Assembly (NCBI GenBank): GCA_001414485.1
Contig: LLEY01000055.1
Coordinates: 124,001-188,000 of the forward strand
Direction of reading: 5' to 3'
DNA length: 64,000 nt
Source: Calycina herbarum
Lineage: Eukaryota; Ascomycota; Leotiomycetes; Helotiales; Pezizellaceae
Positions 1 through 64,000 of the stretch are shown piece by piece. A program made the position numbers and the translations under genes. Numbering within the stretch: the first letter of the stretch is position 1; each line of letters begins with the position of its first letter. The notes below the pieces were generated by a model. That model was not told the origin of the DNA. It saw only the letters and a list, made by a program, of their open reading frames with translations, and searched no databases.

Positions 1-215
1 GGGTGGACATGTGAGGAGGAAGGAAAACATAATATAAAAGAAGTGAACTTCCCCCAACCCCCACTCATGACCCTTCTCATAAATTGAAACATCAATTAAG
101 TTTTTTGAGATTTGAACTAACTGCGGGGTCGTTGTGTTATTAGTAGAAGAGAAAGTTCATCTGAAAGCAACTCACAAAATACCACACCCAAAACCAGGAA
201 CAAAAGTTATTCAAG

Positions 216-1744
216 ATGGAGAAGAACGTAAAAATTGCTGTAATCGGCGCTGGTACGTTCCCCCTTTCCTTCCTAGACTCAAAGACTTACGAAAAACTCA
301 GGAATGGGTGGTCTGGCAACAGCACTTGCCTTGGCCAAAAAAGGGTTCACATCAATAGATGTCTACGAAACCGCGTCCAATCTTGGATTCGTAGGTGCAG
401 GAATCCAACTAGCGCCCAACATGGCCCGGATCTTAGATCGACTGGGGGTGTGGGCGGATATTGAGAAAGAGGCTGTGGAGTTGATGGAGACGAGTATAAG
501 ACGTAAGATGACCTTTTCTGTTCCCAATCTCTCATTTCTGGAGATATTTTCTGTATGGACCCGCCCTTCGATATTCCAACATTTGAGTTAGGGAATAAGC
601 GATTTGGAGAGATTTTGAGAAGAGATAGTCACTGACAGCCACAATAGAAGGAGACCAAGACAAAGAACTTCAACACGTAGACCTTCGCTACATCCGCTCC
701 ACCTACGGCTACCCCCACATGGTAGGCCACCGTGCTTCCCTCGCCGGTTCCCTCTTCGCGGGGTGCCAAAGAGAACCAAACATCAAATTCCACTTCTCCA
801 CAAGCATCGAAACCATCACCTCATTCACACCAAAACCCACTTTAGTCATCAAACCCCGCAACGGGGAGCCCCAAACAATAACCTGCGATATCCTTCTCGG
901 AGCCGACGGTGTGAAAAGTAATACCCGTTCCGCCATCCTCAAGGAAATCAAAGCAGACGCCCAAATCGTAGATACAGATCAAGCAGCTTATCGCATCATG
1001 CTAAAACGATCAGAGATGGAACATGATCCTGACCTCTTGGCGTTGATTGAAAATGATATTGTGACGAGATGGATTGGAGAGAAGAGACATATCATCGCTT
1101 ACCCCGTTTCCAACAAGACAATTTACAACATCTCAACGGCTCAACCGGATAAGAACTTTGCTGCTGCGCCCAGTGCTACTTATACGACGAAGGGGAGCAA
1201 GACAGCTATGATGAACACCTTTGCGGATTTCTGTCCCAAGATTCAGAGGATGCTGGATTTGGTGCCAGATGGAGAGGTGTGTGAGTGGAAACTCAGAGTC
1301 CATGCCCCTCTTCCAACATGGGTATTGGGATCGGTGGCTTTGGTAGGTGATGCTTGTCATCCCACACTTCCTCATCTCGCGCAAGGAGCAGCTCAAGCAA
1401 TTGAAGACGCGGCAGTACTTGGCGAGGTTCTCACGTTGTGTCCTAGCTCAAAGGCCGAGGATATCAACAAGGCGCTTCAAGTTTATGAAAAGGTTAGGAA
1501 GGAAAGGGCCGAGACACTTGTCGAGATGGCAGCTGCTAGCGGAAGGGAGTTACATCTTGGTGCTGGAGCAGCAAAGGAGGAACGGGACAAGAAGTTTGCC
1601 GCACTCGCGGCCTCGAGTGGCCAGGCGAAAGGCGAGACATCACCGGATAAATGGGCGGACGCTGATGTGCAGAAAATGATTTATGGGCATGATTGCATGG
1701 AAATTGCTGCAGCGGAGTTCGGAACACTGTTCGCAAAGTTGTGA
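216..1744 (+). CDS. FAD-dependent monooxygenase (salicylate hydroxylase-like)
   Basis: Predicted three-exon gene of about 447 aa in the class A flavin monooxygenase family, which hydroxylates aromatic compounds using NAD(P)H and O2. Exon 1 is 216-252. Intron 1 (253-301) splits the N-terminal dinucleotide-binding motif, which after splicing reads IAVIGAGMGGLATALALAKK (GxGxxG). Exon 2 is 302-502. Intron 2 runs 503-638, or to 647 if the alternative AG is used, which changes three residues. Exon 3 runs to the stop at 1744. Seen motifs: YGYPHMVGHRASLAG, the DG motif LLGADGVKS, and the second FAD motif ALVGDACHPTLPHLAQGAAQ. The set matches fungal salicylate hydroxylase/MAK1-like detoxification enzymes; the substrate cannot be told from sequence. 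It converges on the next gene with 104 bp between stop codons. Confidence 0.88.
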
Positions 1745-1848
1745 GAATAGACGATTAGACGAGCGTTGGTGTATGTAGAGTTTTGCTGGGAATTGACAAA
1801 GTGTTCATAATCAGGTTCGTTATTCGTATATTTTCATGGAGGAATTCA

Positions 1849-4800
1849 TTAAGTCCTGGCCATCCCGCCATTATTCGCAAACCCCAGCTCAAGTGTTTCT
1901 CCCAAGAGAGCCCAACTTCTAGCCTCTTCTCCTCCACCAGCTCTAGCAACACCCCTCAGCCCACTAGCTACAAACCTTACAGATCTTTCAAACTCCGACT
2001 TCATGTCCCGGAGCGACTCAGAAAAAGTCATAACTCTTTCATTTTCAAGCATTGACATAGAAAAGATACTCAAATCGACATCAACTTCTTTGTCTTCGTC
2101 CTCACTTGAACTCTCATCTTTGAATCTCGGAGTTCTAGACCATTTCATGCTAGGTCTCGACTGGCGAGGTTTCTGTGGTGTATGCAAGCCCAGGCTGGCC
2201 ATCGACCTGTCCATCATATCCTGTTGTTGATCATGTGCCTCTTTACTTGCCAATGCATTAGCAGCCTGTGCATCTTCAAGATTGATCGCGAGATCGAGGG
2301 TTTTGAGAATGGTCTTGTGAATAAGCGCCAGTTTGCTGCCAAGTAAAGCTTGTCCAACTGTGGTCTTGATGTATGTGGAGTGAACATCGATCATGGTATC
2401 AATATCGACGGCTTCTTTCAAAGCCTGTCGCATCTTGAGTGATCCTGGTTCTAAGACAAGGCAAGTAATGTAATAGTAAAGTGTCTGAACAAACCATTGA
2501 AGTCCATTTCGCAATGAGTAGTACAAAGCGCGTTCATCAGAACTACTCGTGGTTGTAAGTAAATCCGTAATGAGCCTTTGTCGAGAGAGAATATGAGAGC
2601 TTCGTCGAAGTTGAAAGAGGAAAGTAAATACCCGTTGATACATAGCTATCGCCGTAGGAGTGATGATTATTTGTATGGGCCAGGGGAGGCGATATCTTAG
2701 CTCTATAACCGCCAAAACCTTGACAGTTTTCCGACATTTGCCAATATCCCGATTCTTTTGGGACAATGGCAGCACATTTGTTCGAAGACGATCAATATTG
2801 ACTGATGGCAATGCCCCGAGAGAACTTGAAAAAAGCTCAGTGAGGGTGTACCGGTCACTCCAGGATGTGTCGAGGGTGTCCAACTTATCGAAGAGGGGGT
2901 ATGTAAATGCTGAACTACAAGCACCATCAGCCATGAAATAAATCTGCGAAAGGGCTTCAAGGGAGGTGTGTAGTCCACAAGAATCAAACAATATTTTCCG
3001 AAGTTTTGTCGAAGCGTGTTGGTGTTTACTTTGAATCCAAGCGGCAATAGCCTCGTCGAATAATTCGTTGAAAGGGGCCAACTGAAGGGAAGCAGAACCG
3101 CAGACAGTTTCGAAGTCCAGCCTTGGTTCCATTTGCTTATCCAGGTCACTCATGGGAGAGAACTGGTTGAGTTGTTTGAGAACCACGACACTCTTTCCAG
3201 TCGTGAATATCTTGCTTGCGGCAGCCCGAAGGAATTTAGGAGCATGTAGAACACCATCTGGAGTCTGGCGAAGCTTAAAAAGAGATTGCCAAATCGAGGC
3301 CAAGTCGATTTCTCCCGTAGCTCCTGAAATAAAGAATACCTTATCACCTTTGCTTAATTCTCCTTCTTCCATCCAGACTCGGATAGGGCGCAGGTATACT
3401 TGGAAACACTCAAAGAATACTACCCCGAGGTATTCATACATTTCCATCTCGCCAACCATTTGTGAGACGCACGTCTCGTCGAAAAGTATCTCCAAGTATC
3501 GAAACGCATGTGCGTATGGCTCTGCTTCTACTTTTCTGACAATGGCAGAAAGCTTGACGAGAAAGTTCGCACGAGTTGCAATGTCCACCTGAACTCGGAC
3601 CAGGCTGACCACCAAATCAGCTTTCAGTTCGACAAATCTCGTTTGCATTTGATTCAGACGATGGTCGAAGTCGGCAAGTCTTCTCAAGACAGATCCCTGA
3701 AACACTTGGAGTAAAGGTAAGCTCAGAGACTTATTTGCCCAAGATCTCAAGTATTTCAAAATTGTGCCTTGTTCTGCAAATGATTGGATAAGCTTGTAGA
3801 ATGCGTCGTGAGAACAATGTTTCAGAGAATAGTTCTTGGATGGATTGATAACATTCGGAAATTGGGGTTGCGTTTCAAAGAGCGAAGTAGGCATTCCGGA
3901 TAGCATAAAGAGGACTGTGGATGATCTCAGAGTCAGTGTCGCCATTTCTGGGAGTATGTTTGAGGAAAAGGAGCACCAGAGGGTGTAGGTATTCGTGGCG
4001 AAGATCAGTATTTGAGTTCCTATTGTACGAACGCTCTGGGAGGATGACGAAACTGATTGTTCTAAACCATTTCGCACAACATAAGATATTGTGCGAGTTG
4101 GCCTCGAATAACCAGCAATTCTCCGAGATATTTCAGTACAATCTTTCCACTGACCGTCAGGAATGGCTACACCCACTGTGGTGGAGGAAACAGAGTAAAG
4201 GAGGAAAATCCGAGGAGGAACTATGTCTCAATCCCCCTGAAACAATATGAGAGAGGGAAAAAGAACTCGGAGAATTCACACCTTCTCGAATAGCTTGAAG
4301 CTCCGTCAGAGGCCTTTTCACCGTATCCAACTTCACTCCACCAACACTTGGGTCTTTCAACCAAAATTGTGCATTCCTGAGTTCCAATAAGCTTTCTCTG
4401 CTGGCCACTCCCACAATATAGTCTTCTGGTCGTCTCCCCGAGACTTCGTCCACGCTGGACTCGGTTGTCTCCTCCGTCAATTCGCTCCCGTCGCGGTCGC
4501 TGTCTCCAAACCCATCATCCGAACTCTCAGCAGTAAAATCCACATTCTTCCATATACGCTTTTCTCTCAAAAGCGGGTCCTCTGCCACAAGGTCTTTCCA
4601 TCTTAATGGGGGTCCGGTATTATCTGGTCCCTTCAGAAATTCCAAATCCTTAACCTTCGAGTTTATTAGGGGCCTGTCAGATAACTCCAACAGCAGGTGC
4701 AATATTTCTGGAGACCATTTCGATTGTGATTTCGTGATCTTGGCTACTCTTTCCTTGAGCGCATCAGCCAATTCGTCTTCATCGTAAACCCGAAACTTCT

Positions 4801-5268
4801 CGTCTAGTCCTTGTAGTTGACTGGAAACGTCGAATTGATTCGTACGAGGGTAATTGCTATTGCGCAAGGCCCGAAGAGCAGTCTCTCTATGGGTGCTGAA
4901 TCGGGCAGGTTCGTTCTATGGTTTGTTAGTCTGATTTGGACTATGCTGGCGCGCGGTGGACATTAAAAGTGGCAGTAAAGACTCGTTGTTCCAACTTCAA
5001 TTACCAAATATTCTGGGATAATTAACTTAATTGTGCTAAAACACCCGGGACAATAGTTTAAACTGTTCCAAGTGTTTAGAATAATTACTTTGAATTACCC
5101 TAGAAAGCTGGAACAGCGAGAGATAGGTAGGCAGGGGCGTATTGCTGTCCAGGGTGGTAAATGAAGCTTTGGAAATGGGGTAAATCGTCTGTCTACCTTT
5201 GGAGAAGTTGAAGTCAGCAAGATGACCAGTTCCTCAGTAAGAGCACCAAGTCTCGCGATATGTGCCAT
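1849..5268 (-). CDS. Gamma-tubulin complex component, GCP5-type (Spc97/Spc98 family)
   Basis: Three exons on the minus strand: 5268-5197, 4915-4282 and 4175-1849, about 1010 aa. The start MAHIARLGALTEELVILL lies in a Kozak-like context (gccATGg). Intron 1 ends with a CTAACAAACCATAG branch/acceptor, and without it the N-terminal exon has no ATG. Conserved Spc97/Spc98 blocks are visible: GATGEIDLASIWQSLFKL in the middle, VIELRYRLPWPIQIIITP then MYQRVFTFLFQLRRSSHIL in the C-terminal domain, followed by LRNGLQWFVQTLYYYITC and DIDTMIDVHSTYIKTTVGQ. The family caps and nucleates microtubules within the gamma-tubulin ring complex at spindle pole bodies. Length and the N-terminal acidic insertion favour GCP5 over GCP2/3, but GCP4/6 assignment is not excluded. 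It diverges from the mannosyltransferase gene over 243 bp. Confidence 0.87.
5030..5117 (-). mobile_element. Dispersed MITE-like repeat copy in GCP5 intron 1
   Basis: The reverse complement starts TGTTCCAGCTTTCTAGGGTA and ends GTGTTTTAGCACAAT, aligned over about 105 nt with 29722-29808 including flanks. A second TTGTTCCAACTTC half copy follows at 4986. Both lie within the 280-nt first intron of the gamma-tubulin complex gene. Confidence 0.6.
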
Positions 5269-5511
5269 GGCGATATATTTTCATGGTGTTGGGGGTGTTG
5301 ACCTTGAAATGCTTGATTATCACTCTAAAGATTAGTGGGAGACGCGACGTGAATTGTTCCGGCCTTGAGCGCCTGATAAGGCAACAACAGAGCTGACGTA
5401 TCAGCGCAAATGGAACCCCTGGCCTAAACTGTATCGTAAAGGGGATCCTGAATCTTGAAAAAGATGCGTATGCGCCGATAACCATTTGGCGGAAACAACA
5501 AACTTCACAAC

Positions 5512-6855
5512 ATGGCGATAGCACGACCGATCCGGGTGCTTGCTTTGGCAGCAATAGGGCTATGGATTTTCTTCGCATATCAGATCTTTGGCCCAGCGAA
5601 GGTGCCCAATGCTCCTGGGGAAAAAGTTGACAATATGGAGAGAGATCCGAATTTAGATCGTATGCGCTCCTCAGTTTCACTGTTCAAAGACCATTGCTAA
5701 CCTCCAACAGTCACTGGAGAACCCGAGGGATTATTACACCGCGTGGAGGAAGGTTACGGTTTGGGCGATGAAGGTGTTGCACGAATAAATGCGACTTTGC
5801 TATCCTTGGTTCGAAACGAAGAGATCGATGGGATGATTCAAGCTATGCAGGATCTCGAAAGGACGTGGAACTCGAAATTCAATTATCCTTGGACATTTTT
5901 CAACGATGTCCCATTCACAGAGGAGTTTAAAAGACGAACCCAAGCGGAAACAAAAGCTCAGTGCAATTATGGTAAGGTTGCATTTCTGCTACAGTTACAG
6001 AGTAGTGCTAACTTCCGTCTCTAGAACTGATTCCCAAAGAACACTGGGAAGTCCCATCTTGGATAGATGACGCGCTTTTCGACGAATCCGCCCAATTACT
6101 CAAAGACCACGATATTCAATACGGAGAGATGAAGTCCTACCATCAGATGTGCCGTTGGAACTCGGGGTTATTCTACAAACATCCTGCCCTGGCAGATACA
6201 CAATTCTACTGGCGTGTGGAACCCAAGGTCCATTTCTTCTGCGATGTAGACTACGATGTGTTCCGGTACATGGCAGACCACAACAAAACCTACGGCTTCA
6301 CAATCAATCTGTACGATGCGCCACAATCGATACCTACGCTATGGCCTGAAACAGTTAAATTTTTAGCTGCCCACCCAGAATATGTCCATGAGAACAACGC
6401 CATGAGATGGCTTACCGATAAAACCCGTCGCCCAAATCATAATGATGAAGCAAATGGGTACTCTACATGTCATTTCTGGTCCAATTTTGAAATCGCCGAT
6501 ATGAATTTCTGGAGAAGTCAAGCATATGAGGATTACTTCAACCATCTTGATCGAGCTGGAGGATTCTTCTACGAACGGTGGGGCGATGCCCCTGTACACA
6601 GTATAGCATTGGGGGTTATGGAGGACGCGAGCAAAATCCATTGGTAGATAACACCTTCCCCATTACCCCACAATTATTCTTTACTAACCACATTTCAGGT
6701 TCCGCGATATCGGCTACCAACACATTCCATACTTCAACTGCCCCAACTCGCCCAAGTGCAAAGGATGCGTCGCAGGCCGTTTCACAGATGGAGAGGCCTG
6801 GTTGATGAAAGAAGATTGTCGACCGAACTGGTTCAAATATGTTGGTTTGGGCTGA
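5512..6855 (+). CDS. Alpha-1,2-mannosyltransferase, glycosyltransferase family 15 (KRE2/MNT1/KTR)
   Basis: Four exons: 5512-5659, 5711-5971, 6025-6643 and 6699-6855, giving 394 aa, the usual length of the family. Introns 1-3 are 51-55 nt, with CTAAC branch sites in the first two and a similar site in the third. Residues 7-25 form a single hydrophobic signal anchor (RVLALAAIGLWIFFAYQIF), as in Golgi type II enzymes. GT15 signatures seen: NYPWTFFNDVPFTEEFKRR, YHQMCRWNSGLFYKHPAL, WRVEPKVHFFCDVDYDVF, HFWSNFEIADMNFWRS, with the Glu proposed as catalytic in Kre2, and FFYERWGDAPVHSIALG. The C-terminus FRDIGYQHIPYFNCPNSPKC carries the cysteines typical of the family. It transfers mannose from GDP-mannose onto N- or O-linked glycans of cell-wall proteins. 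The only doubtful point is the exact donor of intron 1. Confidence 0.92.
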
Positions 6856-8788
6856 GGAACCAAAAATGAACTCGATGTATCCAGGTCTTTTTTTGGGCGA
6901 TTTGTAACACCAAATATTTACCTCTGGTGCCGGTATACTATTGTTTATGGAATTGGGGGAGTATTATATGACAAACGGACAGAATTACTCTAGCATTGGC
7001 GTGGCGTTCTGGGATTGGGAATGAGAAGGGTACGCTCTTCGTTGTAATATGATCTTTTTTCTCCCTGTGCCTATGTTTTCTCGCTTTTGATTCTAGATAG
7101 GTTTGAAAGAATGAGGTTATAAATAGATACATCTTCATAGAGTCAAATGTCTTACCCACATAATCAGATCGGGTACTTTTGCTGAAATCCTTGCCTTGTC
7201 CCTTTACCACCTCACATCGCGCTGCTCACAAACTCTCTTCACTTCTTTCGGTTTTCCGCTTGTAAGTTGTTCACATCACTTTACCAAAATACACTGGACA
7301 AATTGCTCGCCCGACAATCTCACGCGCCATGGAGGAAATCGAAGACAGTCTGTAGAGACAGCGCGTTTCAATCACACGCCTTAAGAAGGAAAAACCACAA
7401 ATCACCGACTAACACAATATGAAAAAGAGTATTCGCAAGTCATTCTGAATATTCAATGAGCAAGAGAGAGTACACTTGCTGCAATTCTTGTCTTTTGCCT
7501 TGTCATTTTATTACTTCCACTGACGCGTATAAAATCTCGTTTATTAAACTTCACTTGGGACCCGAGGTGTGAAGAAGGAAGGTGCGAGGGCCGCCTCAAG
7601 ACAGAATCGAGACCCAACTCACTTCACTTCGCTTCGTGTTGCAAAGAATGAAAACATTGTATCTTCACTTGCGTGACCTCACACACTCAAACAACACTAG
7701 ATGAATTGCAATTGAATACATTACTGCTCTCCCTAGCCAATCATTCATCGCGCAAAAAAGGCTAGGCAGCAAAAATTGAAAAAGAAGAAAAAAGACAAAG
7801 AGCCTCGGCGGCGAACACACCTCTGGACGCGCTCCAGTCAACAACACGCTCAACAAAACAAGGCCCAGAAAAAAACCAACAACCCTCTGCGCAACCAGGA
7901 AAGCTGTACAAAAAAAACAGCAAAAATTCCACACCCCGAAGGATGGCTGAGGACATAAACCAGACGAACTGAAAGTTTAATTTTTAAGCTTTTTCTCCTC
8001 GATCCATAGCGATATCAATCTGACCCGGGCTGTTGACCAGCTGTTTCTACCCCGCCAAGGTAGACCTAGATCCAAGTTTCAAGCACTCTTAGAGTTGACC
8101 CCTCTGACCGATGCACCACCGCGCCATGCCGGGCAAGAAACCTGATGATTGATGTATGCTGTTGTGCTACTTGGGAATATTAAATTTTCGGTAGAAGGTT
8201 GGGGGAATTGTGGGGTTGGGTGGGTCTTGGGGGTAGACGGGAGGCTGTATCAAAATTTCGTTGCGCACTAGCAACCACCAGAATCGAGGGGGTTGATGTA
8301 AATGTATCGAGAGCGTGGCTTTTGCTGGTGTTGGGAAGAGTTGAGAAAACTTGAGGGATTTGCCTGCCATTGTCTCACCAACCTAGATAAGTTATCTAAA
8401 ACGCACCTTCAATCCCAATTTCCAATGAAAGTCTGATCTTGAGCAGGACCCACTTTTGTTTTTGATAGCGGGGAGGAAAGAGCAACCCAACGACGAGTTG
8501 ACCCTCCATCCACACCTGGCAAGTCCAATGCTCTTGCCTCTGTAAACCCCTCGACAAGATGGAACTCCAGGGCAGCTCTTAGTACCATGGTCTGGCGGCG
8601 CACTTACTATTTTGAAAACCTTCAGGTTCTGTCAACCTCGCCTCTCCTTTCCATGGGAATCCAGTCTCCTCCATCGCCATCTCTTCGCCGAGTATTCTCA
8701 CCACATTCGTTATCCTGTTGCAAAACGCAAAACAGCCCTAATTCTTCAACATACTTACCTATTCTCTTTACTCGACCTTTCAAACGAG
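6856..8788. other. Intergenic region, no supported gene
   Basis: Nearly 2 kb between the mannosyltransferase and the aquaporin-like gene. Only short overlapping open frames occur on both strands, none with a recognisable domain. It contains an A/purine-rich stretch around 7755-7800 and a pyrimidine-rich stretch before 8789 that probably serves as leader/promoter of the channel gene. I checked for tRNA B-box sequences and found none convincing. Confidence 0.6.
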
Positions 8789-9933
8789 ATGGTGGCCCCA
8801 CGGGCTCCCACCATGAACATTCATAAATCCCCGACGGTCATCTCCAGAGTCGATCCGCTCAAGCACGCCTTTCGAGGCATTTTTGAGTCGCTCCCCGAAG
8901 GTGCGAAAGGCCATGTTGTCGCCGTCATTGGAGAGTTTATCGGCACATTCTGCTACTTCTTCTTCGCATTCGCAGGAGGTGAGAGCGGCGCCGCTTCGAC
9001 GAACAAGGCCACCGATCCAGTTTCGACGAAACCTTCGGGTTTGAGCCCAGCCCTTCTGCTTTATGTGGCCACCTCTGGAGGATTCTCTTTGGTTGTCAAT
9101 GCTTGGATCTTTTTTCGTGTTAGTGGTGGATTGTTCAACCCGTTAGTACGTACCGCATTCAATGCCACGCCCATCAATCCCTTACCTCATCCCAGAACTG
9201 ATCCTTCGCAGGTGTCTTTTGGCATGGCTCTTATCGGCGCAATTACGTGGGCTCGTTGTGCCATCCTCATTGCTACGCAAACAACCGCTTCCATAACAGC
9301 TACCTACGTGGTGGCCGCCTTGTTCAATGGCGGGTTGCACACAGAGACGACTCTCGGAAATGGAACGTCCCCAGCTCAAGGAGTGGTGATTGAGATGCTC
9401 TTGACGGCCCAATTGGTCTTCACCGTTTTCATGCTGGCAGCTGAGAAGCACGAAGCAACTTTTATCGCCCCAATCGGCATTGGCTTGTCATATTTCATTT
9501 CCCAGCTCGTTGGTAAGACCCGTGTATTTGCTCTGTGTCCCCGTCGATGCTAAGGTCGCTGGCAGGTTTCCAATGGACCGGCGCTTCTCTAAATCCAGTT
9601 CGCTCGTTAGCTCCTTGCATTGTAAATCGATCCTTCACCCACTACCACTGGATATACTGGGTTGGCCCAATTACTGGAACGATTCTTGCTGTGCTGATAT
9701 ATAAGCTGGTGAAAGCTTTGGAATACGAAACTGCACAAGGAGAGGAAAAGGGAGACGAGTATCAGCCTGTTCTTCCCAGAACCAACAGAAGACAGTCCTC
9801 GCTTCCATTGCCGAGTGTCCACTCAGTTGATGTCCCTTCTGCCGAGCCGAAAAAGGGGGCAGCACCACCACCACCACCACCAGCAGCACCAAAGAAACCT
9901 GGAGATGACATGCCAACTTGTTATGCGGATTGA
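8789..9933 (+). CDS. Aquaporin-like channel (MIP family)
   Basis: Three exons: 8789-9145, 9212-9512 and 9566-9933, about 341 aa. Intron 1 (66 nt) is a multiple of three without a stop, so it reads through as coding if not removed; removing it restores the MIP alignment. Visible helices include VVAVIGEFIGTFCYFFFAFA, SPALLLYVATSGGFSLVVNA and IYWVGPITGTILAVLIYKLV. The two pore motifs are SGGLFNPL (first box NPL instead of NPA) and WTGASLNPVRS (second box NPV, followed by the conserved pore Arg). The C-terminus is polar, with a run of seven prolines/alanines and a DDMPTCYAD end. An in-frame ATG at 8612 would add 59 aa of non-conserved sequence; I prefer 8789 (MVAPRAPTMNIHKS), and 8813 is also possible. 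It conducts water or small solutes; substrate unknown. Confidence 0.83.
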
Positions 9934-12900
9934 ACCTACCTAGTTAAAGATGAAGAGCTAGATTTTCCTTTGACACGCACACGCAAAATGCACGAGATAC
10001 GGGGAAACTGGAAGGGGTACGAAAAGGAATACCAAACTGGTCAATCGTGTGTGGGGAATGACGATTGTGTGGAACTTGAAATAAATTGGAAACTTGTGCG
10101 TATGATTCTGGGCACTGTCATCACTGTTAGGTGGCTCCCACGAAGGCCTATACGGATCCTTGAGACATGGTGGCTTCTGTATCCTGTGCTTTTCTGACGT
10201 CGCATTCGCAACTGAATTGAAAGGGGTTTTGGCTATGATGACGATGTCCAACTTGTGTTTCCTTCGAGGTTCATGATTGCATGTTTTTGGCCAAGTGGCC
10301 TCGTTTACTCGTATCCAGCTATTTTGATTTGTTGTTGCCATTCTTCCCTGCAGCTGATGCACAGGGCCGATCTCACAGATGTTGACGTCGAGTTATGATG
10401 TCGTGAAGGGCTAGAAGATAGAGTTTTGAAACATATTCTCTCCTAGGTAGTGTTTTGATATCTGGAATGCATGTCGGTTGATGTCAGCAGCTACCTACCC
10501 ATGACATGTAAAGGGGGTTGGACTTGTTTGCTCGGGCATGATCTCATTTTCGCCACACCACATTCCCTCATCCGCCAGCCTCTAGCCAGCTTGCGCGACG
10601 TCTCGACGGCCTATGGACTTGAGTCGACAAGCTCTTCCACCATGTTCTCTCGAGCTGAGATGGCATGCGACCTCCGTCATTTCGGGTAATTTCCATTCCA
10701 TTTTAGACGGATTTGGTGCATCAGAATGCTCGTTGTGACGAGGATGTTGGGTTAAACAATCATATTTACAAGTACACACCTCAGCACCAAATAACAACAG
10801 CTAGTGCTGATTGAAAGCTGCATGATATCCCACACACCTCATTGTACATCTGATTGTCCAATTGCGACGCAGCTCAACAGTCCGATGCACTGGTGACCAT
10901 TTGTGGATATTCAGACTATTGTGCACAGTTCCTCTTAAGATCAATTTTTTCAATAGAGGATTGTACTGGAGTGGATTTTGGCGTCAACGGTGAACTGTGG
11001 TTGCAGGATACATACGTCGTTTCTCCACAAGAGACCGACATTGGCGAGAGGAGTTCGTGTTGTCGAAAGCATAAGCAGGCTTGTAGAGAGAGATAGGGCC
11101 TGTTATGTGTAGGGATTTCTCAGTCAGGGTGATGTACTGTGTGGCCAGAAGTCTCAAGATCTAGAAAGAGTATCTAGACCAACTCGGGGCACTTCCAATT
11201 TTGGCAATTGAAAGACATTCTCCCCCTCCAACGGGCCCCAGCCTATTGGCCTATTGAAAAGATTTCCACGCCACGGAAAATTTGCTAGCTAGCTCAGATC
11301 GCGAACCGTTGAACCTGCATATGTCTTTTTCTCTATACCCACGTCCCGTGCTCCGTCATGAGAGGGATTGTCTATCGCCAGTGGCGGCCACTAGACTTGT
11401 ACTGAGGTCAGAAAAGCCGTCAGGATCGTGGTCCGATTTTCGGTCGAGGTTGAGTCGATGGTAGGGTGACATCTAGTTGGAATTGGATCTGGATAGCCTT
11501 TCCGTGAAATCATGACCTTGTCGTCGAGATATGGATGTTACTGCTTTCCCATATGATTCAGCCTCTGAGATCCGTGCCTCTCATGGCTGTCGTCGTTGAT
11601 GTTGTTGATGTTGGTTGTGCATGTGCTTTGCTGATGTGATCTGCTGTGGCCAATCCCCCTTTTTCGGATCTTTTACCATTTGGGCGCGCCAAGACCGTTC
11701 CCGTCTTTCAGGGTCCAGTTGGCACTCAGTTGGTGGCTTCGCTTATGTGATATTGTGGGGAAGTGACATCATGTTTAGCCTTGACATACGTTGAAGGGGT
11801 GCCTTGTTCTGATAGGGCGAGACCATGGTTCTGACGACAGAGGTTGAACGACCTCGTTTTTGTACCTGTTTGTAAGTGTTTGAGCGAGCATTGTTGGGGA
11901 AAGCTGGAAGTATCGATTGGGTACTACCTTGTGAGGACGGAAATGGACGTTTGAAGGTGGTCGCTGACGAGAAAAGGAAATTGAGGATATATTTGTAGGA
12001 TAGTCGTATGTTATTCTAAAAGTCGTCGTCGCCATGACGAGTTTTCACCATGGCAGGCAGGTTTGGCAACACCTTTCGCGGTCAGGAGCAGGATGGGAAT
12101 GTTTCAAAGTACCACTGCAGTGGAATTGCGGATCTGCAAGGCTGATTACGGAGGATTCTTATGACGAGCTTCTCTGGTTGTTTTCTTTGGTTGGTGGATG
12201 CAGAACTGAAGTTCTTTCGTTTGGGATTTTGATATTTCATTGGTTGCTTGTCAGTGTTACATCTTGAAGGATGAATGGAGATAATCAAACTGAACATCAA
12301 CAGAGACACCGTGCGCAAGTGCTGCATGCTGATCTGGGGTTGGGAGTCGAAATCCATGGGGAGCGCCATTATCAAGACCACTTGCCGCCGCATTTGGTAT
12401 TCAGAATGTTGATCGTTGGGACCCCCCGCAAACAGAACATGCCACACACTTCATTTCATTCATCCGCATCGCATGTCCATTCTGATATCGGAGCGGAGAA
12501 GTGGGCTGCATCTTTCATGACGATGCTTGTCTATGCTGTGAAGCAGCCGAGTGGCCATTATTGTTCGCCTTTCCTTTCGAGTCACGATAACGGGACTGAG
12601 TCTGTTAGGTTCGCGTAGATATTTCCTAGATGTTTCCACGAGTCTTCTTAGTTTCTTGAGATGATGGCTGCAAATGACTCAAGGGTCTCACAGCATCATA
12701 GAATCACGGGTCAGCGCTTGGAGCGCTTGCTCGTCACCGTCACCCATTCGTGTACCTGGATATAGTCGCCATCGTGAACTTTGCCAACAGTGAGCGAGAG
12801 TCGGTGTCCCCAAAAAGGAGGTCTCGAGGAGTGGAGTGGAAAAGCAGGTTACCTCCAATGACAGGGCAGGAAAGAGGCTGAGCGAGACACAAGGGAGGGG

Positions 12901-13472
12901 GCGGGCGCCCGCCACCAGGTTGCCTAATGACGCTCAGCACATGTCATTGTTCTACAGGGTCTTGCCGGAAAGAATTCAGGCGGAGGAGGGAGCCCTTGTG
13001 TCACGACTTTGCACGTCTTTTGCTGCTTTGCGAATTAAAGTGGAATTTTATTGGATGATGGGGATTCTTCTACGAACGGTAGGTCCTTAGGTCCTTAGGA
13101 TCGGAGAGGGGGATAGATTGTTGGGGGATCCTTGAGAAAGCAGGTATTAGTGTGATGTAGGTGTGTAGGGGTCTGCCTTAGCCTCTTTCTTTAGCTTCTT
13201 TGGTGGTGTGGATGATGTTCCGATGTGCTTGTTGCTTGATGGGAGATATATATGTAGGTGGTCAGCCTTTTCTGGTTTCCCTTTTTCATTATCCATACAA
13301 CATCGGTTTCTTCTACATCTTGCATCTACAACTCAGATCTCTCATATTACTGCAGAGCAGCAATATTTCTATTATCATCATCAGCAACATCACTTCCACG
13401 AATCTCCTCACGACTTTCATCACTTCACCAACTCTCATCACTCATCTCATCCCAAACATCCTCTCAACAAAT
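9934..13472. other. Long intergenic region without a supported gene
   Basis: About 3.5 kb. Open frames such as 12271-12618 (+) and 12082-12447 (-) are short, overlap each other on opposite strands and show no domain or splice logic. Composition resembles the flanking gene space, not the RIP-mutated DNA further right. Most likely an extended regulatory region or an unrecognised non-coding transcript. Confidence 0.5.
13246..13253 (+). promoter_or_regulatory. Candidate TATA element of the small-protein gene
   Basis: ATATATAT in the context GGGAGATATATATGTAGG, about 225 bp before the ATG at 13473 and followed by a long C/T-rich leader. The layout is typical of a strongly expressed fungal gene with a pyrimidine-rich 5' UTR. 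Inferred from sequence only. Confidence 0.35.
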
Positions 13473-13721
13473 ATGTCAACCTACAACAACGACATGACTA
13501 CCTCACCTTCATCACATTTTGACTCCTACGTCGACGTCGAAGATCTTACCTCCTACGCTCGAATCATGCACGAACACACCCGAAAGCAGATGGAAGCAGC
13601 ATCAAGAAGCGCTCGCAGACGTTCAGGACACAAGGAGGTCACTGGAACTATCTCATCTCAACACAGCATCTCCAGCTCGACAAGCAGTCGCGGAAGTGTT
13701 AGCAGTGCTGGGAGCCGATGA
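13473..13721 (+). CDS. Small Ser-rich protein, 82 aa, function unknown
   Basis: A single-exon frame starting MSTYNNDMTT in an A-rich context (CAACAAATATG). The N-terminal half is ordered and acidic (SYVDVEDLTSYARIMHEHTR), then comes a basic SARRRSGHK patch, then a serine-rich low-complexity tail ending SSRGSVSSAGSR. The same frame stays open upstream to 13200, but that stretch reads as translated leader (many I/T/S from a C/T-rich tract). The arrangement (acidic/amphipathic head, RRR, Ser tail) resembles short conserved Pezizomycotina proteins of unknown role; I cannot name it. The TATA-like element and leader upstream support real transcription. Confidence 0.6.
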   Translation: MSTYNNDMTTSPSSHFDSYVDVEDLTSYARIMHEHTRKQMEAASRSARRRSGHKEVTGTISSQHSISSSTSSRGSVSSAGSR

Positions 13722-15445
13722 GACATTTGGGAGTCGACAAGGACATGAGGATAGGGTGACTTGATATGTTGTCGATATCATGATGTGGAGTTGATGGTGT
13801 GGAAGTGTGAAGGAAGCATCGAATCATATTGTATATATGGGATATTGGGTATGGCGTTTAGATATTGGTATTTGACTTAGCGATTCATCTTGCGCCTTTG
13901 AGCGCTATACCCGAGGAACACGCGACGGGGATTTTTTTGACTTTTGAGAGGGGAAGGGCGGTTTTCAGCATACAGATGTTTTGAAGACCTCTTTTTTGGT
14001 ACCTATTCGTATTTATTTTTGGATATCTTTTATGAATTGATATCTTTTTTGAAGTTTGGGTTTCTCTTTCGATGTTGTGGAGTGAAGTAGTGAAGTGTTC
14101 TGTTTGGTATATCGTGAGGACGGTTTCCACAAAATTCAAAACCAAATTTTTGGGAAGATCACTTCTTAATACCGCAAGCTATTGATAGACTAAAGACGAA
14201 CTACCTTGACACTTGACCTGATCACTGGCCATCTTGCTTCTAACGAATAACACTTACAACCAGAATTCGGTATATACACCACCTCTTTTCACACCCAACT
14301 TCCAACTCCCATTCCCATGCTCGTATTCCATTCCTCCTTCAAAAACTCCACTCAACCCCTAATCTCCCACGCGTCCCAAACCAAGTTTCCAAAAAGCATA
14401 ACCAACTTCATCCCATCTCCCAACCCAACACATCAAACCACTTCATCAATCCCTAACCCTCCCATTATCGCAACCCAATATCGCGACCCAAAGAAGATAT
14501 CACAACCCAAGTATTTTCCCTCATCACATGGTCCCCCAAATTACCCACCCACCCACTCATTTCCTTGAACAATACCCACGTAAACGCACCCAAGTAAACC
14601 CTAATACCCATTTTATCTCCAACCCCCCCCCCCCCCCCACAAGACACAACTTTATCAGTACAAAAACCCCCCGAAAAGTTGGAATGCAAAAGTCCGAAGC
14701 GGACTTTCCCTTCCAAGTTTTCTGTCACCTGCATACTCCACCACATGGGGGGCGGGCCTAAACAGAACCTATAAAAAATCACTAAATACGCGCATCTCAA
14801 AACCCCTAGTTGAAAGAAACTTTCTCTCGAAGTCACTAGCTCCTTGTATATTTCCAAACCACCCCTCATACCCCCAAGGACCCCCCAGTGAAAAGTTGGA
14901 TAAACTAGCATTGTACTAAGAAGTAAACTATTGGGACGATTTTGAGAGCCGGTGGGGAGCCGCATTTTGGTCCCCTTCAGCAGGGGTCGGAGATCGTGGG
15001 TTTTGGTGTTGGATCTGAATTCTTGGGGTTTTGGGGCACGCCGCACGTGTAGTGATGGTCCGGCGGCGGATTTTAGTACGCGAGTACAGTCATGCGACCT
15101 TGATAAACTTTGCTGTTAGGATTAATTGGCAAATTCTTGGTTGATTCTTGCGATTTTCTCTTGGGCCTGGAGAAGTTGGAAGGTGGTAGGCGCACGAAAC
15201 CCCGCCGTAGCGCGTGAATTCTTGGGTTTTCGGGGTTTTCGGCGTGCGGAGGGGAGCTCCGGGAGGGGTACTGTACACGTATTGGGCTAGGTTTATGGTG
15301 CGAGGTAAGTAGTTGATGAAATGAACACTAAGTCAAAATACAAAGACCTGGTCACTTGTTAATCTCGGTAGTAAATATAAATAATGGGGGTGCGATTACA
15401 AAGTTGTTTTAACAACACTTCATCCTATTTACGTACTCATTACCC
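13722..15445. other. Intergenic, C-rich low-complexity DNA
   Basis: No supported gene. Around 14,300-14,650 the plus strand is strongly C/A-rich, including an uninterrupted run of 16 C at 14623-14638. A short palindrome AAGTCCGAAGCGGACTT lies near 14690-14706. Two related G-rich pieces containing TGAATTCTTGGG followed by GGGGTTTTGGGG-like or GGGGTTTTCGGCG sequence occur near 15016 and 15216. The 193-residue minus-strand open frame at 14465-15046 follows from this base bias. Confidence 0.5.
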
Positions 15446-16826
15446 TTACAGCTTCCCAGCCTTCTCATAGATTTCCTTCTCCCACAACCCATACAAACTA
15501 TTCATCGTCGCATCCCCAGGAGGCAAAACCTGACTCCCCATAATCCCACTCTTCCCACCCACCCGATCAACAAACCAAAGTAAGTTTGGATATCCTCCCC
15601 AATTCATTGACCCTGCCCTCCTTCCTCCAGGAATAGCACCAAGGAATATCATTCCCCCAAGTCCATAAGTAACCCCAACCGCCGGATCGAAACTCCCAAA
15701 CGCAGCATTCATCAAGGGATTCTCGAAGGTTTTTTGTATGACCTTTTTAGCTGACTCCCCTAGGTGATCGGTTTGGAACATGAAGTCGATTGTTTCTGTT
15801 TTGAGAAGTTTCCCGTCCGAGGCACAGAGACTGTGTAGCAATTTTTGGAAATCTGCAGGAGGGCCGTAGGAGCCTGCACCGCCGGTGTTGAAGGACATTT
15901 CTTTGTTGAAACCTGGGTCAGAGGTGTATTCTACGATTCCTTCTGGGTCAGAGCGAATACTCATGTCGGCCAATTTCTTCAAAGCAACTGGGTCTTTGGT
16001 GATGTCGTATGTTATGCTTGTTACTCCTAGGGGAATCCAGATATTTTGCTTGGTGTACTCGTCCAGTGTTTGGTTTGTGAGTCTTTCGACCATGAGACCT
16101 GCCCAGTCTAGTCCACAACCATACTCCCACCTCGTGCCTGGTTCGTATGTGAGGGGTCCTTTGTACACTCTTTCAAATGAGTCTGTGCTTGAGATCCATA
16201 AAGTAGCAGAGTAATCATCGACTACCTTACGATATTTTGCGAGCAAAGGGCCTGGAATATCATCAGTACCGGACTAACAAAATGAATATGGAAAGGTGCT
16301 TACTGAAAATGGCATATGATAATCCAGCAGAGTGAGAAAGCAGCATTCTAATCAAAACCAAAATTAGCAAAACCCTAAAGCTTTACCAAAGACTTAGTAC
16401 ACACCTAAGAGTAATAGCCGTAGTGTTCTCCACCAAGATAGGTTTCTCGGTTCCCTCCTCAAATCCCTTCAATATCTGCACTCCCTTGAGTTCATGCAAA
16501 ATCTCACTAACATCATCATCAATACCAATCTTCCCCTGTTCAACTTGCTGCATTGCAGCGACCGTAGTAGCTATCTTTGTACAGCTGGCCAACCACATTG
16601 GAGTATCAAGGGTCATAGGATCTGGTTCTGACAAATCTTTGAGAGATCGTCTTCCGAATGCTTTCTCATACTTGTATTTTCCTGGGAAGAATTCTCAGCA
16701 ACTTTGTATCACTCAGTGAGAGAAGAGAATCATACCCTCAGCATCCCCACCAGCAAACACAACACCAGGAACCTTTCTCTCTTCGCACAACTTCTCTATC
16801 TTCGTATCAAAAGCTAGGGATGCCAT
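15446..16826 (-). CDS. Class C beta-lactamase-related serine hydrolase
   Basis: Four exons on the minus strand: 16826-16736, 16681-16405, 16347-16304 (only 44 nt) and 16251-15446, about 405 aa. After splicing the catalytic order of the family is clear: SxxK as S63-C-T-K66 in MWLASCTKIA, then ITLRMLLSHSAGLSYAIF across two introns, and the Tyr motif around Y181 (TRWEYGCGLDWAGLMVERL). The C-terminal part has GLGGMIFLGAIPGGRRAGSM and NLLWFVDRVGGKSGIMGSQV. This fold includes EstB esterases and transesterases of polyketide pathways such as LovD; the acyl substrate cannot be predicted. No signal peptide is seen, so it is probably intracellular. There is no biosynthetic gene beside it. Confidence 0.88.
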
Positions 16827-17340
16827 TTTGTGTTTTTGCGCAAATCTCTGTCGGTTTTTTTTTGTAACTTCGATTTCGCCCGAGGAACACCTTCCATTAT
16901 ATAAGAATAGGATCAAGAAACTTCCTAATATCAGTACGGGCGTCGAAATCCTCGGCTCCCAACGGATCCCACAGGATCCATAGTTATTTAGTCTATATGG
17001 GGTTGAAAGCGGGTATTGATACTGTAGGCTACCTCGCTTCCCCACATAGGCGGAGTGACCTAAAGGTGGTGGCCAGCTCGGATCTCCCCCTTGTTGCTCC
17101 GACTGTAACTCCACCTATTCAATGTGCATTCTATTGGTTCAGAAAGTTATTTTACAGCCAAAATCCATGGAGCTATAATCGGATTACAGGTGGAACGGCA
17201 AAGGGGGAGGGGGAGATCCGGGCTGGAAAGCACCTTTACGTGTAACTCAACAAAAAGAAACTCAAACTCGTTTGAACAACATCCAAACGCTGGCCTGGAA
17301 CATGGGCGGGGTAAACTGCGAAGTATCCCCGAATAAAAAA

Positions 17341-17611
17341 AGCAAGTACCGAGGTCTCCTGGTAGACACGGAAAGTGGCACCATTACTTGCGACTCTACT
17401 AAAAACGCAACGTGAAACCACAACAACAACTGATTGGAAAAATAGAACAAAAAAATCACTAGATGCGCTAGGGGCTAATTAACTATTCTCTTAAGTTTCA
17501 GAATTTTTTATGGTTGGGTCGAGTTATGTACGTTAGTACTTCTGAAAGCATGAAGTAATGGTGCTACTTTCCGTGACCACCGGGATCACATTTCGAGCAA
17601 GTACCGAGGTA
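17341..17611. repeat. Foldback/MITE-like inverted repeat
   Basis: Arms CACGGAAAGTGGCACCATTA at about 17369 and its reverse complement with one mismatch at about 17553-17575 enclose about 160 bp. Similarity continues outward (CCTGGTAGA against CCGGTGGT). The 15-mer AGCAAGTACCGAGGT flanks both sides (17341-17355 and 17597-17611). It has no coding capacity. The long flanking direct repeat could be part of the element instead of a target duplication. Confidence 0.55.
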
Positions 17612-17632
17612 TCACATTCCGTATCTCTTTTA

Positions 17633-17721
17633 CTCTCCCCCCTTAAGTAAATGTAGGATGCACAGACATTTCGTATGGCACAGCGGCCGTGCGCTTACAT
17701 TTACTTAAGGGGGGGGGAGAG
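17633..17721. mobile_element. 89-bp Stowaway/mariner-like MITE
   Basis: Inverted termini CTCTCCCCCCTTAAGTAAAT (left) and the reverse complement on the right, differing only in the length of the C/G run (6 against 9). Both ends are bordered by TA (17631-17632 and 17722-17723), the target duplication of Tc1/mariner elements, and the CTC-CCCC terminus recalls Stowaway MITEs. It is too short to encode a protein and must have been moved by a transposase encoded elsewhere. Confidence 0.72.
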
Positions 17722-18486
17722 TAGGGTTCGAAGAAATTGGAAATCCAAGACTCGCTTACTATATTATCGACAATGTGTATAATCGGGTATGAATTCCATC
17801 GCCAGACAAGACCAACAACTTGACAAGTAATCTCACTGAGATGTAAGCTGAATCGGCTTCGTGACAAGACAGAAAATGAATAAACAACTTTTAGCTTATG
17901 CCCAGCGGTTTCGATGGTGATATGAAGGAGTTTGTGTCTCGATCATTGTTGCCGAGTATAAGATCACCAAGCAGAGAAAGAGACGATGATTGAACAATGA
18001 GCGGGGTAAACGGTAGCTCAGCAATTATCTCAACAATAAAAAACACCCAATCCAGTTGCATACGATAAATAAAACCGTTATGAGCTTAAAAGAAGATGCA
18101 ACCTTGACACACAGAAAATGGAAGGAGCAAAGTATGACTTCAAAACTGCATGCCCTGAATATCCACCCGAATACGAAGAAGAGCAAATTATTTGAGTAAA
18201 AACATGTTCAAAACTTGACAGATATATCCTCAATGGATTACTCTTTCGAATTCGAGTTCGTATTCTTACTCGCAGAATGGAACTTGAAATTGCCATTCTG
18301 TTGACGAAAGAATGTGTTTTGAATAGGCTACGGTGAGGAAAGCTATGGTACGGCGTAGTACAGAAGTTTGAAAGGCTGCAAAGCCCGGAGGATACATAGT
18401 TTGGTAATTGCCGTGAGGGTATTGAGCATTGTCTGTGGTCCTGTCTCGTGGTGGGCATTACTCCTTTGAATCACCACGGACGTGAT

Positions 18487-18535
18487 TGTTCCAAAACACC
18501 TGGGTTAAAAGTCCCAAATTGTTCCAAGTGAGTAG
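18487..18535 (-). repeat. Partial copy of dispersed TTGTTCCA/TGGAACAA repeat
   Basis: On the minus strand it reads GGAACAATTTGGGAC...AACCCAGGTGTTTTGGAACAATCACG, matching the second half of the copy at 29722-29808 almost base for base. Confidence 0.55.
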
Positions 18536-18911
18536 GATGATTTGAGTTGAGTAGGCAGGCACGATCCTGATGAGCCTGTGTAGCATGCAAAACGAGGTTT
18601 CGGTGTTACCTGTGACGTTTGAAGATTTGTTTTAGCGGTGGTGGTGGTGCAACAACGATTGAGAGTAGTGCAACGGGAAGACCTAGTCTTGCTCTTACCA
18701 TCTTTACGTCTCCCTCTTATAAACACCACAGATGAGGGAAGGAACGACCTGGACATGCCTCGCAGAGAGATGCCGACCCATCTGCAGCACAGTCTGCTCG
18801 GGACTTAACAGTCCAAATTGGCGGGATGAGAAAGACGGCCAGGGTTCGAAGGCTATGTGTGGAAAAAGCGAAAAGTGTACAAAGTCCAACAATGACAGGT
18901 GAACCAAGAAC

Positions 18912-18962
18912 CAGAATTAGAATCAGAATTAGAATCAGAATCAGAATCAGAATCAGAATCAG
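18912..18962 (+). repeat. Microsatellite (AGAATC)n
   Basis: About eight hexanucleotide units alternating AGAATT/AGAATC, slightly degenerate at the left end. Confidence 0.85.
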
Positions 18963-19374
18963 GTTGGGAGAAAAGAAATGGTAAGTAAGGAAGAGTAGCA
19001 AGCACACCATCGCTGCAATATATTGTACCAATCGCTTCCAACCACCGTGTCCCCCACTCTCATTTCCTGGTTGACTTCGTCGTCTTCTACTCTGAATGGC
19101 CTCGTCAAACTGTCTCTATCACTCTTCATATATATCACAGCCTTGTGGTGATGTTGTTGTAAAGACAAGCTCCTTCTCCATTGAAACGTCCCGACGCCCT
19201 GCGGATCAATTTACATGCCGAATTCCCGGCCGCGCTTTGTCAGAAATCTTATCTCTTATCAGTAAGGATGAAGCTCTCCAGGCTTCCCTCTTTCCTTCCT
19301 CACTTTCTGGGTTATTTTCTCCCAAACTTGGGATTTATTTGATAATCTAATACCAAGTCTAGAATCTCGAAAAT

Positions 19375-21390
19375 ATGGCCGACTTTTACTATGTTTCCCG
19401 AGTGGAAGCAACAGAAGAGCTCTCCCAAAGTGGCAAACCACCATTGGACTTTAGCCACCACTTCTCGCGCGTAGTTAAACAGCGCCATGCTAGTAGTATC
19501 AAAGACTTCTACAAGTATTTCCAAATCCCGGGTATTGGGAATCTAGCTGGCGGTAAGCTTATCCAAATCTAATTCCAACCAACAATCCATATAATATCAT
19601 CCTGCATTACCAACCAATTCGATTCCCGAGACACTTGCTAACGCATTGCAGGACTTCCCAACGCTGGATTCTTCCCATACGATACCCTCGAAGCTCAAAT
19701 TGCCCAACCAAAACGCTTCGAGCCTACCCCCAACGATCCGAATGACCCCTCCAAGCTTGCGAAGAAGTTGGCCGGCACCTCGCTGAGCAAGAATAATGAG
19801 GCGACTGCAGCTTCACATCTGACAGTCCCACACGCATCTTCGATCGGCAATCCGCTGCAGAAGATCGATTTAACAACTGCTTTACAGTATGGACAGGCAC
19901 AAGGATACCCACCACTTTACTCCTTCCTCAGACAATTCTCGCGCGAGAATCTACACCCGAATGTGCCATATGCCGGCGGGCTGGAGATTATCCTCAGCAA
20001 TGGCAATACAGATGGATTTGCAAAGACGATCGATGCTCTGAGCAACATCTGGGACGAGGACCGCGATTGGATTCGCGAAAGAGAGGGAGTCCTCGTGGAG
20101 GAATTTGCCTATATGAATGCAGTCCAGACTTGCCGACCAAGAGGATTGAACATTGTACCTGTGAAGCTCGATTTAGAGGGCATGACACCATATGGGAAAG
20201 GTGGATTGGAAGACGTTCTTGAGAATTGGGATCTTTCAAAGGGCAAAAGACCACATTTGATGTATACCGTTACGTGAGTACTTCTAATATTGATAAATGG
20301 GGGTTTACTAATCATCACCAGAATCGGTCAAAATCCTACGAGTGGAACACTTTCTATACAAAGACGCAAAGAACTTTATGCTATTTGTAGCAAGTATGAT
20401 GTTATGATTATTGAAGATGATCCATATTGGTATCTTCAATTCCCATCTGCAATTGGGAAGGAAGCCGAAGCTCGTGGTACCAAGGTGGCACCAAAGCAAG
20501 AGCCACACAAGTTTGAAAAATCAACCGGATATGAGTATCTTGACAGTCTTGTCCCTTCATACTTAAACTTTGATTACGATGGCCGAGTCATTCGTCTCGA
20601 CACATTTTCCAAAACCGTTGCTCCTGGTTGTCGATTAGGTTGGATCACAGCACAACCAGCGATCATCGAACGTATCCTTCGAATCACCGAATCATCTACC
20701 CAGCAGCCATCTGGATTTGTTCAATCAATGGTCGCAGAGCTCCTCATGGGGCCCCAACCAGCAGCTGGGGAATTCGCAAAGAAGTCGAAGGCCGAACAGC
20801 TAGTCTTCACAGGTTGGCAAACTGACGGATGGGTCCGCTGGCTCGAAGGCCTACGAGGCGCCTACGAACGAAGAATGAACAGAATGAGCACCATCCTCGA
20901 AGCCGGCCGCTACCAACTAAAACAAGGAACCTTCTACCAACAAACAAAATCCGGCACACCCATCAAAGGCGAAGAAAGTGACTGGGCCGTCATCTCCAAA
21001 ACCAAAATGTATTCCTTCGATTGGCCACGAGCCGGAATGTTCATCTGGATCCACATGCACTTCGAAACCCACCCTCTCTGGAATAAAGTCCCAGGACCAA
21101 AACTCGCGGAAGCAGTCTGGATTTTCCTTACGAGAAAACCGTATTTGACACTTGCTTGTCCGGGGGCGGTGTTCAGTCCTACGCCTGAGATTTTAGCGGA
21201 GAAGGGATGGCAATATTTTAGGCTGTGCTTTGCGGCTGTGGAGGAGGTGGATATTGAGCGTTGTTCGAATGGCTTTGCAAATGGGGTGAAAGAATTCTGG
21301 TCTATCAAGGATGTTGGTGATTTGCCTAGTATTGGGGAGGGGGTTGAGGGGGAGGAGGTCTTGAATATGGGGATGAATTGGGCTTGCTAG
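19375..21390 (+). CDS. PLP-dependent aminotransferase, aromatic/kynurenine type (ARO8-like)
   Basis: Three exons: 19375-19552, 19652-20273 and 20322-21390, about 622 aa. Both introns have clear CTAAC/CTAAT branch points and AG acceptors. It is a fold-type I class I/II aminotransferase: NPTSGT around residue 271 (substrate/PLP loop), MIIEDDPYWYLQF (PLP-ring Asp and Tyr), and the Schiff-base lysine at about residue 364 in DTFSKTVAPGCRLGWITAQP, followed by the C-terminal Arg in GWQYFRLCFAAVEEVDIER. The N-terminal DFSHHFSRVVKQRHASSIKD and the long insert between the PLP Asp and Lys are typical of fungal Aro8/2-aminoadipate-like enzymes. Probable role: transamination in aromatic amino acid, kynurenine or 2-aminoadipate metabolism. 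The exact substrate is open. Confidence 0.9.
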
Positions 21391-21611
21391 GCGATCAACT
21401 ATCTACCTGGTGGGAGAAGAATTGGTTCGCAATTTGCTGGGGTACCGTGATGTTTTCGATATTTCAGCGAGCGGTGGGGGATGTCTTTGCAATTTTCAAA
21501 GGAGTTCCTTGGGAATTACGGGGGAGAAATTTAACGATGCGTTGAGCTAGAAATGAAGTACACGAATTCTCATAAAATATTCTCGGAGTAGAGTCCAATT
21601 TAAATTCCCCA

Positions 21612-21930
21612 GTAAGCCAACAAAATATGCGTTACTCGTGACTTATTTTTGGCCCCTAAACCATGACCCAGTGAGCTAACAAATAGGGAGTAAGCTACCA
21701 AAAATTAGTCGCGGGTAAGCCATCAATTAAGTAAGCGACCAAACATAATTACCGAGTAAGCCATCAAATAGCATTTAAGCTGGTACTAAGTTTGGGATAA
21801 CGACATCATCATCCCCGCCCAACAGTCCTCTCCGATGATCGGACTCAATTATTTCAGGACGCTGGAGGATAGATACCCTTACCCTCTGTTTGTCAACCTC
21901 TTTTTGAGAGTAAGCCACCAGTAAGCCACC
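21612..21930 (+). repeat. Degenerate repeated decamer GTAAGCCANC
   Basis: Copies at 21612, 21671 (GTGAGCTAAC), 21690, 21715, 21731, 21756, 21910 and 21921. Each is followed by A-rich sequence. Spacing in the dense part is 19, 25, 16 and 25 bp. The function is unknown; it may be the sub-terminal repeat zone of a degraded transposon. Confidence 0.6.
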
Positions 21931-22180
21931 GGTCCAGTCGAAACAGCAACTCACGTGCCAGATACCCCTCTATTGGGGGCCAAAAAGGAGGGTCAATTCT
22001 TCTCCACAAGACTCTCCGACAGACTTTGTTCAAATAACGAAATTTGAGGATTGCGCGTGGGATGATAAATAAGGTGGACGGACGTTTACAAACACTTGAT
22101 CACATATTGGCAGACCTATCGCAAGTTTTGTGTCAATATAGGTGGTGAGAAAAGTTCTCACTGAAAAGTGTTTTTATCAG

Positions 22181-22405
22181 TTTTGTTGCATGTCGCAACT
22201 TTTCAAATGTCTCGGTTGTTTTGCATTATTTTAAAAGTTAAGAGGAGAGATCAGATTTTATTGTTCAGTGAGAGTGGATGGAAGTAAGAGGTGCTTTTAT
22301 AAATTATAAGTTTTTGTTGCACCTTTTCAAATGTCTCGGTTGTTTTAAATTGTTTTAAAAGTTAGAGGAGAGATCAGATTGTATTGTGTAGTAAGAGGCG
22401 GGTTA
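22181..22405 (+). repeat. Imperfect tandem duplication, ~124-bp period
   Basis: The block TTTTCAAATGTCTCGGTTG ... GAGGAGAGATCAGATT occurs at 22200 and again at 22324 with small indels and substitutions. Confidence 0.8.
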
Positions 22406-22634
22406 AGTGAAAGCTGCTAGATAGTCTTGTTATTTAACGTGAATTCTCCAATTCATACTTATCAAGTTATTCTGTCAATACGTGAGGGGATTCTTAATAT
22501 TCAATTCATACCATTTTTACTAAATTACATAAACGCCATCATAACACCCAAAGTCTACAAATTTCCCAAAACTCTAATAACTCTAATGGATAATTTAAAA
22601 TACTACCCCGGAATGCATTCATTTTTCTTGCACT

Positions 22635-24808
22635 TCATCCTGTGGTCTGGCCGACCAGCCGGCGATGTGGCAGAGACCCTAAGTGATTGGGATTAGAGGG
22701 CGAAGTGACTTCGGAATTGACAGCTGGTGAACCCGGCGAAGGAGTAGAGTGATCGTCGTCATCCTTGCTCTTATTGAAACCAGTTGAGCCTGGGCAGCTA
22801 AAGCAGTCGCCAAACGCAGAATTAGGAGCTGATGTACCTGGCGAGTCGGGGGTTACAGGTCGTCGTGTGGTGGTGGCTGTTGGCGATTTGAAGTCCGGCG
22901 AGAATGGACAGGTAACATTGAAAGTTGGCGCGAAAGGACTGGTGTCTTTGGAGCTGGGTGCAAACGGACTCGTGTGGTTGGAGAAAGGATTTTGTTGAAC
23001 TTCTGCTTTGGTCAAAAAATTATTGAACATGTTATCGTCCAGCACGAGCGATTTCACCAGGTCCCGTATATCCTCGGTCTCTTCTTCTCCGCCACCTATT
23101 AAATCAGGAATGTGTTTTCCGTTGAAAAGTGGAGTGTTGGATTGTCGACGTACAACGCTTGCTCGCCTGACATTTTCCAGGAATTTTCCCTGGTCTTTCA
23201 CCGCTAGGACGCTCATTTGTCGTAAGCGCTGGTAGCCAGTTGGGTTCTTGTTGGCCCATTTTACTAGATCTGCGCACATCTCTTCTAATCCGTGCGTGGC
23301 TTTCCAACCCAGCTCCTTGAAAGCTTTATATGGGTTGGCTGTCACAGAACCTAAGTCGCCAGGTCTTCTTTCGCTCTGCTCGAAGGGAATTTCCATACCA
23401 GTCTCTGCTGCGAATGCGGTGATGATTTCTAGGACGGAATAGCCGGTGCCGGTACCGAGATTGTAGACGTGGTAGTTTCCTGCGTCATCTACGAATCCCT
23501 CGTTGGCATTGGAAGGCACGGCTGATGGTTCCACGAGCTTGTTGATCGCAGCGACATGTCCTTTAGCGAGATCGACGACATGTATGAAGTCGCGAACTCC
23601 ACTTCCATCTTTGGTGTTGTAATCGCTCCCGTAGACAGCCACCTTGCTTCTTCGACGTTGATATGTTTGTAAAACGACTGGCATCAGATTTGAGGGGACT
23701 CCGTTGGGATCCTCTCCGATGAGTCCGGAGGGATGACATCCTGTAGGGTTGAAGTATCTCAGAGCTATTGCTTGCACTTTGTTGTTTGCCATGCACCAGT
23801 CGTCGAGAATTTCCTCATCCATCCATTTCGTGCGACCGTAGGGGTTTGTGAGCAGACCACCTCCATTTCCTCGACCGCCACTGCGCACTGAATCTTCGGA
23901 GATGTAGTTACCGTTACCAGAACCATAGACGACGGCTGATGACGAGAAGACAATGTTCTTGACTTCGAATTCATCGAGAACACTTAAAATATTCAGTAGT
24001 CCACCGACGTTGGTCATGTAGTATTCCAAAGGGATTTTCGCAGATTCTCCCACAGCTTTCAATGCGGCGAAATGTATGACATGGGTGATCTTTCCGGAAG
24101 CAGGCCTGTGGCGGGAGGCTTCCAATGGAGTAGCTGTCTTGTGACTTTGGAAAGCAAGAGAAGCGTTTCGATAAGACTGTCTGGATGCAAGAATCTGGGT
24201 TATCTCTAATTTCGAATGACGGTCGGTGTTATAGGCTTCCAGAATATCGGCCATCTCCCCCCGGTTGCGGATATCGGCCTTGATGAAATGTAGTTGAGGA
24301 TATCTATCGATGGACTCGCCCGCTTTAGGAGGGAGAAAGGAGAGGTAGTATTCTCTTGCAAGGTAATACACTCGTTGGAGAGCTTCGATGTTTGAGTTGC
24401 AGAGATTGTCTACTACGACCACAGACCAGCCTGCTATGAGGAGTTCCAGGGTTGTGTGAGAGCCGATATAGCCACAGCCGCCGGTGACCTGTTTTCGAGA
24501 TCTCGGAGTCAGTTTACTTCCACGAGAAAAACCAGAGAGTAAGAAATCTGGGCTTTACACCTCCTCCTCTATTACTTTAGACGATATGGGACAAGTACAA
24601 AGAGTCTTTGAGCACGTTTAGGAGATTGAAGAATTCGAGTTTCTGATTCTCCCAAAAGTTCTCAAACAATATCTGCAACTGTCCCACAAGTTCCGTAAAT
24701 TCTTCAATATGCATTGAAACAGGAAAAATGCTGACTTACCATGACAACTGGATGGCCTTTGAGCTGGCTCCTCGCTTGGGAGACAATAATTCGATTTTGC
24801 GTATGCAT
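22635..24808 (-). CDS. UDP-glucose 4-epimerase with long C-terminal tail
   Basis: Two exons on the minus strand, 24808-24740 and 24488-22635, about 640 aa, joined by a 251-nt phase-0 intron. Exon 2 opens with the NAD-binding motif VTGGCGYIGSHTTLELL (GxxGxxG). The catalytic triad of the SDR fold is seen in VFSSSAVVYGS and NPYGRTKWMDEE (Tyr about 240, Lys about 244). FNPTGCHPSG, GVRDFIHVVDLAKGHV and YHVYNLGTGTGYSVLEI are standard GalE blocks. It interconverts UDP-glucose and UDP-galactose (Leloir pathway, wall galactans). The mutarotase domain of yeast Gal10 is absent; instead about 200 residues of low-complexity Pro/Ser/Thr sequence follow, with NPF and repeated SPFAP motifs. The N-terminal exon (MHTQNRIIVSQARSQLKGHP) is unusual for GalE but has good splice sites. 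Confidence 0.88.
24625..24715 (-). repeat. Degenerate dispersed-repeat copy inside the epimerase intron
   Basis: GTTTCTGATTCTCCCAAAAG followed by AACAATATCTGCAACTGTCC resembles 35700-35790 and 33750-33805, both in other introns or intergenic DNA. Confidence 0.4.
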
Positions 24809-25679
24809 TTTATCGTATTGTATGTAAGTATCTATTGAAAGGAGTTTTTTCTGTTCTATTTTCTCTCCTGACAGATATCCGGATGGGGAAGCCTTATACC
24901 TCTTCCATGAATCTTCGAGAAGAGGTTGAGCTGAAAGACGCCTGTATGGCGACGTACCAGCCAGGCCCAGACTCCAGACGTCTCCATGTGCAGTGAGGCT
25001 GAAATCGAGCTGTGGATTTCTGGCTATCGTCGTTCGTCATGGAAAACGTCGTCTTCATAGTAAATACTGCTAGTAGACATCTTTACCTAATTGGGTCAAA
25101 GCTATGTTGTGGTTCTTCTCGCCAATTATAACTTGTTGGGCATTAGATTTTGGAGGCTCCGGTTTCTAGCTTCTCCTTGAACCACGATTTGTATTTACCA
25201 AAGACAATGGGGAAACCGACTACCCTCTGTGCTATTTTGGAAGTTATTCTAGCTTCAATGGTTAGATATCGGTTTGTAGACGGCTCTTGACGTTGCCCAT
25301 GTGGGGCTTTTTTGCACTTTCAGGGTTAGCATTTCCACGTGGATGGGAGGAGGGAATGACGTGGAGTGATTGATGTATAACTGTATCTTGAGTGTAGTAC
25401 AGATACATCATTGGGTCTCACAACCTCGTATTTCCTTTCACCGTCAAAGTAGGTAGCGAAGACGAAATTGTCAGCTACCAACGGGCGATATGACGACGCC
25501 CACCAAGGACGCCACCGAAGTTCACCCACTGGCTCCCGACCCCACCAACTAACTATTCTATTTCCCTCCAGGAATTTATGTCTCCTCCCCTCATCTGCAA
25601 CACAATTCTCATTCGCAGTTCACGAACTCTCCTTTCCAAATCGCACCCCCACTATCATCAGACCAGATCCCCAGCAAGC
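24809..25679. promoter_or_regulatory. Divergent promoter region between epimerase and MTHFR genes
   Basis: An 870-bp region between two outward-facing starts. It contains a CACGTG core (CCACGTGG near 25336), about 340 bp before the MTHFR start; CACGTG is the binding core of Cbf1-type bHLH regulators of methionine genes in yeast. Linking it to this gene is inference only. Confidence 0.35.
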
Positions 25680-27650
25680 ATGGAAATGGAGAAAATCACC
25701 GAAAAGATAGCTGCCCTCCCCCAGGGTAGCACCTACTTCTCCCTCGAATTCTTCCCCCCCAAAACAGCTATGGGATCCTCCAACCTCCGCGCCCGTCTCG
25801 ACCGTATGTCCCGCGCCCTCCGTCCCCTCTTCGTAACCGTTACCTGGGGTGCTGGAGGTTCCACCGCGGATAAGAGTTTGGAATTGGCAGAGTTGTGTCA
25901 GAGGGAATTGGGATTGACAACTTGTTTGCATCTCACTTGCACAAACATGAGTCGGGAATTGGTCGATCGGGCGTTGGAGGACGCAAAGGCGTTGGGAATT
26001 AGGAATATTCTTGCCCTGAGAGGGGATCCGCCGAGGAGTGAGGAGTATGCAGATGGGAAGGGTACAACGGAGGGAGAGGAGTTTGTTTGGGCGGTGGACT
26101 TGGTGAGGTATATCAGGAAGGTTTATGGGGATTATTTCTGCATTGGAGTTGCTGCGTATCCCGAGGGACATGCGGATGAGGGTCACCCTGAGGGCCAGAG
26201 TTTGGAGCATGATTTACCATACTTGGTGGAGAAGACGAAGGCGGGGGCGGATTTCATTATGACGCAGTTGTTTTTCGATGTCGAGGCTTATGATTCCTTT
26301 GAGAAGAGGTTGAGGGAGCATGAGAGTGGGACCTTCAAGACGATTCCCATTATCCCTGGTATGATGCCGATTCAGAGCTACCAAATGATCAAACGAACGA
26401 CGAAATTGAGCCATGCGAGGTTACCAAAGGATATCCTTGAGAGGTTGGAGCCCATAAAGGGAGACGATGAGAGTGTTAAGAAATGCGGAGTCGACATACT
26501 CACGGAAATCGTCACACATATCAAAGAGGAGAAATCCCCTGGTCCAAGAGGTTTCCACTTCTACACTCTCAATCTCGAAAAAGCAGTGTCATTTATCCTC
26601 GAACGCACGAACCTGATACCCTCCGTTCCTTCCGATACCGAAACCGCAATCCTCGATGCTCCCCTCCAAACCCTAAGTATCAATGGCTCCCTACGCCGCC
26701 CTAGTTCAATCGGTTCAGACCCTCACAACCGAATTATTATCAACGAACCCCACACCTCGAACCCCGACTTCGAAACCACCGCCTCAGAAGCTGGTATCGC
26801 CGCCCGCGCAATCAATACCCGCGCCAACACCCTTGCAATCTCAGAAGGCGAAGGCTCTCTCGGCCGCGAAGCAACCTGGGATGACTTCCCCAACGGCCGA
26901 TGGGGAGACGCCCGATCCCCCGCCTACGGAGAAATAGATGGCTACGGTGTCTCCCTCCACATGTCCGTAAACCAAGCCATAAAACTCTGGGAATACCCCG
27001 TGACCACAAGCGACATAACATCTCTCTTCATTCGACACATTGAAGGCTCCATCCCCTCCCTTCCCTGGAGCGAAGAAGGCCTCAATGAGGAAACCAACAC
27101 TATAAAACCCCAGTTGTTAGCTTTAAATAAGAAAGGCTGGTGGACAGTAGCTTCGCAACCAGCTGTTAACGGAGTCCGTTCTTCAGACCCTATCTTCGGA
27201 TGGGGACCTAAGAATGGTTTCGTCTTCCAGAAAGCATTCGTAGAACTCTTCATTCCATCCTCCGCCTTCAAAACACTCCACGCAAAACTCACATCCCCCG
27301 CTCTCGCACCACTAGTCTCATTCTACGCCTCCAATGCTGCGGGAGAACTCCTTCAATCCTCTGACCCTAACAATCTTAATAAAGAAGAATCCTCTACCAA
27401 TGCAGTAACATGGGGAGCCTTTCCTGGAAAGGAGATTATCACTCCTACTATCATTGAGGAAGTGAGTTTCCGTGCTTGGGCAGAGGAGGCTTTTGGTATT
27501 TGGGGTGAGTGGGAGAGGGTTTATGGAAGGGGGAGCGAGAGTCAGAAGTTACTTGAACAAGTCAGGGGGGATGTGTGGTTGGTTAATGTTATTCATCATG
27601 GGTTTGTGGAGAAGGAGGGGTTGTGGGATCTGTTGCTTGATGAGAACTGA
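25680..27650 (+). CDS. Methylenetetrahydrofolate reductase
   Basis: Intronless, 656 aa, the normal eukaryotic length. It reduces 5,10-methylene-THF to 5-methyl-THF for methionine synthesis. The N-terminal catalytic FAD TIM barrel (about 1-310) shows TYFSLEFFPPKTAMGSSN, FVTVTWGAGGSTADKSLELA, CLHLTCTNMS, IRNILALRGDPPRSEEY, FCIGVAAYPEGHADEGHPEG and ADFIMTQLFFDVEAYDSFEK. A variable linker follows. The C-terminal regulatory domain has DDFPNGRWGDARSPAYGEID, PAVNGVRSSDPIFGWGPKNG, STNAVTWGAFPGKEIITPTI and DVWLVNVIHHGFVEKEGLWD. The SLEFFPPK and WGAGGSTA forms look closer to the second fungal paralogue (yeast Met12 type) than to Met13, without certainty. I chose MEMEKITEKI as the start; the upstream in-frame extension to 25578 is not conserved in character. 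Confidence 0.93.
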   Translation: MEMEKITEKIAALPQGSTYFSLEFFPPKTAMGSSNLRARLDRMSRALRPLFVTVTWGAGGSTADKSLELAELCQRELGLTTCLHLTCTNMSRELVDRALEDAKALGIRNILALRGDPPRSEEYADGKGTTEGEEFVWAVDLVRYIRKVYGDYFCIGVAAYPEGHADEGHPEGQSLEHDLPYLVEKTKAGADFIMTQLFFDVEAYDSFEKRLREHESGTFKTIPIIPGMMPIQSYQMIKRTTKLSHARLPKDILERLEPIKGDDESVKKCGVDILTEIVTHIKEEKSPGPRGFHFYTLNLEKAVSFILERTNLIPSVPSDTETAILDAPLQTLSINGSLRRPSSIGSDPHNRIIINEPHTSNPDFETTASEAGIAARAINTRANTLAISEGEGSLGREATWDDFPNGRWGDARSPAYGEIDGYGVSLHMSVNQAIKLWEYPVTTSDITSLFIRHIEGSIPSLPWSEEGLNEETNTIKPQLLALNKKGWWTVASQPAVNGVRSSDPIFGWGPKNGFVFQKAFVELFIPSSAFKTLHAKLTSPALAPLVSFYASNAAGELLQSSDPNNLNKEESSTNAVTWGAFPGKEIITPTIIEEVSFRAWAEEAFGIWGEWERVYGRGSESQKLLEQVRGDVWLVNVIHHGFVEKEGLWDLLLDEN

Positions 27651-28082
27651 AAAGCTCTAAAAATGGGAATTGAAAAGCTTTGAGTCGGGGATGGGGATGT
27701 GATTTCTAAAAATGCTATGCGATGAGATAGCTGTCGTGGTATTTGAAGGCGTTGAACTTGTAAGATCTTATTACAGAGGTCCGTGGTATTTGCTTTGCAT
27801 AGCGAGGGTTAGTAGATTGATAAATGGTAATTCAAGGAAGCTTCGCGGCGAGTTCTTCTTCTCTGTTCCCTTTGATTTCCTCGACTCTGGTTCCTGTATT
27901 TTTTCGGGTGTCATTGCATTCACTGTCGGAGTTTCCGGCAATAACTCTGTTGACATTTATTTTTCCGAATCATTAATCCTTTGTAGTTAATTGAGATATA
28001 CTTGAAAGTGACGAGAAAGGTGCTCGCAAAGGCCGAGTAAAGGACTAGAACATTCTCCCGGTATTAACTTGAAGTCTTTTTA

Positions 28083-28385
28083 ATGAATGTGAGATGAATA
28101 GCTACATGTTGTGAGCGGACTGGTGTGTTTAAGAGAACACCTCGCAAACTCCGGAATTCCATTTTCGTATACAGCAGGCAGTGAGGAGTCGACGACATAG
28201 GTGATGAACATCTGATGAATGGCTACAGTTTGCAATTGGCCAAGTTTGTCCAAGGAAATCAAGAATTCTTAGGAAACTATACTTTGCTTGAACTGGAGTC
28301 ACTAGAAATTTAAGGCTAAAGTCTTGGAATACTAAAAAGTCAGGGAATCCATTTCGGTAGGCAACTGATAGTGAGCCGGTCAATT
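28083..28385 (+). repeat. Diverged tandem repeat
   Basis: AGATGAATAGCTACATGTTG and TTCCATTTTCGTATACAGCAGG in the first unit recur in modified form (TGATGAATGGCTACAGTTTG; ATCCATTTCGGTAGGCAACTG) about 125-180 bp later. Confidence 0.5.
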
Positions 28386-29269
28386 CAGACTTGGGTACTA
28401 AGATAATATTTAAGAATAGTTAGAATAATAGAGTTAATAACTTATTCTTCCAGAGCTCTTTGTTAGTAAATAGTAGCGATTATGTATCTTATATAGATAC
28501 TCGTATTTATTTAATATAGATAATCGAGAATATCTAGAAAAATCGAAATAGATAAAGAAACTTCAGCGCTCTTTGAAAGTAGACAGTATAAGATACTTAA
28601 CAAAACATTTATTTACCTGAATTAAATAAGATAATTTTAGAAATATCGCCCATTATGATCGTCGAATAATCACCACTTGTCTCGGGATTTTGAGGCTAGT
28701 ACTCTTAGTACCAAATAAGCATCGCATGACTTATATTTATCTAAATTTCTTTGGACAATTAGAAGGCTAAGCATTCTATTGCATCTCGGCTTGACAATTC
28801 AACCTTAGAAAATCTTTGGGCTTGGCTCTGAATTAGAAGAGAGAGGAAGTACAAGGTTAAGGTTAAGACGAAATGAATTTGAATATCGAGAATAGGAAAA
28901 AACGGAGAAGTGTGAGACTTTATAAGTGGCTGCTGAGAGTGTGAGCCATTGATCGGGTATCACGTGTTGAACGAGGTGTCATGAACGGGAAACCCCTTTT
29001 CCTTATGTTGAAGTTCAACCTTCGGGGCAGACGAAAGCCACAGGGAAGAATTCCCGCTCGTTTCTTCCCTAGTTCTTCTTGTTCTAAATTTCTAGAAATC
29101 CTTGCTTATTGACCTAGATAGTTTGGGGTAATTGAGGTTGACTGTTCTAGATATCTCGGTTAATTCTGAATAGTTTCAAGTTTTTAGACCAGTTGGAGGT
29201 TATTCTTTTCAACTTATATCGCAAGGAGTGTAAATTGTGAAAATGGGGGTTTAGTGGAGCACAAGAGAT

Positions 29270-29640
29270 AGAGGAGGGAAGTTGGGAAGAGGGATAGAAG
29301 TTTAACGTTGGGATTTTGGAAGGGTTACCTAGGAGTTTGGGGATTTGGGGTGAAATTTCGAAGGGAAAAGGAAATTTTTCAAAGTCTTCGGGAGAGGCTA
29401 GAGTTTTTGGGAGAGTTTGGGGAGGGCAGACATTCGTAGAAGAGTTTAGGAAACTTCGGACACTTGTAGGAGGCTTTGGAAAGGGATGGGAGTTTGTGGG
29501 AGACTTTGGGAATGGATTCTTGTTTAAGGTGGGCCTAGAGTGGTAGTGTGGAAGGAATGGGGGCTTGGATAAGGCTTTGGAAGGAATCGGGGGTCTTTGG
29601 GAGAGATGTGGACAATTGCGGAGGCTTGGGAAGTGACAGA
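29270..29640 (+). repeat. G-rich block with repeated TTTGGGAGA/GTTTGGGG motifs
   Basis: Many GGG/GGGG tracts on the plus strand in a quasi-repeated frame (GAGTTTGGGG, GGCTTTGGAA, GACTTTGGGAAT). An open frame at 29316-29546 results but is repetitive and domain-free. Confidence 0.4.
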
Positions 29641-29721
29641 GTTTGAGCGAGACCTAGAGAGCGATCGGTACCCAAGGCTCGATTGGTTACTTGCTGTTCG
29701 TAGCTGTCTACTTATCTCTCG

Positions 29722-29808
29722 TTGTTCCAGCTTTTTGGAATAATTCAAAGTGAATATTTTAGAGATTTAGAGCAATTTGGGATAGTAACCTAGGTATTTT
29801 GGAACAAT
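29722..29808 (+). mobile_element. Dispersed MITE-like repeat, best full copy
   Basis: Begins TTGTTCCAGCTTTTTGG and ends TATTTTGGAACAA, so its ends are inverted repeats of about 8 bp (TTGTTCCA/TGGAACAA). Flanks CTACTTATCTCTCG and TCACG are shared with other copies. The reverse complement of 5030-5117 aligns to it without gaps. Confidence 0.6.
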
Positions 29809-30252
29809 CACGTCTTCGAAGAAGTAACCATTCTGCACGGGCATTGTCTATCGCGAGCAGGGGCTACAAGGAAAACTCCCACACGCCCTGGACTCACGCA
29901 CCGGAGATTGTTTCGAAATCTTGGAGCTTGTTGTCAGAGGCTGGATATTTGCTATGATTGGAGTTGAGGGATGTCTTGGGGGTATATCAGCTTGGATTCG
30001 GGGGATGTATGGAGCGTATGCAAGTTTGTTTTTGAATTCGAGGACCGTCTTCAGGTATGGCAGCTTCTTCCTAGGGCTACCGAATCGCAAAAAGCTACTA
30101 CTTGAAATAGATGCCCGGATTTAAGTACAATCTCCTCTTGAGTCGTTTTTTAAAAGTCAATATCCATTACTCCCATTTCTCCTCAAAAGAATTAATCTTA
30201 ATATTATCTCGATTTTCTTTTCTTGTTGTTTTTTTGAATTTGATTCTTAAAA

Positions 30253-30388
30253 CGGTAATTGACAATTTTGTCCCTTAATTAATTTTTTATACCTAAAATG
30301 TCCCTTCTATCTTCGATTTATACCTAATTTATCCCCTAAATTTTTAAGGGACATTTTAGTCACAAATTAAGGGACATTTCAGTCAGTT
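30253..30388 (+). repeat. MULE terminal inverted repeat, left
   Basis: Contains repeated TTAAGGGACATTTTAGTC-like sub-motifs. It pairs with 33302-33437. Confidence 0.88.
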
Positions 30389-30609
30389 AAGACATTTTTT
30401 TCACTCATTCTTTTACTCATACTAAAACACCAAGAAATCAATAAAGAAAGCAAATTTACATATTTCTACACTACCTATAAGGTACTAATTCTTACTTCGT
30501 AAGCTTTTGCGAGATCCCTCTTTAGGTGGAATACTCCAATCCTTTCGCTTACGGCTCTGACTTTTAGTACTCAAATTGACTCCTTAAGGCTCAGGATCGT
30601 CGATTTAAG

Positions 30610-33217
30610 TACTAATTCCACCCTCAATTTCTTCTAGAACTTAAATAACACTGCCTATACTATTCTCGCCCTAAGATGCTGCTTCATCAGCCTCATCCTG
30701 CGGAGCCTCTTGCTCAATAACCTCTCCAACGCCATACAATTGATCTAATACACTAGGCACAAGTCGACGCCCTTCAGCATCTACAGTAGCCTCTCGATTA
30801 GTATAGCACCAATATCCATCAATTATACCCTAACTTGCCCTCGCTCGTCGCTTCTCAATATTACCCTGCCTATTCAAAACTTCTAGGAAGATTCCTAGCC
30901 TAATAAATCGCTCGTTAATCCCTCTACCGCTAGTAGTATTAAATCGTTGTTATACGCGATCTGTAATCAGCTTAGCCTCGCTATCGTCGCTCTCACTTAT
31001 AATTAAGGCCTCGTCAAGCTCAAATGGCTCCTCTTGTTAAATACGAATAGATTCGCTAAAAAAGTCCTCTTCCTCGCTCTCCAAGAAGCCATTGAATTCA
31101 TCTTGTACCCCTTCTTTATCCTCGGTATCCAAATCCTCCTTAAGTAATGTTAAAACTCGGCTTCGGCGATAGGCAGCAATCCTTGTTCGAGTAGTAGGTT
31201 CCTCCTTGTTGTTAATACCCTTAAGAAAGACCTCCTGATCTACGAACTCGTCGTCGCTTGAGTTGCTATCACTCCCATTAATAAATTAAGCCTCTTTTGC
31301 CTTCTACGCACGCCTGTAAGCAGATGGCACTCTAGTATATGTTCTTGAATTATAACCAACTTCTCGGCAATTGTAGCACTTCTGATTTAAAAGTCGATAT
31401 TCTCGGCGGATATGTGCCTTCTTTGGTCGTCTTATGTGGCGCTCTCTCGGTGGTGGTAAAATGCTAGGGGTTGCTTTAAGGTTATTAATCGTAAGAAATA
31501 GCTTAAATGTAGTACTATATGTTGATTGATAATTCGAGAGTAAATAGCTATAGTGGAAGAATTAGACGACGTTGATAGTAAGATACCAGCAATAGGCAAT
31601 TGCATGTAAGCAAGGTGATTGGTAATCCTAGAAAGAGAGGCAAGAGCAAGTACGCTCTTTAAGGTTAACTCGGCAGCGGTGTTTTCTAGGTATAGTAACT
31701 TAGTATACGTCTCTACTAGTAGGAATAACTTTATACTTTCTAGTATACTCTAATCGTTCGAGATAGAGCTTCCACGGCTTATTCGAGACCTCAGTATATT
31801 TAGTAGACTAATAGTAACAAGTATAAAATGTCTTTATAACCTAATCCTATATACCGTCAAGCAATTATATTAGTGGACGATTCCGAATCTCGCTCTATAT
31901 TGAGTTTATACTCTCAACGATATTTGATGTGTTATAGCTGTATCGAGAAAGTCCCTGGCATTTAATTATGTCGTATACTAAGAATATATTAGTCGGAATC
32001 GTAGTAACGTATTCGGAGAGGGTTTTATTAGAGTACTTCTTCTTAAACTTCGCCATCTGAGAAAGAGCCTCTTAGTACGTCTCCTCCTCTTTTGTACGAC
32101 AAAGTCTCCACCACAGCTGCCTAGGCTCCTGGCCATACCGGAAGGCAATATTATCTGTAATATGCTAACAACAAGCTAGAGCGTGAGCCTTCGGAAAGCT
32201 GTACAGGAGTTGCTTTCGTAGGCCCTTTTGGCGGTCACTAATCAACACCCATTTATCGACATCCTCGTATATTACTCGAAGAGTTTGAAAGGCACCTGCC
32301 ATATAACTAAAATACCACTTCTACAACTTCTCGTCTTCCTTTAGTAATAGCGCCTAACAAATCAGCAGAATTTCGTCGTTAGCATCAATTACAATAGTAA
32401 TTACTAATACCATCTTAAACTTTAATCGAGTATATATTGTATCGACTCCAGCAAAGTGGCGTAAATATTTGACGGCATTGCGAAGAGGTCCTAGAGCGAT
32501 AAATATACCCTCAAACTCCTTTATCTCCTCGTTGATCTAAAGGCGTACGTAGTAAGCAGGATCCGAATTCTAGATGCCATTAGTATAATCTAGTAAGAGC
32601 GTAAATGACCTCTTCTCCTCCTCAAGGCTGTCGTTACGTTGCTTTTAGATAGCGTGGTATACCTGACGAGCTAGTATCTCATAAGCTTTGCTATACGACT
32701 TCTCGTTATTAACTAAGTTCTTCGCGTTAAATTTAGGATCTCGATCAATAGAATCGCCGTGGGTTTTAAGGATATATCGTATACTGTTCTTGCCGCGGTG
32801 ATTTATATATGTATTTGTAGGATAATTGTAAGGGGTATAGGCTCGTAGGATAGCGCGATGACTTTTAGTAGAAAGGATGATCTGTAGGTAGAAGTCGTAA
32901 TTCTCTCCCTTACACTTAAGCATAAAGCGCTCTAAATCTGACTTTGTAATCGTATAGGATTCATCTCTATTAAGAAGATAGACGACCGCAGCCTCCTTTG
33001 CTTCCTTAAGAGTAGGCCACTCCTAACCGATTCGCAGAACGCCCTCTGCTGCAAGAGTCTCTCTAATAGCGTCATCTTGTTGTTGTTGTTGCTCAAGTTG
33101 TTGAGATAGTGTACGACGTGGAGCTACTAACGTACGCTGTTTTACCTTCTCTCGATACTTGGAAGGGAGCATATTGTTGGTGATAGTAATAGTAGATAGA
33201 GAGGATAGATGGAACAT
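30610..33217 (-). pseudogene. MULE transposase pseudogene
   Basis: Reading begins near 33217 (MFHLSSLSTITITNNMLPSK) and continues leftward in one frame broken by many in-frame stops, mostly TAG. Recognisable pieces: a DNA-binding-like N-terminus (YDFYLQIILSTKSHRAIL), the MULE core WVLISDRQKGLRKQLLYSFP, then HALACC-stop-HITDNIAFR (the stop sits where Trp is expected, fitting TGG to TAG), a SWIM-like segment CSCLSF..SPCLHAIACC, and a zinc knuckle CYNCREVGYNS. Stops of TGG/CAG/CGA origin fit RIP-type C-to-T change. It is not translatable. Confidence 0.82.
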
Positions 33218-33301
33218 ATTACAAAGGAATAGTAAGTCATAACCTACAGTTTTTATTCACTTAAAAATAGGTGTAAACATATAAGTAAAACAGTGAATGT
33301 T

Positions 33302-33437
33302 GACTGACTGAAATGTCCCTTATTTTATGACTAAAATGTCCCTTAAAAATTTAGGGGATAAATTAGGTATAAATCGAAGATTTAAGGGACATTTTAGGTA
33401 TAAAAAATTAATTAAGGGACAAAATTGTCAATTACCG
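33302..33437 (-). repeat. MULE terminal inverted repeat, right
   Basis: Near-identical inverted copy of 30253-30388. Differences cluster around the CTTCTATC/CTTAAATC and CACAAATT/CATAAAAT positions. Confidence 0.88.
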
Positions 33438-33446
33438 TTCTTAAAA

Positions 33447-34594
33447 AGCTGCTACTTGAAATCCATTCCGGGAAACCAGCCTTCTTTTACTATCTTCTTT
33501 TAAGCCTCTTTGTCAAAGTTAATATGCATCGCTCTCATCTTTCTTATTTAATGAGAATATAGCTGGAAATAATTTCTTCATCAAAAAGATGGCTGGAAAT
33601 ATGTGCTCCTTCATCAAAAAGATGGTTTACGGAACGGACATGGGCGGAGAGGCTCATCGATCATAAGTTTTTAATCACAAATAGATAACTTAGATTCTAC
33701 AGTCTCTTTACTTGATAGAAGAATCACAATGTCTTTAGCCATTCTTATAAACCTCCTTGAACAATACTTTCAATTGTCCTAGAGTGTTTCACAAATTTCA
33801 CCAAGGTAGTTGCACGGAGGGTAATAACGCAGCACTTGCAATCATCCACCAAGAAAACTCACAAGCTCTTACTCACAAGTTTGTTGAAATTGATTTTAAT
33901 TTTCATTGTATGTAAGCTGTCTATCCGAAGTGCACACCATAATTATTAGACTAGCTTGTTTGCTCACTTGCCATATCAGTTGCCCATTTGTGATAGAAAT
34001 TCCCATCCATCCACATCATATCCAGATTCTCATATGGAACCCACGCAAATTCCACTTTCATATCCTGCAAACTGAAGCACAACCAGAGCAACCGAACAAA
34101 GAAACTCCTATCCATCATACCTCCTCCGAGCCAAGAGTCTTGTCCCCCTCACCGGGGCAAGATCGTCAAAGTCGAAGAGAAAGATTGTCGAGAATTCCAT
34201 TGCGGAAGTTTTATCGTAGTCGTATGTAAGCGGAGAAAGGCAAAGGAAAAGGTGCTAGCTGTTTATCGAGGTTCCGAAAAGATCCAAAGAAGAGTTTTGT
34301 TTGTCAAGGTAGAAGGACTCTCTCACCAGAGCTTTCATGCCTCCTTCAAAAGTGCTGTCCAGGAAATAACCGAGAAGGTCGATAAGCGAGCTAGGGAATG
34401 TGTGCCGAGATTTTCGAAATGTATTGTAGTTTGCGAATCGTTCTTTTGTTGAATTCCGAGAAGAAACGCCGAAGGAAAAGAAAAACCGAAAGTTGTAGTT
34501 GTACAGAGTGAGAAGAAGGTTTGTTGGATGTTGAAATGAAAAAAGAGAGAAGCGAGGCTCAATGCTTCGAAAGAACTTGGCCAATCAAACGACT
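33447..34594. other. Intergenic region, no supported gene
   Basis: The first ~110 bp resemble the DNA left of the MULE (30085-30190). CTTCATCAAAAAGATGG is repeated near 33578 and 33609. A degenerate copy of the dispersed repeat lies near 33750-33805. The 107-residue open frame at 33906-34229 has no domain. Confidence 0.5.
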
Positions 34595-37500
34595 CTAAAC
34601 GTCCTCGTAATCTTCTCCTGCGTAGTAGATCTCATCCTCTTCATCCTGGACGCCAGCAGTGTATCCATTTCCGGTTTGCGAGTAGGCGTTGAAGCCATTG
34701 CCGTGACCATTTCCAACGCCATTGCCCGTATCAGTGTGCATGTTGGGCTCCTCCTTAACCACGGTCATGGGAACATGCTCATCATCCTCGGTATCCGACT
34801 CAGCATCCGACTCGACGTAGCTGGAAATCTTCGACTTCGCGGTGCGGGCAGGCTTGGTGACACGACCGGAGAGAACTTTGTTGTTTGCGGACTTGCTTGG
34901 AGACTCATCAACCTCAGAATCATCCTCCTCCTCATCGGCTGCGGCCTTCTTCTTTTTTGGGGAACCTTTCTTTGCAGAGCCTCGAGGAGCACGTGGGGCT
35001 GTCTTCTTAGCAGGAGTGACTGGACCATCTGCACCACCATCTCCTCCTGCCTCTCTGGGGATGGCTGTGGAAAAGTTAGCATATGATTTTTTGAATAGTT
35101 GGGTGGTTGCGAGTGGGGAGTAGACAAAAGGAAATTTGACGAAAAGGAATAAAGCAATTCAAGGGATCTAGAAGAGCAGTCCAATTTTAGACTTTTCAAC
35201 ACCTTTTCCCTCGCGCATCGCAATCGCGGTCTTCTTGATCTCCCGCATTCTATGGTCAATAGAAAATTTTGAGGATCCGTCTTGACAGTAAGAGGCGATG
35301 ACTGAATTCATGTTAATACAATTTACACCAGCTCGTTCCCTCTCAAAATGAAATAGCACTTGACGTAATGAAATGAAAATAAAAATGTTCGCTACAACCT
35401 GCGGGACCTGCACCAATTCTCAATGTTCGTGGGTCACCATTCGCAGCGACCACTTGACGCAATGATTTGGCATTCCTAATAATCTCACGAAATTGGAAAC
35501 CAACACCGCCGCTGCTGGAATCGGGTCCAAAATGCAAACTAATAGCTTTAAATTCGTTAATATTGGGATCCCAAAGTGTTTGTGTAAAAAAGAAAAATAA
35601 ATATGAAAGAAGTTTGGTCATTGCTCTTCGGCACCCTCATTTTATTGTGCGAGATGTTCTCGGGTAATCGTTGCCATTACCCGAGAAGGCTTGGGACAAT
35701 TGAGAAAGTAAGTTTCTCATTCTCCCAAATCTTCTCGAAAAATGCTTTCAATTGACCGAGACGATTTCGTACAATGCTGGGTGACGGAGAGCAATGTCGA
35801 AATCTCTTATGAAACAAAAAAGAAGAAAAACCAGCTCATTCTAACCATTCTTGCCAGTAACATCGACGTCTTTTGGGTCGAGACCCGCTGCCAATAGGGC
35901 AAGTTGACGCTTTGCAAGAGGCCTAATGCGATCCGTAAACTGAAACCTCAGCCCGTTGGGGGTTGAATCTGAGCCGAATTTTTCACTAAGGTCTTTTGTC
36001 AAGTCAATAGGAAGAACGAAGTAAGCTGAAAAACGAAAGGAAAGGTGCTCAAAATGAAGTATAGAAAGAGAAATTCGAAACAGGCTAACACTTCTTTGCA
36101 CTGCCACCTAGAGTCAGAGAGAGGTCCTTGCAGTCCTTTCCCGCAGCTCGCGCAGCCGAAATCTTCTGAGCATTTGCTTTGAGAGGGACTGCGAATTGCC
36201 ACATCAATGAACTTTTTGACGTATCAGAGCCCATATTCAAGGCAATTTCTAGAACAAGTTAATATTATGTTCATGAAAACAAAAACGTAATAATAAAGTG
36301 CAATTTGAGAAAATTCCCGCGAGAAGAAAATAGCCAAAAAACGATCTCTAACTTTTTGACAATAGGAAACTGCGTATTTTGCAGAGGAACGAGAAATGGA
36401 AAAGGAATTTGCAACAACCATTTTCGCCCTTTACACCACTGGTGACATCAACAGTTTTTGGGTCAATTCCCACCTTGACGCATTCCCGTAGAAGCTTGGC
36501 CGGAGGCTTGACATAGCGATTGCAGCGAGTCTCTATTGCGATCTATGATGTATCTGAACCATAGTGCTTTGAGATCTCTTTTGCGCTCATTAGTAAATCC
36601 TCCAGACTCGAAGAAATGTAAAAACTGAACAGAAGGAAAACGTGTTTGATGTTTGGGGAAAATAATTTCAGCAGTTCTCTGACCATTGCCTTGTCCAGCT
36701 AAACTCCACATTGCCAAAGATCCAGGGTTTGTGCCTGCGTCTAAAGCATTGCGAATAGCTTTAACATTAGGTTTGATATTTTTGTCAAAAAGCGCATAAT
36801 TGCAATACGAGTAGTTGAATCGTTGAAGCATCTAGATATCTCTTCACACATATCAATAAGAGATCCAGAAATGATCCAAGACAAAAGGGAAGTGTGTAAT
36901 GTGTAGGTGCAAAGCAAAAGACAGAATAAAATGAAATCAGTCTGACCAACGCCTTTTCCTGCAAGAGAAAAGAGTGTTACTGATGCAGGATTTTGGCCAG
37001 CCTCAACACATGCTCTAAGAGCATCAACATTGTGCTTGATGTTCTTCGACCATACGTTCATTAAAGCTTTCTTTGTTGTGTCGTCATCAAAATATTTAAT
37101 GATTTCTAGGTAAGAATCAATACAAGGTGCTCGGTAGTTGGAAGAGAACCTAAATACTGGGCGAAGAACAGAAGGAAAACGTGTAATAAGGCAGAAGAAA
37201 ATTTGAAAAAGAACATGCAAGCAGAGGTGCCCGAGAGGCCTAGCAGGGGAACGGCAGCTGGATCCCCCCCAGCCGCTAATATTGTAGAAATGGTTTTAAC
37301 GTTCGGTCGAATTTGTCGGTTGTAGATGTTGAGAAGAGAAGATGGGGTACAGGTAGAACCATAGTTTTTCGAGATTTCTAGCAGGAAAATCAATAAGAAG
37401 AAGTTGACTTCAAGTATACTTGAGTTGCCAGCTTGCTAGGGCAGTTCAAGTAATTGTCCCAAACACTCAGACCAATTTGAAATATGAACCCAGATCCTTT

Positions 37501-38284
37501 GGAACAACCAACTTCAATTGTCCCAAAGCAACTAGGTTAATGTCTTGAAATTATGTTAAAGGGAATGGGAAATGTGAAGGCTGGATGTGCTGGTGGTTTT
37601 GAAAAGAAAAGAAAAAGTTCTGACGTTGACGACAAGCAACCTCCCCCGATGTATCTCCAATATTGAGAGTAATCGGGTCAATTCCTTGGGCAGTGGCATT
37701 GTTAATTAAAATAATGTCGCGCTTAATTCGTCGAAATCTGTTTTCCAAAGCTGATTTGGTACAATCTCCCCCGAATTTTGATGCTATAACTGAAGGAAAA
37801 TCAACAGGGGAACAAACGAGGCCAGATCTAGAAATGTTAAAGCAATGACAAAAGGAAAACTTGATCAGTGCCAGGGAGTGCAGAGTGGAGTTTTGTTGCT
37901 ACCTTGGGCCTTTTTCGGCTTAGCAGCATTCTCATTTAGCTCGACGGTGAACGGGTCGATACCAGCGGCCACAGCATTTTGAAGTTGTGTCGCGAACTTG
38001 TTGATCTTGTTCATCTGGTTCCAAATTGTCTTGTAGTGTGCTCCGTTCCCCCAAAATTGAGCCACTTCTGTAAGATGCAATCAGGATGAACCCCATAATA
38101 GACAAAAACAAGTAAAGGGAAAACAAAGTAATGAAAGAGAGACATAAAAAAGCAAGAAACTGAAATTCAGAAGAGGAGGACATTTTTCAAACGTACCGGC
38201 ATAATCGAGCTTCATTCCCGGATTGGCCGCAACGATGGCGCTGAGGAGGCGGACGGCACTCTCGTATGTCTTCCAGTTAGGCAT
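34595..38284 (-). CDS. Tandem exon-array gene: repeated ~50-residue domain, nuclear-type C-terminus
   Basis: Minus strand. Exon 1 (38284-38197) encodes MPNWKTYESAVRLLSAIVAA plus GMKLDYA, with a CCACCATG start. The last exon (35064-34595) encodes a basic/acidic tail (PRGSAKKGSPKKKKAAAD, EEEDDSEVDESP, ending DEIYYAGEDYEDV), suggesting a nuclear protein. Between them lie ten homologous exons (U1-U10), each flanked by phase-1 introns and coding for one unit of the type [E]I[AS]..[FY]G.DST...L...F..I+..A+.L...AAG.DP..V. If U1, U4, U7, U8, U9 and U10 are joined, the frame is continuous (about 471 aa, using the 147-nt U8 and the weak U7 donor). Exon 1 + U10 + tail alone also stays in frame (218 aa). 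U2, U3, U5 and U6 are damaged. The unit resembles small helical DNA-binding-like repeats of unnamed fungal proteins; function unknown. Whether it is one spliced gene or partly pseudogenised cannot be settled here. Confidence 0.6.
35203..35301 (-). repeat. Array exon U10 (99 nt, intact, short)
   Basis: Encodes VIASYCQDGSSKFSIDHRMR then EIKKTAIAMREGK. It lacks the C-terminal third present in U1-U9. Acceptor TTCAG, donor G|GTGTTG. It may represent the ancestral last repeat. Confidence 0.7.
35399..35545 (-). repeat. Array exon U9 (147 nt, intact)
   Basis: Encodes AISLHFGPDSSSGGVGFQFR and VVAANGDPRTLRIGAGPA. Acceptor AAAG after TTAACG, donor G|GTTGTA. Confidence 0.68.
35680..35790 (+). repeat. 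Degenerate dispersed-repeat copy in the U8-U9 intron
   Basis: GGGACAATTGAGAAAGTAAG and TTTCTCATTCTCCCAAATCT, also resembling 24640-24700. It sits in the longest intron of the array (300 nt). Confidence 0.4.
35846..36025 (-). repeat. Array exon U8 (180 or 147 nt, intact)
   Basis: Encodes DLSEKFGSDSTPNGLRFQFT and ALLAAGLDPKDVDVTGKN. Two in-frame acceptors, TTTTTCAG at 36026 or AAAAG at 35993; the shorter form equals the 147 nt of U9. Donor G|GTTAGA. Confidence 0.7.
36108..36248 (-). repeat. Array exon U7 (141 nt, open; weak donor)
   Basis: Encodes EIALNMGSDTSKSSLMWQFA and AARAAGKDCKDLSLTL. Acceptor TTCTAG is good. The phase-1 donor would be G|GTGGCA; a downstream GTGTTA donor would break symmetry. 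Confidence 0.6.
36437..36577 (-). repeat. Array exon U6 (141 nt, in-frame TAG)
   Basis: Encodes EISKHYGSDTS, then TAG at 36545-36543, then IAIETRCNRYVKPPAKLLRE and GIDPKTVDVTS. Length and phase (donor G|GTGTAA) are intact, so only the nonsense codon blocks it. Confidence 0.7.
36684..36841 (-). repeat. Array exon U5 (158 nt, frameshifted)
   Basis: Aligned to U4 it lacks one nucleotide: the first part reads EISRCFNDSTTRIAIMRF and the second reads NIKPNVKAIRNALDAGTNPG in the next frame. The donor G|GTCAGA is the same as in U4. Including it would shift the frame. Confidence 0.7.
36947..37105 (-). repeat. Array exon U4 (159 nt, intact)
   Basis: Encodes EIIKYFDDDTTKKALMNVWS and VEAGQNPASVTLFSLAGKGV. 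Acceptor TTACCTAG, donor G|GTCAGA, symmetric phase 1. Confidence 0.72.
37231..37377 (-). repeat. Array exon U3 (147 nt, donor GC instead of GT)
   Basis: Encodes EISKNYGSTCTPSSLLNIYN and TILAAGGDPAAVPLLGLSG. At the expected phase-1 boundary the sequence is G|GCACCT, a GC donor at best. Confidence 0.55.
37436..37515 (+). repeat. Dispersed MITE-like repeat copy in the U2-U3 intron
   Basis: CCAATTTGAAATATGAACCC then TTTGGAACAACCAAC matches the right half of the copy at 29722-29808. This intron (263 nt) is more than twice the array average. Confidence 0.5.
37641..37789 (-). repeat. Array exon U2 (149 nt with the only GT donor)
   Basis: Encodes VIASKFGGDCTKSALENRFR and NATAQGIDPITLNIGDTSGE. The nearest donor GAG|GTTGCT is in phase 0, so splicing to U3 would break the frame. 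Acceptor TTTCCTTCAG is good. Confidence 0.6.
37903..38067 (-). repeat. Array exon U1 (165 nt, intact)
   Basis: Encodes EVAQFWGNGAHYKTIWNQMN and QNAVAAGIDPFTVELNENAA. Acceptor TTACAG, donor G|GTAGCA, phase 1 at both ends. Confidence 0.75.
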
Positions 38285-40126
38285 GGTGGGCGACTAGACA
38301 ATGGCTGGTTAGCTATGACAACTTTGATAGAGTAACCGCGAAGTTGAAAGAGTAGAAATGAAGAAGACCGAACCCGAACCACATAACATCCGAGCTGTGC
38401 CAGGAAGAGGCTCGCACTGATGCCGAGGTAAAGATCGGGAAAAAGATGATTAGGGGAGGGAAGAGAAATGACATGATATGCTGGAAAAATGAGGTGGCGG
38501 GAAAATAAAAATTGAGGTGAGTCCACCGCCCGCCGAAGCTGAGGTTGCGACGGGAGAGCTCCTCAGCTTCAGCTGCAGAGCAAAAGATGAGATCGAAGAG
38601 ATTCGCAAAGGTTGACCTTTGGGCGCGAAGCTGAGGAAGCGAGGAAATTGAACCTCAACTTTGGGGTAGGAGGAAATGAATAGAGATGGTGGGTAGGATA
38701 GAGGGAAGAAGGAAGAGGATTGCATACCGGACTGGGTTGTTGTTGGTTTAGGTTTTGTGGTTGTTGTCGCGAGGTGACGGTGAGGCTGCACTCTGAAGTC
38801 AGAATGATTGTGCGCAAGGAAGAGATCGAAGAGATCGAAAGATGATATGAGAATGTTGATGCGTACCAAGTATGGAACGTTGTATCGTCCTTTGTTATGT
38901 TCAAGAGTGTGGGTGGTTGTGTTGAGTCGAGGTGGGCGAAAAGTTTGTGTTGTTGGTGTAAGAGGAAGAGGAGGAGAGGGAGTGGAGGAGGGATTAAGTA
39001 CTCGAGGCGGGAGGCGGTTGAGAAGAAAGGAAGGCTGGAGAATAACGGAGAGAAGATGCGGGGAACGAGTGGTCAAGCTCAAAGGAAGGAGCGCTTGCGT
39101 GGACTCGACGTTCTTATTTGTGCTCTCAGTGAGCAAACAGATAATTAAGCAGGGGCTTTTTCCCACCTCAACCACCCGATTCTTTACCTAAAAGCTTCAT
39201 TCAACTTCTAGAAATATTCAATTTTCTCGCAGAATAGACCGATACTATTTACGAGTTGGTTGAATGGATGATTAATGTTCTGCCCTTCTCCAAGTCAATT
39301 GAGGTTCATCTTGAGGTTCACTCGAATTCACGAAGCCCCACGCAACTACGCGAGGCCACCCCCTGGACGCCTCTTGGCGCCTCTTCACCCGCATTGTTTC
39401 TCCTCTTCTCATGTTCAAGCCTATCAGTTTCACCATTCAAACGTACCAACACGCAGGTCTCCATATGGTGCCTTTTCTCTTGGTCGATAATAAAAGCAGC
39501 AGTAAATAGAAGGATGGTGGAGGAATATTGACGTTTTACAACCAGCGCTTTACGGAGTACACCATCTTTCGATATTTCACCAAAGAATTGAAATCATTGT
39601 TTCAAAGCATTTAGGTTAATGTTTGAAAATGTTCCAACTCCTTGGGGCAATTCCTCGAATTTTCTCTAAAGAGCTGGAACAACGAGACCCAGACTGGCAG
39701 GTACGAGGCTGAAGTATTTCCTGCCGCTTTTAATGTGATCTCTTTTTCGCAAAGTCTCCTTTTCTCCTTCTGGTGTCTCAAACAGATCCACGGCCCGCTA
39801 CATACTGCATGCACTGCTCGAGGCCTTGAGGAAACGAATCACAACAGCTATGTGGCATTAATGTCGACCCAGACATGGGATGAGACCTGCTCACGATGCT
39901 GATCCGACGAACGAAAACAAACAATTCAAGGAAATCGCCAAGTGTCCAAGTGTTTGCTATGAAAGTGGCGTTCTCACCCCGAGAACTGGAAAGGAGGGGC
40001 AAGACTGAATCAATGTACTTTATAGTAATTGAAAACGATTTACTCCTTCTACCCCACAAAAGTCCGCGAACAATTGGTAATAATATCTATCATACGCAGC
40101 TATATCATTTTGTACAAGGTCTATCA
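38285..40126. other. Intergenic region upstream of the exon-array gene
   Basis: It contains a hairpin-forming pair GAAGCTGAGG (38535-38544) and CCTCAGCTTC (38561-38570), a third direct copy at 38627-38636, and the dispersed repeat at 39594-39682. Long open frames on both strands at 38450-39191 are low-complexity (Ser/Pro/Thr or Arg/Gly) and probably represent a pyrimidine-rich leader. Confidence 0.5.
39594..39682 (-). mobile_element. Dispersed MITE-like repeat copy
   Basis: On the plus strand CATTGTTTCAAAGCATTTAGG ... GAGCTGGAACAACGAGA is the reverse-complement match to the copy at 29722-29808, with the same termini and TCTCG flank. Confidence 0.55.
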
Positions 40127-41092
40127 TCAATCCCCTAATCGTACATCCTTCTCCCCCATCGGCGTTCTAGCTCTCGGTCCATGAGACCCGTTTGCGAAGC
40201 CATTCAAACTCATGCCATGTTCCCCATGGTCCTTCACCATCATTCCCGCATCCCCTTCTCCGTACATATAGTATTGGAATCCCAGGAAACTGTCACAGCA
40301 CATCTGAAAAATACCGCAGAGCTTGAAGGCCCATGTGATTTCCGTCGTTGCGGTAAAGAACCAGAACATCTTCATTGCATCACCCGCGAGCCAATTTGCT
40401 AGCACGGAGAAGCGGAAGCCTTTGCAAGATCGGGATTTGTAGTTTGAGTAGATTTGTGGGAGAGGCAAGGTTGCTTCGATCGAGAGACCAAGGTAGCCAA
40501 TGCATTTCGAGTATAGAGAGTAAAGCCCTGGCATTGGAGAGAGGATGAGTTCGAATGCTGTGAGCGTGATAAAGAGGTAGAGGAGGAATTGCCAGTATCT
40601 ACGGAATGAATTGTCAATTACGGAAACCTTCTGAAAGTTGGGGTATGCGGGAAAACGTACGGCTTTGGAGACCTCCATTTCCAAAAGTTATATGGCCTTT
40701 GAAATCCCCCGTCCCTGTGTCCTGCAAATGGTGTTGCTGCATCTCCCCCTTTTGAGGCTGGGCCCGGTCTGTGATCCAGCGCAACCTTGAGAAGTACCGT
40801 CTGCATGGCGATCATGATGAAGGATTGGATAAGTAGAGCGGTATCGAATTGTGCCCCGGGAAAATAAAATATTCTGCGCATTTTTGTTAGTATGCGTCCA
40901 GGTCCTCCAGTCATCTGCAACATACCTTAATAGGGACGCGACTAGCATAATCAAGGGGATATCCAGAGAAAAGCCAGCGCTCGATTTCGACTTGTGTATC
41001 GACCATATCTGATCCGCATATGAAGTGATTGGAGCAACGATAAGAAACAATGGAGCGACCACGCCCGATACAAATGATACCAGATTTCCCAT
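40127..41092 (-). CDS. PQ-loop repeat membrane protein (SLC66/PQLC1-like)
   Basis: Three exons on the minus strand: 41092-40926, 40873-40661 and 40598-40127, 283 aa. Introns are 52 and 62 nt; the first ends with a perfect TACTAAC branch site. Two PQ-loop halves are seen: VVAPLFLIVAPITSYADQIW followed by SAGFSLDIPLIMLVASLLRI, and YLGLSIEATLPLPQIYSNYK followed by CKGFRFSVLANWLAGDAMKM. About seven hydrophobic segments fit the family topology. The architecture matches SLC66A2/PQLC1 and yeast Any1, endomembrane proteins linked to phospholipid asymmetry; transport substrate not established. The frame is open upstream to 41479 with a hydrophobic N-terminus, but MGNLVSFVSGVVAP is the family-like start. 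Confidence 0.87.
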
Positions 41093-41690
41093 CTTGACGG
41101 GTTTGTTGGTATTGTCGGTCGCGAAGGCGGGCGTTGGGGATTCGAGTGAGGGATGAGGGCACGTTTGCCTATCGAAAGTCCATCTGCGAACTGAGAAAGA
41201 GGTTCGTATCGTGATTCTTCGATTGACCTCTGGGATTCTGTACGTACAAGTAGGAAAAGGACACAGCGAGATCCCAATCCAACTTTTTTTTGGGCCATCT
41301 GGAAACACCGGGAAGCAGCAATCCCTGACCTGCCAAGTCTCAAGAAACGTCACTTCAAATTTCGGCTCGGAAGATGTTTGTTCCCAACTCCATTTCTTCG
41401 ATAAATAAATGTATGACTGGGTAATTAAGGTGATAGCAAACATAGAAACGATCACTGAAAGAAGCCAAAAAAAGAGCAAATACTTATTGTATATAACCTG
41501 GGCTCACTGCTGCTCTGGTGCTTTATTACCAACAAATTAGAAGCTTCTGAACTTTCTAAAACATCAAGTATAAAATAGCCTCAAGGTCCATTCCTAGAGG
41601 TGTTCAAGGATATCGGAAAATTGTTTTCACTCTATATACTTGATTGGAAAAGTGGTACTCGGTGAACACGTTAGAAGATAACCGTTCTTA
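41093..41690. other. Upstream region of the PQ-loop gene ending at the RIP boundary
   Basis: Normal gene-space composition up to about 41690 (AGATAACCG), after which the sequence abruptly becomes TpA-rich. Confidence 0.55.
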
Positions 41691-42045
41691 TAAGCTTAAT
41701 TTCTCTAAATATTACTTCTAACTATTTATATAAATCCTTTAGTCTTAAAGTAATAATAAGAGCGTATTTATAACTAGCTCTTATAAAAGATATATAACTC
41801 GCTAGGTTAGTATAATAGACGCTAACTTAGCGTCTAGTATATAGCTCTAGTACTTAGTTTTAAAGTATATATTATAAAGTTTTATTATATTCTAGAATAT
41901 ATAGATAAACTACTATATATAACTATTATTTAGATAATAATTAATTAAAGTTCTAGTAAGTTTTATAATAAGTAGATAAGCTACTATTTTTAAAATTATT
42001 ATAATATTAAAACTCTAATTATAGTAAGTTACGAATTAAGCTTCT

Positions 42046-42374
42046 TATAACAAACCCAATCTGCTAGCCCTCTGGTAGTTATCCTTACCTATAGTATATA
42101 TAGATGTAACGGATAATCAGAGAAGTAAGAGGTAGTTTAATTGAAGATCTAAAGCTATAGAAGAGAAGAGAAGGAAAGAGGAGACTTCTAGAGGTCTTAT
42201 AATATAGAGATAGCTAAGGAATCGATAAGTTATAGGAATGTCGATCCGTTTATAGAAATAGTTCCTAGCCTAGGTAGGAATAGTTCTAGACCAGGCTAGG
42301 AATGGCAGGCTTTGCGGACGCCGGCGAGCAGCCATACGCAAGTCACGTGCTTAGCGGTGGCCAGGTCTGTAACA
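42046..42374 (-). repeat. Gypsy LTR (3' LTR in element orientation)
   Basis: Plus-strand ends TATAACAAACCC and GGTCTGTAACA. Pairs with 47636-47964; the differences I could compare by eye are transitions (C/T or G/A). Confidence 0.88.
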
Positions 42375-42399
42375 TTACCCCTCTCTTTAAGTAGAGCTC

Positions 42400-45300
42400 G
42401 CCTGCGAGCTCTGAACCTACTACCTTATAGGTAATTTATCCTTGTCCTTATGATATTCCAGCTTGTCTATACTATCTTCCTAGCTCTAGAACCATTCTAC
42501 TAAGTACCTAGGAGGCCCTAGGAGAGAAGGATTTAGAGCGTGAAACTCTTAAAGCTTATATAGGCAGCTTATAAAGTTAGAAGCTAGGTACTAGGCCAGG
42601 TCTAGCTCGCTTTGTACCTATTGAACCTGGTATTGTAATTTTCTATAATAGCCTCTAGAGGCTAGTACTTGGTCTATATCTTATTTGTTATGCCTGTTAA
42701 CTATAATAGGCAGTCCTAGTTCCTGTAACTAGCCTAGTAGTAGATCGTTAGAAGCTTTGCGAAGCTTATTTGTAGAGATTATAGGCTATATTTTAATTAT
42801 TAGAGGTAGGTTGACCTAGAAAGCGTTTCTAACCTTTTCTAGGACTGTATATAGACTAGCTATCTGCTGGTCGAGCTTATAGCTTAGGCAGTCTATATTC
42901 TACGTCTTTGTCGATACGTAGACCTTGTCGCCCGTAGTAAAGTCTACTAGTCGTCGGTGCTTGTTTACTTGTTTACACTAGCGTTCCTAAGTAGCCTCGA
43001 TTCTCTTACAAGCGGTTTCCTAGGCGCTATATATATAGGTTATGTACACAACTGCTTCGTCTTATAAAAGCTGTTTATAGACGCTTATTAGCTCTTCTAG
43101 GCTCTAGTAGACCTAATCAAAGCTGGTACATAGCACGTAACCAAGCTCGATTTATATAGGCAGAAGAGTCGTCGAGTTCTAGGGAAGTGTAGCTTAAGCG
43201 TAGTCTATAATCGGTATTAGTTTAGACTAGTTATCCTAATAGTAGTTTATAAATAGGCAAAGGCGTTAGTTAATCTACTAGTTTATATTCTTAGTTTAAC
43301 TATCGGTTTGTATATATACGGCTATAGATAGCTTAATCTTAGTCCCTAGGATCCGGTTAAACTCTTACTAGAACTCTAAGACGAATTACAGACTACGGTC
43401 AGAGATAATAGTATCTAACGGTCTATAATAGCGCTATACACGGTCGAGGTAGATCTATATAGTCTTTTTTACGTCTATAGTCTTTAGGTAAGGGATAGAG
43501 ACAGATCTCTTACTTAGCTGGCAAATAAAGATAATAATTATATCTATCTTAGACTTATTAAGAAGGAATTCCTTAAAATTAACTAATATATATTACTATA
43601 GGCGATCCGAGATAGGCAAGGGGTTGAGGAGTCTAGGGGGGCGGTCTCGCAGCACGTAAGAGCGACGGCAGGTCTAGCAGTTATAGACGAATCGTTATAT
43701 ATCTAAACGAAGGTACAGCTAGTAGTAGTAGTCCGTAACTAGCTTTAGGGTCTTAGATTGTCTAGGGTAGGCTACCGAGACTTGATTGTGAACCTCGCTT
43801 AGCAAGCGTACTTTGAGATCGTCGTCCTCGGGTAGGATAAGCCGTTCTTAGTATAGTAGGAGGCTGTTACAGGTTGTCTAGCCAGAGCGTTCGTCCGTAG
43901 CGTACTAGTAGAGAGCGTTAAGGCCCGTACTCGTACGATTAGCCTATAGAATATCGTTAATTAAGTTATATAGTTCGTCGGCTACTCTAACAGGTGTAAT
44001 ATCTACGGAAGGGTCTAAGTCTAGGTCTATAATAATCCGCGAGTCGAGATTCTCGGGCTGTAAGAGGACTTACGTACGAGTAGATATCTTTATTACTATT
44101 TGACTATCTACTTCTTAGTCCCGGTAAGTAAGGGAATCTGCTCGATTCTAGCTACCAGGCTTATAAGTAAGTAGGAAGTTAAATCGAGAGAGGGTTTTAG
44201 CCTAGCGGGCTTGTCGGCTAGACAAGGCTTTAGTTATTATAAAGTACTCGAGAGCTTTATAGTCTAAAACGACCCGTACCTGGTGTAGAGACCCTTCGAG
44301 CTTAGGTCTCCAGGCTTCTAGAGAACGTATAATAGCTAGTATCTCTTTGTCGTAAATCGGGTAGTTAATCTTAGTAGGTATTATTATCTTAGAGAAGTAA
44401 GCTATAGAGTACTACTCTTAACTCGGCTGTAACTGAAGGAGTATACTGTTAAGGACGCTGTCAGAGGAATCGGTCTTAACCATAGACTTGTATTACAGAT
44501 TAAAGTATATAAGAAGAGGTATATTAATAAGCCGGGCCTTTAGCTCGGAGAAGGCGTCCTAATAAGCAAGTGTCTACTAAAACGGCTAGTCTTTATAGGT
44601 TAGGGCTGTTAATAGGTGTATAACTCGTCTATAGTTAAGAATAAACTTCTAGTAGAAGTTATAAAAGCTAAGAAAGGACTGAACACCGTAGACTATAATA
44701 GGGTATTCCTAGTTATAGATCGTTTCTGTCTTTTCTAGGTCTACTTTAATCCTATTAGTGCTTATATAGAAGCCTAAGTACTTTGTATAAGTAACGTTAA
44801 ACTCAGATTTCTTAATATTAGCTTATAAGCTAGCTTTATAAAGCTATAAAAGGACCTTATAGACGTGTTCCTAATAGTCTAGCTTGTTTTTAGAGTAAAT
44901 AAGAATATTGTTAAGGTAGGTAGTATAAAAGTCGTCTAAATAGTTGAAGAGTACGTCGTTTATAAACCGTTGATATGTTATAGGTCTGTTAATTAGTCTA
45001 AAAGGTATAACTTTGTACTTATAGGCTCTATAATAGGTCCAGAACGTTATTAGTTCCTTAGAATCAGGGTTAATCCGAATCTGGTAAAAAGCTTATTATA
45101 TATCTAGCTTTATAAAGATATAAGCCTTGCCTAGCTAAGTAAGAGTTTCGTCGATTAATAGAAGAGGATACTAGTCCTTATAAGTTAGGTTATTAAGCTT
45201 ACAATAATTAATATAGAACTGTAGAGAGCCGTTAGACTTCTTAACAAAGAGAATCAGGGCTATAAAGAGGGCTTGGCTAGCCTTAATAAAACCTTTATAA

Positions 45301-46440
45301 AGGTTCTTAACAAGGTATTATTTTACAGCCTAGAGCTCGTCCGTTAACTGGTGGCGGAGAGGGCTATAGAATAAGTCGTCTACGTTCCCGTCCGTAAGTT
45401 CGATTTTATAGTCGTATAGGCGATAAGGGGGAAGAGTATCGGACGCAGCTTTAGAGAAAACGTCTACGAGATCTTAGTAGGCTCTGGGGAGGCTTTCTTA
45501 GACCTGTAAGTCGTCTTTTTAATCTGTAAGCTTTTTTTCTATTAAGTAATCGATCTTATAAAGAGAGGTACTAAAGGCCGTAGCTTTAGTGTCTTATAGG
45601 TTACGGCGATATATAGCAGTACCGATAACAGCGATGTCTACCAGTGGTAGGTTAAGGCGTACACGTTTTAGGCACGCTATAGAGGCTTTATAGATATCTA
45701 AACCTGTAAGGGCGCGGTTTATATTTCGTAAGTTGTTTTAGCGGTCCTAGTACTCGCTGTAACGTACGGCTAGGGGTGTAGTAGGCAGGCGCGCCAGGAT
45801 CCGAGGGACTAGTAGCTCGTCGACAAGGCTTATAAACAGTTACAGGTCTTCCTAGTATTTGCGTATAACCTGTTCTTCTAGGGCCTGATCGCGGCGATCC
45901 GCGTTAGCTTAGTAATCTAGGTTTAAGGGCCGAGTTTATAGGATCCTAGGATCTAGGAGGCATAGCTAGACAAGGTTAGGAGAAGGAGGGAGATCTATAA
46001 GCTATATAAGTCGACGCTGGCAGGGGTTAAGTTATACGTTAAGCTAGTTAAACCATATACGCCTAAGAATAAGGTTCTAATAGCTAGTATCAAGGAGGAC
46101 TATAGAGACGTTATACTATTTATAGCCGTCTATGTATAAGTAAAGAACAATATAGTAGTCCGTAGACTGTCGACTCTGTCCGTCAAAGCCGCGAACTGTA
46201 ATAGGAGTAGGAAGAGTATGAATAGTTAAAGGGAAGAAGCGAGCTAGCCCCTAAGCGAACTTTGTACTAATGAGTACAAAGCTGTTTACTCTAGTGTTAG
46301 CTAGAGCAGAGGTTTTAAATCCATATCTATTAAAAACCAAGTTATAAGAGACCGTGAACTGTTTTCCTCTAAGTAGCTAACTTAGATCGATGGCTAACTA
46401 GCTAGGACCTCGGTAAAGCAAGCCTAGGGGGGAGACTTTC
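42400..46440 (-). pseudogene. Gypsy pol pseudogene
   Basis: The reverse transcriptase region is legible despite stops: FVKKSNGSLQFYINYCKLNN, then IKLDI-stop-stop-AFYQIRINPDSKE, TYQRFINDVLFNYLDDF and TKYLGFYISTNRIKVD. Further left, an integrase zinc-finger-like C..CRRSYVLRDRPPRLLNP is seen. Confidence 0.78.
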
Positions 46441-46447
46441 CCTAGAC

Positions 46448-47415
46448 TTAGTCGTTTTCCGACTGTCCTAAGTCAGACATAGGCTCCGCAAGCTTATTAA
46501 CGTCTGTAATAGGCTTAGAGTTCTCAGGGCATTCGCGGGCATAGTGCCTAGTCCTCTTACACTTAAAGCAGGCGTCGTCCGGTTCCTTACAGGCAGGCGT
46601 TGGTTCACGTGATAGTCCGTAAAGGCGGGGGGCCGGGGCAGGGGAGGTTATACAGAACACAGTTTAAGTAGTAGTGAAAGTTCTAGCTAGGCGGGAGGTA
46701 GTAGTAGCAGTTACGGGCCGGGGGATAAGACGAGCGGTCCGTAAGTTACTTCTACAGAGCTGAAGTCTTCGTAAGTTCTTATCAACAAGTCGACACTTGT
46801 TTGCTAGGGCTGTACTTGTAAGCAGGACGTCTAAGAATAGTAAGACAGACTATTATAGAGGTGGCGTAAGCTTGTTATACAAGTCGAGCTGTAAGTCGTC
46901 CGTCGGGATCCGTCCAGTGCCTGTAAGGTATAAGAAGCGAGTATAGAAGGTTACGAAAGTCTCGTTATCTCTTATAACAAGCCGGCGGAATTCGATACGA
47001 GCGTCCTACGCTTCGAACAGGTTCTCTAGAATATCCGTAAGATATACGATTATTTCTTTTATAGACTAAAATAGCTTAGGTCTCTTCCAGTAACAGGGCG
47101 TGAGATGCTTCTAAGTAATATCAGCTATATAGTTAAAAACGTAAGCCATCTTTGCTTCCTCTAGCTTAAATATAGAGGCGTTGATAAGGAACTTGTTCTT
47201 AATCTAGATCTTCTAGTTGTCGAAGGTTAGAGACGAGCCATCCGTTAAGGGCTTAGTATCCTTAAGCTTAACCGTAAACGACCTATATTATCCAGTTTTA
47301 GATAGGGTATTCCCTCGTAGAGGGGTACGGACATTGTCTAGTTATTCTCGCAGTAGGCGGACCTGTTCTAGGGCTATAGCGAGCTGTTGAGCGTCTATAG
47401 GCTGGTCGGTAGACA
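46448..47415 (-). pseudogene. Gypsy gag pseudogene with zinc knuckle
   Basis: The frame starts near 47415 (MSTDQPIDAQQLAIALEQVR), passes capsid-like sequence with several TAG stops (DARIEFRRLVIRDNETFVTF) and ends with the CX2CX4HX4C knuckle CFKCKRTRHYARECPENS at about 46560. The last 70 codons remain open. Confidence 0.8.
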
Positions 47416-47635
47416 TCGTTGTAGACGACTTAGTTATAAGAATAGAGGGTATAGGTGGAAGAGCCCTAGGCTCTTATGCACGGTGGTGGGCGCGGGTACG
47501 CGAGGCTATATAAGGCGCCGGTAGTATCTATAGGCGGTCTATACGAACTGTAGGTATTGTGTTAGAATTATAACGGATATTCTAATCCTTCTTAGGAGTA
47601 GTAGTAAATAGAGAGAAGAAGAGAGCTTTAGATAA

Positions 47636-47964
47636 TATAATAAACCTAATCTACTAGCCCTCTAGTAGTTATCCTTACCTATAGTATATATAGGTATAGT
47701 GGATAATTAGAGAAGTAAGAGGTAGTTTAATTAAAGATCTAAAGCTATAGAAGAGAAGAGAAGGAAAGAGGAGACTTCTAGAGGTCTTATAATATAGAGA
47801 TAGCTAAGGAATCGATAAGTTATAGGAATGTCGATCCGTTTATAGAAATGGTTCCTGGCCTAGGTAGGAATAGTTCTAGGCCAGGCTAGGAATAGCAGGC
47901 TTTGCGGACGCCGGCGAGCAGCTATACGCGAGTCACGTGCTCGGCGGTGGCTAGGTCCGTAACA
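47636..47964 (-). repeat. Gypsy LTR (5' LTR in element orientation)
   Basis: Same length as 42046-42374, starting TATAATAAACCT and ending GGTCCGTAACA on the plus strand. Confidence 0.88.
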
Positions 47965-48242
47965 CTTCTCTTATTTAAAAGAGCTAAGAAAAGCTAAGAA
48001 AAGTTTTAAAAAGTCTATATCTTATTATAATAATAGCTTTATAACTTACTTAATATAAGAAAAACCTAACTCTTAATACTATTCTAGATAGTAATAATAT
48101 TTCTAATTTTTAAGAAATCGTAGATAACTTTAATAGAAGTAAGAAGTGTATCTATCTTATCTTTAATAAATACTTTATCGAGTTTAATCTTTTATATTAA
48201 GAATTTTTTAAAAACTAATAAACTATCTACTCTTAATAATAA

Positions 48243-48380
48243 TAACAGAGATAAGAGAAGAAAGAGAAGTAAGAGAGAGAGAAGAAGAGAAGAAGAGAGA
48301 GAGTAGAGAAGAGAGAGTAGTAGAGAGAGAAAGAGAAAGATAGAAAAATAGAGATAAAGAAGAGAAGAAGTAGTAGAGAG
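48243..48380 (+). repeat. GA-rich low-complexity tract
   Basis: Runs of AGAGAGAGAAGAAGAGAAG, the core of the palindromic-ended element. Confidence 0.75.
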
Positions 48381-48646
48381 ATAGAAGTAGATTTTTAAGA
48401 AAGATATAGACTTTTTAAAACTTTTCTTAGCTTTTCTTAGCTCTTTTAAATAAGAGAAGCTTAATTCGTATCTTATTATAAGCTTAATACTTAGTAAATA
48501 AGCTATAACTTATAACGTAGTTTATTATTAAGTTATCTATATTATCGAGTCATCTACTTTTCCTTAATATTAAACTTTAAATATTAATAAATCAACTATA
48601 ATATATTAAATTAACTAAAACTAATTAGAATCCGATAAACTAGATA

Positions 48647-50507
48647 ACGTGTTTTATTACTTAGCGAGCTACATCACTTGGCGAGCCACTTTTCTAGACC
48701 TCCTAACTACTAAACTCTATAATACTACTAAATCAAGCTTAAAACAGTTAATTTAAATCGGAGTCTAATAAACTAGATATATCTACAGCCTCTGAGCAGG
48801 TTCTTATATTATAGCTAGGTTTGCGGCAGATACTACAGACCCGACCAGTTATACGGCGCCGCTTCGACGAACCCTCGCTAATATCTTCGTCGCGTCTTTT
48901 TTCTTTAACTAAGCCCTTATCCTTTAAAAGCTACCCTATCTACGATCTAGTAAGAAGTCTAGAATCCTATAAACGAGTTCTTTTTACACGTCGCCGCTTT
49001 AAAAGGACTTTATTTGCCTCTTTAAGCGTCTTAATTCTATTAGTTATAAGCGTTAACTTATAGTTAATCGCGACTATAGCCTTTACTAGCTAGTCGACAG
49101 TAGTAATAATCAAAGTTGGCGAGCTTCTCTGGTACTTAGTTACCCGATCTTTAATTAGAGTAGACTAGGAAATAGCTTCAATTACATTCTTTAGCGTCTA
49201 GGAGACCTAAGGTCGGGGTAAACTAGGAGGTGTTCTATAGAGAGAAGGCGTCTATAAACGAATATCTAGCTTTGATATTACTGCTTATAGGTTCTAAGGT
49301 ACTAGGCTAGACCTTCAGAAGCTACCTTTAACGTTTTTTTCTATAAAAACTACGGTAAAGGCTGCTTTAAACATAGGAAAGAACTTGTCCTTAGTAATAT
49401 ATATAATTTAAAGCTAGACTAGACGTGATATCTAGTTACTGTATACCTGTTTTAACGAGCTAAATAAGCCGACGTTAAGAGGCTAAGTTAAGTACGAAGA
49501 ATAAGGAGGTAGGTATAGTAGTATTATATCGTTTTCCTTATAGTATTCGTTGAACTTAGTATTAACGTAGCTCTTATAACCGTCTAATATAAGCATCCGA
49601 TAACAGCTAACTCGACGTGCCCGAGTTGCTTAATTAAAGTGTTTAAGCTATTCTAAACCTATATTATTATTAGTCTAACTGTTTTAAGTCGTTTTAACAA
49701 CCTAATCTGCTAGTATATTACTATTCTAGTACTAAGGCGTAAGGTGAAATTAACCTTGAACACATAGAAAAGGGGGCACTATATAGCTGTCTACTATAAC
49801 TGTACAAATCGCTGTAGCCTATTCCCGATTACTAGGCTAAACAAGCTTTAGATTAGACTGTTGATCGAAGCGTGTAACAACCGTCTTTCCGCTGATTATA
49901 CCTATTATAAAGCCGGTCTTATCGAAGTTATAGAAATCGGAGTCTTAGATCCTATACTTTATACGTATATTTATAACTAATCGAAACCACGTACTTAATA
50001 TGTCCAGATCTTCTAAGAGGGCTCTCTAGTAGTCGTAGGCGCGAGAAAGACGCGTAGAAAGCTCTAGTCGTCGTTGAATAAAGCGAGAGGTCTAGTACTT
50101 CTTAACACGTTACGTACTACGCTTGTCTATTAGAAGGTCAGCTATATCTTATACATCCGCTCTCTAGGGTGAAAACCCTCTAGTATCTTAGTCGAGAATA
50201 TATTAAACAATCGCCTCCTCTTCTACTAGAGTCAGATTCGGCTACCTATGCTAGGTGTTTATCTACAAGGTATAACCAGCTATTCTATGTTATAATATCG
50301 ATTAAGGGATATTAAACTGCTTTGCTAGCTTATATTAGCTTAAACGCGGGTTCGTTCGCTTTACTTTAATTATAAGAGTAATTCAAGCTTCAATTGTTTA
50401 TGTTTAAGTTATTTTAATATAAAGAATCGCGTCTTATAGTTAGATAGTTAGTAGTAGGGAAAAATAGCTCGCCAAGTGATGTAGCTCGCCAAGTGATAAA
50501 ACACGTT
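48647..50507 (-). mobile_element. Fot1/pogo-type DNA transposon, complete but inactive
   Basis: 1,861 bp with TA target duplication at 48645-48646 and 50508-50509. Inverted ends begin ACGTGTTTTATTACTTAG and contain a direct repeat CACTTGGCGAGC within each terminus (about 47 bp in all). The minus strand carries the DDE transposase: FYNFDKTGFIIGIISGKTVV is legible at about 49960-49900, followed by QPSNRE-type sequence with stops at the expected Gln/Trp. Fot1 relatives in Botrytis include Flipper; identity to it was not tested. Confidence 0.83.
48780..50400 (-). pseudogene. Fot1/pogo transposase pseudogene
   Basis: DDE_1 superfamily frame with numerous TAG/TAA stops. Blocks seen are listed for the parent element. 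The open plus-strand frame at 48821-49063 lies opposite and is not considered real. Confidence 0.75.
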
Positions 50508-51999
50508 ATATCTATAGCTTCTTAACAAGTTTACTTATTATAACTAGTTTTTCTATAAATCTTATAATACTATCTAGATAATTATCTCTTCTTACGACTT
50601 CTCTCCGCTATATATACGTTATGTCGTACCTGCTTATCTACGTCCTTTTATAATATAATATCCTATATATCCTCTATAATAAGTATACTACCTTAACATA
50701 TACGAGCCTTTTTAGCTCTACGACGCTTACTTAGAGCTTCGTTTACTACTTAAAGTATACGTACCTTCGTAGATAAAAGAGTTATTTCATAGGCTATTCT
50801 CTCTATACTCTTTACTAACGTAGTAACTATCTCGAAAAGTAGAGTTAGCGAGCTTCCTTAGTAATAGGTAATTCGATTTCGAATAAGAGTTATTTATAAA
50901 AGAGCTTTAGCTAGATTAGAAGAGGTCTAGGAGACTAAGAGTTAGTATTAGTAGTAGAGGGTCTAGAGAGTATTAGAGTCTATAACTTTATATTAAGCTT
51001 TAAAATCATAGCTTATAAGTTAAAAGATACTAAGCTAGCTTTATAAAATCTAGCTTAAGCGTTTTAAGCTATTATTAATTTCTTATATACTACTATAAAA
51101 GCTAGAAAGAACTCTATCTTTATAATATAGTTAATATAGGCTTTAATAAACGTCTTAATCTACTAACTATATACCTGTTTTAAGATACTAAAGTATCTAA
51201 TATTAAGTAGCTAGGTTAGATAAGACGAGTAGAGAGATAGTCTAAGAGTTATAATATTATATATCTTATAATATTCTTAGAACTCGGCTAATTCGTAACT
51301 CTTATATCTATTAAGAATAAGTATTCGATATAGCTCTTTTATACGAGTAGTAGTATATTTATTAAAGTGTTTTAACTATTCTAGACCTATTTTATTATTT
51401 ATCTACTTATTACTTATTAGTTTAATAACCTAGTTAGATAGAAGGCTACTATCGATATACTAGTTTATAAGATAATTCTTCTTTTAAACTACTTAAAATA
51501 GAGGAATACTCTAGCCTTTACTATTAATATAAGTAATAGCTATAGCCTATTCTCTATTCTCTAGCTAAACTATCTTATCTCTACTACGTCGATCTACGTA
51601 GATTATAACTATTATAACGTAGATTATATCTATTATAAACCTAGTCTTATCGAAGTTATAGAAGTTATAGTCTAAAATCCTATATTTTACTCTTATGTTT
51701 TCTACTAGTTGAAACTACGCGCTAATTAGCTGTTATAGTATAGATTAAGAAATAGATTATTCGCGAAGAAGAAAAGAAGAGAGAAGCTCTTAGCTATTTA
51801 TATATCTATAGAAGAATATATCCGCGATATTCGTAATCTCGCTTATAAGCTACTTAGAAGCGAGCTTAAAAGCAAGCTTATTTACTAAATTAAAAACTCT
51901 TATATAAGCTTCTCTTTTCCTACTTAATTTCCTTATCTCTCTTTATCTCTCTCGTAGTCTTTCTAGAGTTATAGTCGTTTGTTTTTAGTAGGTTTTAAC

Positions 52000-54900
52000 T
52001 TACGTAGAAAGCGCTTCTTAAACTAACGAATAGAGGTAGTACTATATATTACGTAAGTTAATAGCTTCTACAAGTCTGCCTCTACTCTATAGCCTCTCTA
52101 TTAAATAAGATATTAGAATCTAGTCTTATTTCTCCTCGAATTTACTATCTCCTTTATAACCTAGAGTATATACCTACTATCGTCGATTACTACTAGTAGT
52201 AGAGGTTGATTCGTCTATTCTAGTATAGGTGTTCTAGTAGTAGAGCGTAGTAGGTTAGTATAGAATACGTTATAGATCGATTCTAGTTTATAGAGTAGTT
52301 CTAGTTTATATACGTAAGAGTTTATAGCTTAAAGTATATAGAAAAGGCTAATATACTTACTATTAAACTTAGGAATTAGTTTAGCTAAATTAATATTCTA
52401 GGTACTAAGTATAACTATATTCTTTACTCTATATACTAGGGCTAGTAATTAGTAGACGTTAGTAGCTTCCTTTATCTTATCTCTTAAAATAAGAAGATTT
52501 ATATATAAGAGTACTAAGACGTCTCTTATCTTTATAGCGAAGGTTATACTAGTAACTACGCTTTAAGAATCGAGTATAACTTAAGAAGAGCTAAAGCTTA
52601 CTTGAAAATAGTAACTATTATTTATAAAGAAGAGTAATATACTTATAACTGAACTACGTACGTTCTTTAAAGCAAACTTAGCTAGTAGTAAGAGCTGAAT
52701 CTAATTCTCTTAAGTATAGTTAATATACTAGCAGAGGTACTTAGAAATAGACTTATTAGCGATTTCGGTTTAGCTATCGGTCTTAAGGTAGTAGGTAGTA
52801 GAAAGGTCGATTTATATATATAATATATTATAGACTGTTTTCTAGAATACTATAATAAATAGCGAGCCTCTATTAAAAATAATAGAGTTCGATAGACTAT
52901 AGAGCTTCTAGACGTCTTATATAAATAAGTAAGCTAAGTCGATAGTAGTCTACTTTAAATAACACGGAATAATATAACAGTCCTTTATAAGTCTATTAGT
53001 AACTACTATAATCTAGTCGTAACTGTCTATTATTATAATTAGTCTTATAAAATCAATAGACAGGTCTTTCTACTACTAAGTTAGAATAGAGAGTAGCTTC
53101 AAAGTATCTTAGTACTATAGCTAGGAAAACTTATTTCAAAGATAACTCTTATAAGCTTTAATAAATTACTTAATATTCTTATAAAGTTTAAGCTACTAGT
53201 AGTCTCTAGATACTAGCTTAAATATCTTATTCTTACTAAGGTAGCTACTCTTAACTAAATCGTAGATTTTCTAAAGAAGCTAGACTCTAAGCTTAGTATC
53301 TAGGATATATAGTCTATCTTAAAAGTAAAGCTTACTCTTAGTAATATAATATTCTAATAAGGCTATTTCTTTTAAGTAAGGCGTATAGTCCGTTCTATTT
53401 ATCTCTCTAGAAATATAAGTCTAAAATAGGTCTTCTTAATAACCTTTATAAAGAAGTCGAGTAAGTTTAAGATTATCTAGCTCTAGCTCTTCTAAGTCCT
53501 CTTCTATAGGTTTAAGTTCGTTCTAAAGAGATATTATATATATAGCTAGGTCTAAATTATACGGTTTTAGAAGTAATTACTACTAGTATAGTACTTAAGA
53601 ATCGTTAGATAATAAGAGTAGATCCTAGGAAAGTTATATTCTACTATCTACTTTTACTATTACTCTGATTTAATAACAAAGTTAAACTAAGAAAGAAACT
53701 TACTCTAATATAATTAGTAGTAAGTAAGTTACTTTATAGTTATAAAGTACTTTAAATTAGAGTGATTAGTAATAACTAAGATTAGATAGGCTGTCTTTAA
53801 GAGTTCTAAGTACTACGCTTCAAAGGCTTAAATAATAGTAAGTAGCTTTTTATTATAAATTTCGTAGTTATATTCCGCTAGGTTAAAGACTCTTAATATA
53901 AAGACAACTAGGTATAATATACTATCGTAGTACTAGGAGAGAATAGCAGCTAATACGTAGTCTAAAGAGTTGTATTCTAAGATAATCTTTATAGAATTAA
54001 AATAGCGTAGTATAGATACTAAAGTAAATACTAATTTCAAAGTCTTAAAAGCGTCGGTATACTCTATAATCTATTCCTAGGGTATATTTAACTTAGATAA
54101 ACGATTTAGTAGTTTAACTATCTTAAAGAAGTTTCTAATAAAGCGACGGTAAAAGTTTATAAAGCTTAGAAAGACTTAGAAGTCTTTAAGATTTAAAAAT
54201 ACTTTCTACTAAACGATTATAAAGACTTTTTCAGAGTCTATTCTTACTTTATTAGTAGAGATAATTATACTAAGGTATTAAACCTCTTAGGTTTTAAATT
54301 CACACTTCTTAATATCTAAGTAGAGGCTAGTTTTTTAAAGAGTATTAAGAACTTAGTATATATACTAGTAGTAAGAGCGTAGGTTATCTAAAAAGATAAG
54401 AATATTATTAAGATATACTATATAGAAGATATTTAGAAAGAGATATAAAACTTTATTAATCCTAGCTTAGAATATTATAGATATATTAGTTAAGTTAAAT
54501 AGTATAACTAACGACTTAAAAAGGCTATACTAAGTATTAAATATCATAAGCTATTCGTCTCTCTCTCGTATTCTAATATAGTTAAATACTACGATAACGT
54601 CTAATTTAGTATAGTACTTAGCTATACTTAATCTCTAGAGAGTCTCTTAGATATAAGAAATCGAGTATCGATTCTTAATTATAATATTATTAAGCTATCT
54701 ATAGTCTACGTAAAAGCGTAGGCCTCTCTCTAGCTTCTTTATAAATAGTATAGACGATGTTACTAGTAACGTACTAGCTCTTATAAAGTCTTTATTAAGT
54801 TACTCTTTTAGGTATATACGTAGAACCTCTAATTCTCTAATAGATATATTATATAGTAGGTTATAGAGTACTCTTATTCCTAGTTTTAACTTAATATAAA

Positions 54901-55000
54901 GATCGTAGTTCTAGTAAGAGAGTAATTCGTCTACTACTTATAGTTAGAAGAGTAGAAGGTGTTAATAGTACTACTAGTATAATAGTTTATATCTAAAGAG
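52000..55000 (-). mobile_element. Degraded Ty3/gypsy remnant (pol, minus strand)
   Basis: The reverse transcriptase of Tf1/sushi-like gypsy type is recognisable: ASTLLVTSSILFIKKLERGL at about 54760-54700, FYVDYR, YYTKLDVIVVFNYIRIRE, LINVLYL-like and IVYLNNIFIFLDNLR, running leftward to about 54.3 kb. RNase H/integrase-like sequence continues toward 52.7 kb. No LTRs were identified. Extremely AT-rich with stops throughout. Confidence 0.68.
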
Positions 55001-55464
55001 TACTCGGTCTACTAACCTTCGTATAAAACGTGACTTTATATATCTTCGTATAAAGTATAACTTTATATAACTTTATATAATCCTAGGAACTGCCTTAGTA
55101 GTTACCTCGATAGATACGTAGATCTATAACTAAAGATATAACGAGAGCTATAACGAGACTTCAGCTTCTTATAGCTTATACTTACTATAATAAAAGCTAT
55201 AACAAAGAGCTATAATAAGACTTTAGCCTAGAGACCTCGACGTAAGAGGTTCTATATATAATACCTCTTTCTTCTTATATATAGAATAGACTTCTCTTCT
55301 TAGTTAATTCTTCTTATAATAAAGACAACCTTATCTATTAACCTCTTTATATTCGGCCTATAATATTAGAATTAACTTATTCTCTCTTATATTTACTTAT
55401 TAAGTACGTCGAATAAACTATATATAGTAGATTCTTTAAACCTTTCTTATATATACGATATAAG

Positions 55465-55690
55465 TATAAAAATCCTTTATAGTTAAGATATAAGATCTTA
55501 TATAAAAATCTGTTATAGTTAAGATATAAGGTCTTATACGAAAATCCTTTATAGTTAAGATATAAGATCTTATACAAATATCCTTTATAGTTAAAATATA
55601 AGGTTTTATACGAATATAATAGTCTAAAGTATATAGTAGACGACTATAAACACGATAGTCTAAAGTATATAATAGACGACTATAAATATA
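55465..55690 (+). repeat. Tandem repeat, 36-bp units
   Basis: About four to five copies of a unit containing TTTATAGTTAAGATATAAG then TCTTATACAAA-like sequence, followed by two copies of TCTAAAGTATATAGTAGACG ACTATAAA. It gives the periodic minus-strand frame at 55377-55577. Confidence 0.82.
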
Positions 55691-55799
55691 ATAGAGAATA
55701 TAAATTTAGTAGATATATAAGAACCTATATAAGGATCTTCGTAGTAGTTAATAGATATATTTAACTAGTAGTAGCGAGAGATATAGCTTCTTACTAAAA

Positions 55800-58700
55800 G
55801 TTAGAACTAATTAATAGCTAATCTTTCTAGCTATTAAGAAGAAGCTCTTATAAGGTTTAAAGAAAGACTTTCTTCTTCTAACCTTCTATAACCTACGTCT
55901 ACGTCTACCTCGATACTAGTATTAGTTACGAATACTAATTATAAGCTAAAACACTACCTTCTATACTTAGAAAGATATAATAGAAGTACGTCTAACCTCT
56001 TTTCTTAATTCGAAGGCCTTTTATAAGCAAAGCTAGAAATCGACGGTCTATTAATTAGATAAGAGAAGAAAAGAGTCTAGTATATCTTTAGAAGACTCTT
56101 AGAAGACGCAGCTATAAGGATTTTCTCTTAGATAGAATACGCTCGCTTAGAGAATAAGTTTACAGTTATAGAATTTTTAAGACAGCTTCGTATAACGTTC
56201 TATAACCCTCGGCTATAGTAGAAAGCGCTTAGCTAGATTAACTAGACGAAGTAAAACTAATAACCTTTTAGTAAATTCCTTAACGAATTCGATTAGCTAA
56301 TTCTAGAAGCTTCTAGCTAGAGATAGGATAACGTAATTAAGAAGAGTTACTTAAAAGCTACTCTTAGTATAAAGCTAATTACTATAACTATTAGTATCTA
56401 AGAAGATAGTATCTACGATAGATACTATAAACAATTATAAATAATTACTAATTAGCTAAACAAAGTCGCTAATCTTATATCTTAGTAAACGAAGAAGTCT
56501 TAAACGATTTTATCTAGAGCTAGAACTACGTACGAATCTAAAGATAGTTTCTTATATAATATAATAGACTAGAAACCAACTATAGCAGTCTTCTCCGCTT
56601 ACTTAAAAGAACTATAATAAGGCTTAGACGAAGTCTTTACTAAAAGAAGAAGCTTAGGCCTCTATCTAAGATATAGACTTAAAGAACACCGAGTCTAGAA
56701 TTATAAAACAAAGATAAAGTAGACGACGAAGAAGGTCTAAGCAGCTTCTACTTAGAAGGAAGATATTAGAATCGTAGAAGTCTCTAACTCTAATAATTTA
56801 GAAAAAGAATAGCTTCTAGTAAAAGACGTTATTAGAAGTAGAAGAAGGTTTTAAAGAAAGTAGTAGAAGAATAAATTAAGTTTTAAGAGAAGTTAATAGA
56901 TAGTTCTCTATTTTTAGTTTCTATATTAGTTAATAAAGAATGTTTTATAAAGACTCTTCTTAACTCTAGATATTTATTATATAGACTTATTAGCTCCTCT
57001 TTTATTACCTAGAATAACCTTTAGTATATTTCTATCTCTTTTTAAGAGCTCTCTAGCTTTAATACCTTCTTAGATAATATAGTAATAGAAGTTACTACTA
57101 TCTCTTTAAATATTAACAGGTACTATAAAGCTAGGTTATTTCTCTATATTATTCCTTACTTAGAATTATATAATATAATTCTAGGACTTCTCTAGATTAT
57201 TAAGTAAGACGCTTGAATTAATAGTCTTACTTTAGAATATCTTATTTTCTTAATAAATACGCTTATACGAAATTAAGCTAAAAGACTAGAAGCTAACTAC
57301 TATATAGACTCCTTAGATTACTAGCCTATCTCTATTAAAGCCTTTTAGATAATAACGAATAAGTCTTATTAAAACGTATAAGTGTTCTTAGCTAGCTTAT
57401 AAGATAATATAAAAGCTCTTAAGAAGATAAAGAAGATAAAGATAGATTCTTAAACAAAGCTACTACTATAGTTCTAGGATTATCTTAGCGCTTTTTATCT
57501 AAAAGACTTAGATAAAGTACCTTCTTTATAAGGCGATAGAATAGACTACTAGATTAAACTTATAAAAGAAGATAGAAAGGAAGCTATAGTTTCTTAGAGA
57601 CTGCTTTATAATATATCTTTAGATAAACTTCTTATTCTTTAAAGAACGCTTATAGAGTATATAGATAAAGGCTAGATTCAAGTTAGTAATTCTTCTACTA
57701 CTATCTCTATACTCTTTATATAAAAGCTAGAAGAAGGTCTACGATTCTATATTAATTACTATATACTAAACAAAGTTACGTAAAAAGACTAGTATCTACT
57801 TCTTCTAATCTACGAAACCTTATAATAAGCTAGTAAGGTAAGATAGTATATAAAACTTAATATAAGCTAGGCTTTTTATAGAATTAGAATTATAAAAGAA
57901 GATAAATAGAAGATAGCTTTTTATATAAGATATAGATTATATAAATAGCTAGTTACCTCTTTTAGACTTATAAACGTACTAAGTACGTTCTAAAGATATA
58001 TTAACTAGACGCTATAAAAATATCTTAATAACTTCTACTCTACTTATATAGACGATATTCTAATCTTTATAAATAGAACTTTTAAAGAATACGAGAAATA
58101 AGTTAAGCGTATACTAAAAGAGCTTAAAGACGTAGAGATCTTTCTTAATATCGATAAATACAAATTCTTAGTTATATAGACGAAGTATCTAGAGTTTATT
58201 CTTAATATTAACTTAGAAGTAGAAATAGATCTAGAAAAGATAAAGATAATCTTAGACTAGGAAGCACCTATAATAGTTAAGGCTATATAAAGCTTTCTTA
58301 GCTTTATAAACTTCTACTAAAACTTTATTAAGAACTATTCTAATATTATAAGACCTCTTATAAAACTTACTTATAAAGAATATATATTTATATAGATAAA
58401 TAAATATTAAGACGTCTTTAAAAGACTTAAGTATATATTTATAATAGCTCTAGCTCTTATACGATTTAAGCGCGAAAGATAAACGATTATAGAAATAGAC
58501 TCTTCTAACTAGTATATTAGTAGCGTACTTATATAATATAATAACGAAGGACTATTATAACCTTATATCTTCTTTTTAAAGAAGAACTTATCTACTAAAT
58601 ATAATTACGAAATCTACGATAAGAAGACACTAGCTATTATATAGTACCTAGAGGCTTAGAATTCTAAGTTATAAAGCGTAGATAGCTTTAAAATTTAAAT

Positions 58701-58950
58701 AGATTATAAGAGTCTTAAGTACTTTATAATAGTTTAGAAGCTTATAGAATAATAAATATAATAGTCTCTAGCTCTTTTAAAGTATAACTTTACTATTATA
58801 TATATATAACGAAACTAGTATCTAACTATAAAGGTATCGAGTTCGATAATTAGTATATAGATAAAGAAGACAAATATTATATAGTGTTTACTTAGAGATA
58901 AACTCGCTACTTATATCAAAGATATAAAGCAAAGTAATAAGATTAATAAC
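55800..58950 (+). mobile_element. Degraded Ty3/gypsy remnant (gag-pol, plus strand)
   Basis: A retroelement gag domain is legible from about 55.95 kb (EIDGLLIR..EKKRV.YIFRRL, ENKFTVIEFLRQLRITFYNP), then reverse transcriptase from about 57.7 kb (SILFI-stop-KLEEGLRFYINYYILNK, AFYRIRIIKEDK, STYIDDILIFINRTFKEYEK) and RNase H near 58.5 kb (QTIIEIDSSN-like). It is divergently oriented from the remnant at 52.0-55.0 kb, with the tandem repeats between. No LTRs were resolved. Confidence 0.7.
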
Positions 58951-59108
58951 TAAAGTTAAGTATAAAGCTCTTATCTAATAGCAGACGTACTAGTCTTATA
59001 TAAAACCTTCGTTCTCTAAGTATATCGTCTATATCGTCTATATCGCTTACGTCGCGCGCGATCTAGGTAATATAGGCGATATAGACGATTACGTTATATA
59101 ACTATATA

Positions 59109-60949
59109 ACGTGGTTTATTACCGAGTCGTATATATTACTAAGTCGCGTACTTTTTTATATTTTACTATCTACTACTTTTAACACGTATTTTCTTAATAA
59201 CTAATAATAGAATTCTAATCTAAAGAAGAACGAATTATCTTAGCTATCGAGGCTATTTAAATATCTAAGAATAGTAGTTATTATAAAGCTATAAAGCTCT
59301 ATAATATCCTCGAAGTTATACTACGTAATAGAATAGCTAGTCGAACTCTTTAATACGAAACTAAGGCTAATTACTATAAGTTAACTAAAGTAGAGAAGAA
59401 GGTAATTATTTAATATATACTTAATTTAGATATAAGAGGATTTACACTCTAGCTACCTAGTATAGAAGATATAGTAAATTATATTCTTAAGTTATATAGT
59501 AGAGGACACGTTAGTAAGCTCTAGATATATCGATTTATATAACAACGTCTAGAGTTAAAAACGTGTTTTAATCACGTCTATAACTTCTAAAGAGCTCTCT
59601 ATAAGGATCCTAAACTTATTAGAGCGTGGTTTCAGCTTATAGAGAATCTAGAATAGCGATTTCTATAACTTTAATAAGACTGGTTTTATAATAGATGTTA
59701 TCTACGTAGGAATAGTTATTATACGTACTAATCGATATAATAGAGATAAGGCTATCTAGCTAGGTAATTAGAAATAGACTATAGTAATTGTCTATATTAA
59801 TAGAGAGGGTTTAAGTATCTCTCTATTCTTAGTAGTTTAAGAGAAAAATCACCTTACTAGTTAGTATACTAAGAGCGGTCTTTCTAATAACTAGGTAATT
59901 AAACTAATAAGTAATAGATAGACTAATAATAAGACAGGTCTAGAATAGCTTAAACACTTTAATAAATATACTCGGAGTTAAGCAAAAGAGCTATATCGGA
60001 TATTAGTTCCAGATAGATATAAAAGCTATAAATTAGTAATATTCTAAGAGTATTATAAAGCTAATAATATTATTACTCTCTATCTACTCTTGTATTTATT
60101 CTATCTTATCTAGCTACTTAACGTTAGATGTTTTAGTATTCTTAAATATATATATAGACGTGAAATTAAGACCTTTATCAAGGCTTATATTAACTATATT
60201 ACTAAGGTCGAGTTCTTTTTAGCTTTCTATATAGCTTATAATAAGTTAATTATAACCTAAAACGCTAAAGCTAGGTTCTATAGAGCTGGCCTAGTATCTC
60301 TAGATCCCTAGACTATAATCTTAAAGCTTGATATTAAGTTATAGACTCCTATACCTACTAGACCTCTCTCTACCGACGCTACTCTATAGGCTTCCTAGAT
60401 ATCTTATAACTCTACTAAAGCTCTTTCGTAATTAACTCTTATTAAAGATTATATTACTCGTTACTAAGAAAGCTCGCTAATACCTATTTTCTAGATAATA
60501 ACTTCGTTAGCGAAAGATATAAAGCGATTAGCTTATAAGATAACTCTCTTATTAGCCGAGAACTATATACTTCGAGTAGTAAATAAAGCTCTTAGTAAAC
60601 GCCGGAGAGCTAAAAAGTCCCGTGTCTAAGAAGAAGGTGTACTTACTATAGAGGATATATAGAACAGATTAGCTTAGAAGAATACGAAGAAGCAGGTTCG
60701 ACGTAGTAAGCGCTTAAGAGAGAGTAGAGAGAATAAAGAATAATCGACTTAGTAACGTTATAGTACTTACGAGAAAACTAGTTATAATACGCGGACTTAT
60801 TAAGAGGCTATAGATATATCTAGTTTATTAGATTCCGAGTAGTTTTAATAATTTTAATATATTATAGTAGTTTTATTATATTTTAAGATAGTAAGATAGT
60901 AGAAAAGTACGCGACTCGGTAATATATACGACTCGGTAATAAACTACGT
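59109..60949 (+). mobile_element. Fot1/pogo-type DNA transposon, full length, inactive
   Basis: 1,841 bp with TA duplications at 59107-59108 and 60950-60951. Inverted ends start ACGTGGTTTATTACCGAGTC / ACGTAGTTTATTACCGAGTC and share about 50 bp. The plus strand encodes the transposase remnant: FYNFNKTGFIIDVIY near 59665, then VPDRYKSYKLVIF, LLNVRCFSILKYIYRREIKT and the C-terminal ALSKRRRAKKSRV near 60590-60630. Many TAG/TAA stops. It belongs to the same subfamily as the 48515-51800 remnant. Confidence 0.82.
59170..60800 (+). pseudogene. Fot1/pogo transposase pseudogene
   Basis: DDE_1-type frame with stops. The second catalytic region (VPDRYKSYK) and the basic C-terminus are readable. Confidence 0.72.
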
Positions 60950-61699
60950 TATAACTTCTAATAATCCTATAATAGTAGGATTCTAAAACTCTTAAATACT
61001 CTTCGTATTACTAATTCCCTCTTATATTATCTTCTATTCCTTAGATATTATATCTTATCTTATTAGAGCGTTATCTAGACTACTTCCTATATTCTATAAT
61101 TTATAATACTATTCTCTTCTTAGACTAGCGTATTCTTACGTTTAAGTATAACCTAAGAAATATTATTAGAAGGCTAGTAGCCTTCTCTTCCTTCTATTAT
61201 ATTATTAATATCTATTTATAAAAATAGACTTAAATAATATAGAATTCTAAATACTTTTTAAATTAAATAATTAGAACGTGAAATAATTCTCTATACTTAA
61301 TATACTTAAGTAAAACCGGTTATTACTATGTTAGTATCGCTAGTAGTTCTAAGTACTCTAAATATACTAGGAAGAGTAAGCTCTATAACGTTAAAGAATA
61401 AAACCGAATACTTTTATCTTTCGAGTAGGAATCTCTTAATACTTAGAAGCAGCGATTATAATAGAAGAAGGAAACCGCTTATAAGGTTTAAGAAGAAGTT
61501 ATATAGAAGATCCTCTAGCTATAGAAACAATAGCGCTTTCTTACTAAGTAGGAGTAGAAGATACTACGTCGTAGTCTCTTAAATCTATAAGAGCTTAATA
61601 AGATAGAAGAGAGAGAAAAAGAAAAGAAGGAGAAAGAAGAGAAAGAGTAGAGAGAGATAGCGGTTCTCTATCTAGTAGTCTTATCTACTTCTACTAATC

Positions 61700-63200
61700 T
61701 TATTCCTAAGCTAAGTCTTAACCTAGCCTTCTTAAAGACCTTCTCTTCTAACTACGAGATATAAGTAAACCTAGGTTTTATTAATAGAATTTCTAAAGTT
61801 CTACTAAGTACTAGTTAAGATTGCTTTTTAGTTCCTAGGTATTTTCTAAGTATAAGTAATCTATCTATTTTATTAAGTACTTAATCTTAATTCTAATAAT
61901 ATAGTAGTCTAAAATCTTTTTAACTTTATATTCGACGTTTAAGTTAAGAGGTTAGATTTCTATAAGTAGAGCTAGTAGTACTTCTAGTAGTACTAGTTTA
62001 AGTAAGAATATATAGAATACTAGGTATATATTTATAGTTTATAGTAGTACTAATTTATAATTTAAAGATTCTCTAACTTACTTAATTCTAAATAGTCCTA
62101 GTTTCTTATAGTTTAATTTATTACTAGGTCTCTTAGTATTAATATTTTTTTATATTAGATAAACTTTATCTCTCTCTTTTAACGTTAGCTCTTAACTACG
62201 TTGTTTATTATAGTAGTATATATTTTATTCTACTATAAACTATAAATCTTCTACTAGTTCTTTATATAGCTCTTTAACTTTTAAGACCTGAATTCGAGTA
62301 AGTTAGTTATTTATTATCGAAGTTAATAGTTCTTAATATACTACTAATTCGTATCTAAAGTTAGTATAAAATAGTATAACTAGTATTATTTCTATTATTA
62401 AACTATTATAAGCGAATTATACTAGTAGTAGTAATTTAACCTAGTTATTCTACTAGTAGTTTATATAATAACGAAGGTATATCTTAACTACTTAGTTTAT
62501 ACGTTTATTTCCTCTATTTATCTATAAATAGAAAACTATAAACAGCTTTCTTTTTACTTCTAATTATTCTATAAGAGCTACTTAAAACTTTAAGATAAAG
62601 AGCTTATCTCTATCTAAGAGAATTTCTTTTAGTAGTTTATATCTTAAGACTACTTCTCTAAGAAATATAAAAGCTAATTCCTTAGCTATACTTAACTCTA
62701 TATATAGTACTAGAATTATATACTTTATAAGTTGTTTTATAATAACTAGGATTAAGTTATACTTAACTCTTATTATTAGATCCTTAGATTTTAGTAGCTT
62801 AATAATAAAATCCTAGAATATTAATTTCTAAGGTATTTATAGTACTAGAGTAGTATTTATCTAGCTATAAGATATATAATAAGAAGCCTTACTTCTAGTA
62901 TAGATATTATACTCTGTTATTACTTTCTTAACTATTATTATAAGTCTATTAACCTTATACTATTATCTTATTCTCTAAAGAGTCCTTCGAATTCCTTAGT
63001 ATCTATAAGCTAGTTATAATAGAACTATTAGGAATTAATCGGAATAATCGGAATTAGAAATACCGAGTCTACGTACTAAATAGAATACGATACAGATGTT
63101 GTTTTAGGATTTAGAATAGCTAGATAGCTCTAGACTTACTATTGTCTAAACCTCTTATAAATAGCTGTCTCCTCTTTATTAGAAAAGACTAATTTAGTCT
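61700..63200 (-). pseudogene. Gypsy integrase C-terminus with chromodomain (chromovirus remnant)
   Basis: Minus-strand reading: integrase C-terminal DKVYLI-stop-KNINTKRPSNKL, NYKKLGLFRIKQVRESLNYK, then a chromodomain-like module NVEYKVKKILDYYIIRIKIK YLIK.IDYLYLENT at about 61.95-61.84 kb. Upstream integrase core sequence is only hinted at. Stops throughout. Confidence 0.68.
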
Positions 63201-63332
63201 TTTCCTTCGTATTAGAGCCTAGTATTCAGATATGCTATTCTATCGAACGTACTTCTATATACCTTTTTTATAGTAGTATCTGTTTTATACTATTATATTA
63301 AAAGACTAAATTCGACTCTGCCGAGGACGGCC

Positions 63333-63459
63333 TGTTATAATATCTTACTCGAGCGCGCCGGCGTACCTGCTTCGAATTCGATTCGGCCTAGATTCGGATT
63401 AGTATATTAATAACCTTAAATAGCTAGATAATCAGAGACTACCTAGATAGCTAGTAACA
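63333..63459 (+). repeat. Possible short LTR
   Basis: Starts TGTTATAATATC and ends CTAGTAACA (TGTTA/TAACA inverted ends), 127 bp and more GC-rich (GAGCGCGCCGGCG) than its surroundings. No partner copy lies in the window, so it may be a solo or edge LTR. Confidence 0.3.
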
Positions 63460-64000
63460 CCGGGGTTTAGTATCTAAACAGTTAGCTAGTAAAATCGTAG
63501 GCGGTTCCTATGTTAATAGAAATAGACTATACTAAGTACTTCTAAGACTTCTAATAACTCTCTTTATATAGGGATTATTATATAAGATATAGATAGTCGA
63601 CGATATATAGTTACCTAGAAGGCTTCTGAATCTACCTCTTAACCTCTCTCTCTCTTTTCGAATCGACATACGATATATCGAATTCTAAAGCTCTGTTTAA
63701 GAGCGTTAAGTAACCTACTAGAGAAACTAGTAGGTCTCTATCCGAAAGGTCTACGAATCGCACTCGTACGTCTAAAAATAACAGGTCCTAGAAAGGAAAG
63801 AGCCCTGCTTGAAACTCTAAAGACAATCGAGACTTTTCTAATATAGACGAGATATAAAGCGTAGTATAAGGCTTAGAAGAAAAACTTTAAGATAATAACG
63901 ATCGGTTTATATAGTTAGAATCAATTATAAGCGAACTTAGGAATTAAATCAGAGACTCTTAACCTTAATAATCCTAATCTGAGAACGACTCTCCTTCTCT

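Follow-up and report, generated by a model that had tools for sequence, protein, structure and literature searches.

An array of ten duplicated, putative half-domain exons in Calycina herbarum suggests Dscam-like exon choice in a conserved Leotiomycete gene

Analysis of the 64-kb window (the whole stretch of Calycina herbarum DNA under study) identified a minus-strand gene, running from position 38284 to 34595, in which a fixed first exon (E1) is followed by ten homologous cassette exons (E2–E11) and a last exon (E12). This array of duplicated cassette exons is real, and the gene, which is conserved in the Leotiomycetes, probably makes a Dscam-like choice in which each mRNA would join E1 to a single half-domain cassette and to the tail. 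For C. herbarum itself we infer the splicing, the use of one cassette at a time, the differences in target and the regulation by a CU-rich intronic word.

Results

Ten homologous cassettes between constant exons

The earlier note had described ten consecutive versions of one exon, and all ten were recovered with an HMM seeded with fifteen cassettes from relatives and extended with fetched relatives only, so that it contained no window sequence. In a six-frame search of the 64 kb this profile detects the ten cassettes at 35216–38068 of the minus strand (best E 7.8e-19), seven of them as one-piece matches at E 6.4e-10 or better. Nine cassettes measure 147-180 nt and the tenth 99 nt; from E2 to E11 their sizes are 165, 165 (159 through another donor), 159, 159, 158, 159, 159, 180, 147 and 99 nt, nine of the ten being divisible by three, and the introns of the gene range from 64 to 300 nt. 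Outside the array gene, the six-frame search of the 64 kb gave nothing convincing (best E = 3.0). Protein searches of the assembly gave no sign of a paralogue, since among the best candidates scored the matches at E <= 1e-3 fell only at the array locus, and Rfam returned no match over the 64-kb window.

The exons, all on the minus strand, are as follows. E1 (38197..38284), the fixed first coding exon and the putative source of helix 1, ends in a phase-1 donor (G/GTACGT) and is 77% identical over 30 aa to Botrytis P0009. Cassette 1 (E2, 37903..38067; 54.2 bits) finds its best matches in the first cassettes of relatives, and cassette 2 (E3, 37625..37789; 59.0 bits), which is 165 nt long with the donor C/GTCAGA and 159 nt long with C/GTCAAC, is 80% identical over 51 aa to the second Venustampulla cassette. 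Cassette 3 (E4, 37219..37377, 159 nt; 48.2 bits) lacks a GT donor and presents only T/GCATGT, a GC donor at the modal cassette length; it is followed by cassette 4 (E5, 36947..37105, 159 nt; 50.6 bits). Cassette 5 (E6, 36684..36841) is frame-shifted and matches the profile as two pieces in two frames (E 9.5e-6 and 0.37), while the match to cassette 6 (E7, 36419..36577, 159 nt) is split by an in-frame TAG (3.3e-10 and 0.047). Cassettes 7 (E8, 36090..36248, 159 nt; 58.8 bits) and 9 (E10, 35399..35545, 147 nt; 36.5 bits) match cassettes of relatives, and cassette 8 (E9, 35846..36025, 180 nt; 65.0 bits) shares 74% identity over 42 aa with Hymenoscyphus fraxineus P0072. Cassette 10 (E11, 35203..35301), of a short type, is detected only weakly by the HMM alone (E 0.061), and its best matches are the last-listed cassettes of Venustampulla and Hymenoscyphus. 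The last exon (E12, 34595..35064) encodes a Lys-rich stretch followed by an acidic tail and the stop codon, and is 47% identical over 161 aa to P0072/P0073; judging from this tail, the protein is probably nuclear.

The splice signals bear out the symmetric phase-1 introns proposed earlier for nine of the ten cassettes, the exception being E6, whose 158 nt break the frame. A YTRAY branch point lies 14–17 nt upstream of the acceptor in 10 of the 11 introns, the window as a whole having one so placed at 339 of its 9,501 AGs (P ~4e-14), and three acceptors (E6, E7 and E10) are AAG. The proposal that any cassette could be skipped or included applies to most of them, but fails for E6 (frameshift), E7 (TAG) and E4 (no GT donor).

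Many Leotiomycetes carry the array

On the evidence of protein sequences, the array is common to many Leotiomycetes, with up to about a dozen cassettes, and is therefore old. A comparison between relatives shows cassette order to agree in 309 of 344 comparisons, made on 38 proteins hand-picked from 121 fetched and on related species that are not independent; order is less well kept in Coleophoma (9 of 15 pairs) and in Diplocarpon coronariae (11 of 15). Most of the seven intact cassettes match counterparts in other genera, E5 being the least clear with four genera only. Cassette identity is 0.49 within types and 0.26 between types, a contrast with some circularity, since similarity was itself used to assign the types; we rely on order instead.

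Beyond the array-bearing species, the proteins P0091 and P0094 of Xanthoria, which we take to be a lichen fungus, and P0022 of Tothia, presumably a Dothideomycete fungus, resemble the array gene in beginning like E1 and continuing with one half-domain and a basic tail, but differ from it in that no array is seen. By eye, in unspliced proteins such as P0116, the intron of these single-cassette relatives is placed slightly upstream, by a few codons, and its phase differs.

Each cassette looks like half of a three-helix unit

The cassette had been viewed as a free-standing domain of about 50 residues, a view that the structural model of P0078, a protein from a relative, speaks against. The model places helices at residues 7–20, 28–36 and 41–64 and the exon border at residue 29/30, which suggests that the first exon border separates helix 1 from the other two helices of a helix-turn-helix (HTH)-like unit. 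A cassette accordingly modelled looks like half a domain, completed by the fixed E1, and a five-cassette model, of low confidence, contains no long equivalent of helix 1 in its later cassettes.

P0080, which joins E1 to the last half-domain, matches Pfam Myb_DNA-bind_8 (PF22980) across the E1/cassette junction (E 0.0016), covering most of the profile (positions 4-46 of 50), yet with a score of 18.2 bits that lies under the 27-bit gathering score; at E<=1 this profile matches 5 of 35 family members. Pfam reported nothing above threshold for the family proteins, and for the window's own spliced models it gave no Myb match, only sub-threshold ones such as NUP50 in the tail (E 0.063). A PDB sequence search produced no HTH match, only syntaxin at E 0.14 or worse, which we set aside as coiled-coil noise. 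For the P0078 model, Foldseek found no match at E <= 0.001 and VIA-align no HTH match among the four chains compared; since this model is of low confidence outside residues 1-70, a missing structural match says little. The protein is predicted to be small, HTH-like and possibly DNA-binding.

Putative cDNA products of relatives contain one middle cassette at most

Six uninterrupted proteins of the array family from sources other than NCBI run from E1 to the tail on short contigs, and the short contigs and open frame suggest that they derive from cDNA. Their middle consists of one cassette in three cases, of the last-exon half-domain in two and of neither in one; none has two or more cassettes, although the long-query search, among the 7,997 candidates listed, covered multi-cassette lengths. 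This set leaves out P0092 (without E1, one short-type cassette being joined to a stub and the tail), P0101 (of the single-cassette type) and unspliced fragments such as P0005, P0063 and P0082.

Two proteins are particularly informative. P0078 (from a 2,026-base contig) and P0081 (from a 1,930-base contig) are identical over 29 N-terminal and 150 C-terminal residues and differ in their middles, a pattern that is most simply explained by alternative splicing. The cassette of P0078 is 82% identical to cassette 5 of 9 in Diplocarpon coronariae P0040, which indicates that a mid-array cassette has been joined directly to E1 and the last exon. An exitron is a protein-coding sequence within an exon that can be spliced out, and a similar situation is seen, on comparison of the proteins alone, in 24 residues of P0081 that are missing from P0078 while everything downstream is identical; this segment appears to be absent from the window's last exon. 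NCBI annotations likewise include proteins with a single cassette (P0006 and P0071, both mid-array, and P0062) and with none (P0077, named 'variant', P0020 of Botrytis cinerea and P0021 of Diplocarpon).

It had been suggested that the number or the identity of the middle domains could vary. Identity does differ among the products of relatives; if a cassette is half a unit completed by E1, one cassette at a time is likelier than a variable number of domains. Combinatorial skipping, whereby any number of cassettes would be included to give a variable number of half-domain repeats, is on balance unlikely. It would be compatible with the 62 of 66 possible forward joins that are free of a junction stop codon (four create one) and with several annotated proteins that hold 6-12 cassettes between E1 and tail, among them P0034 (12 cassettes, 852 aa) and P0029 (11 cassettes, 854 aa). 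It is opposed by the lack of any product with two or more middle cassettes among the six cDNA-like proteins, by models in which later cassettes have no helix 1, and by E4, whose GC donor, if used, would create a stop at the junction with each of E5-E8 and with none of E9-E12.

Damaged and intact cassettes

Three cassettes are damaged in C. herbarum (E4, E6 and E7), and the array may therefore be decaying in this species; E6 and E7 are likely non-productive. Carried further, such decay would leave E1+E12 or E1+E2/E3+E12 as the only functional mRNAs and the other cassettes as pseudo-exons. We consider so advanced a loss improbable, even with the damage to three of ten cassettes, the several AAG acceptors, the annotated skipping of all cassettes in P0020 and P0021, and the repeats inserted in two introns: a MITE-like dispersed repeat at 35607..35776 (intron E9-E10; 44 further match rows in the assembly, some being both strands of one place) and another dispersed repeat at 37428..37550 (intron E3-E4; 40 further rows). 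Against it, seven cassettes (E2, E3, E5 and E8-E11) still have an open frame, a GT donor and the correct phase, and most of these retain their counterparts in other genera. A constitutive array, with all cassettes normally included in a repeat protein and the short forms minor or wrongly modelled, is very improbable despite the long models in several genomes (such as P0029 and P0034), since the frameshift of E6, the stop of E7 and the missing GT donor of E4 keep all-cassette inclusion from giving a single open frame here, as assembled, and P0078 and P0081 point to skipping in a relative.

A gene-specific word in the introns

The sharing of sequence between introns, noticed earlier, was confirmed. 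The 19-nt word GAACAGAAGGAAAACGTGT (sense ACACGTTTTCCTTCTGTTC) occurs on the minus strand at 37166..37184 (intron E4-E5) and 36627..36645 (intron E6-E7) and nowhere else in the 68.8 Mb assembly, whereas the longest sharing in 500 randomised intron sets was 16 bases. In a by-eye comparison the surrounding introns are otherwise dissimilar, so that the word forms an island and is by itself no proof of recent duplication of an exon with its intron; of the repeated exon-plus-intron duplication previously proposed, it is the duplicated-exon array that stands. A related 12-base word, TTTTCCTTTTGT, lies at 37848..37859 of the minus strand (intron E2-E3) and starts at intron base 44 (E2-E3), 40 (E4-E5) and 44 (E6-E7). 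The assembly contains 76 copies of the 12-base word ACARAAGGAAAA and 86 of its reversed control, and the three copies of the former in array introns are on one strand. All five window occurrences of the degenerate motif TTYCCYTYTG fall in introns of the array gene; this motif was picked after inspecting the introns, and counting the exact 19-mer tests the point more cleanly.

A simple search gave no support for Dscam-type docking-site pairing: with first- and last-intron windows tested against the other introns, the best sum was -114.8, compared with null values down to -134.7 in 40 shuffled sets. The strongest partner of the 19-nt word lies in the last exon (-21.0 kcal/mol vs -19.6 for the best of 30 shuffles), a marginal and post hoc result. 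Intron sizes, junction stops and this simple docking scan revealed no mechanism enforcing a single choice.

Discussion

In the Dscam-like choice that we favor, E1 would supply helix 1, each cassette helix 2, the long helix 3 and a short extension, and the last exon the basic/acidic tail. The exon joins are in phase 1, which allows E1 to be spliced to any of the intact cassettes and this cassette in turn to the tail. Most mRNAs would then consist of E1, one cassette and the tail, encoding one complete unit whose helix 3 is set by the cassette, and targets may differ by cassette; were all cassettes skipped, the product would contain the last-exon half-domain (in relatives) or would be a tail protein that lacks a complete unit. 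The intronic CU-rich word may regulate cassette use.

To our knowledge, arrays of interchangeable exons are well known in animals and are thought to be almost absent in fungi. Each variable exon of Dscam supplies a portion of a domain whose remainder comes from the constant region, as proposed here for the cassettes and E1. The Dscam-like layout that had been recognized in this fungal gene is upheld, in that, like the Dscam clusters of animals, it comprises tandem homologous exons of near-equal length and the same phase between constant exons. Unlike Dscam, the array is fungal and would encode a small HTH-like protein rather than a receptor; relatives of the gene hold a further alternative inside the last exon; and docking-site pairing was not found, exclusivity here being drawn from relatives. 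Three criteria for predicting mutually exclusive exons are given in the accessible part of PMC3228551, and the array fits them, damaged copies excepted. Such events are also listed in a Verticillium study (PMC5294800, in its accessible portion), which validated some exon skipping, so that splicing of this kind does exist in fungi. In the accessible portions of the literature, including PMC7749757, PMC6176087, PMC5294800, PMC3228551 and PMC6616335, neither this gene nor a comparable fungal array was described.

Tentatively, and with less confidence than the choice itself, we propose that across a whole fungal class one gene may give rise to as many as a dozen or so alternative DNA-binding proteins by admitting a single half-domain exon per mRNA, with an ancestral last-exon half-domain removed whenever a cassette is used, and that this may be steered by a gene-specific CU-rich word ~40 nt downstream of the donor. 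Alternative cassette use may explain the divergent gene models among Botrytis records (for example, 186 aa for strain B05.10 and 309 aa for T4 of B. cinerea, and 701 aa for B. fragariae). A single fungal gene with an ancient array of as many as a dozen or so exons, kept in order between species, would alter the general view of such arrays, and would offer a small, culturable system for studying exon choice, the evolution of cassette gain and loss, and their effect on a regulator.

Gene model and homology of the cassettes

After inspection of both strands, an exon model was built by hand, in which exon boundaries are phase 1. On the minus strand, the coding sequence starts with E1 (38284-38197), an exon of 29 codons and a further base; ten duplicated exons, or cassettes (E2-E11), follow, and a last exon encoding a Lys-rich, acidic tail (E12, 35064-34595) ends the model. 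The cassettes measure, in order, 165, 165, 159, 159, 158, 159, 159, 180, 147 and 99 nt (E3 would be 159 nt if an alternative donor were used), and nine of the ten lengths are divisible by three. A YTRAY branch point lies 14-17 nt 5' of the acceptor in 10 of the 11 introns, compared to 339 of the 9,501 AG dinucleotides of the window; the sole exception is the 64-nt intron E8-E9. Upstream of E1, a 241-codon open frame (38450-39175, minus strand) presents no Pfam match and is probably a 5' leader or a chance occurrence.

A cassette profile was seeded with fifteen cassettes of Botrytis and Hyaloscypha proteins and extended only on fetched relatives (P numbers), which had themselves been retrieved with window queries and profiles from the first matches; the window sequence was kept out of it. 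Searched against the six-frame translation of the 64 kb, this profile recovered all ten cassettes in the correct order and strand, and its best match outside the gene had E = 3.0. E11 is weak on the profile alone (E 0.061), but the relatives' cassettes that match it best are those listed last in Venustampulla and Hymenoscyphus. The ten-exon array with phase-1 introns proposed in an earlier note is thus upheld as ten homologous cassettes, one of which (E6, 158 nt) is not a multiple of three.

The genes around the array form an ordinary fungal neighbourhood. Seven of the ten window ORFs tested match known families: FAD-binding (719-1744), gamma-tubulin complex (1849-4176), MIP (8612-9553), beta-lactamase-type (15446-16246), aminotransferase (20290-21390), NAD epimerase (22635-24422) and MTHFR (25578-27650); the other three have no match.

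Conservation and proposed origin of the array

Homology searches returned hypothetical proteins (in two of these searches, with the best 7,997 candidates scored), and many family matches come from jgi, lgn and ena sources. Among the best candidates scored in the Calycina herbarum assembly, no protein-search match reached E <= 1e-3 beyond this locus. The named array-bearing relatives are Leotiomycetes (lineage looked up for Hymenoscyphus), and the single-cassette relatives come from lichen fungi and Dothideomycetes. The tail of Hymenoscyphus fraxineus/albidus is the closest to that of the window among named species (47% over 161 aa); those of P0005 and P0007 are closer still.

Comparison of the cassettes with those of relatives, at the protein level, revealed homologous units whose order is kept in 309 of 344 ordered pairs (chance 50%) between the window and 38 proteins hand-picked from the 121 fetched, several of them closely related, so that the pairs are not independent. 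Order is kept in 35 of 36 pairs in Cudoniella, which has 11 cassettes, and less so in Coleophoma (9/15) and Diplocarpon coronariae (11/15). E3 shares 80% identity with cassette 2 of Venustampulla, and E9 shows 74% identity with Hymenoscyphus; cassettes of different type within one genome share only about 26%. The retained order and the identities of E3 and E9 across genera argue that most cassettes have old, separate identities, that of E5, with matches in four genera, being the least clear.

In the unspliced fragments P0082, P0083 and P0114 the last half-domain runs directly into the tail, and in single-cassette proteins the half-domain is likewise continuous with it. In the simplest history that the protein sequences suggest, copies of this half-domain would have been added ahead of the original last exon, giving rise to the array, and the half-domain of the last exon itself would later have been lost in the window species and in Hymenoscyphus (P0072, P0073). 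By eye, the intron after helix 1 in the single-cassette P0116 and P0108 apparently sits some codons further upstream, in phase 0, and the phase-1 intron framing the array may thus be a Leotiomycete novelty.

Damaged cassettes and intronic elements

The two profile matches to E6 are out of frame with each other (E 9.5e-6 and a weak 0.37), and an in-frame TAG splits the match to E7 into two pieces (E 3.3e-10 and 0.047); assembly error could be the source of either lesion. Judged by eye, splicing to an alternative AG just 3' of the E7 stop (~36533) would preserve phase 1 and remove helix 2 from the cassette. The acceptors of E6, E7 and E10 are AAG. E4 lacks a GT donor at the position used by its siblings and has a GC dinucleotide (T|GCATGT) exactly at the modal length; splicing from it would create a junction stop codon with E5, E6, E7 or E8 and none with E9-E12. 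The remaining 62 forward joins, with donors as chosen in the model, give no junction stop codon.

Dispersed, partly palindromic repeats in introns E9-E10 (35607-35776; at least 44 further match rows in the assembly) and E3-E4 (37428-37550; at least 40), a few of these rows being the two strands of one place, look like MITE-type elements. A 19-nt word has only two occurrences in the 68.8 Mb assembly, both within introns of this gene: it begins at base 35 in intron E4-E5 and at base 39 in intron E6-E7. A related word is found at about the same position in intron E2-E3. The earlier note had read the shared word as a sign of repeated duplication of an exon plus its intron; its identity in two introns stands, but the introns are otherwise dissimilar by eye, and the word therefore looks more like a retained element than a trace of recent duplication. 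A regulatory role for it is a guess.

Probable alternative use of the cassettes

Six non-NCBI proteins of the array family are unbroken from E1 to the tail. A regular expression caught four (P0011, P0019, P0075 and P0080), as well as the single-cassette P0101, which was left out; P0078 and P0081, whose tails lack the searched motif, were added from their sequences. Since their longest contigs span 990-2,026 bases, compared to 3.7 kb from E1 to E12 in the window, these proteins are most simply read as spliced cDNA, the length argument being weaker for P0075, whose gene is Pseudogymnoascus-like and has few cassettes. Three contain one middle cassette each (P0019, P0075, P0078) and three none (P0011, and P0080 and P0081, which keep the last-exon half-domain); two or more occur in none of the six. 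The first 29 and the last 150 residues of P0078 and P0081 are identical. In the intervening stretch, P0078 carries a cassette with 82% identity to the fifth of nine cassettes in Diplocarpon coronariae and then a short stub; P0081 carries the stub plus 24 more residues completing a half-domain. On the simplest reading the two would be products of one gene, with P0078 joining a mid-array cassette directly to both constant ends.

NCBI annotations follow this pattern too: Sclerotinia nivalis P0006 and Cadophora gregata P0071 each hold one cassette matching mid-array cassettes of relatives, and Pseudogymnoascus verrucosus P0062 also holds one. Cassettes are absent from Botrytis cinerea B05.10 P0020, Diplocarpon P0021 and P. 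destructans P0077, named "variant", which keeps the last half-domain. Against alternative use, other E1-plus-tail proteins hold 6-12 cassettes in their annotated models.

The array has the layout of animal mutually exclusive exon clusters and the same use as we infer it here. Its membership among them is unproven: one-at-a-time use is proposed for this species from its relatives, no mechanism that would enforce it was found, and a pairing search of this gene's introns revealed no Dscam-like docking site. Literature searches turned up neither this gene nor a comparable array in fungi. A survey of human-pathogenic fungi describes mutually exclusive exons as nearly absent in the species covered (PMC6176087).

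Structure of the unit

For P0078, AlphaFold (35 sequences; pLDDT 63-91 per ten-residue block over residues 1-70, lower elsewhere) predicts helices at 7-20, 28-36 and 41-64, placing the E1/cassette border (residue 29/30) between the first two helices. A second model, of the five-cassette Botrytis P0008, lends weak support to this division, being low in confidence over its whole length (mean 59): its later cassettes each form a short and a long helix with no equivalent of the long helix 1. A match of P0080 to Pfam Myb_DNA-bind_8 spans the junction (E 0.0016, below the gathering score). A cassette does not look like a free-standing form of the domain of about 50 residues described in the earlier note; it probably supplies one half of an HTH-like unit, with E1 supplying the other, and this would favour a single cassette per protein.
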